A stretch of DNA of 64,000 bases from Armatimonadota bacterium. Its GTDB lineage: Bacteria; Armatimonadota; JADLDR01. Numbering within the stretch: position 1 is the stretch's first letter; every line of letters starts with the position of its first letter. The DNA is taken from NCBI GenBank assembly GCA_020846535.1, contig JADLDR010000141.1:1-64000 (forward strand), written 5' to 3'. This document shows, in pieces, positions 1 to 64,000 of this stretch. The position numbers and the translations under genes were made by a program. The notes beneath the pieces are model-generated. The model was not told the DNA's origin and did no database searches. It worked only from the letters and a program-made list of their open reading frames with translations.

Positions 1-137
1 TGGCGGACATCGAGGAGTTGAGCTACCAGGAGATAGCGGAGGCGCTGGGGTGTCCGATGGGGACCGTAAGGAGCCGGCTGAACCGGGGGCGGCGTCTGTT
101 GCAGAAGGTCCTCTGGGACTATATGGAGGGCAGTTGA
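1..137 (+). CDS. ECF-type RNA polymerase sigma factor, C-terminal end (5' truncated)
   Basis: The window opens inside this gene. Reading from base 3, the last 44 residues contain [22 protein letters not shown], a sigma-70 region 4 helix-turn-helix, followed by a short basic tail ([11 protein letters not shown]). Region 4 of such factors binds the -35 promoter element. The GTVRSRL recognition helix is typical of the small ECF factors, which usually act with an anti-sigma partner. The gene at 351-614 downstream on the same strand is a zinc-finger anti-sigma candidate, which supports the ECF reading. The 5' end is outside the window, so start and group cannot be given. Confidence 0.85.
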
Positions 138-350
138 GACGGCCCGCATAAATTTATGGTTGCATTGGGAACTTTTCGTCTCCAGGTTTGTATCGAGTAT
201 CAAGAAAACACCGATTCACCGGTCAGGATAATCAAGCCGGGAATTTGCGCCTGAATCATCGTGTCTTCACCCACGCCGGGGCATCCAGGCATCCTTACCG
301 CAGCGCAGAAGGCGTTTCATTGCTTTTGCTTTATTTTTACGGGGGTTGAA

Positions 351-614
351 GTGGAGAAGGAGACTGTTCGCTATATCGACTGCCTGGATGCCTTTTATCG
401 GCTCCATGATTACCTCAGCTGCGAACTAGGCGAGGCTCAGGTGAGGGAAATTCGCAAGCATCTGGAATTGTGCGGCCACTGCGCCGCCCGCTATCACTTC
501 GAGGAAACCCTGTTCGAGACGATCCGGGAAAAAGTGCATGGGGACCGAGTGCCCGCCACCCTTCGAGCGCGGATTCACGCGCTTCTTAACGGCGATTCAT
601 TCTCAGCCGAATAG
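351..614 (+). CDS. Putative zinc-finger anti-sigma factor
   Basis: A small acidic protein of about 87 residues. It carries the zinc-finger anti-sigma signature: an upstream Cys and His (IDCLDAFYRLHDYL) and then HLELCGHC, the HxxxCxxC motif. Anti-sigma factors of this kind bind a cognate ECF factor and may respond to redox change. It follows the sigma factor fragment on the same strand, so the two are probably partners. The GTG at 351 is chosen because a GGGGG tract lies just upstream and the predicted protein then begins at the conserved part. An in-frame GTG at 261 would add 30 residues that look unlike any anti-sigma N-terminus. No membrane segment is visible, so it appears cytoplasmic. Confidence 0.7.
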   Translation: MEKETVRYIDCLDAFYRLHDYLSCELGEAQVREIRKHLELCGHCAARYHFEETLFETIREKVHGDRVPATLRARIHALLNGDSFSAE

Positions 615-856
615 GAAGCAAGATCGCCTCCAGCAGGAAGTAGCTTGCTTCCTTCTCAACCCTTGACTCTGGGTTCGGCCTTTTCCTCAGCCTGGCCTTT
701 GCCGCCATAACGGCCTATCAACCAGTCAGGAACCTCGCTGTCACACCGCCTCAAAAAATCTCTTCCCAGCGCGTATCTTTTTGCTGATTTTTTCGTCTAA
801 AATCAAGGATCAGGCTTTCCTCACCACGTTTCCCGTCGGACGAAAGGGCAATCATA

Positions 857-1177
857 GTGATGGCTCGCGCTGCATTGGCTGCTGCACGGCGGCATTCCAC
901 CCGCATTCTGCCGCAGCACGCGAAAAACAACCTGCGTATCACCCCGATGAACCGATCTGTTTCCTTTTCGGTGCAGAGCGCCTCTCTGCCGGAGGCATTG
1001 ACGCATCTGGCCCGCACTGCCGGCGTCAGCGTCATGCTCGATCACGTCGGGCCTGTCCCGTCGAAGCGGCTCTCCCTGTCCGTCGATAACGCTCCTCTGC
1101 ACGATATTCTGGATATAATCGCCGACGCATTCGGCTTGAGATGGCATCGGCACGGCGTCGTCTATGTGCTGAGATAG
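857..1177 (+). CDS. Small STN (secretin/TonB short N-terminal) domain protein
   Basis: About 106 residues. From residue 34 the sequence SVSFSVQSASLPEALTHLAR, then GVSVMLDHVG, then LSLSVDNAPLHDILDII and a terminal GLRWHRHGVVYVLR, follows the STN/secretin-N fold found at the N-terminus of secretins and TonB-dependent transducers. Here the domain is almost the whole protein and no barrel or secretin core follows, which is unusual. The start is uncertain: GTG 857 or ATG 860 has an AAAGGG tract upstream, and ATG 947 would leave just the domain. No signal peptide is obvious. Its position after an ECF sigma/anti-sigma pair fits a surface-signalling role, but that is inference. Confidence 0.55.
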   Translation: MMARAALAAARRHSTRILPQHAKNNLRITPMNRSVSFSVQSASLPEALTHLARTAGVSVMLDHVGPVPSKRLSLSVDNAPLHDILDIIADAFGLRWHRHGVVYVLR

Positions 1178-1202
1178 GGGCGGGTCGCGCCGACCTATCA
1201 AG

Positions 1203-2189
1203 CTACGAATCCCATTCCCCCACGTACAGCACTTCTTCTTCCAGCGAAACCCCGTACTTTTCGAGGACACACTGCCGGACCTGCTCCGCCAGTCGCCGGA
1301 CATCGGAGGCTTGCGCTCCGCCCAAATTCACCAGGAAATTGCCATGCTGGGGCGATATCTGGGCATCCCCGACGCGCATTCCCTTGCAGCCCGCCTCCGA
1401 GATCAGGAACCCGGCGGGAACGACGCCCGCCTGGCGGAAACTGCCGGGCAGCGCAGGGAGACTTTCGGCCAGAGCGCGGTCGTAGACATTTTTAAAGAAG
1501 CTACCTGCGGATGGGTCGCTGGGCTGGCGCTCGCGGCGCTGGGCCTGATAGCCTTCCGCCTCCGCGAAAATACTCCCTTTGTCGGTATAAAAGAGTTCGA
1601 GTTCTACCGTCAGGACGATGGCCCGCTGCTCCGAGCCGTGGCGGAGGCGGCTGTCCCGATAGCGGAACTTCATCCAATCCGGGGGGACGGCCTTCACTTC
1701 CCCCCGGGTCAGAACATCCAGGCCGCGCACGAAATCGCCGATGTTCCGGCGGTAGGCTCCCGCGTTGGAGACCAGCGCCCCGCCCACCGTTCCGGGGATT
1801 CCCACCGCAAAGGCCAGCCCGCCCAGCCCCCGCTCTGCCGTCAGCTTGAAGAGCCGTTTGAAGGAGTGGCCGGTTTCCACCCACACATGCGTCCCTTCGA
1901 AGCGAATGCCGGTGCAGTGGTTCATGACCACCAGGCCCCGGTAGCTGCCGTCTCCGGGGACGAGATTGCTCCCGTGGCCGATCACCAGATAATCCAGGCT
2001 CGCCCGCTCCGCTTCCTGGATCACCGCCACCATATCCGTCACCCGCGTCGCCCGCCAGAACAGGTCCGCCGGGCCTCCTACCCGCATGGTGGTATGGTTC
2101 CTCAGCGGCTCGCTACGTTTAATCTGCGCGACGCCGGAAACGGCCTCTTCGAACCGGTTGTATCGCTCCGATAAATCCTGTGGTGCCAT
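1203..2189 (-). CDS. murB: UDP-N-acetylenolpyruvoylglucosamine reductase MurB
   Basis: A 328-residue flavoenzyme that reduces UDP-GlcNAc-enolpyruvate to UDP-MurNAc with NADPH, the second committed cytoplasmic step of peptidoglycan precursor synthesis. The FAD-binding part shows GHGSNL (about residues 71-76) and GIPGTVGGALVSNAGAY (130-146). Catalytic positions are recognisable: the Arg pair in FRYRDSR (176/178), the proton-donating Ser in PSAGSFFKN (230), and a Glu in the terminal EEEVLYVGEW. Length fits the family. It lies 9 nt downstream of the pseudokinase gene on the same strand and is probably co-transcribed with it. Usual partners such as murC or ftsQ are not next to it. Confidence 0.95.
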   Translation of the reverse strand: MAPQDLSERYNRFEEAVSGVAQIKRSEPLRNHTTMRVGGPADLFWRATRVTDMVAVIQEAERASLDYLVIGHGSNLVPGDGSYRGLVVMNHCTGIRFEGTHVWVETGHSFKRLFKLTAERGLGGLAFAVGIPGTVGGALVSNAGAYRRNIGDFVRGLDVLTRGEVKAVPPDWMKFRYRDSRLRHGSEQRAIVLTVELELFYTDKGSIFAEAEGYQAQRRERQPSDPSAGSFFKNVYDRALAESLPALPGSFRQAGVVPAGFLISEAGCKGMRVGDAQISPQHGNFLVNLGGAQASDVRRLAEQVRQCVLEKYGVSLEEEVLYVGEWDS

Positions 2190-2198
2190 TCGCCTGCT

Positions 2199-4544
2199 CT
2201 ATCCTCTTGTGTTCCGCCTCAGCAATACGTCTTTCGTGACCTCGTTATAATGGCCGATGTTGGTTTCGATATCCTCGCTGCCGGAGGGAAGCTGGGGCCG
2301 ATTCTTTTGCTCTTTATCGTCAGCCGCAACATAGCTTCCGGACAGACGGTCGTGGAGGCCGCGCCTCGTCCGGAAGAGAGCAGGCAGATAGCCCAGCCCC
2401 AGGGTGATCTCGCTCAGATGGCAGCCCAGCCAGCGGAGAAGCGCCTGGCGGGAGGTCAGCTTTTCGCCGGTGCGGTGGACGACCTTCAGCTTCATCAGCG
2501 ATTTGCCCAGGGTCTTGCCCCAGGTGGAGGTGGTGAAAATATAGTAGACCCCGGTAAGCCACAGCCCCACCCACCACTGCGGGCTGGAGACCAGCCCTAG
2601 CAGCGCCCGGATCGTCAGATCCGGCAGGTCTCCGGGCATCTGGCGCGACAGGCGGATGATGTCATAGGGAAGCCTCAAAAAACCGAGCGGGTCCGGCACA
2701 AAGTGGCGATGGGCGGCATTCAAAACGCCTGTCCCAATGCCATAGGAGAGGGCGACCAGGACCAGGGTATCGATCACCCTGGCAAAAAGCCGGGGAACCA
2801 GCCCGCCCCGCGGCGCGCCTCCGGCAATCGGCGGCGGCTTGGGCCGGGCTTTTTTTGGCCCTTTGTCCGCTTTCCGCTTGAATATGCGCTTCCAGAAAGG
2901 CTTGCGCGGCTCCGGTTTCGTCGTTCCCTCCACTGCCCCCGGGACAGCCTGGGATGGCGGCTCGATGGCCGGAGGAACGGCTGCCGGAAGCGCCGCAGGC
3001 AACGGTGGCGGTTCATGGGCCGGGGCGGCGGATTTCTCTTCCGCCGGAGGCTGAGCGGTTGCGGGAACCGGCTGGAGAGCGACCGGAGCTTCCACCATCA
3101 CCACCACAGGGATCTGGACGGATTTGACCTCGAAGGGATCGGCGTCCTTCAGGGTGAGGGTTCCCCTGTGAATGCCGGCAGGCAGACCGGTCGCATCGAC
3201 CGTCACATTGAACATCTGGGCGTTGCCCGTGTCTAGCACTTTGGAGCAGCGGATCCACGGTCCGGAAACCTCTACCTGAGCCTTCAAGGACCTTCCGTCG
3301 CTCCGGCTCGCCATAATCTGCTGCGCCTGGCTTTTGCCTGCCTGCTTCAAAAAGTTGAGGCTGGCCGGAACCGCCTTGACGAACGGCGACAGGATATCGA
3401 TGGTCACCGGGAAGGAAGCCGTCTCCGCCCCGAACGCATTGGAACGCAGGGTGATGCGGGCCTCGTTCGGGCCGGCAGGCAGGCGGGACGTGTCCAGGAT
3501 CAGGCTGACCTCCTGCGATTCCTCGCCCCCCAGGTCCAGCCGCGCCGGCGAAATGCGCCGCACCCATTCCGCGGAGGCGGATATCCCGGCAACGCGCAGC
3601 TTGGCCTGACCCCGGTTTTCCACCTTCACCCGCACATGATGCGCTTCGCCCCTGGGAATCGGAGCGTTCGTCCCTTCCACGAAGAGGGACAACTGGGGCG
3701 GCATCAGCACGGCCTTCAAGTCTTCCGCAAATCCCTTGACTCCGGTATAACGCTCCCTCGCCTCCCGCTTCAGGGAATTGGCGAGCAGTTTGGCGATGCC
3801 CGATTCCTCGAACCAGGCGGGCGGCTCCGCCCCCGCCTCGCCGGGCGCTCTGCCGGTCAGGAGCCTGTAGAGCAGCGCGCCCAGGGAGTAAATATCGGCC
3901 CGCGTATCGGGCGCTCCCCCGGCGGCCAGGCATTCGGGGGCGATATAAGCCTGAAGATCTTCTTTGGATTTGGTCGCGTCTTCGGGCATGGGTGCTCCTT
4001 TGGGGACGATATAAGCCTGAAGCTCTTCTTTGCCCGTTTTCGCCGCAGCGGAGGAGCCGTAATCGCCGACCTGCGCCTTGCCATCTTCGGCGATGAAGAT
4101 ATTGCCCGGGTGCAGCCCGTAGTGGCCCTGGCCGGTCACGTCATGGATATAGCCGACTGCCTCGCAGATTTGCAGCAGCAGGTCGCGGGCGTCTGCCGGT
4201 GACCATCCCCGGGGATTCTCCTTCAGAACGGCATCCAGGGTCTTGCCGGGCGCAAAGTCGCGCAGAACATACGCCTGGCGGTCTCCCTCGACCCACTTTT
4301 TGACCGCCACCAGGCCCGGATGGCTCAGCCCCATCGCCTGCTTCGCCCGGGATTCCATCTCCTGAAGCAGCGCCCCTCCCGGCGCATTGCAAAACTCCTT
4401 GAGGAGCATTTCCTGCCCCTGCAAGGCGTCCCGCACCCGGAAGGCCGAAACCTGCTTTCCGTCCGCCAGGCGCTCCAGAATCTCATACTGACCGAGTATT
4501 ATCTGATCGCTCATCGCTTCATCGGGTCTTTTTTCCTGTCTCAT
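2199..4544 (-). CDS. Membrane-anchored serine/threonine pseudokinase with C-terminal RDD domain
   Basis: A 781-residue multidomain protein. Residues 18-290 follow the Hanks kinase fold: a VAIK-type lysine (LLKEF, K49), the DYG magnesium loop (D161), IAPE (201-204) and ADIYSLGALLYRLLTG. The glycine-rich loop is poor. The catalytic HRDLKPxN loop reads HYGLHPGN (141-148), so the catalytic Asp is Gly and the Lys is His, which argues for a pseudokinase or a very weak kinase. Two Ig-like/BACON-like modules follow (about 290-490), then a Pro/Ala-rich linker, a basic stretch and a C-terminal RDD membrane domain beginning near RGGLVPRLFARVIDTLV. The kinase part is probably cytoplasmic. It precedes murB by 9 nt, so a role in cell-wall control is possible but unproven. 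Confidence 0.85.
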   Translation of the reverse strand: MRQEKRPDEAMSDQIILGQYEILERLADGKQVSAFRVRDALQGQEMLLKEFCNAPGGALLQEMESRAKQAMGLSHPGLVAVKKWVEGDRQAYVLRDFAPGKTLDAVLKENPRGWSPADARDLLLQICEAVGYIHDVTGQGHYGLHPGNIFIAEDGKAQVGDYGSSAAAKTGKEELQAYIVPKGAPMPEDATKSKEDLQAYIAPECLAAGGAPDTRADIYSLGALLYRLLTGRAPGEAGAEPPAWFEESGIAKLLANSLKREARERYTGVKGFAEDLKAVLMPPQLSLFVEGTNAPIPRGEAHHVRVKVENRGQAKLRVAGISASAEWVRRISPARLDLGGEESQEVSLILDTSRLPAGPNEARITLRSNAFGAETASFPVTIDILSPFVKAVPASLNFLKQAGKSQAQQIMASRSDGRSLKAQVEVSGPWIRCSKVLDTGNAQMFNVTVDATGLPAGIHRGTLTLKDADPFEVKSVQIPVVVMVEAPVALQPVPATAQPPAEEKSAAPAHEPPPLPAALPAAVPPAIEPPSQAVPGAVEGTTKPEPRKPFWKRIFKRKADKGPKKARPKPPPIAGGAPRGGLVPRLFARVIDTLVLVALSYGIGTGVLNAAHRHFVPDPLGFLRLPYDIIRLSRQMPGDLPDLTIRALLGLVSSPQWWVGLWLTGVYYIFTTSTWGKTLGKSLMKLKVVHRTGEKLTSRQALLRWLGCHLSEITLGLGYLPALFRTRRGLHDRLSGSYVAADDKEQKNRPQLPSGSEDIETNIGHYNEVTKDVLLRRNTRG
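3941..4032 (-). repeat. In-frame 26-bp direct repeat in the pseudokinase activation segment
   Basis: Two 26-bp copies, 3941-3966 and 4007-4032, differ at one base and are offset by 66 nt, exactly 22 codons. They encode KEELQAYIVP and KEDLQAYIAP on either side of a short Pro/Ala/Glu-rich spacer, just before the APE motif. The segment where a kinase normally carries its activation loop has therefore been locally duplicated without losing the reading frame. Confidence 0.85.
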
Positions 4545-4723
4545 ATTTATTTCCCCTGCAAGGAATGTTTCTCCTTTATATGGAACGTTTCCGGAGCCGC
4601 GCCGGTTGCGCCCGGAACGAATTCGTCTGGAGCGCGGCGAATGATGTAGCGGAACGGATCGCGGCTTCGATGCGTCTTATAGATATAGGGCGCGATCAAC
4701 GGACTTTTCGAGGAGGTATTCCT

Positions 4724-5944
4724 ATGCTCAGATGGTTTTTGCGGTTTGGGCTTCTAACCCTGGCGGCGCTGGCCGTCGGCCTGCCGATCAGCGGCCAGAA
4801 TACACCTTCCGCTCCGGTCGAAGGAACGGTCAGCCAGGCATACCGCCTCACTTTTCCGAGGGTGCGGCTGGTGCTGCAACTGGCGGACGGCAAGCGAGTG
4901 ATCGGAGAGCCGGTCTACCAGTATAAGAATGATACGATAGATTTGACCGATATGAATACCATCGAGAATCTTGGCTGCTATTACTGGCTCCCGGGGGATC
5001 GGGTCAGGGCGCGCCTCTCCCGGCAGGAGGCCACTGACAACTCCTATCTCTTTACGGAAGTCCGCCGCCTGGCCGGTGGCCGTGTGGCGATCCCGAACCG
5101 GCCTGACAAGCCGGAACCCCGGCCTTCCGAAGAAAAGCCCGAAGCGGAACCTCCGGCCCCCAAACCGGAGCCGGACACGCCCGCAAAGACGCCTGCCCCC
5201 GAGCCGCAGAAACCGCTTCAGCCGAAAACGGAGGAGCCTGTGAAGCCCGAACCCAAAGAGTTGACCGTCAAGATCACTACCGACAAATCCGCCTACGCGC
5301 CCGGCGAGACCGTCCGCATTCGGCTGACACTGAAGAACAATACCGAAAGCGAGCGGCAGATCACCTTCCCTTCCGGCCAGCGGTTCGAGATCACGGCGGA
5401 GCGGGAAGGTCGCAAGGTCTGGCAGTGGTCACACGGCAAAATGTTCATCATGGCCTTCGGAAACCTGCGCCTGGGGCCGGGCCAAAGCTTTGCGGCAGAA
5501 GAGCGGTGGGATCAGAAAGACAACGACGGGCAGCCCGTTCCCCAGGGAACCTATACCCTCTCAGCCTGGATAACGGCCAGACAGCTCTCCGACCTGCCAC
5601 AGGCCAGGACCACTTTCCGCATCGGGACGGAGTACCGGAGCATGACCACTATCCGGGAAATCCTGGATGAGCCGGATCGATATCTGGGCAAGCGCGTCGG
5701 CTTGCAGGGCCGCTACCGGGGATGGAAACCCGATCCCGAAGCCCCGCACTGCAAAATGGGGCCGCCTGTCACCCGCAGCGATTGGGCCATCGAAGATGAC
5801 ACCGGAACGCTCTACGTCACCGGCAAAAGCGTTTACGACCCGGTGGAGGACATCGGCAAACCGCTCCGCCTGGAGGCCACTGTTCTGAAAAACGAGGAAA
5901 AAGGACAGATTTACCTTCGTTCGGAAAAAGCGGTTAAAGGGTAG
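4724..5944 (+). CDS. Secreted protein with BsuPI-like and OB-fold-like domains
   Basis: A 406-residue protein. The ATG at 4724 is chosen for the AGGAGGT ribosome-binding site at 4711-4717 and because a signal peptide (MLRWFLRFGLLTLAALAVG, cleavage near SGQ) then starts the protein. After an N-terminal region of unknown fold comes a Pro/Glu/Lys-rich linker. A BsuPI-like beta domain follows (from ELTVKITTDKSAYAPGE to QGTYTLSAWI), with the VWQWSHGKMF and GPGQSF features of the family. The C-terminal 100 residues (ILDEPDRYLGKRVGLQG to GQIYLRSE) resemble an OB fold. It is probably exported, but the substrate is unknown; calling it a proteinase inhibitor from the BsuPI name alone would be unsafe. 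It is transcribed divergently from the pseudokinase gene. Confidence 0.75.
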   Translation: MLRWFLRFGLLTLAALAVGLPISGQNTPSAPVEGTVSQAYRLTFPRVRLVLQLADGKRVIGEPVYQYKNDTIDLTDMNTIENLGCYYWLPGDRVRARLSRQEATDNSYLFTEVRRLAGGRVAIPNRPDKPEPRPSEEKPEAEPPAPKPEPDTPAKTPAPEPQKPLQPKTEEPVKPEPKELTVKITTDKSAYAPGETVRIRLTLKNNTESERQITFPSGQRFEITAEREGRKVWQWSHGKMFIMAFGNLRLGPGQSFAAEERWDQKDNDGQPVPQGTYTLSAWITARQLSDLPQARTTFRIGTEYRSMTTIREILDEPDRYLGKRVGLQGRYRGWKPDPEAPHCKMGPPVTRSDWAIEDDTGTLYVTGKSVYDPVEDIGKPLRLEATVLKNEEKGQIYLRSEKAVKG

Positions 5945-6053
5945 CGCCAGTTACGGGGATCAGACGGGATTTGGTCCTGTCGACATATCCGATATATTCC
6001 TCAACCTGAATGACCGCGCCCCTGCACAGAAATAAAGCCGGTATTATTGCGGG

Positions 6054-6082
6054 TTGGCCTTTGCAGAAAATTGAGGTATAAT
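6054..6082 (+). promoter_or_regulatory. Sigma-70-like promoter for the small zinc-ribbon gene
   Basis: TTGGCC at 6054-6059, a 17-nt spacer and a perfect TATAAT at 6077-6082. It lies about 45 bases upstream of the start codon at 6128 and points toward it. Confidence 0.65.
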
Positions 6083-6127
6083 ATAGGTGTAAGATGGGCA
6101 ATGGGGCCCTGAATCGAGGAGGAATAT

Positions 6128-6337
6128 ATGGCCGGAAAAGTGCGCGCTTGGGTCTCCAAAATCTGGAACCTACGCAAAGCTCCTTTTACATGCACCGGAT
6201 GTATCCGCACCCTGGAAGCAGGGAGCCGCTACTACATTCATCCGAAAACGGGCGAAAAGCTCTGCCCGATCTGTTATGAAGCCCGCCTCTACGAGGAACG
6301 CCGCTTCAGCAAACCGGCCCGCGCTTCAAGTCGCTGA
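6128..6337 (+). CDS. Small zinc-ribbon-like protein of unknown function
   Basis: A 69-residue basic protein with two CxxC knuckles, CTGC near residue 22 and CPIC near residue 47, separated by a short aromatic strand (GSRYYIHPKTGEKL). This is the layout of a treble-clef or rubredoxin-like zinc ribbon. A GAGGAGG-type ribosome-binding site precedes the ATG. It is monocistronic: its own promoter lies at 6054-6082 and a strong terminator at 6356-6384. I do not recognise a named family. The basic N-terminus (MAGKVRAWVSKIWNLRK) could bind nucleic acid or a membrane surface, but this is inference. Confidence 0.7.
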   Translation: MAGKVRAWVSKIWNLRKAPFTCTGCIRTLEAGSRYYIHPKTGEKLCPICYEARLYEERRFSKPARASSR

Positions 6338-6355
6338 CATAGGAGCTGTCCAGAG

Positions 6356-6384
6356 AAGCCGCCCCCGCGGGGGCGGCTTTTTTT
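6356..6384 (+). terminator. Rho-independent terminator after the zinc-ribbon gene
   Basis: A perfect GC-rich stem with left arm AAGCCGCCCC and right arm GGGGCGGCTT around a tiny loop, followed by a run of T. The T run overlaps the TAA stop of flhB on the other strand, so the two convergent genes end on the same structure. On the minus strand no T tract follows the stem. Confidence 0.9.
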
Positions 6385-7471
6385 ATTGTGATCGTCCTGC
6401 GGCCTCGCGGATGCACCCGCGCTGGCGGTTCAACTGGTAGACGAAGGCCAGCACTTCGGCGATGCCCTCGTAGAACTGGGAGGGGACTTCCTGGCCGATC
6501 TCCACCTGGCGAAAGAGCGATTGGGCCAGGGGCTTGTTTTCCACAATCGGCACCCCGTTCGCCACAGCGATCTCGCGAATGCGCTGGGCCACCAGCCGCT
6601 GTCCCTTCGCCACCACCACCGGAGCGGACATCCCCTCTGTTTCGTATCGCACGGCGACGGCGTAAGTGGTGGGGTTGGTGATGACCACATCAGCTTTGGG
6701 CACCTCCTGCATCATGCGGCTTCGCGCCATCTCCCTCTGCCTCTGACGGATACGCCCTCTTACGGTCGGGTCGCCTTCCATTTGCTTCATTTCCTGCCGC
6801 ACTTCTTCGCGGGTCATCCGCAGGTTCTTCTCGTAATCGTACCGCTGGTAGCCGTAATCCAAAGCGGCCAACACGAGAAGCGCCATCGCGCACCGCCAGC
6901 CGAGTTGCAGGAGCATGCCCCCCACCCCGCCGATCATATCGAGCGGGGCCATCGCCGGAGCCTGGATGATCAGACCGTAGCCGGACTGAAGGGTTTTATA
7001 GGCGATCCACCCCACGATTAGCAGCTTCATCATCGACTTTGCCAGCTCGAACAAGGCCCTGGGGGAGAAGAGCCGGGTTGCTCCGGCCACCGGGTTGATC
7101 CGGTTCATATCGGGTTTGAGGGGATGCGAGGTAAAAAGAAAGCCGACCTGGAGGTAATTGACCGCCACAGCGCCCAGCGCGGCGGCCAGGAAGAAGGGGA
7201 TGAGAATGCGGCCCAGGTTGAGGGCGGTAGCGGTCAGGTCTTGAGAGAGGGCGGCCTCCGAAGCGCCGGTCCCGGTCACCTGCCCCAGCGTGTCGGCCAG
7301 GCCGATCTGCATGAGGCCCCAGGCGTGAGGCCCCCAGAGGCGCAGGACGGTCAGGAGACTGATCAGCACCACGATAGAGGATAGCTCCGCGGAGCGGGCC
7401 ACCTGGCCCCTCTGCCGGGCCTCCTGTCTCCTTTTGGGGGTCGCTTGTTGAGTTCTCTCTTCTCCGGCCAT
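6383..7471 (-). CDS. flhB: Flagellar type III export switch protein FlhB
   Basis: A 362-residue inner-membrane protein of the flagellar export gate. An N-terminal basic segment (EERTQQATPKRRQEARQRGQ) leads into four hydrophobic segments and then the cytoplasmic FlhB-C domain. This domain self-cleaves to switch export from rod/hook to filament substrates. The cleavage motif, usually NPTH, reads NPTT at 266-269 (VVITNPTTYAVAVRY). The Asn-Pro scissile pair and Thr are present but the His is replaced. The rest of the C-domain (APVVVAKGQRLVAQRIREIA, then ENKPLAQSLF) is standard. It is the last gene of the flagellar operon, 8 nt after fliR. Confidence 0.95.
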   Translation of the reverse strand: MAGEERTQQATPKRRQEARQRGQVARSAELSSIVVLISLLTVLRLWGPHAWGLMQIGLADTLGQVTGTGASEAALSQDLTATALNLGRILIPFFLAAALGAVAVNYLQVGFLFTSHPLKPDMNRINPVAGATRLFSPRALFELAKSMMKLLIVGWIAYKTLQSGYGLIIQAPAMAPLDMIGGVGGMLLQLGWRCAMALLVLAALDYGYQRYDYEKNLRMTREEVRQEMKQMEGDPTVRGRIRQRQREMARSRMMQEVPKADVVITNPTTYAVAVRYETEGMSAPVVVAKGQRLVAQRIREIAVANGVPIVENKPLAQSLFRQVEIGQEVPSQFYEGIAEVLAFVYQLNRQRGCIREAAGRSQ

Positions 7472-7479
7472 TTATCCGC

Positions 7480-8277
7480 TCAGGGACTCCTGAAGGCTCT
7501 GAAAAGGGCTAATATATCGCTCTGGATCTGGCCGATCATGCCGGACATTAGGTAGATGATAAAGGCCATCGTCAGGGTGAGGGTCACGAACCCCATCCCG
7601 ATCTTTACCGGGAAGCCGACCAGGAATACGTTCATCTGCGGCACGGTGCGCGAGAGGATCGCCAGGGCGGTATCTACCAGCAACACCGCCGCAACCACTG
7701 GGGCGGCAATCTTCAGGCCGATCAGAAAAGCGTTCGCCAGCACTTGCAGGGCGACCGCATAGAGGGCGTCCATGTTCTGCGGTGAGGCGGTCAGCCTGTC
7801 TGTGGGGAGCCTGCGGAAGCTCTCGCAGACCGCCTTGAGAAGAATGTGGTCTCCCCGGATGGCGAAAAAAGTCAGCAGCATCAGCATATACTGGAGCTGG
7901 CCCAGCACCGAGGTCTGCACCTGGGTCATCGGATCGAGAACGTTTGCGAGGCCGAACCCCATTTGTATATCGGCAAATTGGCCCGCCATCTGCACCATGA
8001 CAAAGAAGATTTGCACGATATAGCCGATCAACAGCCCGACAGCGGCCTCCTTGAAGATATAAGCGACCAGAACGGCGGTGTCGCGGGGCACGGGCGGCAT
8101 GTAAGACCGGAGGAGCGGCATCAAAACGAGGGAGAGAACGAAGGCCAGCCCGACGCGCGCCTGCGCCGGGACACCCCGCCCTCCGTAGATGGGAGCCAGG
8201 GCCATCATTCCCGACAGGCGGGTAAAGACCAACAAGAACGTCCAGAAATCCTGCGTCGCTACCGGAAAGAGGTTCAC
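7480..8277 (-). CDS. fliR: Flagellar export gate protein FliR
   Basis: A 265-residue, very hydrophobic protein with about six membrane segments. The N-terminus (DFWTFLLVFTRLSGMMALAP) and the VPAQARVGLAFVLSLVL segment are characteristic of FliR. Together with FliP and FliQ it forms the helical export-gate channel inside the MS ring. The start is a GTG at 8277, 2 nt after the fliQ stop, which implies translational coupling. Length is normal for the family. The order fliO-fliP-fliQ-fliR-flhB is the classic export-gate order. Confidence 0.95.
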   Translation of the reverse strand: MNLFPVATQDFWTFLLVFTRLSGMMALAPIYGGRGVPAQARVGLAFVLSLVLMPLLRSYMPPVPRDTAVLVAYIFKEAAVGLLIGYIVQIFFVMVQMAGQFADIQMGFGLANVLDPMTQVQTSVLGQLQYMLMLLTFFAIRGDHILLKAVCESFRRLPTDRLTASPQNMDALYAVALQVLANAFLIGLKIAAPVVAAVLLVDTALAILSRTVPQMNVFLVGFPVKIGMGFVTLTLTMAFIIYLMSGMIGQIQSDILALFRAFRSP

Positions 8278-8279
8278 GC

Positions 8280-8570
8280 TTACCTCGACCGGCCCACCAC
8301 CTGGCGGGTTGTTTCGGGAATATCGGTGATGATGTCCACCGCAAAGCTCCGGAGCTGCCCCAGCATCCAGGCCCCGGCGACCGCCAGCACAATGACAATC
8401 GCGATGATCTTGGGGATGAAGGTCAGGGTCATTTCCTGTATCTGTGTCACCGCCTGCAAAATGCTGACCAGAATCCCGACCACCAGGGCCACAATCAACA
8501 CAGGCATCGCCACCTTCAGGGTGACCATCAGGGTCTGCCTGCCCAAATCGATTATCTGTGCATCACTCAT
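8280..8570 (-). CDS. fliQ: Flagellar export gate protein FliQ
   Basis: A 96-residue two-helix membrane hairpin protein. The first segment (LMVTLKVAMPVLIVALVVGI) and the LQAVTQIQEMTLTFIPKI connector are diagnostic of FliQ. Four copies join five FliP and one FliR in the export gate. It is a few residues longer than the usual 89, through a polar C-terminal tail (PETTRQVVGRSR). The 126-nt gap between fliP and fliQ is one of the wider ones in this operon and holds no convincing gene. Confidence 0.95.
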   Translation of the reverse strand: MSDAQIIDLGRQTLMVTLKVAMPVLIVALVVGILVSILQAVTQIQEMTLTFIPKIIAIVIVLAVAGAWMLGQLRSFAVDIITDIPETTRQVVGRSR

Positions 8571-8696
8571 ACTCTACTCCCACCGGGGCTTTCGTTGGCT
8601 CGAAAGGTAAAAGCCGTATCGATGTCCTTGGGTGCTACCCTGGAGATTGACGCCAAGCTCAAACTCCTCGTAATGACAGGCAAGCGCAAATACTTT

Positions 8697-9479
8697 CTAC
8701 ATGAAGCTTCCGATCAGCGAGCGGGCCAGCAGATGCCAGCCGTCGATCATGACGAACAGAAGCAGCTTGGCGGGCAGGGAGATCATCATGGGGGGGAGCA
8801 TCATCATGCCCATGGACATCAGAACGCTGGCAACGACCATATCGATCACCAGAAACGGCAGATAAATTTTCAGGCCGATGGCAAAGGCGGTTTTGAGCTC
8901 GCTGATGATAAAGGAGGGGATCAGAACCAGGGTCGGCACCTCGGCCCGGGTACGGGGCCGGGGCGTGTTGCTCATTTTGATAAAAAGGGCCAGATCCATC
9001 TCCCGCGTCTGGCGGAACATGAAGTCCCGGATCGGCTGCTCTCCTTCCCGAATGGCCCGGTTGAAGCTGATGCGGCCCGCCATATAGGGCTGGAGCGCCC
9101 GGTCGTTCACCCGCGTCAGCACGGAGGACATCGAGAAAAAGGTCAGAAAAAGGGCCAGGCCGGTCAACACCTGGTTGGGTGGGATTTGCTGGGTTCCCAG
9201 AGCGTTCCTGACAAACGACAGCACGATGATGATCCGCGTGAACGAGGTCATCATCATCAGGATCGAAGGAGCCAGGGTCAGGACGGTCAGGAGGAGCAGG
9301 ATTTGCAGCGTCATCGAGACATCGCCCGGGCTCCGGGCGGGCTGGACGCCGATATTCACATTGGGAACCGGAAGAGCTGCGCCCCGGGCCGGAGTTTGCG
9401 CCATTGCCGGGGCGGCCAGCAGGAGAGCAAGGCCCGCCAGAGCGAGCCATATCCTACTCCGGATGGTTCTTGCGTCCAT
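8697..9479 (-). CDS. fliP: Flagellar export gate protein FliP
   Basis: A 260-residue protein with an N-terminal signal-like segment (IWLALAGLALLLAAPAMAQ), a short periplasmic stretch and the FliP core. Diagnostic pieces are LAPSILMMMTSFTRIIIVLSF, RNALGTQQIPPNQVLTGLAL and PFLVIDMVVASVLMSMGMMM. The ATG at 9479 is chosen because it starts the signal segment; a longer in-frame reading would only translate fliO sequence. It overlaps the 3' end of fliO by 26 nt. FliP assembles first in the gate and is stabilised by FliO in many species, matching their adjacency here. Confidence 0.95.
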   Translation of the reverse strand: MDARTIRSRIWLALAGLALLLAAPAMAQTPARGAALPVPNVNIGVQPARSPGDVSMTLQILLLLTVLTLAPSILMMMTSFTRIIIVLSFVRNALGTQQIPPNQVLTGLALFLTFFSMSSVLTRVNDRALQPYMAGRISFNRAIREGEQPIRDFMFRQTREMDLALFIKMSNTPRPRTRAEVPTLVLIPSFIISELKTAFAIGLKIYLPFLVIDMVVASVLMSMGMMMLPPMMISLPAKLLLFVMIDGWHLLARSLIGSFM

Positions 9480-10584
9480 CTTGCGGGTCCTTCCTGTTAC
9501 GCAGTTGCTCCACCGTCCGAAGCAGTTCGTCCGTGGCCGAACGGAATTCGCTGCGGACATCCTCGGTCGGTCGCTTCCACTCCTCTTCCCGGCGGGCGGC
9601 TTCGTATCCCACTCGCATCTCGTTGAGGGCGCTGCCGAAGGCTGCGGACACCGGCTCGGTCTTTGGCTCCACGGCTTCCTTATCCTGGATTTCCAGCAAA
9701 AGCTGAACATGGTTGGATGTCGTGCCCAGCAAGACCACCTTGCCTGCCACCTCCACCAGATGGAGCGCAGCCGACCGGGTGGGGAAAAGATAGAGCGTTT
9801 CTACCAGGCGCATCGAGGAGCTGCGCGCCCCTTTCTGCGGCAGCCATCCCGCCATGGGTCTGGTCTTCATCTGCCTCAAGGCCCAGACCGACCCGATGAT
9901 CAGGACGCAAACCACCGTCAGGCTTCCCGCGATCCGGCGAAGCGAGGTGTCGTCCCGGTTCGCCTGGGCCTCCTGGCGCAGCAGTTCGTCATAATCCTGG
10001 GGCGGTGCGTTCGGCGATGTCTGGGCGGCAGCGACCGGAGCTTTCGCTGCCGGAGACGAAGGCTGCCGAACATTCGCCGGAGCAGCGGCGGCAGGGCGGA
10101 CCGGAGGATCGGCAAGGGCGGATCCCGGGATATTTTCAGGGGCTTGCGCTTTCGACGGCTGTGGCGAGGTTGCAGAGATACCCGGTCCGGCTGGCACAGG
10201 CACTGCGACAGGGGTTTCTTCGCGAACGGTCGGCCTGGAGGCATCAGGCTTTCGCACAGACGGTCTCTCGGCGGTCTTGACGGCAGGCACAGCAGGACGG
10301 TTCGGCGACGCCGGAAGGGCAACGCTGCCTGAAGGGATCGAGCGGCCCGGGGGCAGTTGGATTTTCAGCCGTATCCCGGCGAAGACCTTATTGGGGTTGG
10401 GAATGCTGGCCCGGTTGTCCTGGATCAGCTTGCTCAGACTGATACCGTGTTTGCGGGCGATCTCCTCCAGGCGGTCGCCGCGCCGGGTGATGTAGGCTAG
10501 GGTTTCGCTCCAGACTGGCAGGGCCAGCACAAAGGCCAGGATAGCTGCCATAATGTATAACTTCAAGCCCAAAAACTTGCTCAT
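9454..10584 (-). CDS. fliO: FliO-like flagellar assembly protein with N-terminal LysM domain
   Basis: A 376-residue protein. A signal-like hydrophobic segment ([16 protein letters not shown]) is followed by a LysM domain (about residues 28-78: [19 protein letters not shown], then [19 protein letters not shown]). A long Pro/Ala-rich linker leads to a single membrane segment (about 218-236: [16 protein letters not shown]). A short FliO domain with [22 protein letters not shown] and [15 protein letters not shown] ends the protein. FliO is normally only 100-200 residues with no LysM; here the extra domain would lie outside the membrane and could bind peptidoglycan. It has an ATGA overlap with fliY upstream and overlaps fliP downstream. 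Confidence 0.85.
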
Positions 10585-11597
10585 TCTCCATTCCTCAGGC
10601 CGCTGAGCCTTTCCATCGGGGAGAGGATTTCGGTCACACGGATGCCGAAGTTATCCTCGATAACCACCACTTCCCCTTTGGCGACCAGCTTGCCGTTGAC
10701 CAGCAGATCGACCGGCTCCCCGGCCACCTTGTCCAGTTCCACCACCGAGCCTGTCCCGAGTTCCAGAATATCCTTGATCAGCATCTTGACCCGCCCCAGC
10801 TCCACACTGACCTCCAGCGGGATATCCATGAGCAGGTTCAGCCCCGCCGGGTAGGAGGGAGCCGCCGGGGCAGGGGCGTGGCTCATGGAAGGCCCCCCGC
10901 CGATGGGCGCGAACTGCATGGTCTGGGCCGGTTGAGGGTTGCTCTGTGGCGATGAACCGAACACAGCCATAGAATCCGGATCCTTTCGCGCGGCCTCCGG
11001 TTGAGACGGGGCCGTATCAGTCAGAAAGGGCGCAAAAAAGTCCGGCGAAGCCAGCAGCCACGCCTCGGCGTCCAGGACGCCGGGGATGCTGATGGCAAGC
11101 GGAACCTGCACGATGGCCGGGGCGTTCTGAAGGCCGGCGGGCAGGTTGATCGCCCCCATTTCCGTTTCGACCGATAAGATGCTTACCAGGTCGCTGAAGC
11201 TGTTGGTCAGGGCGTTCGACATCCCGCCCACCAGGGTACGCATGATCTCTCCCGCGCCGCCCGTATGCAGCTCGGTTCCGCTGCCCATCGAACTGCCGTC
11301 TCCGCCGAGGAGGATATCGGCCAGCACCAGGGCGTCGTTCTGCTGGAACATAAAAACCATCGGATGGGCCGGGAAGAGGGAAAGCAAAAAGGTGGTCTGA
11401 CAGACCGGCTGCGGGATATTGAGCGATTGGGCCGACTGTATCACGGCCCCAATGGCGTTCAGCCAGACCTCCCGGTTCATCATCTCCGAAAGAGCCAGGG
11501 CCGCTGAAGAACACCAGGCATCCTGAAACGAGTTCACCCGGTCCAGTTCCTTCGAATCGAGCGATATGATTTGCCCGTCGGGCAGTCTTTCCGGCAT
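10581..11597 (-). CDS. fliY: Flagellar motor switch protein FliY/FliN (CheC-like plus FliN domains)
   Basis: A 338-residue protein. The C-terminal 90 residues are a typical FliN/SpoA C-ring domain ([19 protein letters not shown] to [10 protein letters not shown]). The N-terminal 200 residues resemble the CheC-like part of FliY. In FliY this part carries paired D/ExxxN phosphatase motifs that dephosphorylate CheY-P. Here the best-placed segment, [18 protein letters not shown], keeps the Glu but not the Asn, and I cannot see the second motif, so phosphatase activity is doubtful. A Pro/Gln/Ser-rich linker joins the halves. The start overlaps the fliM stop by one base (TGATG) and the stop overlaps the fliO start. 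Confidence 0.9.
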
Positions 11598-12610
11598 CAG
11601 CTCTCCTCATCCGCCACAACGGCGTTCACGCAAATCGCCAGCTTCTTATCCTTGACCCCGGGACGAGCCAGGAACTTGACCTTCCCCCCGATCATCACAT
11701 TCACCGGGTCGGTGAGCCGGCTGTCCAGGCGGATCGTATCCCCCACCTGAAGGTTCAGGAAGTCCTCCACCGTCACCTTCGCCGTACCGAGCCGCACCAC
11801 GCAGGGGATATGCGTGGTCCGGAGCCGCCGGGCCAGGAGCGCGGAGTGGGGGGAAACCTCCTGGCGGTTGTTGTTCGCCAGCCACCGCTGGGTGGTCAGT
11901 TTGGACATCACCGGCTTGAGCATCAGGTAGGGGATGCACAGGCTCATCGCCCCGCGGTTCTCGCCTACCTTCAGCTCGAAGAGGATGGAGACCACGATTT
12001 CGTTCGGGCTGGCAATGGTAACGAACTGCGGGCTGGTTTCCATGACCTCCTTGACCGGCTGGATCTCGATGATGTTTTCCCAGGCCGTCTGGAGTTCTTT
12101 CAAAGCTTTCCCGGTGATGGTGTCAGTGATCGTTTTCTCGATCTCGGTCAGGTCTTTGGACCGCTTGATGGCATGGCCCGGCCCTCCCAGCAGCCGGTCG
12201 ATCATCCCGTAGATGATATCGAAATCGATCTCCAGGATGGTCTGGCCGGACAGCGGGGGCAGGCTGACGATATTGATGACCGAGTTGGAGAGGGAGCGGA
12301 TGTACTCGTCATAGGGAACCTGCTCCACAGAGATCAGGTCCAGATGCACCAGGGCGCGGAGGTAGGCGGACAGCGAGGACGCCAGGAGCCGGGCGAAGGT
12401 TTCATGCACCACCTGAAGGGTGCGGAGCTGGTCTTTGGAAAACTTGTCCGGCCTGCGAAAATCGTAGATTTCATAGGAGACCGGCTTCTTGTCCTCCCGC
12501 CTCATCGGGCGCAGGTCGTCTTTGGGCATATCCGGCTCCGCCGTCACCTCATTGGTCGCCAGCGAAGAGAGCAGGGCTTCGATTTCAGCTTGAGACAGAA
12601 TTTCATTCAT
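11597..12610 (-). CDS. fliM: Flagellar motor switch protein FliM
   Basis: A 337-residue C-ring protein. It begins with the CheY-P binding segment [13 protein letters not shown]. The middle domain contains the LLGGPG loop and conserved [19 protein letters not shown]. The C-terminal SpoA domain carries [24 protein letters not shown]. FliM links FliG to FliY/FliN and transmits CheY-P binding to the rotor. It is separated from fliL by an unusually long 219-nt interval containing two strong hairpins (see 12611-12829). The ATG at 12610 is followed at once by the conserved N-terminal motif. Confidence 0.97.
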
Positions 12611-12829
12611 TGCGGCTTCAAAACCTTCGGTTCGGTTTCGGGAGGACGGATGGCCGCACCCTCATCGGCGGGTTTCCCCAGATATGCGGACAGGTAGGCG
12701 CGATGGATCGCACCTACCTTGTCCGTATCTCTCTACAGGCCGTTTTGCCTGAATCTCCCTGTTAAAAATACCAGGTTTTTTATCGACAGCGCAACTTGCC
12801 TTTGTGCCCAAGGCAAATTGTGCGTTTTT
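12611..12829 (-). promoter_or_regulatory. Structured fliL-fliM interval with two hairpins (possible cis-regulatory RNA)
   Basis: The longest gap inside the flagellar operon. Hairpin A (12789-12824) pairs GCGCAACTTGCCTT with AAGGCAAATTGTGCG imperfectly and sits right after the fliL stop. A T run (12825-12829) follows it on the plus strand, not on the minus strand. Hairpin B (12688-12724) has about 16 base pairs, a 4-nt loop and one bulge (arms GGACAGGTAGG and CCTACCTTGTCC plus an inner GCGA/TCGC). I cannot match either to a known riboswitch. They could be processing, stability or attenuation elements for the fliM-distal half of the operon. Confidence 0.5.
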
Positions 12830-13309
12830 CTACTGGGTCACGAAGGAGGTAAAATACACCTCGGTCACCGGCTCCTCGTCCTCTTCGGCACCGAGGGCCT
12901 TGTTGATGGCTTCCTTCAGCTCCTTTTTGAGCTTCTGGATGCCGGTCGCCGCCTGGAGGTCGTCGAACCCCTTGTGGCTCAAGGTCAGCACCACCGCGTC
13001 CTTGATGATCGGAACCTCCTCCTTGGATTTTTCTTCCGAGGAGCCTGCCTCCAGTTCCACGGTGACATTGGCCCTGAGGTAGTGTGTCGCGCCTCCGGAG
13101 AGGTTCACGGTGAACTCGCCCAGGTCGACCTTCGGCCCGAGTTCGCTCTTTTCCACCTTCTGATGCTTCTTTTTTCCGCCCTTGCCCTCGGGGTCGCTGG
13201 TTCCGGCCTTCCGGGTAAACATGAAGGCCCCAACCGCCCCCAGCAGCAAGGCGATGCCGATGAGCATCATTTTATTCGGCGTTTTTTTCTTCGCTGCGCT
13301 GTCTGTCAT
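12830..13309 (-). CDS. fliL: Flagellar basal body-associated protein FliL
   Basis: A 159-residue single-pass protein. A Lys-rich cytoplasmic start is followed by one membrane segment (MMLIGIALLLGAVGAFMF) and a highly charged stalk. The periplasmic FliL domain follows (VDLGEFTVNLSG, HYLRANVTVELE, IKDAVVLTLSHKGFDDL, LKKELKEAINKAL) with the usual final strand VTEVYFTSFVTQ. FliL surrounds the stator units and supports torque and stator stability. Its start lies inside the 3' end of motB (38-nt overlap), so its translation is probably coupled to motB. Confidence 0.93.
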   Translation of the reverse strand: MTDSAAKKKTPNKMMLIGIALLLGAVGAFMFTRKAGTSDPEGKGGKKKHQKVEKSELGPKVDLGEFTVNLSGGATHYLRANVTVELEAGSSEEKSKEEVPIIKDAVVLTLSHKGFDDLQAATGIQKLKKELKEAINKALGAEEDEEPVTEVYFTSFVTQ

Positions 13310-14084
13310 GTCCTGCTTCCTTCCCTGGATTGCTTGCCCGGTCTCCCTCCGGGCGGGCTGCCTCGCCGGCGTTCAAAATGACGATATCCACCCTCCGGTT
13401 TTTAGCGCGATTGGCATCGCTGGTGTTGAGAGCCAGAGGGCGGGTATCGGCATAGCCGGTAGCCGCAAGCCGATCCGGCGAGATGCCGGATCGGATCAGG
13501 TAGTAATAGACATTAGATGCCCGTGTCATCGATAATCTGAAGTTATCATGAAACTGCGCGTTCCGCACGGGCAAATTGCAGGTATGTCCCTCTACCCGAA
13601 TATGGTTGCTCATTCCTTTGAGCAATTTTCCGATTTTATCGAGAACCTCACCGATTTTAGGCTTGATATCCGCGCTGCCCATATCGAACAGCACGTGATC
13701 GGTTGCCAGAGTGATCACCAGGCCCCGCTCATCCTCATGGACACTGAGGGCTTCTTTCAGCTTTTTGTCCTGGATATACTTATTGACCAGCTTTTCTGTT
13801 TGGACCAGCCCGGAGCTTTTATCCATTCCTTGCGGGGCGATATCGGGCTTTGTGCTGTCCGAGGAGCCTCCCCCGAAGGGAGACGGGCCTCCGCCGGTCA
13901 ATACGCCCCCGAATCCGCCTCTGACTGAAAGGGCCAGGTCGTGGAATTTCTGGTTGTTGACGATGGACATGGAGTAGAGCATCATGAAAAAGGCGACCAG
14001 CAGGGTGATCATATCCGCATAGGTCAGCAGCCACCGTTCCTCGTTGTCATGGCCCCCAGCCGACTTTTTCTTTTTGCCTGCCAT
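13272..14084 (-). CDS. motB: Stator protein MotB
   Basis: A 270-residue protein with a basic N-terminus and one membrane helix that includes the essential proton/ion-carrying Asp (LTYADMITLLVAFFMM, D24). A Gly/Ser-rich plug and linker region follow, then an OmpA-type peptidoglycan-binding domain (DHVLFDMGSADIKP, RVEGHTCNLP, LAATGYADTRPL, NRAKNRRVDIVI). With MotA it forms the stator that drives rotation. The C-terminal tail (EAARPEGDRASNPGKEAGHD) is longer than usual because fliL starts inside it. It lies 6 nt after motA. Confidence 0.95.
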   Translation of the reverse strand: MAGKKKKSAGGHDNEERWLLTYADMITLLVAFFMMLYSMSIVNNQKFHDLALSVRGGFGGVLTGGGPSPFGGGSSDSTKPDIAPQGMDKSSGLVQTEKLVNKYIQDKKLKEALSVHEDERGLVITLATDHVLFDMGSADIKPKIGEVLDKIGKLLKGMSNHIRVEGHTCNLPVRNAQFHDNFRLSMTRASNVYYYLIRSGISPDRLAATGYADTRPLALNTSDANRAKNRRVDIVILNAGEAARPEGDRASNPGKEAGHDRQRSEEKNAE

Positions 14085-14090
14085 ACGCTC

Positions 14091-14873
14091 CTAGTCCTCG
14101 GTTTTGGCGCTCGCGATGGAATTTCTGACCTTCGGGGCGAGGAAGGCTTTCAGCTTGTCCGCCACGATGCGCGGGTTGTCGCCGGACTGGATGGAGAGGA
14201 TACCTTCCACCATCATCTCCCGGATTAGGATTTCATCCGCACTCCGGTGGTGCAATTTCTTTCCCAGAGGCAGGAAGATCAGGTTGGCCGAGGAGACACC
14301 GTAAAGGGTGGCGATAAAGGCCCCGGCGATGGCAGGCCCCATGCTGCCCGGATCGCTCAGGTTATGGAGCATATGAACCAGCCCCATCACCGTTCCGATA
14401 ACCCCCAGCGTCGGGCCGAAGCCTCCGGCGGTCGAGAAGACGCTCTCCCCCATCTTGTGTCGCTCCTCCAGGAAGGCGATATCCGTTTGCAGGATTTCGC
14501 GCACCACCTCCGGGTCTGTCCCGTCGATAGCCAGGTTGATCCCCTTTTGCAGAAACTCGTCCTGGATGCCCCGGGCCTCCTCTTCCAGCACCAGCAGCCC
14601 TTCGCGTCGGGCTTTTTCGGCAAACGAAACGAGCAAACCGATAATTTCACCGGGGTCGACATGTTTTCCGATGAAGGCGTGTTTCATGATCATCGGGATG
14701 CCGACGATCTGCTGGAGCGGAAAACACATCATGGTGGCGCCCAACGTCCCTCCGAAAACCAGAATGGCAGCCGGGATATTGATCAAGCCCGCCGGGTCTC
14801 CTCCTTCCATAATCATCGATCCCAGAAGAGCGCCCCAGGCCAGAATCATCCCGACGATGGTCGCCAGATCCAT
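14091..14873 (-). CDS. motA: Stator protein MotA
   Basis: A 260-residue protein with four hydrophobic segments and a large cytoplasmic loop. It contains PAAILVFGGTLGATMM, GLLVSFAEKARREGLL, GTDPEVVREIL and GPTLGVIGTVMGLVHML, all typical of MotA/PomA. The ATG at 14873 is chosen because a GGAGGAT ribosome-binding site precedes it; an in-frame start 14 codons upstream would add a charged, unconserved stretch. MotA5MotB2 stators use ion flow to push on FliG. A 118-nt gap upstream, before flbD, contains a GC-rich hairpin. Confidence 0.95.
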   Translation of the reverse strand: MDLATIVGMILAWGALLGSMIMEGGDPAGLINIPAAILVFGGTLGATMMCFPLQQIVGIPMIMKHAFIGKHVDPGEIIGLLVSFAEKARREGLLVLEEEARGIQDEFLQKGINLAIDGTDPEVVREILQTDIAFLEERHKMGESVFSTAGGFGPTLGVIGTVMGLVHMLHNLSDPGSMGPAIAGAFIATLYGVSSANLIFLPLGKKLHHRSADEILIREMMVEGILSIQSGDNPRIVADKLKAFLAPKVRNSIASAKTED

Positions 14874-14991
14874 CCTATCCTCCGAATACTTATCGTCTTT
14901 CCGCCAGGGCTGCAAGGCGCGGCAGCCCCGCGCCAGGGGCCGCTACCCCTGTGTCGCGATTCCAAGCCCTGTTAATAAACGTCACCGCTAT

Positions 14992-15228
14992 TCAGCCCGT
15001 CTCTTCTTGCAGGCCGTCTTCTTCCGGCAGGGGCCGGACGATCAACGGGCCGACCTCTTTGCGGTACTCCACGACCTTCGTAATCACCTCATCCAGCGTT
15101 TCACGGACCAGAAGCTTCTTGCCGTTGACCAGAGTGATCATGGTATCGGGGGAGGCTTCCACCAGTTCGATCAGGTCGGCGTTCACCGCCAGCACGTGCG
15201 TTGTGTTGAAACGGGTTACTTTAATCAC
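14992..15228 (-). CDS. flbD: Flagellar protein FlbD (SwrD-like)
   Basis: A 78-residue protein with the compact FlbD signature: IKVTRFNTTHVLAVNADLIE, then SPDTMITLVNGKKLLVRETL and EVITKVVEYRK. The start is a GTG at 15228 with GAGGA upstream. FlbD/SwrD lies between flgE and motA in many flagellar operons and in Bacillus increases motor power. Here too it sits between flgE and motA, so the same role is likely. A perfect 14-bp inverted repeat lies between it and flgE (15245-15275). Confidence 0.9.
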   Translation of the reverse strand: MIKVTRFNTTHVLAVNADLIELVEASPDTMITLVNGKKLLVRETLDEVITKVVEYRKEVGPLIVRPLPEEDGLQEETG

Positions 15229-15244
15229 CGCAGGTTCCTCATAT

Positions 15245-15275
15245 CGCAGGGGCGGCCCAGCGGGCCGCCCCTGCG
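15245..15275. repeat. Perfect 14-bp inverted repeat in the flgE-flbD gap
   Basis: Arms CGCAGGGGCGGCCC and GGGCCGCCCCTGCG around a 3-nt loop. It resembles the other AGGGGC-edged palindromes at 23373-23402 and 44481-44559, suggesting one dispersed intergenic repeat family. In the operon transcript it would form a very stable hairpin downstream of flgE, without a T run. Confidence 0.8.
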
Positions 15276-15282
15276 ACTCATG

Positions 15283-16551
15283 CTACCGCTTCAGGGACAG
15301 CAGGTCTTGAAGCATCTCATCGGATGTGGTGATCACGCGGGAGTTGGCCTGGAAACCGCGCTGGGTGACGATCATGTTGGTGAATTCGTTCCCCATATCC
15401 ACATTGGACATTTCCAGGAAGCCGACGCTGATTTTCCCGCTCCCGCCGGACGCGGCGGTGGTCACCTGGGGCAGGCCGGAGTTGTTGGATTCCTGGTAGG
15501 CGTTTCCCCCCAGCTTGAGCAGCCCTGCAGGGTTGCTGAAAGTCGCCAGGGCGACGCGGCCCAAGGGCCGGCCCATATTGTTGCTGAAAAGGCCGGTGAT
15601 CAACCCATCCTCCCCGATATTGAAGGATTCCAGGGTTCCCAGCGAGAAGCCGTCCTGCCTCTGCGCGTTCACCGTCGTCCCTCCCGAAAGCTGGGTGAGA
15701 TGGGAGAAATCCAGTTCCGCGTCGAGAGGGCTGGATGCGCCGTTGGTCAGGGCCATCGAGATGCGGCCTGTATTGGGATCCGCCGGGTTGGCGGTCTGGG
15801 TAGCCGTCCAGGCTCCTTCGGCGTTGAAGCTGGCCGTGCCGTTGCCCAGGGCGACGCCGTTGCTCTGGGCGCTCCAGTCCCAGGTGGATCCGCCGCCTGC
15901 CGCCGGGGTATGGTTGGAAAAGGTCAATTCAACCAAATGATCGATCCCCAGGGAGTCGAAGATGCGAACCGAGGTGGTGTAGGTATAGGCGGCGTCCGCG
16001 TCGGCGTCGAGATTGCCGACATATTCCACATTGTCGGTCGCCTGCGAGGAAGTCATCGCCCCGACCGGAATGGAGAGCGCGGAAGCGGCTGTTACGGGAA
16101 TCGAGGTATCGATAGCGCCGTTGGCGTCGGGCTGCCATCCGAGCAGCTTCATGCCGGTGGCGCTGTTCACGAGCGTTCCGTTCGCATCGAGGCTGAAGCC
16201 GCCATCGCGAGTGTAGAAAGCATTCGATCCGTCGCTGATCATGAAGTAACCGTTTCCCTGGATCGCCAGGTCGGTCGCTTTGTTGGTTTCCTGAAGCCCG
16301 CCCTGGTTGAGCAGGGTATCGATGCCGCCCATCGCCATCCCCAGGCCGATCTGGGCAGGGTTGACGCCGCCCGTGCCTCCCGAGATGGGGCTGGACGCCC
16401 CGCGCAGGTTCAGGGAAAGCATATCCTGGAAGGTCACGCGCCCCGCTTTGTAGGCGGTAGTGTTGACATTGGCGATATTGTTGCCGATGACATCCATGCG
16501 GCTCTGGTGCGCCCTCAGGCTGGCGACACCGGTAAATAGAGACTGAATCAT
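15283..16551 (-). CDS. flgE: Flagellar hook protein FlgE
   Basis: A 422-residue rod/hook family protein. The N-terminus (SLFTGVASLRAHQSRMDVIGNNIANVNTTAYK) and C-terminus (EFTNMIVTQRGFQANSRVITTSDEMLQDLLSL) form the coiled-coil D0/D1 core shared by axial proteins. Between them lie the FlgE-type variable domains (GNGYFMISDGSNAFYTRDG, SIGEDGLITGLFSN-like strand). It polymerises to build the hook universal joint and is exported by the type III gate. The ATG at 16551 has a GGAGGT ribosome-binding site 6 nt upstream; the longer in-frame start at 16578 lacks one. Confidence 0.95.
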   Translation of the reverse strand: MIQSLFTGVASLRAHQSRMDVIGNNIANVNTTAYKAGRVTFQDMLSLNLRGASSPISGGTGGVNPAQIGLGMAMGGIDTLLNQGGLQETNKATDLAIQGNGYFMISDGSNAFYTRDGGFSLDANGTLVNSATGMKLLGWQPDANGAIDTSIPVTAASALSIPVGAMTSSQATDNVEYVGNLDADADAAYTYTTSVRIFDSLGIDHLVELTFSNHTPAAGGGSTWDWSAQSNGVALGNGTASFNAEGAWTATQTANPADPNTGRISMALTNGASSPLDAELDFSHLTQLSGGTTVNAQRQDGFSLGTLESFNIGEDGLITGLFSNNMGRPLGRVALATFSNPAGLLKLGGNAYQESNNSGLPQVTTAASGGSGKISVGFLEMSNVDMGNEFTNMIVTQRGFQANSRVITTSDEMLQDLLSLKR

Positions 16552-16646
16552 TGTTGACCTCCGTGTGAGATGCGGCACCTGCCTCTGTCGTTCGGCAGGC
16601 TGCGGGCCTCCTCGCTTCTCGAAAGGTCCGGCCCGTGCGTTTTGCG

Positions 16647-17030
16647 TTATACGATCACCGCGCTGTCGATGTTGGTAAAGACGTTTTCCTTCAGATTCGA
16701 ACCGTCGATGGCGGTGATCACCGTCCGGTTCCGAATGCTGACCACCAGGGCCAGGTCGTCCTTCAAGACCAGAGATTCCTGGGAGCCTTTGGCGGCGGCC
16801 TTCTCGACCCCGCGCTGGATGCGGGCCATGTCCTGACCGCTCAGCCGGATCTGGCGCGAATCGAGCCGGGACTGGGCGTGGGCGGAGAACTTCACCCCCT
16901 GCCGGGCCACCTGCTCCTGAAGGATTTCCTGGAAGGACAGCCCCCGGATTTCCTGCGGCCTTGTTTGCGGCTTCGCCGCGCCCGCCTGCGGGATGATCGG
17001 CGTCGGATTGAAACGAATGGGGTCTTCCAT
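16647..17030 (-). CDS. Flagellar operon protein of the TIGR02530 type
   Basis: A 127-residue protein found between flgD and flgE in many non-proteobacterial flagellar operons. The conserved core is SFQEILQEQVARQGVKFSAHAQSRLDSRQI, followed by RIQRGVEKAAAKGSQESLVL and VSIRNRTVITAIDGSNLKENVFTNIDSAVIV. This layout is that of the family TIGR02530, whose exact role is not established. The flgD-adjacent position suggests a hook-assembly or export accessory function. A 95-nt gap separates it from flgE. Confidence 0.85.
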   Translation of the reverse strand: MEDPIRFNPTPIIPQAGAAKPQTRPQEIRGLSFQEILQEQVARQGVKFSAHAQSRLDSRQIRLSGQDMARIQRGVEKAAAKGSQESLVLKDDLALVVSIRNRTVITAIDGSNLKENVFTNIDSAVIV

Positions 17031-17048
17031 GGAACGCTCCTTCGTGCC

Positions 17049-17453
17049 CTAGTAGACCTGGATCACGTCTTCAGGCTTGTACGCCTGGTTGTTGACGATC
17101 AGCGAGAACTTTCCGTTCTGCCGGTTGACTGCCTGGACGATGCCTGTGACCGCTTCCGCCTCCTTGTCGGGCTGCACCAGAACCTGCTTGCCGATCAGAG
17201 AGGCCATCTGCCCCAGTTCTCCCTGCCCCGAATAGGTCTTGAAGCTGGTGTTCAGGTTTCGCATCTCCTCCAGCGAGGTGAACTGGGCCAACTGCCCCAG
17301 GAACTCCGTATCTGCCGTCGGATTGAGCGGGTCCTGATGGCTGAGCTGGGCGATGAGGAGCTTCAAAAAATCCTCCTGCGTCACCTCGCCGCTGCTTTTG
17401 ACGCCGTTTCCGGCAGAGGACTGTGCGGCAGACGCCGTTCGGCTGATTTGCAT
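17049..17453 (-). CDS. flgD: Flagellar hook assembly (capping) protein FlgD
   Basis: A 134-residue short FlgD. The N-terminal exported segment contains the family hallmark EDFLKLLIAQLSHQDPLNP and FLGQLAQFTSLEEMRNLN. The rest is a small beta domain (LIGKQVLVQP, GIVQAVNRQNGKFSLIVNNQ) instead of the longer Ig-like C-terminal region of enterobacterial FlgD. Short versions of this kind are common in Gram-positive-like operons. FlgD caps the growing hook and is discarded once the hook is complete. It lies 12 nt after fliK. Confidence 0.93.
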   Translation of the reverse strand: MQISRTASAAQSSAGNGVKSSGEVTQEDFLKLLIAQLSHQDPLNPTADTEFLGQLAQFTSLEEMRNLNTSFKTYSGQGELGQMASLIGKQVLVQPDKEAEAVTGIVQAVNRQNGKFSLIVNNQAYKPEDVIQVY

Positions 17454-17465
17454 GGTTCCCTCCTT

Positions 17466-20400
17466 TCATACGGTGTAATCGATGGCCTGCTGCGAAAGGG
17501 CCGCCTGCTGGATCGACCCAATGGCGACGGCCTCCCGGGTCTTGCTCCAGGATGCGCCGTGCCTGCCCGGCTTCGGCTGGCTCCACGCCTGCCTCTGGCC
17601 GAACCCGTGCTGCTGCACCGAAACCTGCACGCCCCCCAGGGCGATGTTCCTTTCGGTCAGCATGTTCCGGAGCTGCGGCTGGCTCGTTTCCAGGATTTCC
17701 TTCACCCCGGAGTGCGCTGTATCGAAGCGAAGCCACAGTTCGCCTCGCTCCGCCTGAACCGTCAGACGAATCTCGCCCAGATGTTCGGGGCTGAGTTTGA
17801 GAACGATCTCCTGCCTCGCGCCGTTTTTCGGCAGGGCAACCAGCCTGTCCGCGATCTGCCCGAACAGCACGTTTCGGTCCGCTTCGGCGCGGGGCGCAGC
17901 CCCGGCCGACTCCGCTTTCGCGGCTCCTGACTGTCCGGCTGTGCCTGTCCACACCGCTTCCGGGATCACCGGCTCAAAGGCATCGGCTTTCGCCTTGCCC
18001 TCCGGCTGAACGCCTTTGACGCTTGCTTCGACGCTCGAAGGCCCGGCGGCGGGCGAGGGATAGCTTTCCAGCTTTTCGGCAGCGCGGAGAAGGGCGTTTG
18101 CGTCCCATCCGGCCAGCAGAGACCCCTGCTGAGGCCGCGGCGAACGGCCTCTCCCTTGTATTATCGGCATTGCCGCCGTTTTCATTATAGGCTCCCGAAC
18201 GCCGATTTCCGCCTCCGGCCTATCCAACTGTGCGCGTACCTCCGGGCGGCCTGGCTGCGCTGACGCGCTGCGCGAGGGCCGGGCTTCCAGCATGGTCCGG
18301 GCCGGAGAATGTGCCTCGCTCCTTCGCCCGAATTCCATCAGGCGGCTTTCCACCGGAACGGTTCTCCCGGAAAGCATCTCCGTCGCCGCCGTCCGGCTGC
18401 CGAACCAATCGGCCATCCGGATTCCCGACTGCGCCGCCTCTTTCCCTTCGGAAAGCGAAACGCTCCGGGTTCCCGGCTCCACCGGCTGTTGAACCGCCCG
18501 GCTGGCAGGCACGGCGTCTTCCGCAACCACCGGCTTCCGATCCGGCGCGAAGGTCTGCGCTTTCACAGCCTTCAAAGGCGCTTCCCCTTCCGCAGGCTGC
18601 TGCTCGGATGCCTGGCTGGAAGGCTGCGCCGCCACAGGCTCCCTGCCCGCGCGCTCCGGCGCAGCCACCTCTGCAATCGACGGCTTCGCATGAACCACCG
18701 GAGGCCGCTTCGCCGATCCCTCTGTCTTCATGGATTCAGGGACAATAGGATCGCTGCCCGCCTTCAGGGGAGCCATTGGATTGCGATTCATCTCAGAGGC
18801 TGGCCTGTCCTGAACGCTCGTCATCGGAACTTCCGGGAATGACTCGGCGGGGCTATCGCCGGCTGTCTGCTGCGAAACGCCAGGCTTAGCTACCGCTTCC
18901 GATGCCGGCATGTCCATCGGTGCGGCTTCAGGTTGCCGGGGAGCCTTATGTGCATTTCCCCTCGGCTCAGGCGCTCTTGCAGGCCGCGTTTCGGTCGCTT
19001 TCATCTCAGCCGATACAACGCCTTGCTTGCGCTCGGAAACCAGCTCGGTCAGTTGCGCAACCGGCTTTTCCGGTAGTTCGGATACCGGCCCGGCCTGATT
19101 CGGTGATGACTGCGCTTCGGGAAATCGGGCCGCTACCTGCGAGACAGCCTCACTTTCTGTCCGCTCAGTGAAAGCCGCTTTGGCAGGCGGAACGGTTCGC
19201 ACGGCTGCCGCCTGCGGTTCGGGAAGGCGCATCTCCAACTTGCCGGATATTGCATCCGGCGCGCCCTGCGCCTCGCGAATCTGACCGGGATCCATGATGG
19301 TCTCTCGCCCTGATTCGGCTACGGCTGGCCCTGCTTCAACGACAGGCATTCCCACCCTTTCCATCTCAACCTGCCCGCTTTGCATCAAGCGGCTTGCGCC
19401 AACCGATTCCTGCGGCGGATCGCCTGCCGAAACAGGGCGGGTTTCCGCCTGCGGCACCGGAGCGATATCGGCTTCCGGAGCCACCGAAATCATCGGGCTG
19501 TAGGCCGGCTTCAGGCTTTCCTGGCCGGACGCAGACGCGATCTCGACTTTCATCTCTCTCAAGACCTGCACATCGGGCATAGCGATGGCATCGCCACGCT
19601 CGCCCTCGCCAGCCTGCCGGATGCCGGGCTCGATGCTGACAGCTTCCGCTACAGGCTTTTGCCGGGGCGCAGCGATTTCGCCTGCCTCGGCAGGAGCCGT
19701 CTGAGGCGGAACATCCGCGCCCTGACTCTGAGCTATCCCATGGCGGCTATCAGTGAAAGAGATCGGCTGAGGGACAGGCTCGGTCTTCGGCGCGTTGTCA
19801 GAGGTCGCCGCTGGCTGCCATCGGGCCGCAACGCCTTCAGGCGGCGTGACATAAACGGCCTTTACTGCCGGCGCAGGTTCTTCCGGCAGTTTGCCAGACT
19901 GTGTTCTGACGGGGGCGGCCTTGCCTGGCGCAGTTTCCCCCTGTTCGGGCGATTGCGTCCGGGAAGGAGCGATACTCTCTGCCCTTACTTCCTTACTCGC
20001 CGGAAGGAAAGGGATTCGATCATTTGCCGGAGGCAGAGAATCCTGCACAGACAATACAGGCTGAGCATCCGCCTCTGCCGGGGGCAGCGCCCGGAACTGA
20101 GCCGGGGCCGCATCCAGGGAAACACCCTCTTCCACGCTCCTTGTCTCGACAGGCATAGCTGCCGCCTGCCAGATTTCCGAGGACACAAAGGCGACTACCA
20201 TCACCTCCGGCAATATCTCCTTCGCTGCCTTTGCCGGATCGGGCCGTTTCATCTCGTCTGCGACAGGCTCGGCGGAGGACTCCCCGGCGGTTTCATCAAC
20301 CCTGTCGGGATCCGTTTTCCTAACCACGGGTTCGCTGTCAGCCGGATCGATGACAGGCAGGCGGGCTGCAACCGTCTCTTCCGCCGGTTCCAAGCTCATC

Positions 20401-20816
20401 CCGGAGATGACAGCCTCAGCGATGGGCGCAGCCTCTTCGGCTCGCGCCTCGTTCGTTAAAGGAGCCGCCTCTTGCATCGCTTCAGGCGTCTCTTCCGTTA
20501 TCGGCGGAAATGCCTGCCGGATCGTTTCAGTCGCTTCCTCCGGCGAAAGGCTGGCACCGGGATCAGGGTCGCCCTGAGCCGCCACAGGCAGACCGATGCC
20601 TTCGACAGGCAGGAGGACTTTCACCTGTCTTTCCGGCAAAAGGGGGATCGTCCCAGGCCATGAGCCTGTTTCCGCCGCTTTGCCGGGCAGCGCCATCCCT
20701 TCTTTCCCCAGGGTATCCTGATAGAGTTTCAGGAAGTCCCCGCTGGCGGGCCGGGGAACCGCGCCTACCGGCTCTGCAGAGAAAGCCATCGTTTCTATGG
20801 GAAACATGATTTCCAT
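17466..20816 (-). CDS. fliK: Very long flagellar hook-length control protein FliK
   Basis: At 1116 residues this is about twice the size of typical FliK proteins. The C-terminal Flg_hook domain is clear (ARQEIVLKLSPEHLGEIRL, GELWLRFDTAHSGVKEIL, LRNMLTERNIALGGVQVSV), and a Gln/Ser-rich tail follows. Upstream some 950 residues are low-complexity, rich in Pro, Ala, Glu, Val and Ser, with recurring acidic and PVAE-like patches, as expected for an extended molecular ruler. A strong AAGGAGGTG site precedes the ATG at 20816. FliK measures hook length and triggers the FlhB switch. The unusual length may imply a long hook or a different measuring geometry. Confidence 0.88.
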   Translation of the reverse strand: MEIMFPIETMAFSAEPVGAVPRPASGDFLKLYQDTLGKEGMALPGKAAETGSWPGTIPLLPERQVKVLLPVEGIGLPVAAQGDPDPGASLSPEEATETIRQAFPPITEETPEAMQEAAPLTNEARAEEAAPIAEAVISGMSLEPAEETVAARLPVIDPADSEPVVRKTDPDRVDETAGESSAEPVADEMKRPDPAKAAKEILPEVMVVAFVSSEIWQAAAMPVETRSVEEGVSLDAAPAQFRALPPAEADAQPVLSVQDSLPPANDRIPFLPASKEVRAESIAPSRTQSPEQGETAPGKAAPVRTQSGKLPEEPAPAVKAVYVTPPEGVAARWQPAATSDNAPKTEPVPQPISFTDSRHGIAQSQGADVPPQTAPAEAGEIAAPRQKPVAEAVSIEPGIRQAGEGERGDAIAMPDVQVLREMKVEIASASGQESLKPAYSPMISVAPEADIAPVPQAETRPVSAGDPPQESVGASRLMQSGQVEMERVGMPVVEAGPAVAESGRETIMDPGQIREAQGAPDAISGKLEMRLPEPQAAAVRTVPPAKAAFTERTESEAVSQVAARFPEAQSSPNQAGPVSELPEKPVAQLTELVSERKQGVVSAEMKATETRPARAPEPRGNAHKAPRQPEAAPMDMPASEAVAKPGVSQQTAGDSPAESFPEVPMTSVQDRPASEMNRNPMAPLKAGSDPIVPESMKTEGSAKRPPVVHAKPSIAEVAAPERAGREPVAAQPSSQASEQQPAEGEAPLKAVKAQTFAPDRKPVVAEDAVPASRAVQQPVEPGTRSVSLSEGKEAAQSGIRMADWFGSRTAATEMLSGRTVPVESRLMEFGRRSEAHSPARTMLEARPSRSASAQPGRPEVRAQLDRPEAEIGVREPIMKTAAMPIIQGRGRSPRPQQGSLLAGWDANALLRAAEKLESYPSPAAGPSSVEASVKGVQPEGKAKADAFEPVIPEAVWTGTAGQSGAAKAESAGAAPRAEADRNVLFGQIADRLVALPKNGARQEIVLKLSPEHLGEIRLTVQAERGELWLRFDTAHSGVKEILETSQPQLRNMLTERNIALGGVQVSVQQHGFGQRQAWSQPKPGRHGASWSKTREAVAIGSIQQAALSQQAIDYTV

Positions 20817-20982
20817 ATCATTTCACCTCCTTACCAGAGGAATGGTTTCCAATCCGATTATCGGCAGAAGAGGGCCGAATATTTAGCGCACATTAGAGAC
20901 CGCCTCGCAGGAATGTAGTGGCGAGCGTAGCTGTCCGCTTTATGCGTTTACGGGCGCGTCCAGGCGGATCGTCTGGAGAGGA

Positions 20983-21531
20983 TCATTGCCGGGAGAGCAT
21001 CCGCGTCAGGCGGGCAGCCCGGTCTGAGGGGAGTTGGGGAAGGATGCCGCCGACCTGCTTTTCCTTCATTTTCACCAGGAGGGCAGCCACCTCGGTATCG
21101 TTCATGCGGGCAAAGATTTTGGAGGCGTCTTCCGGGGCCATCTTGTCATAGATACGGACCAGGCGGGCCAGGGGATCGGGCTTGGTGGCCTCTTCCGCGC
21201 CGGCGGGTTCCGCTTTGCTCATCCGGATTCTCTGCTGGGCGACTTCCTGCTCGCGCCGCACCAGGTCGGCCTCGCGATCCTCCAGGGCTTTGCGGTCCTT
21301 GTCCAGTTTGCCTTTTTCGCCCTGGAGCGGATCGGCGGCCTCGGAGGGCTTGCCGGGGAGGGCGGCGGTTTTCGGAGCCGGGCGGTAAAGTTTCAGGATG
21401 GTCAGGGCCTTTGCCATGACCGGCGATTTGGCGGCCAGGCGGTCTACCTTGACGATCCTGAAAAACATCAGGGCATAGGCGGCCCCGAGGAGGATGCCGA
21501 GAAAGAGGACGACGAAAACCAGGCGTTTCAT
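20983..21531 (-). CDS. MotE/YlxF-like flagellar membrane protein with MgtE-N domain
   Basis: A 182-residue protein with one N-terminal membrane segment (VFVVLFLGILLGAAYALMFF), a long charged coiled coil (about residues 70-115) and a C-terminal MgtE-N-like helical domain (LVRIYDKMAPEDASKIFARM, VAALLVKMKEKQVGGILPQL, AARLTRMLS). The layout and its position between fliJ and fliK match YlxF/MotE-type proteins, which act as chaperones for stator subunits in some species. Its ATG overlaps the end of fliJ by 4 nt, so the two are translationally coupled. A 166-nt gap follows before fliK. Confidence 0.8.
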   Translation of the reverse strand: MKRLVFVVLFLGILLGAAYALMFFRIVKVDRLAAKSPVMAKALTILKLYRPAPKTAALPGKPSEAADPLQGEKGKLDKDRKALEDREADLVRREQEVAQQRIRMSKAEPAGAEEATKPDPLARLVRIYDKMAPEDASKIFARMNDTEVAALLVKMKEKQVGGILPQLPSDRAARLTRMLSRQ

Positions 21532-21992
21532 AGGGCCGGTGTTTCGGCGCTGCCACCGCCTCGGTAGCGTATGGTGGCGATCTCATCGAGAAAGTTTTGT
21601 TCTACTTTTTGTATGAAACTTAGATATTCCAGGCGTTCGTGTTCTTTCATCTTGTCCATGACCTTCCGATTCTTGAGGGCTTCGACAAAAGACTTACGCT
21701 TTTCTTCGGTCGCCTCGGCCAACGCCCTCACCCGCTCCGTCTGGACGGCGATCACCGATTCCAGGGCCTCCCGATAGTGTTCATAGGCAGACACGGCCCG
21801 GATATCGAGGATGCCTTGATGCACTCCGCTCAGGGTGTCCAGCGATTCACGGTGGTAGCGGCGCATTTCCTCCAGCCGTTCCTCGGCTTCGCGCTGCGCG
21901 GATAGGGCTTCGGCAAACCGCTCCTGGGCAAGCCGCTCCTGAATCTCCCGAAATTCCAGGACCTGCTCGAAGCGGAAGCGGAATTTACGCAT
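21528..21992 (-). CDS. fliJ: Flagellar export chaperone FliJ
   Basis: A 154-residue, highly charged, almost entirely alpha-helical protein predicted as an antiparallel coiled coil. The start [21 protein letters not shown] is the usual FliJ opening and the end ([17 protein letters not shown]) is the usual terminal helix. FliJ docks in the FliI hexamer like the stalk of an ATP synthase and links it to FlhA. It overlaps fliI by 8 nt and the motE-like gene by 4 nt, placing it in the conserved fliH-fliI-fliJ block. Confidence 0.9.
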
Positions 21993-23349
21993 CGGCGAAC
22001 AGCCCTTCCAGACAGCCTACCGTTTCTTCGTACCGGCTGCGCTCCTCCACATCCTGGCAGAGAAAGGCCCTGACCGCTTCGATCCTCTCCCGCGCATAAT
22101 CGATGCGGGGATTGCTGCCTGCCACATAAGCCCCGATGTTGATCAGGTCTTCCGCCTCGTTGTAGGCGGCAAGAACGCTCCTCAGGCGGCCCACCGCCTC
22201 GCGGTGTTCGGGCAAAGTCACTTCCGGCATAACGCGGGAAACGCTGTTCAAGATATCGATGGCCGGATAATGGTTCCGGGAGGCAAGATCGCGGGAAAGG
22301 ACGATATGCCCGTCCAGAATGCCTCGGGCGGCGTCGGCTATCGGCTCGTTCATATCGTCGCCGTCCACCAGAACGGTATAGAGGCCGGTAATCGTCCCCT
22401 TTTCGGAGGTTCCGGCCCGCTCCAGGAGGCGGGGCAGAAGGGCGAAAACCGAAGGGGTGAAGCCCCTGGTGGTCGGCGGCTCCCCGATTGCCAGCCCTAT
22501 TTCCCGCTGGGCCATCGCAAAGCGCGTCACGGAATCCATCATCAGCATCACGTCCTGCCCCTGGTCGCGGAAATACTCGGCGACAGCGGTCGCCACGAAT
22601 GCGGCCTTCAGGCGCACCAGGGCGGGCTGGTCGGAGGTCGCGACCACCACCACGGAACGCTTCATGCCCTCTTCGCCCAGGTCGCGCTCGATGAAGTCGC
22701 GCACCTCCCGCCCGCGTTCTCCGGTCAGGGCGATGACGTTCACATCGGCCCGGGTGTTACGGGCGATCATCCCTAAAATGGTGCTTTTTCCCACGCCGGA
22801 GCCTGCGAAAATGCCCATCCGCTGCCCCTTTCCGCAGGTCAAAAGCCCGTCGATAGCCCGGATGCCGAGTTGAAGCGGCTCGTGGATGCGCTGGCGCTTC
22901 AGCGAGTGGGGCGGGACGGCATTGATGGGATAATAGCCTTCCGCGATGATTTCCGGCCCGTCGTCCATCGGGCGGCCCAGACCGTCGAAGATGCGGCCCA
23001 AAAGATTGCGGCCCACCGGCACGGAAAGGGCGTGCCCGGTCGCCACGACTTCGCTGCCGGGCTTGATCCCATCCATCTCCCCTAGGGGCATCAGCAGCAC
23101 TTTATTGTCACGGAATCCGACCACCTCCGCATCCATCGGCGGGCGCGTCCGGTTGTAGTGGATCAGGCACCGCTCCCCGATCTGCGCGGGCGGCCCCAGA
23201 GATTCGATCACCAGGCCGATCACCTGACTGACCTTCCCGTTGACGCTGACGGCATCGAGCCTCCTGAGCGCCTGAAAATGCCTCTCCAGGTTCAGGCCGC
23301 CGGACGATTTCGGGATGATGGGAAACTGGATTTTATGGGCGTTTTTCAC
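21985..23349 (-). CDS. fliI: Flagellum-specific export ATPase FliI
   Basis: A 454-residue F1-beta-like ATPase. Walker A is [12 protein letters not shown] (about 177-188) and Walker B lies in [35 protein letters not shown] and the [20 protein letters not shown] segment are typical of FliI/YscN. It hydrolyses ATP to unfold and hand substrates to the export gate, with FliH as regulator and FliJ as stalk. It is preceded by an 84-nt gap that contains a palindromic repeat (23373-23402), the only break between fliH and fliI. Confidence 0.97.
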
Positions 23350-23372
23350 GATAGCTCACAGCAATACGGGAG

Positions 23373-23402
23373 CCGTAGGGGCAGACCTGTGTGTCTGCCC
23401 TG
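23373..23402. repeat. Palindromic intergenic repeat between fliH and fliI
   Basis: A CCGTAGGGGC edge followed by a stem, GGGGCAGAC and GTCTGCCC around a short loop. Its left edge matches the larger element at 44481-44559 (CCGTAGGGGC). It lies in an otherwise compact operon, so it is probably an inserted dispersed repeat; in RNA it would fold as a hairpin between the fliH and fliI messages. Confidence 0.7.
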
Positions 23403-23433
23403 TTCTTCAATTCGGAGGTGCTGATTCAGCCCC

Positions 23434-24195
23434 TTACGCCTCCAGAAGCGTCCTTTCGATCTGCTCCAGTTGGGTTTCCAGGCGGGCATCGATGTTGCCG
23501 GAGTCGGTTTCGACCAGACAGCCTCCGGGGCCGATACGCTGGTCATCCAGGATCTCCAGGTGTTCGATGCCGTCCAGAAGGGCGATGATCTGCTCGCGGC
23601 GCTCCTTGACATGGGAGAGGTCGGCGATATTGACCCGGACGCGGATGCGCTCCTTGTTGGTGACGCGGCGAAGGGCATGCCCGACCACCCCCATCACCAG
23701 CTCGGGATTGGCGGCGGATTCGTCGCGCAGCACCTTGCGAGCGATTTCCAGCACCAGGCGGATGACTTCCGGCTCCGTCTCCGCCAGGATGCGCTCCCGT
23801 TCGGACAGGATGCTCCCGATGAAAGCCTCGATATCGGAACGCAGGGAGGACAGGTAGGCTTCCTGGGCGCTCTCGCACCGGTCGGCGGCCTCCCGGTAGC
23901 CCTGATCGGAACCGGCGCGGTAGCCTTCCTGAAGGCCCTCCTCGCGGGCGGTCCGGCGGATGGATTCGGCCTCCTGGCGGATTTCCTCCATAATCCGGGC
24001 TTCCAACTCCTGGCGCATGAGGATGCGCTCCTCTTCCAGGGCTTTGGCGATCTGGAGCGAGCTGGCGGATTCGGCTCCATCCATGCCCCCCGGCACGGCC
24101 TCTGTGGCGAGGACGCGCACATCGCCCAGAACGTCCGTCAGGCGAGCGTAGCGCGGCTGCTGGCCTGCTTTGATGACTTTAGACAACAATTTCAT
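23434..24195 (-). CDS. fliH: Flagellar assembly protein FliH
   Basis: A 253-residue protein. The N-terminal third is unconserved. The middle is a long Glu/Arg-rich helix (EEERILMRQELEARIMEEIRQ) with spaced Gly positions (GLQEGYRAGSDQGYREAA), as in FliH. The C-terminal domain (VIRLVLEIARKVLRDE, ALRRVTNKERIRVRVN, GGCLVETDSGNIDARLETQL) is the FliH/V-ATPase subunit E fold that binds FliI. It negatively regulates FliI and tethers it to the C ring. It overlaps fliG by 17 nt. Confidence 0.93.
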   Translation of the reverse strand: MKLLSKVIKAGQQPRYARLTDVLGDVRVLATEAVPGGMDGAESASSLQIAKALEEERILMRQELEARIMEEIRQEAESIRRTAREEGLQEGYRAGSDQGYREAADRCESAQEAYLSSLRSDIEAFIGSILSERERILAETEPEVIRLVLEIARKVLRDESAANPELVMGVVGHALRRVTNKERIRVRVNIADLSHVKERREQIIALLDGIEHLEILDDQRIGPGGCLVETDSGNIDARLETQLEQIERTLLEA

Positions 24196-25189
24196 CGCCT
24201 CCGCCGCGGGCGATCACGATCTCGCCCGCCTCTTCCAGCTTGCGGATGATATTGACGATCCGCTGCTGGGCCTCTTCCACGTTCCGCAAGCGCACCGGCC
24301 CGGTGAACTCCATTTCTTCTTTGAGCATGGTGGCGGCCCGTTCGGACATATTGCGGAATATCTTGTCCTGCACGGTCTCCCCGACACCCTTGAGCGCCAG
24401 GCCGAGTTCCTTGTTATCGACCTCGCGAAGCAACTGCTGGATCTCGCGGTCGCCCAGGAGAACGATATCCTCGAAGACGAACATGAGCTTTTTGACCTCT
24501 TCGGCCAGTTCCGGATTGTTCTCGCTCAGGCTTTCCAGGATCGTTTTCTCTGTACTCCGGTCGACCCAGTTCAGGACTTCCACCAGCGATTTCACGCCGC
24601 CCGCCTGGGACAGGTCCTGGGAGATCACCGAAGAGAGCCTTCTTTCCAGAACCCGCTCTACCTCACGGATGACCTCCGGCGGGGTTCTGTCCATGATAGC
24701 GATTCGGCGGGCGACCTCGGCCCGCAGTTCGTGCGGCAGGCCGGACAGCACCTGGGCCGCCTGGTTGGAAGAGAGATAGGCCAACACCAGGGCGATGGTC
24801 TGCGGGTGCTCGTCCTGGATAAAGCTGAGCAGTTGGCTGGGATCGGTCTTTTTCATGAAGTCGAAGGGCAAGACCTGCAAGGTCTGGACAACCCGGTTCA
24901 GGATTTCGGAAGCTTTGGTCGAGCCGAAGGCTTTCTCGAGAGACTGGCGGGCATACTCGATGCCGCCCTGGGAGATGAACTCCTGGGCGATGCAGAGTTC
25001 CCGGAACTCGCCGACCACCTCTTCTCGCACATCCGGTGACACCCGATCCAGACGTGCGACCTCCAGAGTCAGTTGCTCCACCTCGTCTTCCTGAAGGTGC
25101 TGGAGTACCTTGCCGGAGACATCCGGCCCCAGGGTCACCAGCAGCACCGCCGCCTTTTGTTTGTTGGGGATGCCTACCTGTCTTGCCAT
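24179..25189 (-). CDS. fliG: Flagellar motor switch protein FliG
   Basis: A 336-residue rotor protein of normal length. The N-domain that binds FliF is at the start (NKQKAAVLLVTLGPDVSGKV). The middle domain carries the EHPQTIALVLAYL motif that contacts FliM. The C-domain has the charged torque helix (DIVLLGDREIQQLLREVDNK) followed by MSERAATMLKEEMEFTGPVR. These charged residues interact with MotA. It starts 2 nt after the fliF stop. Confidence 0.97.
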   Translation of the reverse strand: MARQVGIPNKQKAAVLLVTLGPDVSGKVLQHLQEDEVEQLTLEVARLDRVSPDVREEVVGEFRELCIAQEFISQGGIEYARQSLEKAFGSTKASEILNRVVQTLQVLPFDFMKKTDPSQLLSFIQDEHPQTIALVLAYLSSNQAAQVLSGLPHELRAEVARRIAIMDRTPPEVIREVERVLERRLSSVISQDLSQAGGVKSLVEVLNWVDRSTEKTILESLSENNPELAEEVKKLMFVFEDIVLLGDREIQQLLREVDNKELGLALKGVGETVQDKIFRNMSERAATMLKEEMEFTGPVRLRNVEEAQQRIVNIIRKLEEAGEIVIARGGGDEIVV

Positions 25190-25191
25190 AA

Positions 25192-26808
25192 TTATCTCTT
25201 CTCCTCAGCCAGCCAGCCCTTCAGCAGGAGAGCCACCATTTCAGGCTTCTGGCTTGCCAGGTCCGCGATCTCGCGCAGGTCGGAATCTTCCTTCAGGGCG
25301 ATTTCGGTATGGTCTTTGTTCTTATCCTCAAGCTGCGCCGTCGCCTGCTGCATCAGGGCTTCGAGGGACACCGGCTCTGCGGGCAGGGCCATCTGTTCGG
25401 CTGCCAGATCTTCCAGGGGCCTGCGGCGGGTCATCCGCCAGAGGGCGAAGGCGAAGACCAGCACCAGAACGGTCGGGACGGCTTTCGCCAGCATGTCCTG
25501 AATCTGCTGCCACCTTTCCTGCTTGGCGAGATCGAGGTTCCGCTGCTTCTCCGCATCCCGGTTGAAGGGAATGGCGGCTACCGTGACATTGGTCGCCTCC
25601 GTGCCGGTCGCCAGGGTGACGAACTTGTTCACGGTGGCGATCAGGTCGCGGTTGATCTCCTTCTGGCCCGAATCGACTAGAACCGCCACCGACAGCTTTT
25701 CGAGGTTGCCGGGGGCCGTGACCTTTTTCTCGACCGTATAGGAAGTGTTATAGTTGACGATCTCATCGCTGCGTTTCTGCGTCGAATTGCCGCCGGTCGC
25801 CTGCGGGTAGGAGGGGGTTGCCATAGAACCGGCTACATTGGATGCGGTTCCGGGGATGCCGCCTTCGATCCCTCCCTGCCCTTTGAAGTTTTCCTCTGTG
25901 GTCTGCTGGCTTTCGACCACACCGTGGTCGGTTCCAGCTACGGGCTGGTAAGTTTTCTTTTCCGTCTCCTGACGGTCGAAGTCGAGGTCGGCGGAAACCT
26001 GCACCTGGGCGTTGCCTTCTCCCAGAACTCGATCCAGGGTGCGCTGGATCTTGCCGGACATCTCCTTTTCGTAAGTGCGCCGGGCTTCCAGTTGGGTCAT
26101 GGCGGAAGCGGTCAGGCCGCCGCTCTCACCCGCCTCGGAGCCGTCATAAAGAGTTTCCCACTGGGAATCGGTGATGCGGATATTTTCGCCCTTCAGTCCC
26201 TCCACGCTGTGGGAGATGAAATAAACGGCGGAGCGCACGTCCTGCCTGGAGATTTCCTGACCGGGCTTGAGGGTGAGCATCACCGCCGCCTTCGCGTCCT
26301 CTTCCTTATCGGTATAAAGGCTCGGTTTGGGCTGGGTGATCATTACGGAGGCGCGGCGGACGCCCTCGATCTGTTCCAGGGTGCGGCTGATCTGGCCCTC
26401 CAGAGCACGCTTATACTGGATATCCTGCATCTTCTCGGACATGCCCAGAGCGGGCTTATCGAGGGCCTCCATGCCGATGACGCCCTTTTTGCTAGGCAGC
26501 CCTTCCCCTGCCAGCCGAAGGCGGGTTTCGTCTACCTTCTGGGAGGCGACGCGGATCGCCTGGCCGCCCCGGTCGAGTTTGTAGGGAACGCCCATTTCGT
26601 CCAGTCGGTTGATAATCTGAGAGGCGTCTTCGGAGTCGAGGTTGCTGTAAAGAGGGGCCATTTCGGGGGAACGACCAAAGGAGGCGAAGGCCCCCAGCAT
26701 CGCCACCAGCATGACGGCGATGCCTGCCGTGATCGCCCGGTTCTGGCCGGACAGTCCGCCCCAGAATTGCAGGATTTGCTCCCGCGTACGGTTGAGAAAT
26801 TCGCCCAT
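25192..26808 (-). CDS. fliF: Flagellar MS-ring protein FliF
   Basis: A protein of about 538 residues from the chosen start. A first membrane segment (ITAGIAVMLVAMLGAFASF) is followed by ring-building motifs (APLYSNLDSEDASQIINRLD, ALEGQISRTLEQIEGVRRAS), a variable periplasmic stretch and a second membrane segment (AVPTVLVLVFAFALWRM). The C-terminus has the conserved FliG-binding tail (EIADLASQKPEMVALLLKGWL). FliF forms the MS ring, the base for the rotor and export gate. The ATG at 26808 has GGAG upstream and matches the usual FliF start; an in-frame ATG at 26880 would add 24 polar residues. Confidence 0.95.
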   Translation of the reverse strand: MGEFLNRTREQILQFWGGLSGQNRAITAGIAVMLVAMLGAFASFGRSPEMAPLYSNLDSEDASQIINRLDEMGVPYKLDRGGQAIRVASQKVDETRLRLAGEGLPSKKGVIGMEALDKPALGMSEKMQDIQYKRALEGQISRTLEQIEGVRRASVMITQPKPSLYTDKEEDAKAAVMLTLKPGQEISRQDVRSAVYFISHSVEGLKGENIRITDSQWETLYDGSEAGESGGLTASAMTQLEARRTYEKEMSGKIQRTLDRVLGEGNAQVQVSADLDFDRQETEKKTYQPVAGTDHGVVESQQTTEENFKGQGGIEGGIPGTASNVAGSMATPSYPQATGGNSTQKRSDEIVNYNTSYTVEKKVTAPGNLEKLSVAVLVDSGQKEINRDLIATVNKFVTLATGTEATNVTVAAIPFNRDAEKQRNLDLAKQERWQQIQDMLAKAVPTVLVLVFAFALWRMTRRRPLEDLAAEQMALPAEPVSLEALMQQATAQLEDKNKDHTEIALKEDSDLREIADLASQKPEMVALLLKGWLAEEKR

Positions 26809-26927
26809 AGCTCCAATCTCATCGCGCGAAACGAGCCATCCCTGGTCTTCCGGCGTCTTTTCGGTTGTTTCAGGGCGCATCCTGCGCCCGGGGATATGTC
26901 CTATCTCCTGAGGAAGCGGTTATGCCA

Positions 26928-27260
26928 TTACACCTGCATCCGCATGATTTCCTGAACGGCATCCACTACCTTGTTGCGAACCTGAAGAGTAAGCTGCATA
27001 GCAAGACTGGCTTCCTCCAGAGCCATCATGACCTGGTGAATCTCCTGCACCTCACCGGTGGCGTATGCCTGCTGCATCGCCTGGCCGCGCTTCTGGAGCG
27101 CATCCACTTCGCCCAGGGCGTTTCCCAGTACTTCCGCAAAGGAAGGGACGGAGGACTCGGTTTCCGGCGAGGGGGAGGGGTCGGGCGCTGGGGCGAACGG
27201 GCCGAGGCCGGGCACATTCAGGGCCATTACCAGAGGCGCGTCCGGGCCTTCGATACGCAT
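26928..27260 (-). CDS. fliE: Flagellar hook-basal body complex protein FliE
   Basis: A 110-residue protein. The C-terminal 70 residues (SFAEVLGNALGEVDALQKRG, MMALEEASLAMQLTLQVRNKVVDAVQEIMRMQV) are the FliE signature ending in the usual QEIMRMQV. FliE joins the MS ring and export gate to the proximal rod and is the first exported axial protein. The Pro-rich N-terminus is longer than average, and a start 11 codons further in (MALNVPGL) is possible. It lies 11 nt after flgC. Confidence 0.93.
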   Translation of the reverse strand: MRIEGPDAPLVMALNVPGLGPFAPAPDPSPSPETESSVPSFAEVLGNALGEVDALQKRGQAMQQAYATGEVQEIHQVMMALEEASLAMQLTLQVRNKVVDAVQEIMRMQV

Positions 27261-27271
27261 GGCTTACTCTC

Positions 27272-27706
27272 CTATTTCCCGATTTCCAGGGACTTCATCG
27301 CCATCGTCTTGGCGGCGTTCACGGCGGCGATATTGGCTTCATAGGCGCGGGTGGCGGAAATCATGTCCACCATTTCGGTCACCACATTCACGTTCGGATA
27401 GGTGACATAGCCTTTGGCGTCCGCATCCGGGTGGCCCGGTTCGTAGACCCTGCGCATTTCGTTTACCGTATCGTCCACCGTTCGCAGCACGCGCACTCCG
27501 GCCCCGGCAAGGACGTCCTCGGAACGGAGGGTCGGCCCGGCGGAGGCTTCGCGGGAAGCCAGGACAGCCAGCTGGCGGACAAACGGCCCGCCGTCCGGTG
27601 TGCGCGTTGTGTTGGCGTTCGCCAGATTGCCGGCGATCACATCGAGCCGGGCGCGTTCCGCCGTCAGGCCGGAGGCGCTGACTCGCATCGAAGAAAAAAG
27701 GCTCAT
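27272..27706 (-). CDS. flgC: Proximal rod protein FlgC
   Basis: A 144-residue axial rod protein. It has the typical N-terminus (SSMRVSASGLTAERARLDVIAGNLANANTTR) and a C-terminus (YPNVNVVTEMVDMISATRAYEANIAAVNAAKTMAMKSLEIGK) that form the D0 coiled coil. FlgC builds part of the proximal rod with FlgB, FlgF and FliE. A 76-nt gap with a 9-bp hairpin (27754-27777) separates it from flgB. Confidence 0.95.
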   Translation of the reverse strand: MSLFSSMRVSASGLTAERARLDVIAGNLANANTTRTPDGGPFVRQLAVLASREASAGPTLRSEDVLAGAGVRVLRTVDDTVNEMRRVYEPGHPDADAKGYVTYPNVNVVTEMVDMISATRAYEANIAAVNAAKTMAMKSLEIGK

Positions 27707-27753
27707 GGCATTCCTTTACGGGGTGTCAAATGGTCTTCAAGAGAGGCCAAGCG

Positions 27754-27777
27754 CCTGCGGTTGGGCGCAACCGCAGG
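27754..27777 (-). repeat. Hairpin between flgB and flgC
   Basis: A perfect inverted repeat, CCTGCGGTT and AACCGCAGG around a 6-nt loop (GGGCGC). It lies in the 76-nt flgB-flgC gap. No T run follows on the minus strand, so it is more likely an mRNA stability or processing element than a terminator. Confidence 0.65.
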
Positions 27778-27782
27778 TATTT

Positions 27783-28196
27783 CTAACGGCCTTCCCGGAT
27801 AACGGTTCGGAGGGAATTGTAGCGGCCCGATACCATCTGGGCCAGGGATTGGAAGCGGATCTCGTTTTCGGCGAGGTAAGTCATTTCGACATCCACGTCC
27901 ACGCTGCTGCCGTCCAGTCGGATCGACAGCCCGCTGTCCTGGGAGACGGTCGGGGTGACTTCAGAGGGGGACCGAGGGCCGATGGGAAGATGCCTGGGGT
28001 TCGGGTCGGAGTCCGGGACGGCTTTTCGTTCCAGGGCCGCCCGGAAAGCTTCCTCGAAATGCACCTCTTTGCGCTTGTAGCCGGGAACGTTGGCATTCGC
28101 CAGGTTGTCGGCGATCACCTGCTGCCGTAAAGAGGCGACATCCATCCCACGCTTGAGGGCGAGGAAGCTGTCGGTATCGAACAGCTTATCCAGCAT
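27783..28196 (-). CDS. flgB: Proximal rod protein FlgB
   Basis: A 137-residue axial protein from the chosen start. LDKLFDTDSFLALKRGMDVASLRQQVIADNLANANVPGYKRKEV is the conserved N-terminal rod motif. MTYLAENEIRFQSLAQMVSGRYNSLRTVI is the C-terminal D0 helix. The ATG at 28196 is preceded by a GGGAGATC ribosome-binding site and starts the conserved part; an in-frame ATG at 28286 would run back into the cpsB-like gene. It is the first structural flagellar gene of the operon and sits 7 nt after the phosphatase gene. Confidence 0.95.
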   Translation of the reverse strand: MLDKLFDTDSFLALKRGMDVASLRQQVIADNLANANVPGYKRKEVHFEEAFRAALERKAVPDSDPNPRHLPIGPRSPSEVTPTVSQDSGLSIRLDGSSVDVDVEMTYLAENEIRFQSLAQMVSGRYNSLRTVIREGR

Positions 28197-28203
28197 GATC
28201 TCC

Positions 28204-28992
28204 CTACTCTCTGGGGCCGAACCACCGCTGCCAGAAACGTCTGGGGCGCTCGACAGCAGGCCCTGCCTCTGATCGAACAATTCCACCTTCTAGAATTATT
28301 GTCGGCAATTCTTTCACCATCTCTAGGGTTTTTTCGCGTCCGATCAACTTTTCTGCAACGGAAACCGCCTCAGAAAGCACCGGAGGCCGCCGCTGAGGGG
28401 AATGCCCGTCGGAGGCCAGGACGGAGGCCAGCCCTTCGGAGAGCATCCGGCAGGCCGCCTTCTGCACCTCCGGCCCGAACCGCCCGGTCAGAGAGCTTCC
28501 GGTCAACTGGGAGAGCGCGCCCCGGCGCATCCACTCCTGAAGGCGGCGGGGCTGCTGGCGCAGGACCGCATTCCTTTCCGGGTGGGCCACCACCGGCACG
28601 AAGCCGCCCGCCAGCAGTTGCTCGATGGTCTGGTCTGCGAGAGGGGGAAGATCGTGGAAGGGGAATTCCAGGAGGAGATATCTGCCGTTGTTGGCATAGG
28701 TCATCAGGAGGCCCCGAAGGGCGGCGAAAACTGTCTCGTCATCGGCAGGCACTTCCGCGCCGGGGACAACCTCCACGGGGATGCCCGCCTCCTTCGCTGC
28801 CTGCCGCACCCGTTCCGTCCGTTCCAGAGCCGAAGGAACCGTGAGCGCGTTCTCGTTCCAGCACCAGTGAGAGGTGGCCGCAACGGTGGTGATGCCGTCG
28901 CGGGCCGCCACCCGCAGCATTTCCAGAGCGATATCGAGGGTATCCGGGCCGTCGTCCACCCCTGGCAGGATGTGCGCGTGCAAATCGATCAT
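28204..28992 (-). CDS. CpsB/YwqE-type PHP-domain tyrosine-protein phosphatase
   Basis: A 262-residue metal-dependent PHP phosphatase. It opens with MIDLHAHILPGVDDGP, the CpsB/CapC/YwqE hallmark that supplies the first metal-binding His pair. Further metal ligands are visible in AATSHWCW, VVPGAEVPADDE, PVVAHPERN and LASDGHSP. In other bacteria these enzymes dephosphorylate BY-kinases that control capsule or exopolysaccharide synthesis; a BY-kinase is not in this window. Here the gene leads the flagellar operon directly behind the promoter at 29032-29061 and ends 7 nt before flgB. Co-expression with the flagellum may link polysaccharide control to motility, which is inference. Confidence 0.85.
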   Translation of the reverse strand: MIDLHAHILPGVDDGPDTLDIALEMLRVAARDGITTVAATSHWCWNENALTVPSALERTERVRQAAKEAGIPVEVVPGAEVPADDETVFAALRGLLMTYANNGRYLLLEFPFHDLPPLADQTIEQLLAGGFVPVVAHPERNAVLRQQPRRLQEWMRRGALSQLTGSSLTGRFGPEVQKAACRMLSEGLASVLASDGHSPQRRPPVLSEAVSVAEKLIGREKTLEMVKELPTIILEGGIVRSEAGPAVERPRRFWQRWFGPRE

Positions 28993-29031
28993 CGGGGCCT
29001 CCCATCCGTGAGAAATGCAGTTTCAGTTTGG

Positions 29032-29061
29032 ATTATAGGGAAGTTCCGGGCGGAAAGTCAA
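29032..29061 (-). promoter_or_regulatory. Main promoter of the flagellar operon
   Basis: On the minus strand TTGACT (29056-29061), an 18-nt spacer and TATAAT (29032-29037) lie 39 bases upstream of the cpsB-like ATG at 28992. A GGGAGG ribosome-binding site sits between. It is a housekeeping-type promoter; no sigma-28 or sigma-54 consensus is visible here. Confidence 0.7.
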
Positions 29062-29073
29062 CTTCGGAGGCGG

Positions 29074-29103
29074 TTGTCAACCTGTAAAAAACTGTGCTAT
29101 AAT
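29074..29103 (+). promoter_or_regulatory. Outward-facing sigma-70-like promoter at the IS605 remnant edge
   Basis: TTGTCA (29074-29079), an 18-nt spacer and TATAAT (29098-29103) on the plus strand. It is back to back with the flagellar promoter and points into the decayed IS605 element, where it would make RNA antisense to the tnpB remnant. No intact gene follows within reach. Confidence 0.45.
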
Positions 29104-29115
29104 CTTTATGGGTGA

Positions 29116-29144
29116 ATCTCCCCGCCCACAAGGGACGGGGCTTC
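29116..29144 (-). repeat. Right-end hairpin of the IS605 remnant
   Basis: CCCCGCCC (29120-29127) and GGGACGGGG (29132-29140) pair around ACAA with one bulge. It lies just past the tnpB stop, as expected for the right-end hairpin of an IS605-type element, where the guide-RNA 3' end also maps in active relatives. Confidence 0.6.
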
Positions 29145-29149
29145 CAAAT

Positions 29150-29744
29150 TCAGCGGGAACTGCTGGCGATTGCCAGTCTGACGTTCCCTTCCTTGTCGTT
29201 TCGAGTCTCGCAGCTTCCCTGCGCGACGATCCTCATGCCTTCAAGGAGCAGATGGATGGCGGCGTTGGGGGCCCTATCATGATGGGTTCCGCACGAATCA
29301 CACGGCCATTGTCTGCCCGAGAGTTCGTGAGGACGGAAAGAATCTGTCCACTTTGACAATGTGGCCGTGGTTCCACTCCGCGTTGCATGCCAACATCCGA
29401 ACAAACGCACCTAACGCGGCATCACCGAACGACTTTGTCAGTTCGGTTTTCACCAAGCCTTTGAGGTTCAGGGCTTCGATGCAGAAGGTGTCGTAGCGGC
29501 GGATGAGTTTTAACGAAATCTTGTGCAGCCCGTCATGACGCTGGTTGCGGGCTTTTGTATGGTAGATAGCCAGGGGTTTCTTGCGTTTGGAACGGCGGCG
29601 ACTGGTCTGCTGGCTTCTGGACACCTGACGTTGCAGACGTTTGAGCTTGCGTTCCGCCTTGCAGTAGAACTTCGGTGGTCTGATTTTCTCGCCGTTGCCG
29701 GAGGCCAGGAAGGATTCCAACTCGACATCTCTACCGGCAGGCGC
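29150..29744 (-). pseudogene. tnpB: TnpB (IS605 OrfB) remnant
   Basis: The remnant begins near the RuvC-I aspartate (RDVELESFLASGNGEKI) and continues through the Lys/Arg-rich bridge (KFYCKAERKLKRLQRQVSR) and RRYDTFCIEALNLKGLVK, which holds the RuvC-II Glu, to VKVDRFFPSS. Near 29330 the frame is lost. The zinc-finger end resumes in the next frame as GRQWPCDSCGTHHDRAPNAAIHLL, and the first CxxC pair is missing. The N-terminal about 170 residues found in complete TnpB proteins are absent, since the tnpA remnant ends directly upstream. A working RNA-guided nuclease is not possible from this copy. Confidence 0.8.
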
Positions 29745-29795
29745 ATTGCAGACAAATGCCCCATCGGGCAGTGCGATGGGGCTGACGAAGCCGAC

Positions 29796-30182
29796 TTACC
29801 AGACGGCGATGATCTGGGCGCATACGGTTCCTGCGGAACCATCGTAGCATCCGTCCGACCAGAGGCCCCTTCCCCCAAAGCGTTGCTGCTTCAAGGTGGC
29901 GAAGGTCTTGAAGACGCTGACGGCAAGGATCCTTTGAAGTGTTTTGGCGATAGTGACAGGGGCCGTTGTCGGGGGAGCCGAGATGAACCGGGGAACGGGA
30001 TCGGGCATGACTTCCAGGGCAAGAGATTCCCACCCGTAACGTTCGCACAGCATCGGTATCGACTCCTTGAAGTGGTCTTCGATGGCTCCCGTCAGGACGT
30101 TGTTGCGCTACTGCCTCACCAAGACGAGAGGATCGTTCAGGTTGTAGGCGCTATGCGCTGTCTTCTGGGTCGGTGTCGGCAT
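29796..30182 (-). pseudogene. tnpA: TnpA (IS200 Y1 transposase) remnant
   Basis: From an ATG at 30182 the reading frame gives KTAHSAYNLNDPLVLVRQ, then a TAG stop at 30108-30110. It continues in frame with RNNVLTGAIEDHFKESIPML, YGWESLALEVMPDPVPRFIS and GGRGLWSDGCYDGSAGTV. This follows IS200 TnpA, but the metal-binding HUH motif, normally in MPDHVH, reads MPDPVP, so both His are Pro. The C-terminal part with the catalytic Tyr helix is lost. It is clearly non-functional. Confidence 0.75.
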
Positions 30183-30366
30183 CCTCTGCCTTCGGCAGGG
30201 AATATATCTGTTATATCGCCTCTTGGATAAGGGCGCTATAGGCAATATCTGCATCACGCTCAGTAGTTTCTTACTACCTTATACAACGCAGAAGCGGAAA
30301 GCACCTGCAAAGTTTTGTGTCTTTTGGGGAAGTATTTTCAAACAGAAAGGGAATCGCGGCTCTCAT

Positions 30367-30388
30367 CCGCACCCACAAGGGGATGCGG
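30367..30388 (-). repeat. Second IS605-type right-end-like hairpin
   Basis: CCGCACCC and GGGGATGCGG pair around ACAA. The inner CCCACAAGGG core is the same as in the right end at 29116-29144, while the outer stem differs in a compensated way. It lies just upstream of the FmdB-type gene with no transposase near it, so it may be a solo end of a lost relative. Confidence 0.4.
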
Positions 30389-30441
30389 GTTTCCCACCGC
30401 AACTTATAAATCGACGATTTCCGATGAAAAGAGGTGATAGC

Positions 30442-30759
30442 GTGCCGACATACGAATACGCCTGCTCCGAGTGCGGGGAGCGGTTCGAGGCGGTGCAGAG
30501 AATTACGGATGATCCGCTCAAGGTCTGCCAGATGTGCGGGGCCGAGGCCATCAAGCGGGTGATTTTTCCGGTCGGGATCATGTTCAAGGGTTCCGGCTTC
30601 CATATCAATGATTATAAGGGACCCAAAGGCTCCAACGGCGACTCCGAAAAAGGCAAGGACGGAAAAGAGGCCGCTGCGGATGGCGCACCGAAGGAGTCTC
30701 CCAAGCCCGAAGCCGCCAAAGAGCCTGCCGCCGCCTCGACCGGCTCGGACAGCAAATAG
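30442..30759 (+). CDS. FmdB-family zinc ribbon protein
   Basis: A 105-residue protein. The first 60 residues are the FmdB/CxxC_CxxC_SSSS zinc ribbon: PTYEYACSECGERFEAVQ, CQMCG, then KRVIFPVGIMFKGSGFHIND. The rest is a low-complexity Lys/Ala/Glu/Pro tail. The family is widespread and often called a putative regulatory protein, but its role is not settled. GTG 30442 is preferred over upstream starts because GAGGTG lies 6 nt ahead and the conserved MPTYEY start follows. A strong terminator lies 15 nt downstream. Confidence 0.85.
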   Translation: MPTYEYACSECGERFEAVQRITDDPLKVCQMCGAEAIKRVIFPVGIMFKGSGFHINDYKGPKGSNGDSEKGKDGKEAAADGAPKESPKPEAAKEPAAASTGSDSK

Positions 30760-30774
30760 GCTCCACAAATGGAG

Positions 30775-30814
30775 CGGCCCGAAGGAAGGCACTACTTTCC
30801 TTCGGGCCGTTTTT
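30775..30814 (+). terminator. Rho-independent terminator after the FmdB-type gene
   Basis: A long perfect stem, CGGCCCGAAGGAA paired with TTCCTTCGGGCCG, around a short loop and followed by TTTTT (30810-30814). Confidence 0.92.
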
Positions 30815-30825
30815 GTTTGTCGGAT

Positions 30826-30844
30826 GGGCGCGGCAGCCGCGCCC
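30826..30844 (-). terminator. GC hairpin downstream of the Ig/LysM protein gene
   Basis: GGGCGCGG and CCGCGCCC with a 3-nt loop, located 10 nt past the stop of the minus-strand gene. No T run follows on the minus strand, so intrinsic termination is weak or Rho-assisted. Confidence 0.4.
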
Positions 30845-30853
30845 GATCAGAGG

Positions 30854-32578
30854 TTATTCAGCGGCTTTTCCCGTCTTCGTCGGGCTGGTGAGAACGACCT
30901 TGCCAGTGGCGGGATTGAAGCTCATCGTCACATCGAGGGCGTCCCGCACGAAAGTGACGGGAACCATGGTGCGCCCGCTTTCGATGAAGGCGGCCAGTTC
31001 CATCTCAACCGGCTCGTTGTTGACCAGGGTTCGGGTCTGGCCGATCTGGATCTCGACTTCGCGCACCTCGCTGATGGCCCGCACCATCTTGGCGGAGGGG
31101 AGCCAGTAGAGCGTTCCGCCCGCATGCTCGAAGATCTGCCGGAACGGGGTGATCGGCTTTCCGTTCCGAACCCGTGGCAGGACATCGAAGTTGATGCTCT
31201 GGTCATCGAAGACGACCTGGACGGAGGGCGGGATGAAAAGCTGCCTGCCCGCCTTGAGAGAGCGGCTGCCTGCGAGGTTGTTGGCTTTCTCCAGCACTTT
31301 CGGGGAGATGCCATAGAAATGGGCGATTCCCTCCAGGCTTTCGCCGGGCTGGATGATGTGGATCTGGCCGGGCCGGGCCGGCACGAGAGATGGAGCCTTC
31401 ACCGGGGCGACCGGAACGACTGGAGCCGCCAGCTTGGGCAGCTTTGCCAGCAGGAGCGGCCTGTCTGCCGAAGGAGATTCCTTCGGCTCGACAGCCTTGA
31501 GGCTGCTGGGGGTCGGCAGGCCGGAGCGGAGCGCACGGTCCACCATTTTCGGAGCGGGCCAGGCCAGGCGCATCGTGGCAGAGCTGGCCGGCATCCTGCC
31601 CTGCGGCTCGCTCAATCGGGAGGAGCAATCGACAGCGATGGCAGAAGCGGCGCTCTGAACGGAGCCGGTCGGCTGCGCCATCTCCGGGACAACGCTCTCC
31701 ATGACGCCCGCCTGAATCTGCTCGGTTTCGGGCGGGGCCATGAGGCGCTGGCCGGGGGCGATTTCAGCCATGCTGTCGCCCTCCAGAGCCTTCGCCACCA
31801 TGAACGGCTCGCCCGCCGGGGCGGACAGAACGCTCCTGGGAAGGGCGCGGCTTTGGGCGGCAGGCTTGGCCTTGACACCATCGGTCCGCATCCGGGTGAA
31901 GCCGGTGGGATTGTTGACCACCACCTTCACGCTCCGCGAAAAACCGCGGTTTCCGGAGGCGTCCTCGGCTCGCACCTCGATGACATGCTCGCCATTGGCG
32001 TACTGCGTGGTGTCCCAGACGTAGGTGTAAGGGCCGTGATCCTTGATGAGCCGGAGCGCCTTGTCGATGAAGAGGGCGACGACCGGCGGGTTCCCGGCGT
32101 TGTCCGAAATGCTGAGGCTGATTTCGGCTTTATCGGAGAGAGTTGCGCCGTAACGGGGGGAGATGACGGCAACCAGCGGGGCCACGATGTCGGCGCTGCC
32201 GTTGTCGATATAGATCGACAGGTTTGCGGACCGCAAGGGCGCGGCTCCGGCAAACATTTTGATGGTAACGGTGTGCTGGTTGCTGCTGTAGCGTTCGGTA
32301 GGCAGTGAAATCGTAACCGTCCCATCCGTGGCAGGTTCGTCGAGAGCCTTGGTCATATGAAGCTGACCGTCGACATAGACCTGGAAATGCGTGGCTTTGA
32401 TCTCGGAGGCGGTATCGAAAGAAAGGGTCACCGGAACGCTTCCGCCCACCAGAGTGTTCTCCTCCGGGCTGATCACATTCAGGGTTCCCGTCTCCCGGGC
32501 CGCTCCCAGGATCGTGCCGACGCCAAGCACTATGAAGGCCAGCACCACAGCCAAGAGCGCGATGGATGGTTTCTTCAT
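30854..32578 (-). CDS. Secreted protein with Ig-like, LysM and copper-amine-oxidase-N-like domains
   Basis: A 574-residue exported protein with an N-terminal signal/anchor (IALLAVVLAFIVLGVGTI). Two Ig-like modules follow (about 35-135 and 140-235; the second has DNAGNPPVVALFIDKALRLI and GEHVIEVRAEDASGNRG). A long low-complexity linker leads to a LysM domain (IHIIQPGESLEGIAHFYGI to LKAGRQLFIPP). The last 110 residues form a copper-amine-oxidase N-terminal-like domain (VVFDDQSINFDVLPRVRNGK, GRTMVPVTFVRDALD, FNPATGKVVLTSP). LysM and the amine-oxidase-N domain both suggest attachment to cell wall or surface glycans. The enzyme part usually linked to such domains is absent. It has its own promoter at 32638-32666. 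Confidence 0.85.
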   Translation of the reverse strand: MKKPSIALLAVVLAFIVLGVGTILGAARETGTLNVISPEENTLVGGSVPVTLSFDTASEIKATHFQVYVDGQLHMTKALDEPATDGTVTISLPTERYSSNQHTVTIKMFAGAAPLRSANLSIYIDNGSADIVAPLVAVISPRYGATLSDKAEISLSISDNAGNPPVVALFIDKALRLIKDHGPYTYVWDTTQYANGEHVIEVRAEDASGNRGFSRSVKVVVNNPTGFTRMRTDGVKAKPAAQSRALPRSVLSAPAGEPFMVAKALEGDSMAEIAPGQRLMAPPETEQIQAGVMESVVPEMAQPTGSVQSAASAIAVDCSSRLSEPQGRMPASSATMRLAWPAPKMVDRALRSGLPTPSSLKAVEPKESPSADRPLLLAKLPKLAAPVVPVAPVKAPSLVPARPGQIHIIQPGESLEGIAHFYGISPKVLEKANNLAGSRSLKAGRQLFIPPSVQVVFDDQSINFDVLPRVRNGKPITPFRQIFEHAGGTLYWLPSAKMVRAISEVREVEIQIGQTRTLVNNEPVEMELAAFIESGRTMVPVTFVRDALDVTMSFNPATGKVVLTSPTKTGKAAE

Positions 32579-32637
32579 ATAATCATACGCCTCCTCCTTT
32601 GATTTTCCGTCGCGTCTGGCGTTGCACAGGTTTCAAC

Positions 32638-32666
32638 ACATTAACATAGTTTTCGGCAAATGTCAA
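32638..32666 (-). promoter_or_regulatory. Promoter of the Ig/LysM protein gene
   Basis: On the minus strand TTGACA (32661-32666), a 17-nt spacer and TAATGT (32638-32643), about 60 bases upstream of the ATG at 32578. An AGGAGG site lies between. Confidence 0.65.
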
Positions 32667-32673
32667 GTCTTTT

Positions 32674-35322
32674 TTATGCCGGGCCGTTATTCGACGCCGC
32701 CCCCAGCAATTCCTTCACGAGCCGGGCCATTTCTTCGGGGGAAAAAGAACGCTTCGGGATGACTTCGGCCATGCGCTGGGCCAGAGAGCGCCGGTCCTGC
32801 AATGTTAGGTCTTTGCCGGTAACCACCAGAACAGGGGTGTTTTCGGTCTCGGGGCGGGAGCGCATCCACTGGAGGATCGCCATCCCGTCCGGCTGGGGCA
32901 TCACAAGATCGAGTACCAGCAGATCAGGGGGCTGGCTTTCGATGGCGTGCATGGCCTCCTGGCCGTTATCGAATCCGGCGACCTTCAGATTCAGATTTCG
33001 CAGAATCTCCGTTTCGGAAGCGAGGAAGGAAGGATCGTCCTCGACCACCATCACCTGCCGATAGTCTCCGTCGGGAACGGCCTTCCGGACGGCGGCGATG
33101 AGCCGTTCCTGGGAAAAAGGCTTGAAGAGAAAATCCATGGCCCCGTGCAGGACGGCCCTCTGCTCCTCATCCTGACCGCTGGAGACGATGATGGCCGTCC
33201 GATCCAGCCCCGGTATCTCCTGGAGATGGGCGATCACCTCCCAGCCGTCCATCCGGTCTCCCAGGTTGATATTGACGATCACCAGCCGGGGCGGGGAGAG
33301 GCGGGCCAGAGAGAGGGCCTTGCCGCCGCTGTCGACCCAGCGGCAGTGATAACCGGCCTCCAGCAGCACCCCGCACATCATCTCCCCGAACGCCGGATCG
33401 TCCTCCACCACCAGCACATCGACGGGGGCATCCGCCGCCGGAAGGCGGCTCGTATCGGCCACCGGCAGGGTAAAATAGAAGGCGCTGCCTTTCCCCGGCC
33501 CTTCGCTCTCCAGCCAGATGCGGCCCCCGTGCGCTTCCACAATCTCCTTGCAGATCGCCAGCCCGAGGCCCGTGCCCCCGATGCCCTGCCGGGCCGGGTC
33601 CTGTATCCGCACGAACTTGCCGAAAAGCTGGCCGGCAGCTTCCGCCGGGATGCCGAGGCCCTGGTCGGCCACATAAACGCGCACCGACCCCGTTTCTTCC
33701 TCCGTAAACGCCCCGATCCTGACCTGCCCTCCCTGAGGGGAATATTTGATGGCATTGGAGAGCAGGTTTGCCAGGCACTGCTGAATGCGGTCCGGGTCGG
33801 CCTTGATATCGGGCAGGCCGTCGGGAACCTCCATGATCAGGGAATGGCGGTCGCTCTGACGGGCAAATACATCGACTGCGCCCGCGATCAAATGTTTCAG
33901 GTTGACCGGCCTCCTGTCGTACACCTGTCTGCCGGACTCCATGCGCTGCACATCCAGGAAGTCGTTCACCAGGTCGGTCAGGCGTATGGCTTCCCGGTGC
34001 ATGATGGTGAGGTAATGTTTGCGCTTGTCTTCAGGCAGGTCCCGGTAGAGAAGCAGCTCCGTGAAGCCGACGATGGCTCCCAGAGGAGTCCGGAGGTCGT
34101 GGCTGACCACATTGACCATCTCGGTCTTCATCCGCTCGATGGCGCGCTCCGGTCGGATATCCCGGCAGAGTACGATGGCCCCTTCGATCTCCTCTCCGTC
34201 GCGCACGGGCGTAGCGGTCACGGCCACCGGAATGCGTTCCCCGCTCCGGCTGGTGATAGTGCTTTCCAGGGTGACGGTGCGGGCTTCCCGGATGGCCCGG
34301 CCCGATGCGGAAGTCTCCTGCGTGAGAGGCTGGCCCGGCCCGGTGTGCGGACTGAGCAATTCGATGATGGTCTTTCCCACCGCATCCGACACCGGGATAC
34401 CGGTCAACTGTTCCATGGAAGGGTTCCAAAGGCGAACGGTCAGGTTGAGGTCTGCGACCAGCATCCCCTCGCCCACCCCCTGAATGATCGCCTCCAGCTC
34501 GTTCTGCTGCTCCCGCAGGGAACGGTTGCGCTCCTCCAGCGACCCGAGCGCTTGAGCCAGCCGGTTTCGCATCCTGTTGAAGTTCTGCGCCATCTGGGAC
34601 ACCTCCAGCGGCAGGACCCCCTTGAATTCCAGCGGCCGTGGCTCCTCCTGGCCGGTTACCTGATCGAGCATCGCGGTCAGGGCGGTCAGGGGGCGCACTA
34701 CCGAGCGATGAATCAGGAACGCGCTGAACAGGGAGAAAATGAAAAGCGCCAGCACGGCCAGCCCCATCAGCTTTTGCGCTTTCCACGCCTGGGCGCGATA
34801 TTCGGAAGCGCGCCGGATCAACAGGGCCCGTTCCTCTTCGGAAAAGTCGACCAGGGCGGTATGAACGGCATCGATATGCTTTTTGCCCTCCAGAATCAGG
34901 GCGATTCTCCGCTCGGTCGGCAGAGAATCGCCGGCTTTCAAAATAGGCGACATCACTTGATCCCGCCAGTATTCGCCTTCCTGCCAGAGACGTCCGAGGC
35001 GGGCCGTCTGTTCCGGACTGAAGGACGCGGAGCGGCTCAGATCATCCAAACCCTGTTGGAATGAGGCATATTCCTGCCGGGCTTCGCGGGGAAACTCGGG
35101 ACGGCGGGCGAGGGTATAGCCGCGCAGAGCCGCCGACATCCGGCCTGCATGACTCTGCGTATGCACGGCCAGATCCAGGGCTCTCATCGTCCCGAGCATC
35201 CGGGATATAGCCTGTTCTTCATACTGCCGGGTAAGCCAAAAGGTCGCTCCCGCCATGACGAGCAGCAGCGCCTCCACCCCTCCCAGCAGCCAGAGGCCGT
35301 GTACTATCGAGCAACGTTTCAT
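32674..35322 (-). CDS. Membrane hybrid sensor histidine kinase with two receiver domains
   Basis: An 882-residue protein: N-terminal membrane segment, a CHASE3-like sensor region (about 35-185), a second membrane segment, HAMP, PAS (LEAIIQGVGEGMLVADLN), HisKA (VNVVSHDLRTPLGAIVGF), HATPase (N box LANLLSNAIKYSP; G boxes ADQGLGIP and GGTGLGLAICKEIVEAHGG), then two REC domains. In the first REC the phospho-acceptor position is Asn (LVIVNINLG, N684). The second keeps Asp (LLVLDLVMPQPDG, D805). It is followed 34 nt upstream on the same transcript by a single-domain response regulator, its probable partner. The signal is unknown. Confidence 0.92.
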   Translation of the reverse strand: MKRCSIVHGLWLLGGVEALLLVMAGATFWLTRQYEEQAISRMLGTMRALDLAVHTQSHAGRMSAALRGYTLARRPEFPREARQEYASFQQGLDDLSRSASFSPEQTARLGRLWQEGEYWRDQVMSPILKAGDSLPTERRIALILEGKKHIDAVHTALVDFSEEERALLIRRASEYRAQAWKAQKLMGLAVLALFIFSLFSAFLIHRSVVRPLTALTAMLDQVTGQEEPRPLEFKGVLPLEVSQMAQNFNRMRNRLAQALGSLEERNRSLREQQNELEAIIQGVGEGMLVADLNLTVRLWNPSMEQLTGIPVSDAVGKTIIELLSPHTGPGQPLTQETSASGRAIREARTVTLESTITSRSGERIPVAVTATPVRDGEEIEGAIVLCRDIRPERAIERMKTEMVNVVSHDLRTPLGAIVGFTELLLYRDLPEDKRKHYLTIMHREAIRLTDLVNDFLDVQRMESGRQVYDRRPVNLKHLIAGAVDVFARQSDRHSLIMEVPDGLPDIKADPDRIQQCLANLLSNAIKYSPQGGQVRIGAFTEEETGSVRVYVADQGLGIPAEAAGQLFGKFVRIQDPARQGIGGTGLGLAICKEIVEAHGGRIWLESEGPGKGSAFYFTLPVADTSRLPAADAPVDVLVVEDDPAFGEMMCGVLLEAGYHCRWVDSGGKALSLARLSPPRLVIVNINLGDRMDGWEVIAHLQEIPGLDRTAIIVSSGQDEEQRAVLHGAMDFLFKPFSQERLIAAVRKAVPDGDYRQVMVVEDDPSFLASETEILRNLNLKVAGFDNGQEAMHAIESQPPDLLVLDLVMPQPDGMAILQWMRSRPETENTPVLVVTGKDLTLQDRRSLAQRMAEVIPKRSFSPEEMARLVKELLGAASNNGPA

Positions 35323-35356
35323 AAGGGGGTGGACTCCATAAGCGATATGGCCCCTT

Positions 35357-35716
35357 TCACAGGATCTCGCCGATCAATTGCAGGAGCTGCATCGGGCTGA
35401 AGGGCTTGCTGAGGAAATAGTGCGCCCCGGCGTTCAGGGCATCCTGCCGGGCGCTCTCCTGGGCGTGGGCGGTCAGAATCATGATGCGGGTGTCTTTGAG
35501 GCTCTCCTGCTCGCAGAGATTTCGGCAGACTTCCAGGCCGGAGACATCGGGCAGGGAGATGTCCAGAAGGATCAGGTCCGGCTTCTCGGCAAGGGCCGTT
35601 TCGACCGCTTCGGCCCCGTTTCCGGCGACAATAATCGTCCAGGGTTCGATTTCCAGGGTTTCGCGGATCAGCGATTGAATGGCCGGGTCGTCCTCGACAA
35701 TCAAAACTTTATGCAT
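35357..35716 (-). CDS. Single-domain response regulator (CheY-like)
   Basis: A 119-residue receiver domain with no output domain. Acidic pocket VEDD near residue 7-9, phospho-acceptor in LILLDISLPD, conserved Thr/Ser in MILTAHAQ and the Lys in FLSKPFSP are all present. The ATG at 35716 has a GAAGGG site upstream and starts the REC fold (MHKVLIVEDD); an earlier in-frame start would add 15 basic residues. It lies first in a two-gene transcript with the hybrid kinase, so it is probably phosphorylated by it. Confidence 0.9.
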   Translation of the reverse strand: MHKVLIVEDDPAIQSLIRETLEIEPWTIIVAGNGAEAVETALAEKPDLILLDISLPDVSGLEVCRNLCEQESLKDTRIMILTAHAQESARQDALNAGAHYFLSKPFSPMQLLQLIGEIL

Positions 35717-35825
35717 GGCTGATCCCTTCGTTTTTCCGGCTGTATATTTACAGTTTTTCATGATAATATTCGCTTTACCCGCCCGAATTCCTGCCTGCGT
35801 ATGATTTTGTCGCCGAAATCCGGGG

Positions 35826-35855
35826 TTGCCATTTGCCCGACAGATGCGTTATAAT
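35826..35855 (+). promoter_or_regulatory. Promoter of the lipoprotein glycosidase gene
   Basis: TTGCCA (35826-35831), an 18-nt spacer and TATAAT (35850-35855), with the start codon at 35885 behind a GGAGGAGG ribosome-binding site. The leader is only about 20 nt. Confidence 0.7.
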
Positions 35856-35884
35856 CGCTGTATGCCTGGATGGGAGGAGGAGCG

Positions 35885-38677
35885 ATGGCAGGCTTTATCG
35901 TTTTAGGGGCGCTTTTGTTACTGTTCCTGGGCGGATGCGCGGCTCCGGCAAAGGCCGCGCGGGGGCGGCGCGTTTCGTTGAACGGAGACTGGCAGTTTCT
36001 GCCTGACCCCGACCTGAGATACAGCCCGGAACGGCTCAGCAGCACATCCATGTGGCGGGCTATCGAAGTGCCCTCCTGCTGGCAGGCCGAATTCGACGAC
36101 CTGCTTCATTATGAAGGGGTGGCCTGGTATCGGAAAAGCTTTTCTATCCCCGGCGAGTGGCTCGATGCCGGGGTGGTGCGGCTCGTTTTCGGAGCGGCGG
36201 ACTATGAGGCCGAAGTCTGGGTCAACAACCGCTATATGGGCCGCCACGAAGGGGGTTATACCCCGTTCGCCTTCGAGATTCAAGATGCTCTGCACACCGG
36301 CGTCAATCTCCTGACTGTCAAGATATTCGATCCTGGCGACGACCTTTCCCGCTTCCCGGACCCCAATTTCTCCGAGATTCCCCACGGCAAGCAGAGCTGG
36401 TACGCCCATGTTTCCGGCCTCTGGCAAGAGGTGTTCATCGAGTGGAGGCCGGAGGATTATATCGAATGGTTCCACCTGACCCCCGATATCCCCATCCGGC
36501 AGGCGCGGGCCGCCTTCTCCCTGGCGCACCCGCCCACCCGCAGCGGCCTGTCCATGAACATCCGCATCACGGCTCCGGACGGCCGGCAGGCAGGGGAAGC
36601 CTCTCTCAAAACAGCGGAAGGCCGGACGCGCTATGAAGCCGATATACCTCTGTCGGTCCTCGATTTATGGGATGTCGACCATCCGGCCCTCTACCGAGCC
36701 GAGGCCAGCATCCGGGGAGGCGATAAGATTGCGGAAAGTTTCGGGATGCGCTCCATCGAAACCCGCGGCGGCCAGATTCTCCTTAACGGCCACCCGATCT
36801 TTCTGACAGGCGCTCTGGACCAGGATTTCTATCCTCTGACGATCTACGCTTCTCCCTCCGAGGCGTATCTTTCCGACCAGTTCCGCAAAGCGAAAGTGAT
36901 GGGCCTTAACTGTTTGCGCTGCCATATCAAAGCGCCCGATCCCCTTTATCTTTCCCTGGCCGACCAGATGGGCCTGATGGTCTGGTACGAACTGCCCAAC
37001 TGGGACCGCCTGAGCGAAGGGGCCAAGCGCCGCGCCCGGCAGACTCTGGACGAGATGCTCCGCCGCGATTACAACCACCCTTCTCTGGTCATCATCAGCC
37101 TGATCAACGAAAGCTGGGGAGCCGATCTGAGCCGTTCGGAAGACCGCACCTGGCTCAGGGAAATGTATGATTACGCCAAAAAGCTAGACCCTACCCGGCT
37201 GGTTGTGGATAACTCCCCCTGTGAGGGCAACTTTCACCTTAAAAGCGACCTGGACGATTTTCACGCCTATTTCTCCATCCCCGACCATGCGGAAGCCTAC
37301 AGCCGGTGGATTCAGGACTTTGCAGGGCGTCCGGCCTGGACATATTCCCCGCACGGTGATGCCGACCGCCAGGGCGACGAACCGCTGATCCTTTCCGAAT
37401 TCGGCAACTGGGGTCTGCCCCTCCTCTCGCCCCTGAAGAAAGCCTATGGAGGAACCCCCTGGTGGTTCGAAACCGGAGACGGGAACGCCAGGCCGGGCGG
37501 GGCGGAGGAACGATTCCAGGAGGAGGCCCTCAAAAACGTTTTCGGCAGCTTCGACCGGATGGCGCAGGCCAGCCAGGTCTTGCAGTTCATGGCCCTCAAA
37601 TACCAGATCGAGCGCCTCCGCACCCTGCCCTGCCTCCAGGGGTATGTCATTACCGAGTTCACGGACCTGCACTGGGAGGCCAACGGGCTGCTCGATTTCT
37701 GCCGGAATCCCAAGCTTTATGCGGAGGAGATCGCCTGGCTCCAGGCTCCCGATATCATCATTCCGCTGTGGGACAGGTTCAACTACCGGGCCGGGGAGAC
37801 AGTGGAAATTCCGGTGGTGCTGTCGCATTATTCGAAAGAAACCCTGACAGATTGCGCCCTCGAATGGGAACTGGAAGGCTTCGGCGTCTCCGGATGCATC
37901 GAGGGCATTCAGGCGCAGGCCGTCGGCCCGGAGCCTGTCGGGGAGATCCGCTTTGCGGCTCCGGAGACCGAGAAGCCCTGCCGAGGGATTCTCCTCCTGA
38001 CCTTGAAGCGGGCGGACGGGTCGGCGGTGGCCCGCAATTTTCAGGACATGGGCTTTTTTCCGGCGCACAGGGAAACCCCATCCCTATCTGTCGCCCTCTA
38101 CGGTTGCGGATCGAAGGCCGCCCGCACCCTATGCGAGAAGGGTTATGCCGTGAAGGAAGGGCTTGCCCGCGACGCCGATGCGCTGGTGTCCTGCTGTCTG
38201 GACGAAAAAACGGTGCGCTATATCGAAAGAGGAGGTCGGGCGCTGATCCTTCTGGAGACGCCCGATGCCGTCCGGCTGCCCGACGCGCCCTTTCAGGCGG
38301 TGGGACGGGAAGCGGCGGGACGCTGGGGCGACTGGTGCTCATCCTTCGGTTGGGTGCTGCCGGAACCGCCTTTCAGCGAGGTGATGTTCGGCCCGCTGCT
38401 CGATTTCGGCTTCCAGGCCGTCCTGCCGGAAAGCGTCCTGGAAGGCTTCGGCTCGGAACACCGGTCCGACATCCTGAGCGGCCTCTTTGTCGGCTGGCTT
38501 CATTCGCCCGCCGCCCTGGCTGTCCGCTTCCGCTACGGGCAGGGAGCGGCGATTGCCACCACCTTCAAGCTGTTAGGCCGCATCGAGAGCGACCCGCTGG
38601 TGGAAGCGATGTTCCATGCGATGCTGGCCTGCCTCGCCCGTCCTGACTTCAGGCCGCAGACCGCACTGGAGTTCTGA
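35885..38677 (+). CDS. Lipoprotein glycoside hydrolase family 2 (beta-galactosidase/glucuronidase-like)
   Basis: A 930-residue exported enzyme. A signal peptide ends in a lipobox (LLFLGGC), so it is probably lipid-anchored. The GH2 sugar-binding domain (LNGDWQFLPDPDLRY, YEGVAWYRKSF, AEVWVNNRYMGRHEGGYTPF), an Ig-like domain and the TIM barrel follow. Both catalytic Glu are present: acid/base in LINESWG (E409) and nucleophile in LSEFGNWG (E505). The last 300 residues are extra beta-rich modules (AGETVEIPVVLSHYS onward). GH2 members cleave beta-galactosides, mannosides or glucuronides; the exact substrate cannot be read here. ATG 35885 is preferred to 35870 because the ribosome-binding site lies between them. 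Confidence 0.88.
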   Translation: MAGFIVLGALLLLFLGGCAAPAKAARGRRVSLNGDWQFLPDPDLRYSPERLSSTSMWRAIEVPSCWQAEFDDLLHYEGVAWYRKSFSIPGEWLDAGVVRLVFGAADYEAEVWVNNRYMGRHEGGYTPFAFEIQDALHTGVNLLTVKIFDPGDDLSRFPDPNFSEIPHGKQSWYAHVSGLWQEVFIEWRPEDYIEWFHLTPDIPIRQARAAFSLAHPPTRSGLSMNIRITAPDGRQAGEASLKTAEGRTRYEADIPLSVLDLWDVDHPALYRAEASIRGGDKIAESFGMRSIETRGGQILLNGHPIFLTGALDQDFYPLTIYASPSEAYLSDQFRKAKVMGLNCLRCHIKAPDPLYLSLADQMGLMVWYELPNWDRLSEGAKRRARQTLDEMLRRDYNHPSLVIISLINESWGADLSRSEDRTWLREMYDYAKKLDPTRLVVDNSPCEGNFHLKSDLDDFHAYFSIPDHAEAYSRWIQDFAGRPAWTYSPHGDADRQGDEPLILSEFGNWGLPLLSPLKKAYGGTPWWFETGDGNARPGGAEERFQEEALKNVFGSFDRMAQASQVLQFMALKYQIERLRTLPCLQGYVITEFTDLHWEANGLLDFCRNPKLYAEEIAWLQAPDIIIPLWDRFNYRAGETVEIPVVLSHYSKETLTDCALEWELEGFGVSGCIEGIQAQAVGPEPVGEIRFAAPETEKPCRGILLLTLKRADGSAVARNFQDMGFFPAHRETPSLSVALYGCGSKAARTLCEKGYAVKEGLARDADALVSCCLDEKTVRYIERGGRALILLETPDAVRLPDAPFQAVGREAAGRWGDWCSSFGWVLPEPPFSEVMFGPLLDFGFQAVLPESVLEGFGSEHRSDILSGLFVGWLHSPAALAVRFRYGQGAAIATTFKLLGRIESDPLVEAMFHAMLACLARPDFRPQTALEF

Positions 38678-38693
38678 AATTTCGCGCCTGCGC

Positions 38694-38722
38694 TTTACAT
38701 TTCACCCAAAATCGGGTATAAT
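38694..38722 (+). promoter_or_regulatory. tRNA promoter
   Basis: TTTACA (38694-38699), a 17-nt spacer and TATAAT (38717-38722), 18 bases upstream of tRNA-Glu. It probably drives both tRNA genes. Confidence 0.75.
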
Positions 38723-38740
38723 GAGAGTGCTGTAACCTGA

Positions 38741-38815
38741 GGCGCTATCGTCTAGCGGTTAGGACGGGTGGTTTTCAGCCACTAAACCGGGGTTCGACTC
38801 CCCGTAGCGCTACCA
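38741..38815 (+). tRNA. tRNA-Glu (anticodon UUC)
   Basis: A full cloverleaf with acceptor GGCGCTA/TAGCGCT, D arm GTCT..GGAC, anticodon loop TTTTCAG (anticodon TTC) and T arm CGGGG-TTCGACT-CCCCG. The CCA end is encoded. Confidence 0.97.
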
Positions 38816-38832
38816 TTTATTTTACGGCCCGC

Positions 38833-38915
38833 GCCGAGGTGGCGGAATTGGCAGACGCGCACGTTTGAGGGGCGTGTGGGAAACCATACGGGTTCAAGTC
38901 CCGTCCTCGGCACCA
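38833..38915 (+). tRNA. tRNA-Leu (anticodon GAG)
   Basis: Acceptor GCCGAGG/CCTCGGC with encoded CCA. The anticodon stem CACGT/GCGTG surrounds the loop TTGAGGG (anticodon GAG). It has the extra variable arm expected of tRNA-Leu and a T arm with TTCAAGT. It lies 17 nt after tRNA-Glu, so they are co-transcribed. Confidence 0.96.
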
Positions 38916-38921
38916 AAAACA

Positions 38922-38952
38922 AAGCCTGCCCTTTGAAGGGCAGGCTTTTTAT
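38922..38952 (+). terminator. Rho-independent terminator of the tRNA pair
   Basis: AAGCCTGCCC and GGGCAGGCTT around a short loop, followed by TTTTATT. It lies 6 nt after tRNA-Leu. Confidence 0.92.
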
Positions 38953-39089
38953 TGCCAGGAGCGCCGCCTGCGAAGGTTCCTCCACAGCGTCAGACCGATA
39001 TCATAGAAATGGAGTACCCCTGTGGTGATCTTGAGAACGCACACGCGGGCGAGCAACTGGCACAGGCCCGGTTCCTTACAACGGCTCAT
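38949..39089 (-). CDS. Possible small 46-residue protein (uncertain)
   Basis: An open frame on the minus strand between the tRNA terminator and radC begins MSRCKEPGLCQLLARVCVLK and ends in a very basic RNLRRRRSWQ. It has three Cys in the first 20 residues and a short hydrophobic middle. No convincing ribosome-binding site precedes the ATG and no homologue is recognised. It is the only coding candidate in this 290-nt stretch and may be chance. Confidence 0.2.
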   Translation of the reverse strand: MSRCKEPGLCQLLARVCVLKITTGVLHFYDIGLTLWRNLRRRRSWQ

Positions 39090-39208
39090 CGTATGAGATC
39101 ATCAGTTCCCTTCTAGCCTGAGACCAGGCGGATGCCGCTATTATATTTATTCCATGTCGGCGAATGCGCCCGGCTCTGTAAAAATACCGGATTTCCTCGA
39201 CTGACAGC

Positions 39209-39898
39209 CTACAGCAGGCCCCGCTCCCTCATGCTGACAAAGCGCCCGTCTCCGACGATCAAGTGGTCGAGCAGACCGATTCCCAGAAGTTCTCCCGCAT
39301 CTTTGAGGCGGCGTGTGACGGCGATATCCTCCTGGCTGGGCGTGGGGTCGCCGGAAGGATGGTTGTGGGCCACAATGACGGCGGCGCTCCGGTAGGCGAT
39401 GGCCCTGTTGAAAAGCTCCCTGGGGTGAATCAGGGAAGCGTTCAGAGTGCCCTGGGTGATGATCAGCTCTTTCAGAACCCGGTTTTTGGTGTCCAGGAGA
39501 AGGGCCACGAAACACTCCACCGTCTGGTCGCGCATCCGGGGCATCAGCCGGTCCGCGATATCCTGTGGAGAATGGATAGAATCCTTGTCCTCGGCTTCCG
39601 CAAGCAGGTAGCGCCGCCCCAACTCGAAAGCGGCCTGGATCTGGGAGGCTTTCGTCTCCCCTATCCCGAACACGCCCGCCATCTCCGGCATCGACGCCTT
39701 CGCCAGCCCTTTCAGCCCCTCGAACTCCTTCAGCAGCTTGTGCCCCAGATCGATGGCCGACTCTTTGGCCGACCCGGTTCGCAGCAGCAGGGCCAGGAGT
39801 TCCACATTGGATAAAACCTCCACCCCGTAGCGTACCAGCTTTTCCCGGGGCCGCTCCTCGCTGGGCATCTCCTTGATGACTGTCCTTTCTTCCGCCAT
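39209..39898 (-). CDS. radC: RadC/JAB-domain protein
   Basis: A 229-residue RadC-family protein. An N-terminal helix-hairpin-helix region (ELLALLLRTGSAKESAIDLG, GVFGIGETKASQIQAAFELG) is followed by an MPN/JAB domain with the metal motif AHNHPSGDPTPSQED (H178, H180, D191). The fold is that of a metalloprotease-like or nuclease-like JAMM domain; a DNA-repair role was proposed historically and is doubtful. It has its own promoter at 39937-39965, back to back with that of the next gene. Confidence 0.93.
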   Translation of the reverse strand: MAEERTVIKEMPSEERPREKLVRYGVEVLSNVELLALLLRTGSAKESAIDLGHKLLKEFEGLKGLAKASMPEMAGVFGIGETKASQIQAAFELGRRYLLAEAEDKDSIHSPQDIADRLMPRMRDQTVECFVALLLDTKNRVLKELIITQGTLNASLIHPRELFNRAIAYRSAAVIVAHNHPSGDPTPSQEDIAVTRRLKDAGELLGIGLLDHLIVGDGRFVSMRERGLL

Positions 39899-39936
39899 AA
39901 CCCTCCCCCTGGGCGATTATAAATTTATTATTATAT

Positions 39937-39965
39937 ATTATAACCCTGCAATCCTCTCTTGTCAA
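39937..39965 (-). promoter_or_regulatory. radC promoter
   Basis: Consensus TTGACA (39960-39965), a 17-nt spacer and TATAAT (39937-39942) on the minus strand in a very AT-rich stretch. The radC ATG lies 39 nt downstream. Confidence 0.8.
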
Positions 39966-39973
39966 TACCGGCC

Positions 39974-40002
39974 TTGACATTTGGAAGACAACAGGATAAG
40001 AT
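39974..40002 (+). promoter_or_regulatory. Promoter of the alpha/beta hydrolase gene
   Basis: TTGACA (39974-39979), a 17-nt spacer and TAAGAT (39997-40002). Its -35 element is only 8 bp from the radC -35 element, so the two divergent promoters overlap functionally. It also rules out the TTG at 39981 as the gene's start. Confidence 0.75.
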
Positions 40003-40031
40003 ATTACAACTTCGCCCGACGGGAGGGCATA

Positions 40032-40958
40032 TTGAGCAATCGGTGGATCAGATTGGCCTCCGCTATAGGGGCGGTTCTGGTGGGAGGCGTCCTGCTGGCC
40101 GCATGGCTGACGGCGGACGGCGTGGTGCGGCCCCGACGCCTTCCGGTCAGGAAAACCCCAGGCGACCTCGGCCTTCCCTATGAGGACGTCTCCTTCAAGG
40201 CGCAGGACGGTATGCCCCTGAAAGGCTGGTGGCTGGTAAACGCCCCTGAAAATCGAACCATAATCCTCTGCCACGGCATCAGCGCCAACCGCGAGCAGGC
40301 GCTTCCCCTGTCTGCCCTTTTTTTTCGGCGGGGCTACAATGTATTCGCCTTCGATTTCCGGGCGCACGGAGAAAGCGCAGGCGTCTACTGCACTGTAGGC
40401 GTCAGAGAGCAGGAAGACCTCCTGGCGGCTGTCCGCGCGGTTCGAGAACGGGGGAGCGGGCCTATCGGCGTACTGGGCATGTCGATGGGCGGCGCAACGG
40501 CGCTTCTCGCGGCGGCCCGGTCTCTCGATATCGAAGCGGTCGCAGCCGATTCGGCCTTTTTCAGCATGTCCAAGTTGATTGAAGATACCTTTACCATCCG
40601 TTATCGTCTCCCCTATTGGCCGGTCGGCCCGCTCAGCTTCGTTATCGGCTACTGGCGTACGGCGGAGGATTTACGGAACATCTCCCCTGCCCGGACTATC
40701 GCCCGGATAAGCCCCCGCCCGGTTCTGCTCCTGCACGGCAGTGCCGATACTGTCATCCCTGCGGAACATTCCAGGGCGCTCTACCGGCAGACGAAGGAAC
40801 CGAAAGAACTCGTGGAGATCCCCGGAGCCGGGCATATCGGCAGCTATGGAGAGGCGACCGCTCTGTATGAGCGTAAGATTTTGGCTTATTTCAATAAATG
40901 GCTGGCCCGCAAGGAAGAAGCGAACAGGAGGAACGCTCGATGGCGCGTCGCGCGGTGA
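40032..40958 (+). CDS. Membrane-anchored alpha/beta hydrolase
   Basis: A 308-residue protein with an N-terminal membrane anchor (LASAIGAVLVGGVLLAAWL) and an alpha/beta hydrolase domain. The catalytic triad is visible: nucleophile Ser in GMSMGG, Asp in LHGSADTVIP and His in GAGHIG. The oxyanion loop CHGISANRE and the DFRAHGES segment are typical of the family near serine aminopeptidase/BEM46-like hydrolases. The TTG at 40032 has a GGGAGG site 5 nt upstream; the longer TTG at 39981 falls inside the promoter. It is followed by and overlaps slightly with the Ppx/GppA gene. The substrate is unknown. Confidence 0.85.
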   Translation: MSNRWIRLASAIGAVLVGGVLLAAWLTADGVVRPRRLPVRKTPGDLGLPYEDVSFKAQDGMPLKGWWLVNAPENRTIILCHGISANREQALPLSALFFRRGYNVFAFDFRAHGESAGVYCTVGVREQEDLLAAVRAVRERGSGPIGVLGMSMGGATALLAAARSLDIEAVAADSAFFSMSKLIEDTFTIRYRLPYWPVGPLSFVIGYWRTAEDLRNISPARTIARISPRPVLLLHGSADTVIPAEHSRALYRQTKEPKELVEIPGAGHIGSYGEATALYERKILAYFNKWLARKEEANRRNARWRVAR

Positions 40959-41863
40959 TCGATATCGGAACCAATTCCGTGCTGCTTCTGGTGGCCGATG
41001 TCGGCGAACAGGACGGCTCTTTGAACATAGTAGAGGATATCAGTGAGATCACCCGATTGGGCAAGGGAATTGCCGGGGGCAAAGGGCTGCAACCGGAAGC
41101 GATCCGGCGCACCGTTGGCGTTATCGAAACCCTCACAACCCGATGCCGGGCGCTTCGGGCCGATTCGATCACCGCTGTCGGCACGGCAATCCTTCGGGAA
41201 GCGGCCAACCGGGAGATTTTTCTGAGCGAGGCCCGCCAGCGATGCGGGCTTGAGGTGGAAGTCATCTCCGGCGAGGAGGAAGCCCGATTGTCTTATCGTG
41301 CGGTGCGGGGCGACAGCGATCTGGGGCTGCCCGACAAGGCCGCTATCGCTGTGTTGGATGTGGGCGGGGGCAGCACGGAAGTCGTTTTCGGCAAAGAATC
41401 CGTGGAGTTCCGGAAAAGCATCCCCATCGGAGCCGTCCGGCTGAGCGAAGCGTTCCTGCCCACCGACCCGCCGCCTGCGGAGGAGCAGAAGAAAGGTCTG
41501 GATTTCGTTCTGGAACGATTGAGCGAACTGCCACCTCTGCCGACGGATTCGGTTTTCGTCGGGGTCGGAGGCACGATAGTCAACCTGGGAGCGGTGCATC
41601 TGGGGCTGGCCGAGTACGGCCCGTCCCGGCTCCACGGCATGAGGCTGACCCGCGCCGATGCGGAAGACGCCCTTCGCCTCCTGGCCTCAAAGCCTCTGGA
41701 GGAACGCAGGCAAATCTCCGGCCTGGAGCCGAAGCGGGCCGATGTCATTGTCGGGGGGGCGATCATTATTGCAGCGGTCATGAAGCGTTACGACCTGGAG
41801 GCCATTACGATGAGCTGCCGGGGGCTGCGGTACGGCGTGCTGTTCGACCGCTATCTGAGGTAG
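40940..41863 (+). CDS. Ppx/GppA family phosphatase
   Basis: A 307-residue exopolyphosphatase/guanosine pentaphosphatase. It has the actin-like phosphate loops IDIGTNSVLLLVA at the start and LDVGGGSTEVVFG in the middle, plus SGEEEARLSYRAV and GVGGTIVNLGAVHLG. It contains the short two-domain core only, which is typical of Ppx1-type bacterial enzymes that release phosphate from polyphosphate or convert pppGpp. The ATG at 40940 has an AGGAGGAA site and lies 19 nt inside the 3' end of the hydrolase gene, so the two are coupled. Confidence 0.92.
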   Translation: MARRAVIDIGTNSVLLLVADVGEQDGSLNIVEDISEITRLGKGIAGGKGLQPEAIRRTVGVIETLTTRCRALRADSITAVGTAILREAANREIFLSEARQRCGLEVEVISGEEEARLSYRAVRGDSDLGLPDKAAIAVLDVGGGSTEVVFGKESVEFRKSIPIGAVRLSEAFLPTDPPPAEEQKKGLDFVLERLSELPPLPTDSVFVGVGGTIVNLGAVHLGLAEYGPSRLHGMRLTRADAEDALRLLASKPLEERRQISGLEPKRADVIVGGAIIIAAVMKRYDLEAITMSCRGLRYGVLFDRYLR

Positions 41864-42024
41864 AAACTTCTTGTTGAAACCTCTCATCAAAACTGAGGGC
41901 CGCCTCGAAATCGGCTTTTTTCAATAATAGTCCTCCGAAGTTCCCGGATTGCGCCAGCTCCGTCCCTCCAGCAAAACGCCGCGTTGCCGATAATAAAATC
42001 AGCATCAATGCAGGAGAATCTCAG

Positions 42025-44310
42025 TTGCAATCTTTATATGATCTGATCGCCTACCATAAATCTCACGCAGACCCGGAATCGGCAAGGCTGTGCCAGGAGG
42101 CAGAATCTAGCCTGAAGCGGGAATCAGAGATCAACACGGCCCTGGCCCGGCTGTCCGGGGCACTGCTCGCCTCCGATTCGCTGGAACTGATTTCGCAGAT
42201 GGTGCTGGAGGCGGCGCAGACTTTGACGGGCAGCAGCTATGGTTTTGTTTCCTTTATCGATCCGGCTACCCGCAACAATGTCTCCTATACCTTGACCGCC
42301 ATGATGGACCATCAGTGCCATCTGCGCGGCACGGACAGGCGCATCGCTTTCCCTGTCGGCCCCGATGGGGAATACCCCGGGCTGTGGGGTCATGCGCTCA
42401 ACACCCGGCAAGGATTTTATACCAACACTCCCGTCGCCCACCCTTCCTCAAAAGGCATTCCTGAAGGCCACATCCCGCTCCACAACTTCCTGGCCGTTCC
42501 GACCCTGGTCGGGGATGAACCGGCGGGGCTGATCGCCCTGGCAAACTCCACCGGCCCCTATACGGGCAGCGATATCGATGCCGTCCGGAGGATCACAGAC
42601 CTCTATGCGCTTTCACTTCAACATCAGAGAGATGAAGCCGCCCGAACAGAATCCGAACGGCGGTTCCGTGAAATCCTGGAAAATGTACGGTTGATCTCGG
42701 TGATGCTGAATACCGAAGGTCGTATCATCTTTGCTAACGATTTTCTGCTGGAACTCACCGGCTGGACGTGTCAGGAAATCCTGGGGACGAACTGGTTCGA
42801 GCATTTTGTCCTGCCCGAACACATCGATATGGAAACATTCCGGACAATGATCGAAACCGACAGTGTTCCGCCCCATCGGGAGGGGGATGTGATCACCCGG
42901 CATCAGGGACGGCGGCGCATCTCCTGGAACAATATCGTTCTGAAAGGCCCGGACGGGCGGATCGCCGGAACCGCCAGCATCGGTGAGGATGTGACCGAGC
43001 GAAAGCTGGCCGAGGAAATGATGGCCGCCGCCAACCGGGAGATGGAGCAGTCCGCGCTGAGGGCCAACGAGCTGGCCGCCGCCGCCGAAGCCGCCAACCG
43101 GGCCAAAAGCGACTTCCTGGCGAACATGAGCCACGAACTCCGCACCCCCATGAGCGGCATTATGGGCATGACCGACCTGGCCCTGGATACCGACCTGACA
43201 GAAGAGCAGAGAGAATACCTGACCCTGGTCAAATCTTCGGCGGACTCGCTCCTCCGGCTTCTGAACGATATTCTCGATTTCTCCAAGATCGAGGCAGGCC
43301 GCCTGGACATAATGGATATCGATTTCAGCCTCCGCGAAACGCTTGCCGATACCCTCAATCTCCTGGCCGTTCGCGCCCGGGGCAAGGGGCTGGCCCTCCG
43401 GGCCGATATCGGGACCGACACGCCGGACAATCTGATCGGAGACCCGGACCGTTTGCGGCAGGTCATTATCAATCTGGCGGGCAATGCCATCAAATTCACC
43501 GAGCAGGGCGAGGTGGTCCTTCATGTCGCTCGCTTCACCGCCCCGGCCCATACCTCGAAAACCGCCGGGCCGGAAGCCTGCCTTCATTTTACAGTCAGCG
43601 ATACGGGCATTGGCATTCCGATCCACAAGCAGCGGTCCATTTTCGAGCCGTTCGCTCAGGCGGACAGCTCTTCCACGCGCCGCTACGGAGGAACGGGCCT
43701 GGGGCTGACTATCTCTTCCCGATTGGTGGAAATGATGGGCGGGACGATTTGGCTCGAAAGCGAGGCCGAAAAAGGAAGCCGTTTTCACTTCACTGCCCGC
43801 TTCAAGGAGCGGCAGGCTCCTTTGCAGCAGGCTCCCGGGCCGGACAGTGACGAACCGGCGGCAGCCGACAACCGCCCGCATGAGGCAGGCGAAGCGAGGA
43901 GCCTCTCCATTCTCCTGGTCGAAGACCATGCAGTCAATCAACTGGTGGTGTCCAGGCTTCTCCGAAAACAGGGGCACAGGGTCTCTCTGGCCGCAACCGG
44001 CAGGCAGGCGGTCAGCGCCGTAGCAGAGGATTATTTCGACGTGATCCTGATGGATGTGCAGATGCCCGAAATGGACGGCTTCGAGGCGACCACGGCCATC
44101 CGCAATATAGAGAAACGCATCGGCGGGCGGCATATTCCCATTATCGCTATGACCGCCCACGCCATGGCGGAATACAAGGAGCGGTGCATCTCAGCCGGGA
44201 TGGATGCTTATATCTCTAAACCGGCGCAGGCCCAGGAGATCATCGCCCTTATCCGCCAATTGACCCGCTCCGGCTCGCAAGGCCCCTCCGGACAGCAGCA
44301 GGCGGCATAA
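42025..44310 (+). CDS. Cytoplasmic hybrid histidine kinase (GAF-PAS-HisKA-HATPase-REC)
   Basis: A 761-residue protein without membrane segments. A GAF-like sensor (about 35-200: VLEAAQTLTGSSYGFVSFID, HNFLAVPTLVGDEPAGLIA) and a PAS domain (ILENVRLISVMLNTEGRIIF) precede a coiled coil, HisKA (FLANMSHELRTPMSGIMGM), HATPase (LAGNAIKFTEQG, SDTGIGIP, GTGLGLTISSRLVEMMGG) and one REC domain (VILMDVQMPEMDG) with conserved Lys (YISKPAQ). The TTG start at 42025 follows AGGAGA. No response regulator gene is next to it, so the phosphorelay partner is unknown. Confidence 0.92.
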   Translation: MQSLYDLIAYHKSHADPESARLCQEAESSLKRESEINTALARLSGALLASDSLELISQMVLEAAQTLTGSSYGFVSFIDPATRNNVSYTLTAMMDHQCHLRGTDRRIAFPVGPDGEYPGLWGHALNTRQGFYTNTPVAHPSSKGIPEGHIPLHNFLAVPTLVGDEPAGLIALANSTGPYTGSDIDAVRRITDLYALSLQHQRDEAARTESERRFREILENVRLISVMLNTEGRIIFANDFLLELTGWTCQEILGTNWFEHFVLPEHIDMETFRTMIETDSVPPHREGDVITRHQGRRRISWNNIVLKGPDGRIAGTASIGEDVTERKLAEEMMAAANREMEQSALRANELAAAAEAANRAKSDFLANMSHELRTPMSGIMGMTDLALDTDLTEEQREYLTLVKSSADSLLRLLNDILDFSKIEAGRLDIMDIDFSLRETLADTLNLLAVRARGKGLALRADIGTDTPDNLIGDPDRLRQVIINLAGNAIKFTEQGEVVLHVARFTAPAHTSKTAGPEACLHFTVSDTGIGIPIHKQRSIFEPFAQADSSSTRRYGGTGLGLTISSRLVEMMGGTIWLESEAEKGSRFHFTARFKERQAPLQQAPGPDSDEPAAADNRPHEAGEARSLSILLVEDHAVNQLVVSRLLRKQGHRVSLAATGRQAVSAVAEDYFDVILMDVQMPEMDGFEATTAIRNIEKRIGGRHIPIIAMTAHAMAEYKERCISAGMDAYISKPAQAQEIIALIRQLTRSGSQGPSGQQQAA

Positions 44311-44653
44311 AAGACATTTTTTCCATCCGAAAATAGATCAACCAGGATTTTCCACCGAAGGCAGCGAACCATTGGCAGCAAGGAAGGACTCAGGGGATCG
44401 CTTCGGCTCCCTGTCGCCTGATTTCCTTTCTAAGCAGGGCGTTGGGATCAAGATTAAGATGTGGAGCGATCTTGGCCGATCCGTAGGGGCGAACCCCAGG
44501 TTCGCCCTGCCCAGGGCGATCTTCGGAGGCCTGGGCGAACACGAGGTTCGCCCCTACGGCCTTGTCCCGGGGGAAACTGCACCCTGACTCCGACGGGCTG
44601 CTTAGCTTCAGTCCCGAATGCGAAAAATTTCCGAAAAGGAGAGTGCGTTCTTC
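44311..44653. other. Intergenic stretch with a large palindromic repeat
   Basis: About 340 nt without a convincing gene. Its main content is a nested palindrome at 44481-44559. The 3' end contains an AAGGAG site (44636-44641) for the gene that follows. No clear terminator for the kinase gene or promoter for the next gene was found. Confidence 0.5.
44481..44559. repeat. Nested palindromic intergenic repeat (CCGTAGGGGCGAACC type)
   Basis: Outer arms CCGTAGGGGCGAACC and GGTTCGCCCCTACGG are perfect over 15 bp. Inside are two smaller inverted repeats built from the same GGGCGAAC/GTTCGCCC words and CCCAGG/CCTGGG. Its edges match the element at 23373-23402, which supports a dispersed family. Confidence 0.8.
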
Positions 44654-45733
44654 ATGACATCGCTGCTTTACCGACCGGGCTGGGAGGAGGCGCGGAAGCG
44701 CCTGACCGTATGGTGGAACGGAGGGGACATCGGGCGGCCTGCAATGCAAATCACCTGCCCGCGCTCCGAACCCTTTGAAGAGATTCCGGCCATGCCGGAG
44801 CCAGAAGGGTGGATATCGCATTATTCGACCCAGAGCCTGCCCTACCGCGTCAATCTGGCGCTCCGGGCCTGCCTCTATACCGATTACCTCGCCGAAGCCG
44901 TCCCTGCCGTGACGCCCGGCGATCTGGCCCCCAACTGCCTGGCCCTCTACCTAGGTTGTCACGGGGTCGAGATGCCCGAAACCACCTGGTGCGAGCCGTG
45001 CATCGAAAACGCGGAATCCGCCCGCTTCGCCTACGACCCGGAGAACTTTTACTGGCGATTTTCCATCGAAGCCTATTCCGAGGTGGCTATGCTGACCGAT
45101 GGGAAGGTACTCCAGCAGTTCCCCGATCTGATCGAAGGTCTGGACACCCTGGCGGCCATGCGGGGCAACCACGAGCTTCTGGAGGATCTGCTCGACCGGC
45201 CCGAATGGGTGGCTGCTTCCCTGCGCCAGATCACCGACCGCTATTTCCACCACTACGATATCCTCTATAACCTCATCCGGGACGAGGTGGGCGGCAGCGT
45301 GTTCTGGGCCTGGTCCCCGGGCCGCATGGCGAAATTCCAGTGCGATTTCTCCGCCATGATCTCCCCGGCCATGTTCTCCGATTTCATGGTTCCCGTCCTG
45401 ACCGAGATGAGCGAGCGGATAGCCCACAGCATGTACCACTGGGACGGCCCGGGCGCTCTATGCCACCAGGACGCCCTGCTCTCCATCCCTCGCCTGGACA
45501 TGATCCAGTGGACTCCCGGTGCAGGCAGCGAGCCTGCCTGGCACAATCGATGGTGGCCCTACTACCATAAAACCCTGGACGCCGGCAAAAAGCTCTATAT
45601 CTGGGCCGAAAACAAGGATCAGCTCCTGGCCCTCAAAGCCGAGTTCGGGGAACAGATCAAGGGAATGCTCATTGCCATCGGGGCATCGGACCAAAGGCAG
45701 GCGGAGGATTACATAAGGGCGGTGGAGTTTTAG
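44654..45733 (+). CDS. UroD-like (uroporphyrinogen decarboxylase family) protein
   Basis: A 359-residue TIM-barrel protein. Recognisable family features are the Trp-rich start (WEEARKRLTVWWNGGDIGRP), YDPENFYWRF, SVFWAWSPGRMAKFQCDFSAMISPAMFSDF, HWDGPGALCHQDALLSIPRLDMIQW, and a late GKKLYIWAENKDQ. The HWDGPGA and WTPGAGSEP pieces are typical of the UroD-like branch that resembles corrinoid-dependent methyltransferases (MtaA/MtbA type) and not the haem enzyme. Many copies occur in Armatimonadota, Planctomycetota and Lentisphaerota genomes; the substrate is unknown. The ATG at 44654 follows an AAGGAG site with long spacing; ATG 44618 is an alternative. Confidence 0.75.
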   Translation: MTSLLYRPGWEEARKRLTVWWNGGDIGRPAMQITCPRSEPFEEIPAMPEPEGWISHYSTQSLPYRVNLALRACLYTDYLAEAVPAVTPGDLAPNCLALYLGCHGVEMPETTWCEPCIENAESARFAYDPENFYWRFSIEAYSEVAMLTDGKVLQQFPDLIEGLDTLAAMRGNHELLEDLLDRPEWVAASLRQITDRYFHHYDILYNLIRDEVGGSVFWAWSPGRMAKFQCDFSAMISPAMFSDFMVPVLTEMSERIAHSMYHWDGPGALCHQDALLSIPRLDMIQWTPGAGSEPAWHNRWWPYYHKTLDAGKKLYIWAENKDQLLALKAEFGEQIKGMLIAIGASDQRQAEDYIRAVEF

Positions 45734-45769
45734 GAAAAAACGGGGCACGAATGGTCGCGCCCCTATGAA

Positions 45770-47245
45770 TCAATCCCCAATCCCCACCCTGACCATTACC
45801 CCGATCCCCGTCCGAGTTTTCCCGCGAGAGGCCTTTTCATACAGCCCTGTCAGCGAAAGCCAGTTCCCCAGGTCATAGGAGAGGCTGGCGGAGGTGGTGC
45901 GGGAAAATCCCGAGCGGGCGCTGTGTTCCAGGAAAAGATCGAGGCCGGCCTGCCGGTAGAGCCAGGGCACATACAGCCCTGCCGTGTAAAAGCACCGGTT
46001 GAACGGGTCTTCGCCATATTCCCCGTAGATATCCAGAAGCTGAAGCGCCAGGGGAGCCGCCACATCGATAGAGGCCCCTGTGTCTCCTCCGCCTCCGTTG
46101 GCTTTCAGGAGGGTGGAATGCACCGGGCTGCCCCAGAAGCCGCCGGAGAAGCGGGCATACCAGGCGGCATAACCGCTCTTCCCGATGGGATTGGTGCGGC
46201 TGAAATAGCCGACCGTTACGGGCCTCTCGCCAAAAAGCGGGGGACTCCAGAGCAGGCCGTCCGCCGCATCGAAGGAGATCAGGGTTCCCAGGCAGTTGTT
46301 GTCAGCAGAGGTGGCAAAATGGAGGAAGCGCCCCGCCTTCCAGCCGCCGGAGGATTCTCCGGAATATTCCAGATAGGCTTCCGTCAGATCGCTCCTGTCG
46401 CCTCCGCCCCGTTCCAGCCTGCGCCCGGCCACCGTGATGCGGGCCGATGGATGGATATCCGCTCCGACTCGAATTCGCTGGCCCCAGACCGGGCCGAATT
46501 CCCCGGCAGCGCCCATTTGCTCGATAGCGAGGGAAAGGGTTCCTCTTGAGCGCGGCTGGTAAGGGGCTGCCGCGGGTGTGCGGCCCAGGCCGAGGGCGGT
46601 TCCGGCCCGCAGCAGCGTCCGGGACTCGCGGGCCTGGGTGTGCGACGGGGAACCGGGATAGGTCAGCAATTCCATGCCGGAAGGGATCGCCATCCGAAAG
46701 GATTTTTCGGAGGAAGCGGGTTGGGGGGAAGGGTCGGCTACATCGCCGGAGCGGAACCGGACTTCCTGCCCGCCTTTGAGGATCAAGGCCGGAGAGCCGG
46801 CGCATTCCACCGCCACCTCCCCCGAAAAGCAGCGAATCCTCTCTTCGGAGCGGGTGACGCGGTATTCGAAGCAGGCGGACTTGAAGACGACACCCGCCTG
46901 CCTGCCGTAGACCGCGCCGGGCCGGAAGCATTCCCCGTAAAGAAGCCCCCGGGAGAGGTGAACCGATTCTTTATCCAGGTGGATTTCGGTGGAAGGAGCC
47001 ATCAGCAGGCGGTTCTCGTCCGGGAAACTCAGCTCCGCCTGGGAGCGTTTTCCGGTTCGCACCCGGTCGCCGCGGTGGAGGTCTCTGCCCAGGCGTCCCG
47101 GCGTCCATCGGCCCTGCCCTTCGAAGCGCACCTGCACCCACAGGTAGGCTGCCGAAAGCCGCGCCTGCGGAACGGGCGAAAAATCGGGCGCAACGTCCGG
47201 AGCGCCGAAGAGAAGGATCAGCCAGAGCCAGGGCACGGGCCGCAA
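45770..47245 (-). CDS. FecR-domain and beta-barrel outer-membrane-like protein
   Basis: A 491-residue protein with a short signal peptide (PVPWLWLILLFGAPDVA). The first 170 residues form a FecR-like domain (GDRVRTGKRSQAELSFPDENRLLMAPSTEI, GLLYGECFRPGAVYG, IRCFSGEVAVEC, LKGGQEVRFRSG). From about residue 215 to the end the sequence alternates short amphipathic strands with turns (RIRVGADIHPSARITVAGRRLE, LTEAYLEYSG, WYARFSGGFWG, SASLSYDLGNWLSLTGLYEK) and ends in a strand-like VMVRVGIGD, as in an outer-membrane barrel of 12 or more strands. The fusion is unusual. It starts 4 nt after smc and is probably co-transcribed. It implies an outer membrane. Confidence 0.7.
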   Translation of the reverse strand: MRPVPWLWLILLFGAPDVAPDFSPVPQARLSAAYLWVQVRFEGQGRWTPGRLGRDLHRGDRVRTGKRSQAELSFPDENRLLMAPSTEIHLDKESVHLSRGLLYGECFRPGAVYGRQAGVVFKSACFEYRVTRSEERIRCFSGEVAVECAGSPALILKGGQEVRFRSGDVADPSPQPASSEKSFRMAIPSGMELLTYPGSPSHTQARESRTLLRAGTALGLGRTPAAAPYQPRSRGTLSLAIEQMGAAGEFGPVWGQRIRVGADIHPSARITVAGRRLERGGGDRSDLTEAYLEYSGESSGGWKAGRFLHFATSADNNCLGTLISFDAADGLLWSPPLFGERPVTVGYFSRTNPIGKSGYAAWYARFSGGFWGSPVHSTLLKANGGGGDTGASIDVAAPLALQLLDIYGEYGEDPFNRCFYTAGLYVPWLYRQAGLDLFLEHSARSGFSRTTSASLSYDLGNWLSLTGLYEKASRGKTRTGIGVMVRVGIGD

Positions 47246-47249
47246 CCTC

Positions 47250-50200
47250 CTAACGCTCGCGGTGGAGGAGCATATCCTCGTCCACCTCTGGGGCTTCGAT
47301 CAGGTCGCTCAGGTTGACCGACAGGATGCGCGAGACGCCCGGTTCGGCCATGCTGATCCCATAGAGGCAGTCGGAAAGCTCCATCGTGCCGCGGTTGTGG
47401 GTGATGACCACAAACTGCGAGCGTTCGGTGAACTGGCGCAGGGTGGAAGCAAAGCGGACGACATTGGCATCGTCCAGGGGGGCGTCCACCTCGTCCAGCA
47501 CGCAAAACGGGCTGGGCTTGACCTTGAAGAGCGCAAAAAGGAGGGCCAGACCAGTCAGGGCCTTTTCCCCGCCGGAGAGGAGGGCGAGATTTTGCAGCTT
47601 CTTGCCAGGCGGCTGGGCCACCACCTCGATGCCGCTTTCCAGGATGTCCTCCGGATCGGTCAGCGCCAGTTCGGTGCGCCCGCCGCCGAAAAGCTCCCGA
47701 AACATCTGCTGGAAGGCTGCGTTGACCAACTCGAATGTTTCGGCAAAGGTGGTCCGGGTGGAGGCATCGATCTCCTTGATAGCCCGGTGCAGGTCGTCGC
47801 GGGCGGCTTCCAGGTCATGCTTCTGGTTGTGAAGGAAATCGAAACGCTCCTTCGCCTCGGCATATTCCTCGGCGGCGGCTAGATTGACATTCCCCAGATT
47901 CCGGAGTTGCCGCTTGAGGCGGTGAATCTCCGTCTGGGAGGCCCCGGGGTCAGAAAGCTTGGGTGCCTGCACGGCGGGCACTTCGGCGGGATAGACCTCG
48001 TATTCCTGGAGAAGCCGGTTGGCGGCCTGCTGGCGCTGTATCTCCGCCTGGGCCTGGTGCAGATCAGCCTGGTGCTTTTTACCCAGGAGATCCTCCCGTG
48101 TCTTCTGCGCGGCCTTCTTTTGCTCGGAAAGCGCGCTCGCTTCCTGGAGGATCCCCTGCTTCTGCACCCGCTCCCGCTCCACGATCCCTCGCAGCTTGCC
48201 CTCTTCGTCCTTCAAAACGCTCAGTCGGGACTCCAGTTCTTCGATCTGCTGCACGCGGGACTGCCTGCTTTTCGTCAGTTCTTCCAGTTGAGATCGCTTC
48301 AGGTCGACCTGAGAGAGCATATCCTGGATGGAACGCTCCGCCTGGGAGCGGGCGGCCAGCAGCCCGGCGATTTTCTCCTCGGTGGTCGCCAGTTGAACCC
48401 GCGCCTGGGTGATCCGACCCGCCTTCCTCTCGCGCTCGACCCGAAAGGCGTCCAACTGCTCCTCCAGGGCCGCGATCTCCACGTCCAGAGAGGTATTCCG
48501 GCGCTGGAGGGTTTCCAGGTTCAGGCGCAGCTTCCAGTGCTTCTCCTGCTCCTGCTCCAGAAGGCTCTGGGCCTCCTTACGCTCCTCTTCCGATTTGCGC
48601 CGCGCTTCGGTCAGCCGCTCCATCTCCCGCTGAAGATGCTCCCTGTCCTTGCGCCTGCCCTCCAGTTCCAGGGTGGCCGCCTGCCGCCTTCGCTCCAGCC
48701 GCGCCAGGCTCTCCTGCGCTTCCTTGAGATCGGCCTGCGCGGTCTTGAGCCGCCTGCTAAGCGCGGCGGCCTCCTCCTCCAGAAAAACGATGCGCTCGGT
48801 CAGGCGCTTCATCTCGCCCTTCCGGCTGACCAGGCTGCCCCTGGTCTTCAGGCTCCCGCCGGTGATCGCGCCGCCCGGAGTGAGGAGTTCCCCCTCCAGG
48901 GTGACGATTTTGCCCCATCCGGCGAGCCTCCGGGCCGCCGCCACCGCCCCTTCCAGGGTTTGCGCCACCAGCACCCGCCCCAGCAGGCTCTCGACGGCCC
49001 GCAGGTAGGCCGATTCAAAGGACACCATCTCCGAGGCGATGCCCAGAATGTCGGGATTGTTTTTCCATGCGATTTCGCGGGCGGCGGAGCGCATCCGCTC
49101 CAGGTGCGACAGGGGAAGGAAGGTCGCCCTGCCCCCGTGCTGGCGCTTGAGCATCTCGATAGCCGCCCGCGCCTCATCCTCGGTGTGGGTGACGATATCC
49201 TGAGCGCTGCCTCCCAGCGCCACCTCGACCGCCGTTTCGAGAGGCTGCGGCACTTCGATCAGGTCGGTGACGATCCGGTAATGCCCGACCAGCTTGCCCG
49301 ACTGGTGTGCCTGAAGCACTGTCCGCACGCCCTGGTAGTAGCCCTCGAAGTTCTCCTCCATCTCCTGAAAGGCGGCCCGCCGCGAAGAACGGTCGGCCAT
49401 TTCCTGAAGGAGCCGGTTCTGGGCCTCCCTGTCCTGCCCAATCCGGCCTTCCAATTCCTGCCGGGTTTGGGCCAGGGCCTGTAGCTTTGCTTCCAGTTCC
49501 TCCCGTTCCGACGAAAGGGATGTGATGGCTTCCTCATGCGCCAGCTGCGCCTGATTCTGGAGGGCGGTCTCCTGCTCCCGGGCCGCTTTTTCCGACTCCA
49601 GGCGCTTCAGGAAGGCTTCCAGTTGATCGAGCCGGTTCTGCGACTGGGTAAATTCGTTGCGCTGGGCCGCCAGCCGCCCGGCGAACTCCACGTAATCGCC
49701 CTTATGGGCTTCCGCGCTTTCCATGAGGAGGCGGATGGCCTCATCCATCTCCGAGAGTTCGGCGGCCTCGCTGCGGCCCTCGTCCCGCAGGCGTCGGGAT
49801 TCGATCTGGAGCCGGGCGATCTCCGCGCCGTGGCCTTCGATCTCCTGACCCAGCGCCTCCTGCCGCCCGCCCAGCCGGGAGAGATCGTCCTGGAGGACGG
49901 CCTGCATCTTCCGGGCCGATTCTTCCTTTTCCTGGATGACCGACACCTGGCCCATCGCCTGCTCGATGCAGGTCAAAATCTCCTGCCGTTCGTTCTGGAG
50001 GCCGTCGATCCGGCGGTTGACATCCTCCAGACGCTGCGACTGCTCCGCCTCCGCCGCCTCCAGCCGGGCAATCTCAGCCTCCCGGCTCTCCATTTCCCTG
50101 TCGGAAGAAGCAAGCACCTGCTGCCATTTGCGGACATCCCTATCCAGGCGGTGCCACTCGGCCAGCAGCAGGCCCGATTCGAGGGTCTTGAGCTGCTGGG

Positions 50201-50855
50201 AAAGTTCGGCGTAGTGCTTGGCGGTGGCGGCCTGGCGCTCCAGGGTGACCAGTTGCCGCTCCAGTTCCCTGACGATATCCTGGATGCGCTGGAGGTTCTG
50301 CTCGGTATGCTCCAGCTTCCGGAGCGCCTCTTTACGCCGGTGGCGGTACTTTTTGATACCCGCCGCCTCTTCCAGCAAGAGCCTGCGCTCTTCGGGCCGG
50401 GCGGTGATCACCCAGTCCACCTCGTTCTGGTTGACGATGGAGTACGCCTCCCGGCCCACGCCGGTGTCCAGGAAAAGCTCGAAGATATCCTTCAGGCGGC
50501 ACGGGGTTTTATTGATGAAGCACTCGTTTTCCCCGGAGCGATAGGCCCGGCGGGTGATAGTGACTTCAGAGTATTCGATGGGCAGCCAGCCGGAGGAGTT
50601 ATCGATGGTCAAAGAGACTTCCGCTACCCCTAAGGCCCTGCGCTTCTCACTTCCGGCGAAGATGATATCCTCGGTGCGGAGGGCGCGCAGAGAGCGCACG
50701 TTCTGCTCGCCGATCACCCAGAGGAGGGCGTCGCAGATATTGCTTTTCCCGCTCCCGTTCGGCCCCACCACCGAGGTCACCCCGGGCGCGAACTCCACCA
50801 TCGTGCGCTCCGCAAAGGTCTTGAATCCGAACATCTCCAGTCGCTTCAAATACAT
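47250..50855 (-). CDS. smc: Chromosome segregation protein SMC
   Basis: A 1201-residue SMC protein of normal length. Walker A GPNGSGKSN (31-39) is followed by Q-loop, signature coiled coils, a hinge near residues 500-660 (FEGYYQGVRTVLQAHQSGKL, GEMKRLTERIVFL after it), more coiled coil, then C-terminal signature ALLSGGEKALTGLALLFAL and Walker B CVLDEVDAPLDDANV. SMC forms condensin with ScpA and ScpB (not in the window) and organises origins and newly replicated DNA. The FecR/barrel gene starts 4 nt downstream. The 126-nt upstream gap has no clear consensus promoter. Confidence 0.97.
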   Translation of the reverse strand: MYLKRLEMFGFKTFAERTMVEFAPGVTSVVGPNGSGKSNICDALLWVIGEQNVRSLRALRTEDIIFAGSEKRRALGVAEVSLTIDNSSGWLPIEYSEVTITRRAYRSGENECFINKTPCRLKDIFELFLDTGVGREAYSIVNQNEVDWVITARPEERRLLLEEAAGIKKYRHRRKEALRKLEHTEQNLQRIQDIVRELERQLVTLERQAATAKHYAELSQQLKTLESGLLLAEWHRLDRDVRKWQQVLASSDREMESREAEIARLEAAEAEQSQRLEDVNRRIDGLQNERQEILTCIEQAMGQVSVIQEKEESARKMQAVLQDDLSRLGGRQEALGQEIEGHGAEIARLQIESRRLRDEGRSEAAELSEMDEAIRLLMESAEAHKGDYVEFAGRLAAQRNEFTQSQNRLDQLEAFLKRLESEKAAREQETALQNQAQLAHEEAITSLSSEREELEAKLQALAQTRQELEGRIGQDREAQNRLLQEMADRSSRRAAFQEMEENFEGYYQGVRTVLQAHQSGKLVGHYRIVTDLIEVPQPLETAVEVALGGSAQDIVTHTEDEARAAIEMLKRQHGGRATFLPLSHLERMRSAAREIAWKNNPDILGIASEMVSFESAYLRAVESLLGRVLVAQTLEGAVAAARRLAGWGKIVTLEGELLTPGGAITGGSLKTRGSLVSRKGEMKRLTERIVFLEEEAAALSRRLKTAQADLKEAQESLARLERRRQAATLELEGRRKDREHLQREMERLTEARRKSEEERKEAQSLLEQEQEKHWKLRLNLETLQRRNTSLDVEIAALEEQLDAFRVERERKAGRITQARVQLATTEEKIAGLLAARSQAERSIQDMLSQVDLKRSQLEELTKSRQSRVQQIEELESRLSVLKDEEGKLRGIVERERVQKQGILQEASALSEQKKAAQKTREDLLGKKHQADLHQAQAEIQRQQAANRLLQEYEVYPAEVPAVQAPKLSDPGASQTEIHRLKRQLRNLGNVNLAAAEEYAEAKERFDFLHNQKHDLEAARDDLHRAIKEIDASTRTTFAETFELVNAAFQQMFRELFGGGRTELALTDPEDILESGIEVVAQPPGKKLQNLALLSGGEKALTGLALLFALFKVKPSPFCVLDEVDAPLDDANVVRFASTLRQFTERSQFVVITHNRGTMELSDCLYGISMAEPGVSRILSVNLSDLIEAPEVDEDMLLHRER

Positions 50856-50981
50856 GCAGGCGGCCTCTCCCTTATGGCGTTATGCCAAACACAAAACGAT
50901 CCGCAAGCAAGCGCCATGCCGCGCCCGTATCCCCCTACAGGATAGACTCCCTGCGCTTGCCTGCGTTCACTTACGGATGTT

Positions 50982-51935
50982 TCAATGCCATTCCATCCGC
51001 AGGATGCGGTGGTTTTTCGTATCCGCGACATAAACATTGTTGTGGTCATCGACCGCGATCCCTGCGGGCGCTTTGAGTTCGCCGAGCTTGGGGCCGAGAT
51101 GCCCGATGGAGCAGACCGGGCGGCCCTCCGGCACGAAGACCTGAAGGCGGTTGTTCGCCGATTCCACCACATAGATATCGCCCCGGCGGTCCACGGCCAG
51201 GTCCTGCGGCTCCCCGAGCTGGCCGTCCTCGCTGCCCCAGCCGCCGAAGCTGGAGACGCACCGGCAGCTCCGGTCGAAAACGGCGATCCGGTGGGAGAAG
51301 GTGTCCGCCACATAGAACTTGCCCGCACCGTTCGCGGCAACCCCCTGGGGCTTGGTCAAGCGCCCCGTTTCGGAGCGTGTGCCGTCGATAGTGTCCACGC
51401 AGTAGCCGTCCGGCGAAAAGCGATGGACCCGGCTGTTTCCGGTGTCGGCCACGAAAATGCAACCTTCCGGCGAGACGGCGATCCCTGTCGGTGAATTGAA
51501 TTCCCCCCTGCCGGAGCCGTGCTTCCCGATGACGCTGATGAAGCGGCCATCCGGGGTCAGTTTCTGGATGCGGTGGTTACCCTGCTCGATCACGTATATG
51601 AAATACTCCGCATCCACCGCCACTCCCTGGGGATTGAGGAACTGGCAGTACCGGCTTCCCTTGCGCCCGAACACATAGACATCGCCCGCAGGGGTGATTT
51701 TCTGGATGCGGTGATTGTAGGAGTCGGCGACGTAAAGGTTCCCGGCTCTGTCGACCGCCAGCCCGAAAGGAGAGCAGAGCTGGCCCGCCCCGTCCCCCGG
51801 CTCCCCGATCACCTCGGCTACCACAAGCTGCCTGCCCGGAGGAACGCCTTCCGGAGCAGGGGCTATCTGCCGCACCTCTTCGGCGCGGGCGGGGGTTTCC
51901 TCCAGTTCCAGATAATTGAAGCGATTGACCGGCAT
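50982..51935 (-). CDS. NHL-repeat beta-propeller protein
   Basis: A 317-residue protein built of six NHL blades. Repeated pieces are FGLAVDRAGNLYVADSYNHRIQKI, QGVAVDAEYFIYVIEQGNHRIQKL, TGIAVSPEGCIFVADTGNSRVHRF, QGVAANGAGKFYVADTFSHRIAVF, QDLAVDRRGDIYVVESANNRLQVF and AGIAVDDHNNVYVADTKNHRILRM. No signal peptide is visible, so it is probably cytoplasmic. NHL propellers bind RNA, peptides or act as lyases or phosphatase-like scaffolds; the role here is not known. It lies between smc and the Ycf46-like gene on the same strand. Confidence 0.85.
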   Translation of the reverse strand: MPVNRFNYLELEETPARAEEVRQIAPAPEGVPPGRQLVVAEVIGEPGDGAGQLCSPFGLAVDRAGNLYVADSYNHRIQKITPAGDVYVFGRKGSRYCQFLNPQGVAVDAEYFIYVIEQGNHRIQKLTPDGRFISVIGKHGSGRGEFNSPTGIAVSPEGCIFVADTGNSRVHRFSPDGYCVDTIDGTRSETGRLTKPQGVAANGAGKFYVADTFSHRIAVFDRSCRCVSSFGGWGSEDGQLGEPQDLAVDRRGDIYVVESANNRLQVFVPEGRPVCSIGHLGPKLGELKAPAGIAVDDHNNVYVADTKNHRILRMEWH

Positions 51936-52016
51936 TGAATCCTCTTGGGGCAGCCCACCGGGTCGCCCGCTGGCCCAACACTATGTCTTGCCGGGGGAGC
52001 AAACAAAAGGTTCGGC

Positions 52017-53624
52017 CTACGGCTGCGGTTCCACCGCAGGGGAAGGCTCCCGCACAGGCAGCAGAGCCTCAGACGCTTCCGGTGCCTCTTCCTGGCCGTC
52101 GCTTTCCGCTTTTTTAGTTTTGGCGCGGCGGGCGGTGGGTGGGGCGGAGGCGGGGCGGGCGCGGTCGGCGGCCCAGCGGCGCAGGGAATCGATTTTCTCC
52201 CGCATGGTCTGGGAAAGAGGGATCGACTGCTTCAGCGCCCCCAGAATATCGTCGGTGGTGAGATCGCGGCCCTGATCGAAGGCTTCGTAGAGGGCGGCGA
52301 TGATGGCCTGCTCGATTTCCGCCCCGCTGAAGCCGTCCGAGCCGCCCGCCAGTCGCTTGATGTCGAACTGGGCCGGATCACGCTTCCGCTTGCGGAGGTG
52401 AATTTCGAAGATCTCCCGCCGTTCCCGCTCGGAGGGCAGGTCCACGAAAAAGATATCGTCGAAGCGGCCCTTGCGGAGCATCTCCGGCGGGAGGATATTG
52501 ACCTCGTTGGCCGTGCTGACCACGAAGACCGGAGCGGTTTTCTCCTGAAGCCAGGTGATGAACGAGCCGAAGACCCGGGAGGTCGTTCCCCCGTCCGAGA
52601 AGGGCGAACTCTGCGTGCCTGCGAACCCTTTCTCGATTTCATCGATCCAGAGGATGCAGGGGGCGATGGATTCCGACATGGTGATGGCCCGGCGCATATT
52701 TTCTTCCGAAGACCCGACAATGCCGCTGAAGATTTTGCCCACATCGAGCCGGATGAGCGGCAGCTTCCAAACCGAGGCGATGGATTTGGCGGCAAGCGAT
52801 TTCCCGCACCCCTGCACCCCCAGAAGGAGAATGCCTTTCGGCTCGGGCAGCCCGAACTGGCGGGCCTTGTCAGTGAACGCCTGCACTCGCTTCTCCACCC
52901 ACTCCTTCAGAATCTCCAGCCCGCCCACATTGCTGATGTTCTCGATCCCCGGAAAATACTCCAGTATCCCCGATTTTCGGATGATCTGCTCCTTCTCCGT
53001 CAGGATGACCTCTACATCGAATTTCCGCTTCTCCACCAGGGATTTCGCGAAAACGTTTTCGGCCTCATTGGCGGTGAGGCCCTGGGCGGCCTTTAAAATC
53101 TGCTCCCGCATCTCCGGGGCCAGATCGATCTCGATCTGAGGGTTCTCCTTGACCGAGCGTACCACCCCGTCCAGCAGTTCCCCTAGCTCCTCGATGGTCG
53201 GCAGGTAGTAATCGATGACCGTGATATCCTTCTCCAGCTCCGCGGGCAGTTTCAGGATGGGGGAGAGGATGATCAGGGTTTTGTAGGTCGTCTTGAGCGC
53301 GGTCGTCAGGTCGCGCAGGCGGCGCACCACGACCGAATCGTTCAGGAAAGTATGGTAATCCTTGAGGATGAAGATGGCGGGTTCGGTGGACATCAGCACG
53401 AAATCCAGGGCGGAGATGGGGTCGCGGGTGGCCTGGTTGACGGCCACATTGCTCGCGCCCAGCATCCCCTGGGTGATCGTCCAGACGAACACCTTTTTGC
53501 TCCGGTTCTGAGCGATCTCGCGGAGGGTGTCCTCCACCCGCTTTTCCTCCCAGGAGACGATATAGATGATCGGGTATCGCGCCCGGATCAATGTTTCGAG
53601 TTCTTGGTCTACCGGTGAAGCCAA
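52017..53624 (-). CDS. Ycf46-like AAA ATPase
   Basis: A 535-residue AAA protein. The N-terminal half is a helical region ([44 protein letters not shown]). The AAA module follows with Walker A GVQGCGKS (near 270), Walker [11 protein letters not shown] (near 330), Sensor motifs and the second-region [20 protein letters not shown]. These features match plastid Ycf46 and its bacterial relatives, whose function is not established. The last 70 residues are a low-complexity Pro/Ala/Glu tail. It has its own promoter (53675-53703), a TTG start with an AAGGAG site, and is transcribed away from the HTH/GspE-like pair. Confidence 0.9.
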
Positions 53625-53674
53625 TCCGCTGCTCCTTGATCGACGGAAGAAGGCGGCCTATTGCCAGCAATCCT

Positions 53675-53703
53675 ATTATAAATAAAAACGTAGGTTTTCG
53701 CAA
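53675..53703 (-). promoter_or_regulatory. Promoter of the Ycf46-like gene
   Basis: TTGCGA (53698-53703), a 17-nt spacer and TATAAT (53675-53680) on the minus strand, about 50 bases upstream of the TTG start at 53624. Confidence 0.7.
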
Positions 53704-53763
53704 GAGATAATTTCGGCCTGCCGGGAGGCGGAAAATTGCGCTCCCAAAATGCTGCTTGCCCTC

Positions 53764-53792
53764 TTGACACAAAGAGGAGACCGGCCTATAAT
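53764..53792 (+). promoter_or_regulatory. Consensus promoter of the HTH/GspE-like operon
   Basis: Perfect TTGACA (53764-53769), a 17-nt spacer and perfect TATAAT (53787-53792). It is the strongest-looking promoter in the window and lies about 60 nt upstream of the start at 53852. Confidence 0.85.
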
Positions 53793-53851
53793 ATTATCAT
53801 AAAATATTTTTAAACTCAATGATAATCAATAATAAAAAGGAGGTGCGGATT

Positions 53852-54175
53852 TTGCCCAAAGAAAAGGAAACGAACGATCCTCTTTCGCAATATTCCGGAG
53901 GGGAGGACGGGCCGGATGACGTGCTGGATCTGGAGGAGGCGGTGGCCTTCCTGAAGACAACCAAGCCGACGATGTACCGGTGGGTCGGGATGGGAGGCCT
54001 GAAAGGATTCAAGGTAGGACGCCAGTGGCGCTTCTACCGCAGCGACCTCCGGAAGTTCCTGGAGTACGAAGACCCGACCGCAGCCGGGATCGATCTGGAG
54101 GCGGTCGCCTCCGCTGTCCGGGATCTGGACGAGCGGATCCGGAAGGCGAAGGCATCGCACAGCAAAGGAGATTGA
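53852..54175 (+). CDS. Excisionase/MerR-type helix-turn-helix protein
   Basis: A 107-residue protein. A winged HTH of the excisionase family occupies residues 20-75: DVLDLEEAVAFLKTTKPTMY, RWVGMGGLKGFKVGRQWRFYRSDLRKFLE. This is the layout of small DNA-binding proteins that place the recognition helix at the second half and a wing ending in FYRSDL. An acidic N-terminus and a charged C-terminal helix follow. The TTG at 53852 is chosen for an ideal AAGGAGGTG site. It is separated from the GspE-like ATPase by one base, so the two are one operon behind a consensus promoter. It might be a regulator of that operon; there is no prophage around it. Confidence 0.8.
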   Translation: MPKEKETNDPLSQYSGGEDGPDDVLDLEEAVAFLKTTKPTMYRWVGMGGLKGFKVGRQWRFYRSDLRKFLEYEDPTAAGIDLEAVASAVRDLDERIRKAKASHSKGD

Positions 54176-54176
54176 G

Positions 54177-55397
54177 ATGAGCCTGCAAGAACAAGCCGGG
54201 CAGGAAAACGTGTTAAAAGCCGAGGAATCGGCCCTGGTCGAACTGAGCCGGAAGATTGTCGAGGCGGCCATCGCGGAAGGGGCCTCCGACATCCACATCG
54301 ACCCCGGCCTCGAAAAAACGAGGGTCCGCTTCCGCAACGACGGCGTGATGAGCGATATCCTCTCTCTGCCGAAAAACGTTCACGCCCCTCTGGTGACGCG
54401 CTTCAAGATGATGGCCGAACTCGACACCTCCAGCCAGACCGGCATCCAGTTCGGGAGGCTGCCAGCCCGCGAGGAGGGCAGAGATTACGAACTGAAGGTC
54501 ACCACCCTACCCACCCTGGACGGCGAGAAAGTGACCTTCCGCATCCTGACCTCAGGCGGGCTGGCCCGAATCGATCAGATGGGCTACCGGGACGCCGACA
54601 GGGCGCGGATCGAGAAATGTATGGGAAGCCCGTGCGGGCTGATCGTCTACAGCGGCCCGACCGGAAGCGGGAAGACGACCGGCATGTACGCCGCCCTCCT
54701 GGAACTGATCAAACCAAGCTACGCCGTTATGACCGTGGAGGATCCGGTGGAATTTCGCTTTCCCGGGGCGGCGCAGGTGAGCGTCAACCGGAAGGCCGGG
54801 ATTCTCTTCCCGGACGCCCTGAACGGCGTCTGGCGCTCCGACCCCGATATCGTGCTGGTGGGCGACCTGCCGGACCGGGAAACCGCCGAACAGTGCCTCA
54901 AGCTGGCGATCACCGGCCATCTGGTCATCACACAGATCCAGAGCGGGGATGCGGCCTTCGCCGTTCACCGCCTTCTGGACATCGGCCTCGACCCGTTCAC
55001 CCTCTCATCGGCCCTGCTGATGGTCTCTTCCCAGCGCCTGGTCAGGCGCATCTGCCCGAAATGCAAGGAAGAGGCCGCCTACAGCGCGGAGAGGCTGTCC
55101 CACTGGCGCGCCCTGGCCGAAGCGGGCGGCCTGTCCTGGCCCGAATCCCCTCGCTTTTTCAAGGGAAAGGGATGCGACCGCTGTCGTGGAACCGGATACT
55201 TCCGCCGGATGGGCGTCTACGAGATTATGGCGATGGATCAGGAACTCGCCAGCCTGGTCAGCAATCGAACCAGCGACAAAGAGCTTCAGGAAGCCGCCGT
55301 CCGCAAGGGCATGACCACCATGCTGGCCGATGGCATCATCAAAGCCCTGGACGGCCAGACAACGGTTGAGGAGGTTACGCGGGTGCTGGGGATTTAG
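54177..55397 (+). CDS. GspE/PilB-like ATPase with altered catalytic motifs
   Basis: A 406-residue protein of the type II secretion/type IV pilus ATPase family that lacks most of the N1 domain. Present: N2-like SDIHIDPGLEKTRVRFR, Walker A GPTGSGKTTGMY (about 161-172), Asp box VMTVEDPVEF and tetracysteine zinc site (CPKCKE near 292, CDRCRG near 332). Altered: Walker B reads DPDIVLVGDLPDRETAE, with Asp where Glu is usual, and the His box reads GHLVITQIQSGDAA, losing the HTN His. It probably binds nucleotide but may hydrolyse poorly. No pilin, GspF or secretin genes are near. It is coupled to an HTH gene, which is atypical for a secretion ATPase. Confidence 0.85.
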   Translation: MSLQEQAGQENVLKAEESALVELSRKIVEAAIAEGASDIHIDPGLEKTRVRFRNDGVMSDILSLPKNVHAPLVTRFKMMAELDTSSQTGIQFGRLPAREEGRDYELKVTTLPTLDGEKVTFRILTSGGLARIDQMGYRDADRARIEKCMGSPCGLIVYSGPTGSGKTTGMYAALLELIKPSYAVMTVEDPVEFRFPGAAQVSVNRKAGILFPDALNGVWRSDPDIVLVGDLPDRETAEQCLKLAITGHLVITQIQSGDAAFAVHRLLDIGLDPFTLSSALLMVSSQRLVRRICPKCKEEAAYSAERLSHWRALAEAGGLSWPESPRFFKGKGCDRCRGTGYFRRMGVYEIMAMDQELASLVSNRTSDKELQEAAVRKGMTTMLADGIIKALDGQTTVEEVTRVLGI

Positions 55398-55668
55398 GAG
55401 AAAAGGGAAGACCACCCTGATGGAACGATGAAGCCGAAACATCAATGATGTGAGGTCCGGTCGTCATTCATAAAAAGCCGTGTGGAGCAACCCCCTCACG
55501 CGGCAACCGCCTGTATCAGCAGGGCAGGCACACTTCTCGCCCCGTTACGCGACATTCCTCTCTGCAAAAAATATTTCCGGTATCGAAAGGAGAAAACGGG
55601 CAAGCTGCGAAAGCGATAGGGCATCGAATCGGGCCGGCTCCTCGCGGACGGGCCGTTGCAGGTGATAA
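55398..55668 (+). other. Noncoding interval between GspE-like and Mug-like genes
   Basis: About 270 nt. I see a GAAAGGAG tract near 55585 not followed by a plausible start, and an AGGTG site just before the next gene at 55669. No gene, terminator or consensus promoter can be supported. Confidence 0.4.
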
Positions 55669-56274
55669 ATGTCGTTAAACACCCCTCTATTCCCATTATC
55701 CGGCTGCCCCTGGCTGTATCCTGACACAGCGGCTCGTGCCCTGGCTGCGGCTATGGTCGCTCCGCCTCCGGCGACGGCCTCCCCCATCCTCCCCGACCTC
55801 CTCGCCCCCGGCCTGCGCGTGGTCTTCTGCGGCATGGCCGCCGGGAGCCGGTCCGCTCTGCTGGGCCGATACTACGCCGGGCCGGGCAACAAGTTCTGGG
55901 CGGTCATTCAGAGGATCGGCCTGACCCCGTATCCGCTTCGGCCCGATCAGTTTCCCTTGCTCCCTTCTTGGGGCATCGGCCTGACCGATCTGGTCAAAAC
56001 CGCCTCCGGGCCTGACCGGGCGATCCGGCCTGCGGATCCGGATCGCGCGCTTCTTCAGGCGAAGATAACCCGGCACGCCCCCTTTATGCTGGCCTTCAAT
56101 GGCAAGAGAGCGGCCAAAGAGTTCCTGAGGCGGCCCGTAGATTACGGGATCCAGGAGGAGCGGATCGGGGAGACGCGGCTATGGGCGCTGCCGTCCACAT
56201 CGGGGGCCGCGAGCGGCTTCTGGGATGAAACGCATTGGCGGGACCTGGCGGCGTTTCTGGGAGTATCGCCATGA
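55669..56274 (+). CDS. Mug/TDG-like uracil-DNA glycosylase family protein
   Basis: A 201-residue protein of the uracil-DNA glycosylase superfamily. Motif A reads VVFCGMAAGSRSALLGRYYAGPGNKFWAVI where classical Mug has a GINPG segment, so the catalytic Asn is replaced by Ala. A similar Thr/Met-Ala-Ala-Gly form occurs in a branch of Mug-like proteins. Motif B-like ALPSTSGAASGFWDETHW replaces NPSG. WGIGLTDLVKTASG is well conserved. It should excise mismatched or damaged bases only if the branch has an alternative mechanism. An in-frame ATG at 55753 is an alternative start. It has an ATGA overlap with a broken regulator. Confidence 0.75.
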   Translation: MSLNTPLFPLSGCPWLYPDTAARALAAAMVAPPPATASPILPDLLAPGLRVVFCGMAAGSRSALLGRYYAGPGNKFWAVIQRIGLTPYPLRPDQFPLLPSWGIGLTDLVKTASGPDRAIRPADPDRALLQAKITRHAPFMLAFNGKRAAKEFLRRPVDYGIQEERIGETRLWALPSTSGAASGFWDETHWRDLAAFLGVSP

Positions 56275-56500
56275 ACAAACCCACCCAGGATCGGCTCCAT
56301 CAATCCGTGCGCCTGGTCAAAATCATCTGGCTCCTGGAATCCTGGCCCGGGACTGCGAGGTCACGGCCAAGACCATTTCCCTGGACATGCGGCTCCTGGA
56401 GGAACTGGAGGTCGCCTGCCGGCATGACGCCCAGAAGCACTCCTATGTGCCGGAGAGCCCGCCCCTCTTTCCCGCGCTCTCTTACCGACCGCATGGGGCG
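56271..56500 (+). pseudogene. Frameshifted DeoR/WYL-type HTH regulator remnant
   Basis: From the ATG at 56271 the frame reads MNKPTQDRLHQSVRLVKIIWLLES and then breaks. The continuation, LARDCEVTAKTISLDMRLLEEL and then ACRHDAQKHSYVPE, is in another frame from about 56345. Joined, they form the HTH_11-type winged helix seen at the start of WYL/DeoR regulators (helix 1, a gap of about five missing residues, recognition helix and wing). A deletion that is not a multiple of three best explains it. The downstream WYL domain is not recognisable. It shares an ATGA with the Mug-like gene, so it was once coupled to it. Confidence 0.65.
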
Positions 56501-56808
56501 AGAGAGCGACTTCATTCGCCGCCAGCGCAGGCTCCGGAGGCAGTGGCACGGGGCTCGGCCCGGCACCGGTCTTGGGGGCCTGGCCCAGAGTCGGAGTCAC
56601 CGGGGCGAGAGGGCCCACCGGGGGGCGGGCTTGAGGGGTGTGATCCGCCTGCCGGACGCCTGGGTGGGCTGTGGCGGGCGCACGGGCTGCGGCACGCAGC
56701 CCTGTTCGCTCTCCTCCAAAGAGGCTGACTGTGATACACATGAGGCAATCCGATGGGTCCCCCTGCTGCTTGCACTTGAATTTCAGCGCAAGCGAAATCT
56801 CTGTTTTC
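56501..56808 (+). other. Degraded or noncoding stretch after the regulator remnant
   Basis: About 300 nt. All frames are broken or of improbable composition, and no domain is recognisable. It may hold the decayed C-terminal half of the regulator. A promoter for the next operon begins at 56809. Confidence 0.4.
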
Positions 56809-56837
56809 TTGACATCCTCTCCCATTTATGCTAGACT
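56809..56837 (+). promoter_or_regulatory. Promoter of the sugar-catabolism operon
   Basis: TTGACA (56809-56814), a 17-nt spacer and TAGACT (56832-56837). A GAGGAGG site and the TTG start at 56870 follow within about 33 nt. Confidence 0.75.
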
Positions 56838-56869
56838 TAAGGCACTTCACGCAACCCGAGGAGGCATGA

Positions 56870-57496
56870 TTGAGCGATCCCCGTTCCGAATTGATCGAGA
56901 TTTGCCGCCTGGTCTATGGCCGGAGGCTGACCGACAGCGCCGGTGGCAATATGAGCGTCCGCAGCGACGGCCTGGTCTACATGACCCCACGCTACAGCGG
57001 CAGCAAGCGGCGCTGGCAGTTGAAGCCGGAGGAATTTATCGTAACCACCGAGGCCGGGGAGGTGCAGGAAGGGGAAGGGGAGCTGTCGCGGGAATCCAAA
57101 ATGCACCTGGCTATCTACCGCGCTTTTCCGGAGGCCGGCGCGGTCGTCCACGCCCACCCCTTCCATGTGATGGTCTTTGCCAGCGCGGAGCGCCCCATCC
57201 CCCCCACCAGCGAACAGACCGATAAGTTCGGGGAGATCGAATTGACGGATCAGGTGAAAGCCCACTCCCAGGCCCTGGCCGATGCAGTGGTCGTCGCCCT
57301 GGACAGGAAAAGGGAGAATCTCGCCAAAAACGCCATCGCCTGCCTGATTCCCAGGCATGGCATCGTGTGCGTCGGACGCGACCTTTCCGACGCCTATGAC
57401 TGCCTGGAGCGGATCGAGGGGAGCGCCCATATCCTCATCGCCCGCGCGGCCCTGGAATGCCTTGATTATCACCGTCACCCCGAACACCGGGATTGA
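56870..57496 (+). CDS. Class II aldolase/adducin family protein (FucA-like)
   Basis: A 208-residue zinc-dependent aldolase-like enzyme. Visible are RLTDSAGGNMSVR near the start, KPEEFIVTT, the catalytic Glu region (GEGELSRESKMHLAIY), the zinc His pair VVHAHPFHVM (about H95, H97) and a third His in PRHGIVCVG (about H163). The family includes L-fuculose-1-phosphate aldolase and ribulose-5-phosphate 4-epimerase. Length and the Glu position favour an aldolase. It starts at TTG 56870 behind GAGGAGG and overlaps the kinase gene by 35 nt. It likely cleaves a phosphorylated sugar to a triose and an aldehyde. Confidence 0.85.
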   Translation: MSDPRSELIEICRLVYGRRLTDSAGGNMSVRSDGLVYMTPRYSGSKRRWQLKPEEFIVTTEAGEVQEGEGELSRESKMHLAIYRAFPEAGAVVHAHPFHVMVFASAERPIPPTSEQTDKFGEIELTDQVKAHSQALADAVVVALDRKRENLAKNAIACLIPRHGIVCVGRDLSDAYDCLERIEGSAHILIARAALECLDYHRHPEHRD

Positions 57497-58412
57497 CCGC
57501 GTCCTCTTCGTGAGCGGCTTCGAGTGGGGCCGGCGCGTTCCCGTGGAGCGCGCCGCGGTGGCGATGGGCGGAAAGGCCACCGATGTCTCGATGATCCTGC
57601 GCTCTCTGGGCGTCCCTACCCTGGCCCTGGGCTTCGCCGCCGGAGACGCGGCCCGACTCATGGACAAGATGCTCCGCCAGGCCGGAGCCAAAACCGACTG
57701 GACGTACGTTTCCGGCGAAACGCGCGTCAACCATGTTCTGGTGGACACCGCCTCCCACCGCCAGAGTACGCTGGTCACCGACTCGCTCTACCTGGACGAC
57801 CCCGAGGCCGCCGTCGGCGATCTGAAGGCCAAGCTCCTGGCCGCCGCTCCGGGGAATGTCGCGGTCCTGGCTGGAAGTCTCCCGAAAGGCTGCCCTCCCG
57901 GCCTCTACGCCGACCTCGTGGCCTCCGCCAACCGGGCCGGTGCCATCACCCTTCTCGACTGCATCGCCGCTCCTCTGCGCTGCGGCCTCTCCGCCCGTCC
58001 CTTTCTCATCAAACCCAACCTCCACGAATTTCAGGAGCTGGTCGGAAAGCCCGTCTCCTCAGAAGCCGATATCCTCCGCGAAGCTTCCGCCCTCCTGCGC
58101 GGCGGTCCCCGGCATGTCGTCGTCTCCCTCGGAGACATGGGAGCGCTGGCTGTTTCGGAATCGGAATCTTGCCGGGTGCGGCCCCTTTCCGTGGAGGTGG
58201 TGAACGCCGCAGGCGCAGGCGATGGTATGGTCGCCGGGCTGGCGATGGCCTTCTCCGAGGGCCGTCCTTTGGCGGAAGGCTTGCGGCTGGCGACCGCCAT
58301 CGCCACCGCCGTTCTGATTACCCCCGGCACCGCCGAATGCTACCGCGAGGATGTGGAACGCTTTCTGCCGCAGGTGGTGGTGGAGAGGATAAAAAAAGAA
58401 TGCGTACAATAA
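57462..58412 (+). CDS. PfkB-family sugar kinase (1-phosphofructokinase/tagatose-6-phosphate kinase type)
   Basis: A 316-residue ribokinase-superfamily kinase. It opens with IITVTPNTGIDRVLFV, the usual 1-phosphofructokinase-type start, and has GGKATDVSMILRSLG, an LAGSLPKGCPPGLY loop, KPNLHEFQELVG and the ATP/anion-hole motif NAAGAGDGMVAGLA. These support phosphorylation of a sugar phosphate to a bisphosphate. The TTG start at 57462 lies 35 nt inside the aldolase gene. The kinase-aldolase pair suggests bisphosphate formation then cleavage, as with tagatose or fructose phosphates, but the precise sugar is not given by the sequence. Confidence 0.85.
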   Translation: MIITVTPNTGIDRVLFVSGFEWGRRVPVERAAVAMGGKATDVSMILRSLGVPTLALGFAAGDAARLMDKMLRQAGAKTDWTYVSGETRVNHVLVDTASHRQSTLVTDSLYLDDPEAAVGDLKAKLLAAAPGNVAVLAGSLPKGCPPGLYADLVASANRAGAITLLDCIAAPLRCGLSARPFLIKPNLHEFQELVGKPVSSEADILREASALLRGGPRHVVVSLGDMGALAVSESESCRVRPLSVEVVNAAGAGDGMVAGLAMAFSEGRPLAEGLRLATAIATAVLITPGTAECYREDVERFLPQVVVERIKKECVQ

Positions 58413-58483
58413 AAAACCTGAAACTTATACAACTCTTTATACTCATTTATGTCGCCTATACGCCCGCGAAAGGAGAATCTGCC

Positions 58484-61400
58484 ATGCCTTATGCCATTGA
58501 CGCCCTGCCGGAAGGCTACCGCCTGCAAGTGATGGATGACTGCGGCGCTCCGGAGCGCCAGCCGCACGTGCGGGCCAGAGGCTTCCACACCTACAGCGAA
58601 ACGGACTGCAATGCCGATATCAAGGCAAGAAGCGTCGCCTGGCATGAAAAGCGCATCGAAGCCGTCTACGAGAACCTGAATCCGAATCTTACCTATGTGC
58701 TGGCCGTCACATACGCCAGCGAAACCTTCAACCGTCGCATCCAGAGCCTGGCCGCCGGGCCGGTGACGCTCCACGGCCCCCGCCCTCTGCCTGTGGGCGG
58801 CTCGGAGCGGCTTCTCTTCCGGCTGCCCGCTCAGGCCGTTCGGGAGGGCAGGCTGACCCTTCGTTTCGACCTGGAAGGGCCGGTGAATGTGGTGGTGTCC
58901 GCCATCGAGCTGTGGGCGGAAGCCCCTTCTCCGAACATTCTCTATCTGACCGATATCTCCGGCCTTTTCACCGACCTGACCGGAAGGGCGCTGGACATTT
59001 CCTTTGAAGGCGTGTCCAGCGTTCCGGTTGCCCTCCGGCGCGAGGGCGCGGCGGAAGAGATCGCCGCAACCCTCACGGCCCCGGACGGCTCCTTTCGCTT
59101 CGAGCGAAAGCTTTTCGAGGCGCTTTCGAAAGGCGGCCTGGAGCTTGCCGCCCGATACGAAGGGCAGGATATCGTCAGGCGAGTGCCGGCATCCCAGCTT
59201 TATTTCGAGCCGGTGCGATACCGGCCCGCCCCGGCCCGCATCGGCGGGATGAAAGAGGCCACCCTGCCTCTGAACGGCGTCTGGAAGATCGATCCCGCGC
59301 CGGAAGAAAACGCCCGCCTCCGGCCTCTTGCCGATCCCGGATGGAAAGACATCGCCGTTCCCGGCCAGTGGCTTCAGCAGGGGTTCGATGTGCCGATGGA
59401 CCGCGCGGTGGCGATGGCGAAGGAGTTCGAGGTTCCATCGGAATGGGCGGGCCACCGCATCATCCTGCGCTTCGACGGCATCCATGCCGGAACTCGCTAC
59501 TGGCTGAACGGACGGCTGCTGGGCTACAGCGAAAACCTCTATACCCCGGTGGAATGGGATATTACCGAATCCGCCTTGCCGGGCCGGGCCAACCGGCTCG
59601 ATCTGGAAATGAAAGTCGAAACCGTCTCCGAAAAACTCTCCTTCGCCTCCGGCTACGCCTTCCACAACCTGGGCGGCATCGACCGCTCGGTGCGCCTCTT
59701 CGCACTTCCTCCTGTGCATGTCCGCGATCTCCACCTGAACGCCGATCTCGACAACGCCTATCGAAACGGCCTTCTGGCGCTGAAGCTGACCTTGGAAAAC
59801 TCCGGAAGCCAGCCGACCGACGGCCTTTCCCTGCGCCTCTCCCTTTACGGCCCGGACCGGAAGCGAGCGGCCCTCAGCGCCCCGGCGGTGGCCGTCGGCC
59901 CTCTGGCTCCAGGTCGCAAAACGGTGGAAGTGGCCTCGCAGATCGAAAATCCTCTGCAATGGAGCGCGGAGAAGCCACATCTCTACAAGCTGGTGATCGA
60001 CGTGCTGGAGAACGGTCATCTTTCGGAGCGCATCGAGCGGCAGGTCGGCTTCCGGAAGATCGAGGTCAGGGGCAGCCAGCTTTTGCTCAACGGCAAAGCC
60101 ATCAAGCTGGCCGGAGCCTGCCATCATGAGACTCACCCCCTGACCGGACGCGCCGACACCTCCCGATGGGCCGAAAAAGATATCGCCATGATGAAGGGCG
60201 CAAACCTTAATTATGTTCGCACCTCCCACTATCCGCCCAACCAGGAGCTTCTCGACTGCGCGGACCGGCTGGGGATGTACGTAGAGGTGGAAGCCCCTTT
60301 CTGCTGGGTGCCGGCCGAGGAGGATATGAGCTACCTCCAGGAAATCCTGGTCCCCACCTCAGCCATGATCGATTACCACCACAGTCACCCGAGTGTGATC
60401 ATCTGGTCTCTGGCGAACGAATCGGCCTTCAACAAGGGCTTCGAGGTTTCCAACAGCCTGGTCAAATCGCTTGACCCCACGCGTCCCACCACTTTCAACA
60501 ACCCCGATCCCCGGCGTGTCTGCGATATCGCTAATGCTCACTACCCGCCCATGCCCTATGATGAGGTCATGAAAGACGACCCTCGCCCCCTTCTTTTGGG
60601 AGAATATTTCTACCCCATCTGCCACGAGCAGACCGATGCCGAGATCAACCCCGGCCTCCGCGAGCTCTGGGGGCACGGCCACAGCGACCCCTCCACCGAA
60701 TGGGCAAGAAAGTGTGCCCTTAGCTTCGAGGGGTCGTTCATGCACCCGGGAGCCGCTCCCGGCGCGTGGAGCCATATCGTTCGTTCGGGCCGGGTGATCG
60801 GCGGCGCGATATGGGCCGCTCTGGACGAACCCTTCTACCTGCCCGGTGGTAAGCAGGCCGGCTATGCCTGGGTTCACGGCTTCTGGGGCGTCCTCGATGC
60901 ATGGCGCAGGCAGCAGACCAAACCTGAATGGTGGCTGAGCAAGCTGATCTACGCCCCTGTCTGGTTCCCTAAGCGGGCGGTTCCTTTCGCTTCAGGACAG
61001 AAGTCGGTCCAGGTTTCGGTCGAAAATCGATATAGCTTTACTGATTTGGAAGAGATGGATATCATCTGGAGAGTGCGGGGAACTCAGGGCAGAATCAAGA
61101 TGAGCTTGCCCGCAGGAGCGAACGGGGAATTGACGGTACCGGTTCCCGCGCAGGCCCGGCCCGGCGATATGATGACTTTGAGCGTAATCAACCGCCGGAA
61201 AGAACTCATCAACACCATCGGCCTGCACCTGGGTGAAGCGGTTCGCCCACCCCTGCCTGTTCTAGGCTCCGGCTCGCCCGGCCTCCGGGAAGACGGCTCC
61301 TCAACCTTTATCTCCGGCAACCGCTTTCGCCTGGCGATGGGCATGGCAGCCGGGCAACTGGACGCCAGCGATCCCGCGCATTCCTCGCCCCTCCTGCGCC

Positions 61401-62080
61401 TTCCGGCCCTGCACCTGACGCACTTCGATTTCGGGGACCTCATCCCCACCGCCCCGCCCTACGGCGAATTGCCCGATCCCGCCACCCGCGTTGTCGAGGA
61501 TGTCCGCATCTCCCGTCAGGAAGGCGGACTGGAAATCCTGGTGAAGGATCGCTACACCCATTTTGCCGGAACGCTGCGCTGGCGGCTCGATAAAACCGGG
61601 AAGGGCAAGATCGCTTACGATTACCTCTACACCGGTGAAGATCTGAGCGTCCGTGAGATCGGGATCAAGCTGGCACTCCGAAGAGAATGTGACAGGCTCA
61701 CGTGGAAGCGGTGGTCGGAATGGGATATCTTCCCCGCCGGACACATCAGCCGGACGGAAGGTTCGGCGCAGGCGCGGCGCGATCCGAAATGGGGCGACGG
61801 CCCGGAAATCCCTCCCTCCTGGCCCTGGCAGCTCGATCAGACCGACCGGGGAACCGCCGATTTCCGCAGCGTGAAGTTCCACATCTACGAGGCGTCGCTG
61901 CTGGCCCCGAACCATACGGGAGTCCGGGTCTATGCCGACGGCGATGCCCATGTCCGTACGGCTCTGGCAGGACAGGAAACCCACCTGCACATCCTCTCCG
62001 ACTGCTGGCTCGGGCCGGTCGTCCTGAAAAACGGCAGCCGGATATCGGGAGAATTTACCGTGGAACTGAAAGGAGGCTAA
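58484..62080 (+). CDS. Large glycoside hydrolase family 2 enzyme
   Basis: A 1198-residue GH2-like protein with no signal peptide. After a beta-rich N-terminal module (about 1-250) come the GH2 sugar-binding domain (PLNGVWKIDPAP, IAVPGQWLQQGF, RFDGIHAGTRYWLNGRLLGY), Ig-like domain and TIM barrel. Catalytic Glu: acid/base in LANESAF (E646) and nucleophile in LLGEYFYP (E707). A further 400 C-terminal residues are beta-sandwich-like. ATG 58484 has an AAAGGAGA site. It follows the PfkB gene by 72 nt and precedes the cupin gene. Probably a cytoplasmic or periplasm-independent beta-glycosidase feeding the aldolase/kinase pathway. Confidence 0.88.
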   Translation: MPYAIDALPEGYRLQVMDDCGAPERQPHVRARGFHTYSETDCNADIKARSVAWHEKRIEAVYENLNPNLTYVLAVTYASETFNRRIQSLAAGPVTLHGPRPLPVGGSERLLFRLPAQAVREGRLTLRFDLEGPVNVVVSAIELWAEAPSPNILYLTDISGLFTDLTGRALDISFEGVSSVPVALRREGAAEEIAATLTAPDGSFRFERKLFEALSKGGLELAARYEGQDIVRRVPASQLYFEPVRYRPAPARIGGMKEATLPLNGVWKIDPAPEENARLRPLADPGWKDIAVPGQWLQQGFDVPMDRAVAMAKEFEVPSEWAGHRIILRFDGIHAGTRYWLNGRLLGYSENLYTPVEWDITESALPGRANRLDLEMKVETVSEKLSFASGYAFHNLGGIDRSVRLFALPPVHVRDLHLNADLDNAYRNGLLALKLTLENSGSQPTDGLSLRLSLYGPDRKRAALSAPAVAVGPLAPGRKTVEVASQIENPLQWSAEKPHLYKLVIDVLENGHLSERIERQVGFRKIEVRGSQLLLNGKAIKLAGACHHETHPLTGRADTSRWAEKDIAMMKGANLNYVRTSHYPPNQELLDCADRLGMYVEVEAPFCWVPAEEDMSYLQEILVPTSAMIDYHHSHPSVIIWSLANESAFNKGFEVSNSLVKSLDPTRPTTFNNPDPRRVCDIANAHYPPMPYDEVMKDDPRPLLLGEYFYPICHEQTDAEINPGLRELWGHGHSDPSTEWARKCALSFEGSFMHPGAAPGAWSHIVRSGRVIGGAIWAALDEPFYLPGGKQAGYAWVHGFWGVLDAWRRQQTKPEWWLSKLIYAPVWFPKRAVPFASGQKSVQVSVENRYSFTDLEEMDIIWRVRGTQGRIKMSLPAGANGELTVPVPAQARPGDMMTLSVINRRKELINTIGLHLGEAVRPPLPVLGSGSPGLREDGSSTFISGNRFRLAMGMAAGQLDASDPAHSSPLLRLPALHLTHFDFGDLIPTAPPYGELPDPATRVVEDVRISRQEGGLEILVKDRYTHFAGTLRWRLDKTGKGKIAYDYLYTGEDLSVREIGIKLALRRECDRLTWKRWSEWDIFPAGHISRTEGSAQARRDPKWGDGPEIPPSWPWQLDQTDRGTADFRSVKFHIYEASLLAPNHTGVRVYADGDAHVRTALAGQETHLHILSDCWLGPVVLKNGSRISGEFTVELKGG

Positions 62081-62082
62081 TC

Positions 62083-62526
62083 ATGCGGCGCTTGCTGCCC
62101 ATCGCAGCCGCGCTGTGCCTGGGCCTTGCGGCAGCCGTTCTCATCGCCCGGGAAGCGCAGCCCGATATCTCCGTTCACCAGCTGGCCAATATCGTCAAAG
62201 CCAACCCCATCGATCCGGCCACCGGCAGGAATATCGCCACCGTCGGATCGGGAGTACACACCACTGTCACCGTCTGGCAGGTCTCCACCGATCTGGCTCT
62301 GCACTATCACAGAGAGCATGACGAGGTGGTCTACTGCCAGAGCGGGGAAGGCATCGCCCGCCTCGGCAATGAAACCAGGCGTATGAAGGCCGGAGAGTTT
62401 ATCATCATCCCGCCGGGCGTTGTACACGGGGTCAAAGCGGTCGGCAAAAAGCCCATGCGCGGCCTCTCCATCTTCGGCCCTCTCTTCGATGGAAAAGATC
62501 GGGTTCCGGTGGCCGAGGGGAAATGA
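62083..62526 (+). CDS. Secreted cupin protein
   Basis: A 147-residue protein with a signal peptide (LLPIAAALCLGLAAAVLIA) and a single cupin domain. The metal motif is ALHYHREHDEVVYCQSGEG, with two His and a Glu, and the partner His in PPGVVHGVKAVG. Single-domain cupins may be isomerases, lyases or sensors. It begins 2 nt after the GH2 stop (AGGAGG site), the last gene of the sugar operon. Its export implies action in the envelope, perhaps on the released sugar or a lignocellulosic product; that is inference. Confidence 0.8.
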   Translation: MRRLLPIAAALCLGLAAAVLIAREAQPDISVHQLANIVKANPIDPATGRNIATVGSGVHTTVTVWQVSTDLALHYHREHDEVVYCQSGEGIARLGNETRRMKAGEFIIIPPGVVHGVKAVGKKPMRGLSIFGPLFDGKDRVPVAEGK

Positions 62527-62869
62527 CACCAGGGCTTTTGCTTGGGGGGCGAACATACTATTTGCTTAAAAAGCACCCCCAACCCTCCTTGCTAAGGGGG
62601 GCTTACAGAGGAAGCCAATAAAGGTCGCACCATCTGTCCTGCGGAGCCTGCCCGCATCGGTTCTTGGCCCCAGGGGTTTCACGCTCTGACTCCGAGCGGC
62701 CGGGGCAGAGGGGCAAGGCCCTCTGGATGAATGTGCGATGTTTAGTTGATTTATCTATTAGATACCTACGGGGAGATGACTTACCATACCCGCTCCCGGT
62801 CGCCAGACTCCCTCCCTCTCCTGGACGGAGAGGGAGGGTTGGGGAGGGTGAGGTGCTTTTGAAACAGTC
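62527..62869. other. Intergenic stretch with two repeat-like palindromes
   Basis: Nearly 350 nt with no gene I can support. It holds two palindromes: AAGCACCCCC (62571-62580) paired with GGGGGGCTT (62596-62604), and CCCTCCCTCTCC (62810-62821) paired with GGAGAGGGAGGG (62827-62838) around a 5-nt loop. Both are of the kind often repeated between genes in GC-rich genomes. Neither is followed by a T run, so termination of the sugar operon here is uncertain. Confidence 0.5.
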
Positions 62870-62906
62870 CTGGGGGAGGGCAACCCGCCGGGTCGCCCTC
62901 CCCCAG
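62870..62906 (-). terminator. Hairpin downstream of the MttB-like gene
   Basis: A perfect 12-bp stem, CTGGGGGAGGGC with GCCCTCCCCCAG, around a 13-nt loop that itself can pair (ACCCG/CGGGT). It begins 10 nt after the minus-strand stop. The following bases contain only a short T-rich segment, so it is a probable but not classic terminator. Confidence 0.55.
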
Positions 62907-62916
62907 CGAGAGCCTG

Positions 62917-64000
62917 CTATTTCACAAGCCGCTTTCTCGCACGGTCCACCACCTCACGCATGGCAGCGATCTTGTCCTCACGGCCTTCGGGCTTCCGGTA
63001 GGATGCAATCAGGGCATCCACCTTTTCCTGCGCCCTGTCCAGCACCTGGGTTTCGAACTCGAAGCCGTTCCAGCCGGAGCGGTCGAAGATTTGCGGGAGC
63101 CAGAGGCACTCGCGATAGTGTTCCAGGGTGTGGTCGCTCTGGAGAAAAGTACTCTTGATTCCCTGCCCCACCTCCAGAATGGATTCCATCCCGATATTGT
63201 CCGCGCCGGGGTCGAACGATTTTTCATACTGCCTGAGGCCGATGCTCAGTTCCCTGTCCAGGAGAAGCTGCACCGGGCTGATGGTCTTGCCGTCCTCCAC
63301 CATTCCCTCGCCGACTTGCGGATGAACCCCGCTGAAGGCGGCGATGGTCAATGCCTTATAGGCTTTCTCTAGGGCGGCGTAAAGGCCCGGCTCCCGGGCG
63401 TCGCAGTATTCCCCTCCGCCCACCGGAATCGACAACCCGCTCCACCGGCGGATGAATTCCACGCAGGCAAAGGCGTAGATCATCGAGTCGTAGGCAGAGT
63501 AACTCACCTGGCCGCTCTTCATATCCATGGTCGCGCCCCACATATTGCCCCCGAGTCCGACTTTCGGGTTCAGGGCGCGGGCGGCGATCCAGGCGGCGAA
63601 ATGCTCCGCGCTGGAGACCGCTACAAATCCCTCAATCGTAACCGGAGTGGAGACACCGGCGATGGGCATGGCGGTGATGCCGGTCGGAACGCCTTCTTTC
63701 ACCCGGCGGGCAAACTTGTCGGCCACATCCTTATCGAACCGGAACGGATGGGCGATACAGATCGAACCCCAGGTAAACCATTCATCGATGCCGATAATCC
63801 GGCCCATCTCTCTGAGATGATCCACCTGGCTGACATTCCAGGCAAAGGCCGGGCCGGGGTTGTGGGCGTATTCGGCCAGCAGCAAGGCTGCCTCCAGAGG
63901 CTCCATGATCGGCGGCACATCGGTCAGGAGGAGGGCATGGCCCATCCCCTCCTCCCGGTGAAGCGCATCCCCGAATTTGATGAGGCTGATGAAATCCCTG
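62917..64000 (-). CDS. MttB-family (trimethylamine methyltransferase-like) protein, 5' truncated
   Basis: At least 360 residues; the 5' end is outside the window (the frame stays open, reading DFISLIKFGDALHREEGMGH at the edge). It is a TIM-barrel corrinoid methyltransferase-like protein of the MttB superfamily: GITAMPIAGVSTPVTIEGF, LGGNMWGATMDMKSGQVSYS, SGLSIPVGGGEYCDAREPGLY, VEDGKTISPVQLLLDRELS and DHTLEHYRECLWLPQIFDRSGW. No amber codon (pyrrolysine) lies inside the visible part, so it would belong to the non-pyrrolysine branch that includes glycine betaine methyltransferases. The corrinoid protein gene is not in view. Confidence 0.85.
   Translation of the reverse strand, partial: RDFISLIKFGDALHREEGMGHALLLTDVPPIMEPLEAALLLAEYAHNPGPAFAWNVSQVDHLREMGRIIGIDEWFTWGSICIAHPFRFDKDVADKFARRVKEGVPTGITAMPIAGVSTPVTIEGFVAVSSAEHFAAWIAARALNPKVGLGGNMWGATMDMKSGQVSYSAYDSMIYAFACVEFIRRWSGLSIPVGGGEYCDAREPGLYAALEKAYKALTIAAFSGVHPQVGEGMVEDGKTISPVQLLLDRELSIGLRQYEKSFDPGADNIGMESILEVGQGIKSTFLQSDHTLEHYRECLWLPQIFDRSGWNGFEFETQVLDRAQEKVDALIASYRKPEGREDKIAAMREVVDRARKRLVK

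Follow-up and report, generated by a model that had tools for sequence, protein, structure and literature searches.

A membrane-remodelling machine encoded by FtsZl1/vWA operons was proposed in 2010, with kinases as frequent components (Makarova and Koonin, PMC2875224), and a text search of that paper did not return the word 'pseudokinase'. Bacterial pseudokinases have themselves been reviewed (PMC12599244), and those parts of the review that are drawn on here cite EssB/YukC as one pseudokinase that serves as a transmembrane scaffold. In its Table 1 the CP1 entry Q8F1M0 (VLIK, Hkslcpgn, DFS) has lost the HRD Asp alone, as has the protein described below, and for CP1 pseudokinases the review describes a linked COG3899 domain and no transmembrane regions. 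According to the same source the ATP- or metal-binding motifs are altered in ActPs2, ActPs3, GLW, DYD and DLHK, and in ActPs3/MviN pseudokinases all three catalytic motifs are degraded and the activation loop is deleted. A text search of the review for 'RDD', 'Ig-like' and 'Armatimonad' gave no match. Literature searches returned no relevant paper (judged by title) on a bacterial pseudokinase with an RDD domain, and none joining pseudokinase with Armatimonad, FtsZl1 with pseudokinase, or bacterial pseudokinase with von Willebrand factor, tubulin and operon.

The window analysed here is a stretch of 64,000 nucleotides from an Armatimonadota bacterium (contig JADLDR010000141.1 of assembly GCA_020846535.1). 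It encodes a protein in which a kinase domain is followed by two Ig-like modules, a Pro-rich and basic linker and an RDD domain. The reading that we favour, at slightly better than even confidence, is that of a non-catalytic, membrane-anchored kinase-fold scaffold, a divergent member of a family that would be tied to a vWA/FtsZl1 module whose parts are dispersed in this genome. The features on which the argument draws are as follows.

2199..4544, minus strand: pseudokinase gene, an open frame of 781 amino acids
4398..4400, minus strand: beta3 Lys K49 (MLLK), kept (motif table)
4347..4349, minus strand: R66 at the alphaC Glu position, R in 17/17 family members
4257..4295, minus strand: family signature W84 ... 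R95 D96 (KKW; LRD at the hinge), W and R in 17/17
4101..4124, minus strand: catalytic loop HYGLHPGN, aa 141-148, Gly143 for the HRD Asp, Asn148 kept
4056..4064, minus strand: DYG, aa 161-163, with the metal-binding Asp D161, kept
3693..4511, minus strand: kinase-fold domain, aa 12-284 (Pfam PF00069 and AlphaFold2 model)
3999..4032, minus strand: repeat copy 1, KEELQAYIVPK, 34 nt, in the activation segment
3933..3966, minus strand: repeat copy 2, KEDLQAYIAPE, 34 nt, carrying the APE motif
3390..3692, minus strand: Ig-like module 1, aa 285-385 (AlphaFold2 models, solved-structure matches, held-out profile)
3087..3380, minus strand: Ig-like module 2, aa about 389-486 (AlphaFold2 models, solved-structure matches)
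2796..2912, minus strand: basic segment, aa 545-583, 13 K/R vs 2 D/E, overlapping the start of the RDD match
2337..2807, minus strand: RDD domain, aa 580-736 (PF06271, 76.9-80 bits)
1203..2189, minus strand: murB, directly downstream of the pseudokinase gene with a 9 nt gap

The kinase domain was recognised by Pfam PF00069 over aa 20-237 (77.2 bits, cut-off 31.7). A first-pass annotation of this DNA had called for structure prediction, and two AlphaFold2 models were made, one from four sequences and one from the single sequence; the predicted fold is that of a kinase and is PknA/PknB-like, matching PknA 4ow8 at Z 27.5 (250 residues aligned, rmsd 2.5). The same annotation had called the protein a pseudokinase, citing HYGLHPGN in place of HRDLKPxN, a weak glycine loop and the retention of the VAIK Lys and DxG Asp. 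All of these observations hold: the catalytic loop reads as described, the glycine loop is degenerate (LADGKQVSAF), and the Lys and Asp are K49 and D161. It did not mention the loss of the alphaC Glu. The protein therefore departs from active Ser/Thr kinases both at the HRD Asp, which is Gly, and in the beta3 Lys-alphaC Glu pair, where the Lys faces an Arg; the APE and DIYSLG motifs are present. A degenerate DNA pattern for HYGLHPGN had one exact match in the 291 genomes of the phylum, in the window gene. It had been suggested that orthologues with an intact HRD motif would point to a sequence error, and such an error is ruled out by the open frame and by the absence of the HRD Asp from all 16 relatives found. 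With these relatives included, the sequence case for a pseudokinase is strong; residual or altered catalysis could still persist, K49, N148 and D161 being kept. Matches of the kinase domain to MAD6, PglW and PD-T4-6 (PADLOC, NCBIfam) are generic kinase matches, those in NCBIfam scoring far under the cut-offs, and were rejected as evidence of a role in defence.

The relatives were identified with a profile of 13 members (the window protein and 12 others), which detected the family in 17 of the 291 phylum genomes at 310 bits or more, the next kinase scoring 92.5. In an alignment of the 17, built with a profile that contained the window row, the HRD Asp position is occupied by Gly (14), Ala (2) or Ser (1) and never by Asp. 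The alphaC Arg, the W, the hinge R, the loop Asn and the DxG Asp are each invariant, and the beta3 position is K in 14/17 and R in 3/17. The window protein carries the whole signature of alphaC Arg, KKW/RRW, hinge R, lost HRD Asp and retained loop Asn and DxG Asp. When its row was held out of the profile it was still first of 50 distinct ORFs reported from a search of ORFs containing no other family member (105 vs 71.9 bits). The kinase part alone gave a modest margin (67 vs 59 bits), and the Ig part alone scored the window protein at 33 bits (E 2e-7) and an unrelated 1691-aa Ig protein higher, at 58.5. In a kinase tree of 63 rows the window protein grouped with 14 pseudokinases at 99/97, and after removal of 8 rows with 12 at 100/99, a grouping to be read with caution given long branches of 1.04 and 0.95 changes per site; two other candidate sisters were rejected (p-AU 0.002 and 0.024). 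The HRD Asp is also missing in 4 of the 48 other kinases of the tree, so its loss is not unique to the family.

The window protein differs from its relatives in several respects. It keeps the APE motif, which is absent in the 14 aligned relatives, 12 having no residues at that position and two (G074 and G075) reading YAPPS, and in the two relatives scanned the match to the Pfam kinase model ends at about the DxG region. In place of the RDD domain the relatives have a single C-terminal hydrophobic segment (about half) or none that was seen. Scanning genome contigs for close orthologues of the whole protein returned two generic kinases only, and a scan with the C-terminal 542 aa returned mostly RDD domains and no close orthologue; a plasmid search gave generic kinases of less than 60% identity. 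Judged by its sequence, the window protein is a divergent member, in a lone lineage, of a conserved pseudokinase-Ig family.

The activation segment had been described as containing a 22-codon direct repeat. The repeat is real and lies between DYG and APE, but 22 codons (66 nt) is the spacing from start to start; 11 codons are duplicated, with approximately 11 unlike codons between the copies. The copies are identical at 31/34 nt, and each of the three differences changes an amino acid, with no silent changes. The best ungapped self-match of the gene scored 25, whereas 60 codon shuffles reached no more than 12, and the repeat is thus far above chance; a 15-nt repeat that likewise has a 66-nt spacing was taken for chance. 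In the AlphaFold2 model copy 1 falls inside a disordered stretch (aa 167-192, pLDDT <50). As to whether the repeat is conserved, a check that the first-pass annotation had proposed, it was seen in the window protein and in none of its relatives, and among the loci examined two DNA probes of the repeat matched only those holding the window gene. It was therefore rejected as a conserved functional element, the 14 aligned relatives also being without APE.

Both Ig-like modules that had been noted are beta-sandwiches in the two AlphaFold2 models and are matched by solved structures. When they were compared for an ASH (ASPM-SPD2-Hydin)/PapD-like fold, the best of these were chains of the axonemal central apparatus (E 1e-9 in Foldseek; Z 11.8 with an rmsd of 6.6 over 191), behind which come other Ig-like folds, of S-layer, fimbrial chaperone and peptidase fibril proteins, at Z about 10. 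The closest matches include intracellular proteins, among them also the SPD-2 domain of CEP192. The RDD anchor proposed earlier agrees with the Pfam match, at 76.9 bits against a cut-off of 24.1. A hydropathy scan of the 781-aa protein found no transmembrane segment before residue 580, the mean being at most 1.43 in every 19-residue window starting before aa 560, and thus none between the kinase and Ig modules, a point absent from the earlier description. The basic segment stands ahead of the first hydrophobic windows. By the positive-inside rule, basic flanks of membrane segments face the cytoplasm. Together with the lack of an earlier transmembrane segment this suggests that the Ig modules are probably cytoplasmic, on the same side as the kinase domain, and a scaffold inside the cell is more likely than a sensor at its surface.

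Further evidence for the role of the family came from the neighbours of the relatives' genes. A vWA1 gene lies beside the pseudokinase in 10/16 relatives (5/5 in family f22 and 5/11 in f13), and in four of these ten the gene for the tubulin-like GTPase FtsZl1 is in the same cluster (G074, G075, G077 and, about 7 kb on, G072). A PQQ propeller gene is found ahead of the pseudokinase in seven f13 genomes, and TM-protein genes are also recurrent neighbours. The window genome has a PQQ4-vWA1-TM3 operon (182, 203 and 105 bits) on contig C114, with no pseudokinase in it and no gene between PQQ4 and vWA1, and an FtsZl1 orthologue on contig C248 that scores 605 bits, with 34-37% identity across about 700-940 aa. 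The window gene, the vWA operon and FtsZl1 are therefore on three separate contigs of a fragmented assembly with an estimated contamination of 8.4%. In tetranucleotide profile both partner contigs match the window, with 0.95 for C114 and 0.88 and 0.96 for C248, vs 0.46-0.78 for contigs of five other genomes. Across the phylum PF13809 occurs in 17/17 pseudokinase genomes vs 67/274 others, and vWA1 (>150 bits) in 16/17 vs 2/31 others examined, 7 of the 16 positive genomes having been in the vWA1 profile; both counts are phylogenetically non-independent, coming from two families and the window genome. FtsZl1 and vWA1 are present without the pseudokinase in G001 and G015, and FtsZl1 alone in G067, showing that the module does not need the pseudokinase. 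In the window genome a candidate Double-GTPase close to the vWA operon scored 24.5 bits, below the Pfam cut-off, and the vWA1 tail compared with FHA gave an hhalign probability of 51%. From these arrangements we infer a partnership between the pseudokinase and the vWA/FtsZl1 module.

At the window locus itself the neighbours are murB and the gene for a BsuPI-domain protein; vWA1, PQQ propeller and FtsZl1 genes are not found beside the pseudokinase gene, and a neighbourhood comparison showed no synteny with the relatives' loci. The pseudokinase ATG is at 4544 with AGGGGAA ahead of it, and a Shine-Dalgarno-like AGAGGA immediately precedes its stop codon. This motif and the 9 nt gap make co-transcription with murB likely. 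The adjacency, already pointed out in the first-pass annotation, is real and on the same strand, and is seen in this genome only.

The loss of the catalytic base in all 17 members with retention of the binding residues suggests that this component works by scaffolding. As a non-catalytic scaffold, the kinase fold would bind, or be held by, nucleotide with no transfer of phosphate. Cytoplasmic partners, which may be FtsZl1 and the vWA protein's tail, itself possibly FHA-like, would dock on the kinase surface and on the Ig-like modules, which would lie on the same side. The assembly would be held at the membrane by the RDD domain, replacing the hydrophobic segment that about half of the relatives carry, and the coupling to murB would represent a local rewiring of expression. 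In a more speculative version, which we regard as doubtful, cytoplasmic Ig modules of ASH/PapD type would tether an FtsZl1 polymer to the membrane, and the kinase fold would serve as a nucleotide-gated switch. Such a protein would correspond, in bacteria and in pseudokinase form, to the microtubule-decorating ASH proteins of cilia and centrosomes.

The kept residues may alternatively indicate a repurposed enzyme that carries out some other ATP-dependent transfer, such as SelO-like AMPylation or low-level phosphotransfer. The family-wide loop Asn and DxG Asp and the Lys of most members would suit this, as would the resemblance of the residue pattern to E. coli SelO (WHLK, Hgvmntdn, DYG; PMC12599244). 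We nevertheless consider it unlikely given the degenerate glycine loop, the invariant Arg for the alphaC Glu, the Arg that replaces the beta3 Lys in three members and the early end of the Pfam match in the two relatives scanned. The repeat raises the suspicion of a decaying paralogue, a formerly active kinase under relaxed constraint, since it is found in no relative and its copies differ only by amino-acid changes; the long branch and isolated genomic position of the window protein point the same way. Such decay is hard to reconcile with an open frame of 781 codons, intact RDD and Ig modules, retained APE and DIYSLG and the residues that are constant throughout the family, and we hold it to be distinctly improbable.

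Two further readings tie the protein to the cell envelope. The RDD-anchored pseudokinase might bind MurB, or the machinery that makes peptidoglycan precursors, and tune it, a mode of action like the one proposed for the pseudokinase domain of mycobacterial MviN (MurJ). In the window genome, in addition to the arrangement with murB, there is a MurJ gene some 0.9 kb past the vWA1-TM3 operon (L188, 12294-13829). However, by BLAST no protein in the neighbourhoods of the 16 relatives clustered with the window MurB and the adjacency is known from one genome, and regulation of the cell wall is in our view rather unlikely. The first-pass annotation had instead seen an envelope-sensing pseudokinase; in such a sensor the Ig modules would lie outside the membrane and report the state of the envelope via the pseudokinase. 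The co-occurrence of Ig-like modules and a membrane domain is consistent with this, but the absence of a hydrophobic window before the RDD and the basic segment ahead of it put kinase and Ig modules on one side. The relatives, in which at most a single hydrophobic segment was seen, at the C-terminus, and the intracellular Ig matches also argue against sensing, and we judge it very improbable.

In part of the phylum, then, the catalytic base is missing throughout from a kinase-like component that keeps its nucleotide- and metal-binding residues, and defined proteins and residues are now available for testing a scaffold role in FtsZl1/vWA systems. The window genome suggests that parts of the module can disperse, in which case synteny alone would miss them.

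Compared with known proteins, the window protein is like the bacterial pseudokinases ActPs1-3, GLW, CP1, DYD and DLHK, as far as the review describes them, in combining a kinase fold with the loss of a catalytic motif and in being, as they often are, membrane linked (PMC12599244). Unlike CP1 it has an RDD membrane domain and no other large domain in its Pfam list, and unlike ActPs3/MviN it keeps K49 and D161 and has a lengthened DYG-APE segment. The kinase-Ig proteins of family f9 (G008, G220), whose genes have FHA and vWA genes adjacent, and G076b likewise carry Ig-like modules of this kind behind a kinase domain, but their HRD Asp is intact (HHDLKP) and no transmembrane segment was found in them; all of them lie elsewhere in the kinase tree, on which ground the f9 proteins were rejected as orthologues. 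The fusions in G024 and G038 share a Ser/Thr kinase domain and a C-terminal RDD in a single frame, but have an intact HRDIKP, an N-terminal zinc ribbon (by eye) and no Ig modules seen, and they too lie elsewhere in the tree. The FtsZl1/vWA operons, in that part of their description used here (PMC2875224), resemble the clusters of some relatives, in which Tubulin_2 (FtsZl1-type), vWA, membrane and kinase-fold proteins are encoded close together; they differ in that the kinase member here is a pseudokinase with Ig-like modules and that, in the window genome, the module is spread over three contigs.

The open reading frame at 2199-4544 (minus strand) encodes 781 residues, and Pfam recognises kinase and RDD domains in it. 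Its catalytic loop reads HYGLHPGN and its glycine loop LADGKQVSAF; K49, N148 and D161 (in a DYG motif) are retained and the alphaC Glu is replaced by Arg. The pseudokinase call of the first-pass annotation, with its weak glycine loop and its kept Lys and DxG Asp, is borne out by these residues and by replacement of the HRD Asp in all 17 members of the family described below. The same annotation placed a 22-codon direct repeat in the activation segment. The repeat is real (score 25, against at most 12 among 60 codon shuffles) but its length is 11 codons: 34 nt, 31 of them identical, at a spacing of 66 nt. The structure of residues 1-500 was predicted with AlphaFold2 from a four-row alignment (mean pLDDT 73). 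A kinase fold was obtained, with core pLDDT mostly 70-95 in ten-residue blocks and a match to PknA (4ow8; Z 27.5, 250 aligned, rmsd 2.5). Residues 167-192, where the first repeat copy sits, were modelled as disordered, and the most fitting reading of the repeat is that of a private insertion into a disordered activation segment.

This model also shows two beta-sandwiches, which were also folded on their own from one sequence (pLDDT 76) and match Ig-like chains, as had been proposed. Axonemal central-apparatus proteins were the best matches (Foldseek E 1e-9, Z 11.8, rmsd 6.6), and further Ig-like folds scored nearly as well (Z about 10). The Kyte-Doolittle mean does not exceed 1.43 in any 19-residue window starting before residue 560; the first windows above this value start at residue 580, preceded by a segment with 13 K/R and 2 D/E. 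From sequence, therefore, the Ig modules are predicted to share the cytoplasm with the kinase domain, and the earlier envelope-sensing reading is not upheld. The protein is a real pseudokinase; casting it as an envelope sensor whose activation segment carries a long duplication is mistaken. A C-terminal hydrophobic window above the threshold used was found in eight of the 16 relatives, which belong to two families, f22 and f13:

f22: G074, G075, G076, G077
f13: G072, G040, G069, G070

That of the G051 protein appeared weaker by eye, and none was found in those of G063, G012, G071, G065, G066 and G068; the G064 gene is incomplete, as the contig end falls within it.

Searched with a profile made from three proteins' Ig regions, 26 of 291 phylum genomes gave a match, and in many of the proteins hit a kinase-like domain precedes the Ig modules. 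A profile of 13 such proteins, the window protein included, gave scores of at least 310 bits in 17 genomes, the next kinase scoring 92.5 bits:

f13: 11 genomes
f22: 5 genomes
the window's own genome: 1

In these 17 proteins the HRD Asp is replaced by Gly (14), Ala (2) or Ser (1). The alphaC Glu is Arg in all, and a Trp, a hinge Arg, the loop Asn and the DxG Asp are constant; the beta3 position holds Lys in 14 and Arg in three. By eye, the combination of Trp and hinge Arg-Asp occurs in none of the 48 other kinases in the tree and the alphaC Arg in three or four; four of the 48 also lack the HRD Asp. When the window protein was left out of the profile, it ranked first of 50 ORFs reported, from a set containing no other family member. 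With the kinase part alone the margin was modest (67 against 59 bits); the Ig part by itself gave 33 bits, below the 58.5 of an unrelated 1691-aa Ig protein. In trees covering the N-lobe through the DxG motif, the window protein grouped with 14 pseudokinases at 99/97 (63 rows) and, with eight rows removed, with 12 at 100/99. Two other placements were rejected (p-AU 0.002 and 0.024), these having been chosen post hoc from the tree and involving long branches.

Other kinase-like proteins were observed. In a 716-aa ORF of the window genome (contig C187) the HRD Asp is likewise missing (HGAVRPDN) and the DFG region is altered; this protein sits on a different branch of the tree. In family f9 (G008, G220) a kinase-Ig protein with intact HHDLKP is adjoined by FHA and vWA proteins, with a second kinase-like protein nearby (HGALHPGG in G008); the Ig fusion here is distinct from the pseudokinase family. 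In G024 and G038, intact kinases (HRDIKP) share a reading frame with an RDD domain, and RDD anchoring of kinases therefore occurs elsewhere in the phylum.

Certain neighbouring genes recur among the relatives. In f22, the pseudokinase of G074, G075 and G077 is followed in turn by vWA1, TM3, coil2 and FtsZl1, a tubulin-like gene (PF13809); G076 has this arrangement as far as coil2, and in G051 the contig runs out after TM3. Seven f13 genomes (G012, G040, G063, G064, G068, G071 and G072) have a PQQ propeller with zinc-ribbon-like cysteines ahead of the pseudokinase, and in five (G065, G069, G070, G071 and G072) the gene after the pseudokinase is vWA1; in G072, FtsZl1 lies about 7 kb farther along on the same strand. 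vWA1, which has a Pfam vWA domain and a weakly FHA-like tail, is about 4 kb off on the opposite strand in G040 and on a separate contig in G012, G063, G066 and G068, possibly owing to a contig break in G066 and G068. In G001 a 533-aa Ig-like protein with a hydrophobic segment (contig C317, locus L143, 7292-8893), in which no kinase domain was recognised, adjoins FtsZl1 and vWA1; perhaps the pseudokinase slot is occupied there by Ig modules only. PF13809 is present in 17 of 17 pseudokinase genomes against 67 of 274 others. Among 48 hand-selected genomes of the 291, vWA1 exceeded 150 bits in 16 of the 17 pseudokinase genomes (seven of those 16 had contributed to the profile), with G064 (80% complete) as the exception, and in two of the 31 others, G001 and G015. 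G073 and G026 (f22) have none of pseudokinase, vWA1 and FtsZl1, and G067 (f13) has FtsZl1 without the other two. All these figures represent two families plus a single lone genome and cannot be treated as independent.

The window gene lies in different surroundings, next to murB, as first annotated, at a gap of 9 nt, and divergent from a BsuPI-domain gene whose start may be the ATG at 4724, ahead of a signal-like sequence. Besides the pseudokinase gene and murB, the window includes:

4565-5944, plus strand, BsuPI (intracellular proteinase inhibitor) domain gene, 92.8 bits, with a Pro/Glu-rich stretch
17466-20816, flagellar 1116-aa protein, its sole Pfam hit at the limit used being the C-terminal Flg_hook domain of FliK
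25192-26880, flagellar FliF
32674-35322 and 42025-44310, large proteins of the hybrid histidine kinase/response regulator type (CHASE3-HAMP-PAS and GAF-PAS)
38741-38812 and 38833-38912, two tRNA genes

More flagellar export-like ORFs were seen by eye from 6383 onward. None of the relatives' neighbour genes was found in the first 16 kb by protein clustering or across the whole window by cluster profiles. Homologues of several of them lie on other contigs of the same assembly. C114 carries PQQ4 (182 bits), vWA1 (203 bits) and TM3 (105 bits) head to tail; PQQ4 and vWA1 overlap by one base as called, and the slot that in G071 and G072 holds the pseudokinase therefore has no gene here. C248 carries an FtsZl1 orthologue scoring 605 bits with a profile from three operon FtsZl1 proteins; outside f13 and f22, genomes with the gene called gave 446 bits (G001) and 79-234 (eight others), that of G015 being absent from these scores since another ORF masked it in gene calling. 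In tetranucleotide profile both contigs resemble the initial 20 kb of the window (0.88-0.96), and contigs of five other genomes do so less (0.46-0.78). The window's is the one family pseudokinase found in its genome, the next kinase scoring 76 bits. A dispersed module is the simplest account, though the window gene could conceivably be an independent recruit. The gene has probably strayed from a conserved family of pseudokinases with ties to a tubulin-like system, a more interesting reading than that of an envelope sensor.

Just past the operon on C114 (locus L188) lie MurJ (12294-13829, 335 bits) and, at 14104-15081, a low-scoring match to Double-GTPase 2 (24.5 bits, below cut-off); PMC2875224 describes diverged GTPases as common beside FtsZl1. 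Two further 3.2-kb contigs of this assembly (C224, C203) are each nearly all one Tubulin_2 gene, the proteins being 86% identical; these represent either a duplicate or two strains within the assembly.

Loss of the catalytic base and alphaC Glu suggests that phosphotransfer would be absent, and the kept Lys, Asn and Asp that the fold probably binds nucleotide or metal. With RDD as the probable membrane anchor and the Ig modules predicted in the cytoplasm, the protein may act as a scaffold linking membrane and vWA parts with FtsZl1.

FtsZl1/vWA operons with kinases have been described, with a proposed role in membrane remodelling (PMC2875224); no paper linking a pseudokinase to them was found in the literature collection searched. 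The bacterial families named in a pseudokinase review are ActPs1-3, GLW, CP1, DYD and DLHK, and 'RDD', 'Ig-like' and 'Armatimonad' are absent from that text (PMC12599244). The motif pattern alone is not new, since the CP1 entry Q8F1M0 listed there (VLIK, Hkslcpgn, DFS) has the same single loss as the window pseudokinase; CP1 is described there as having a COG3899 domain and being without a transmembrane region.
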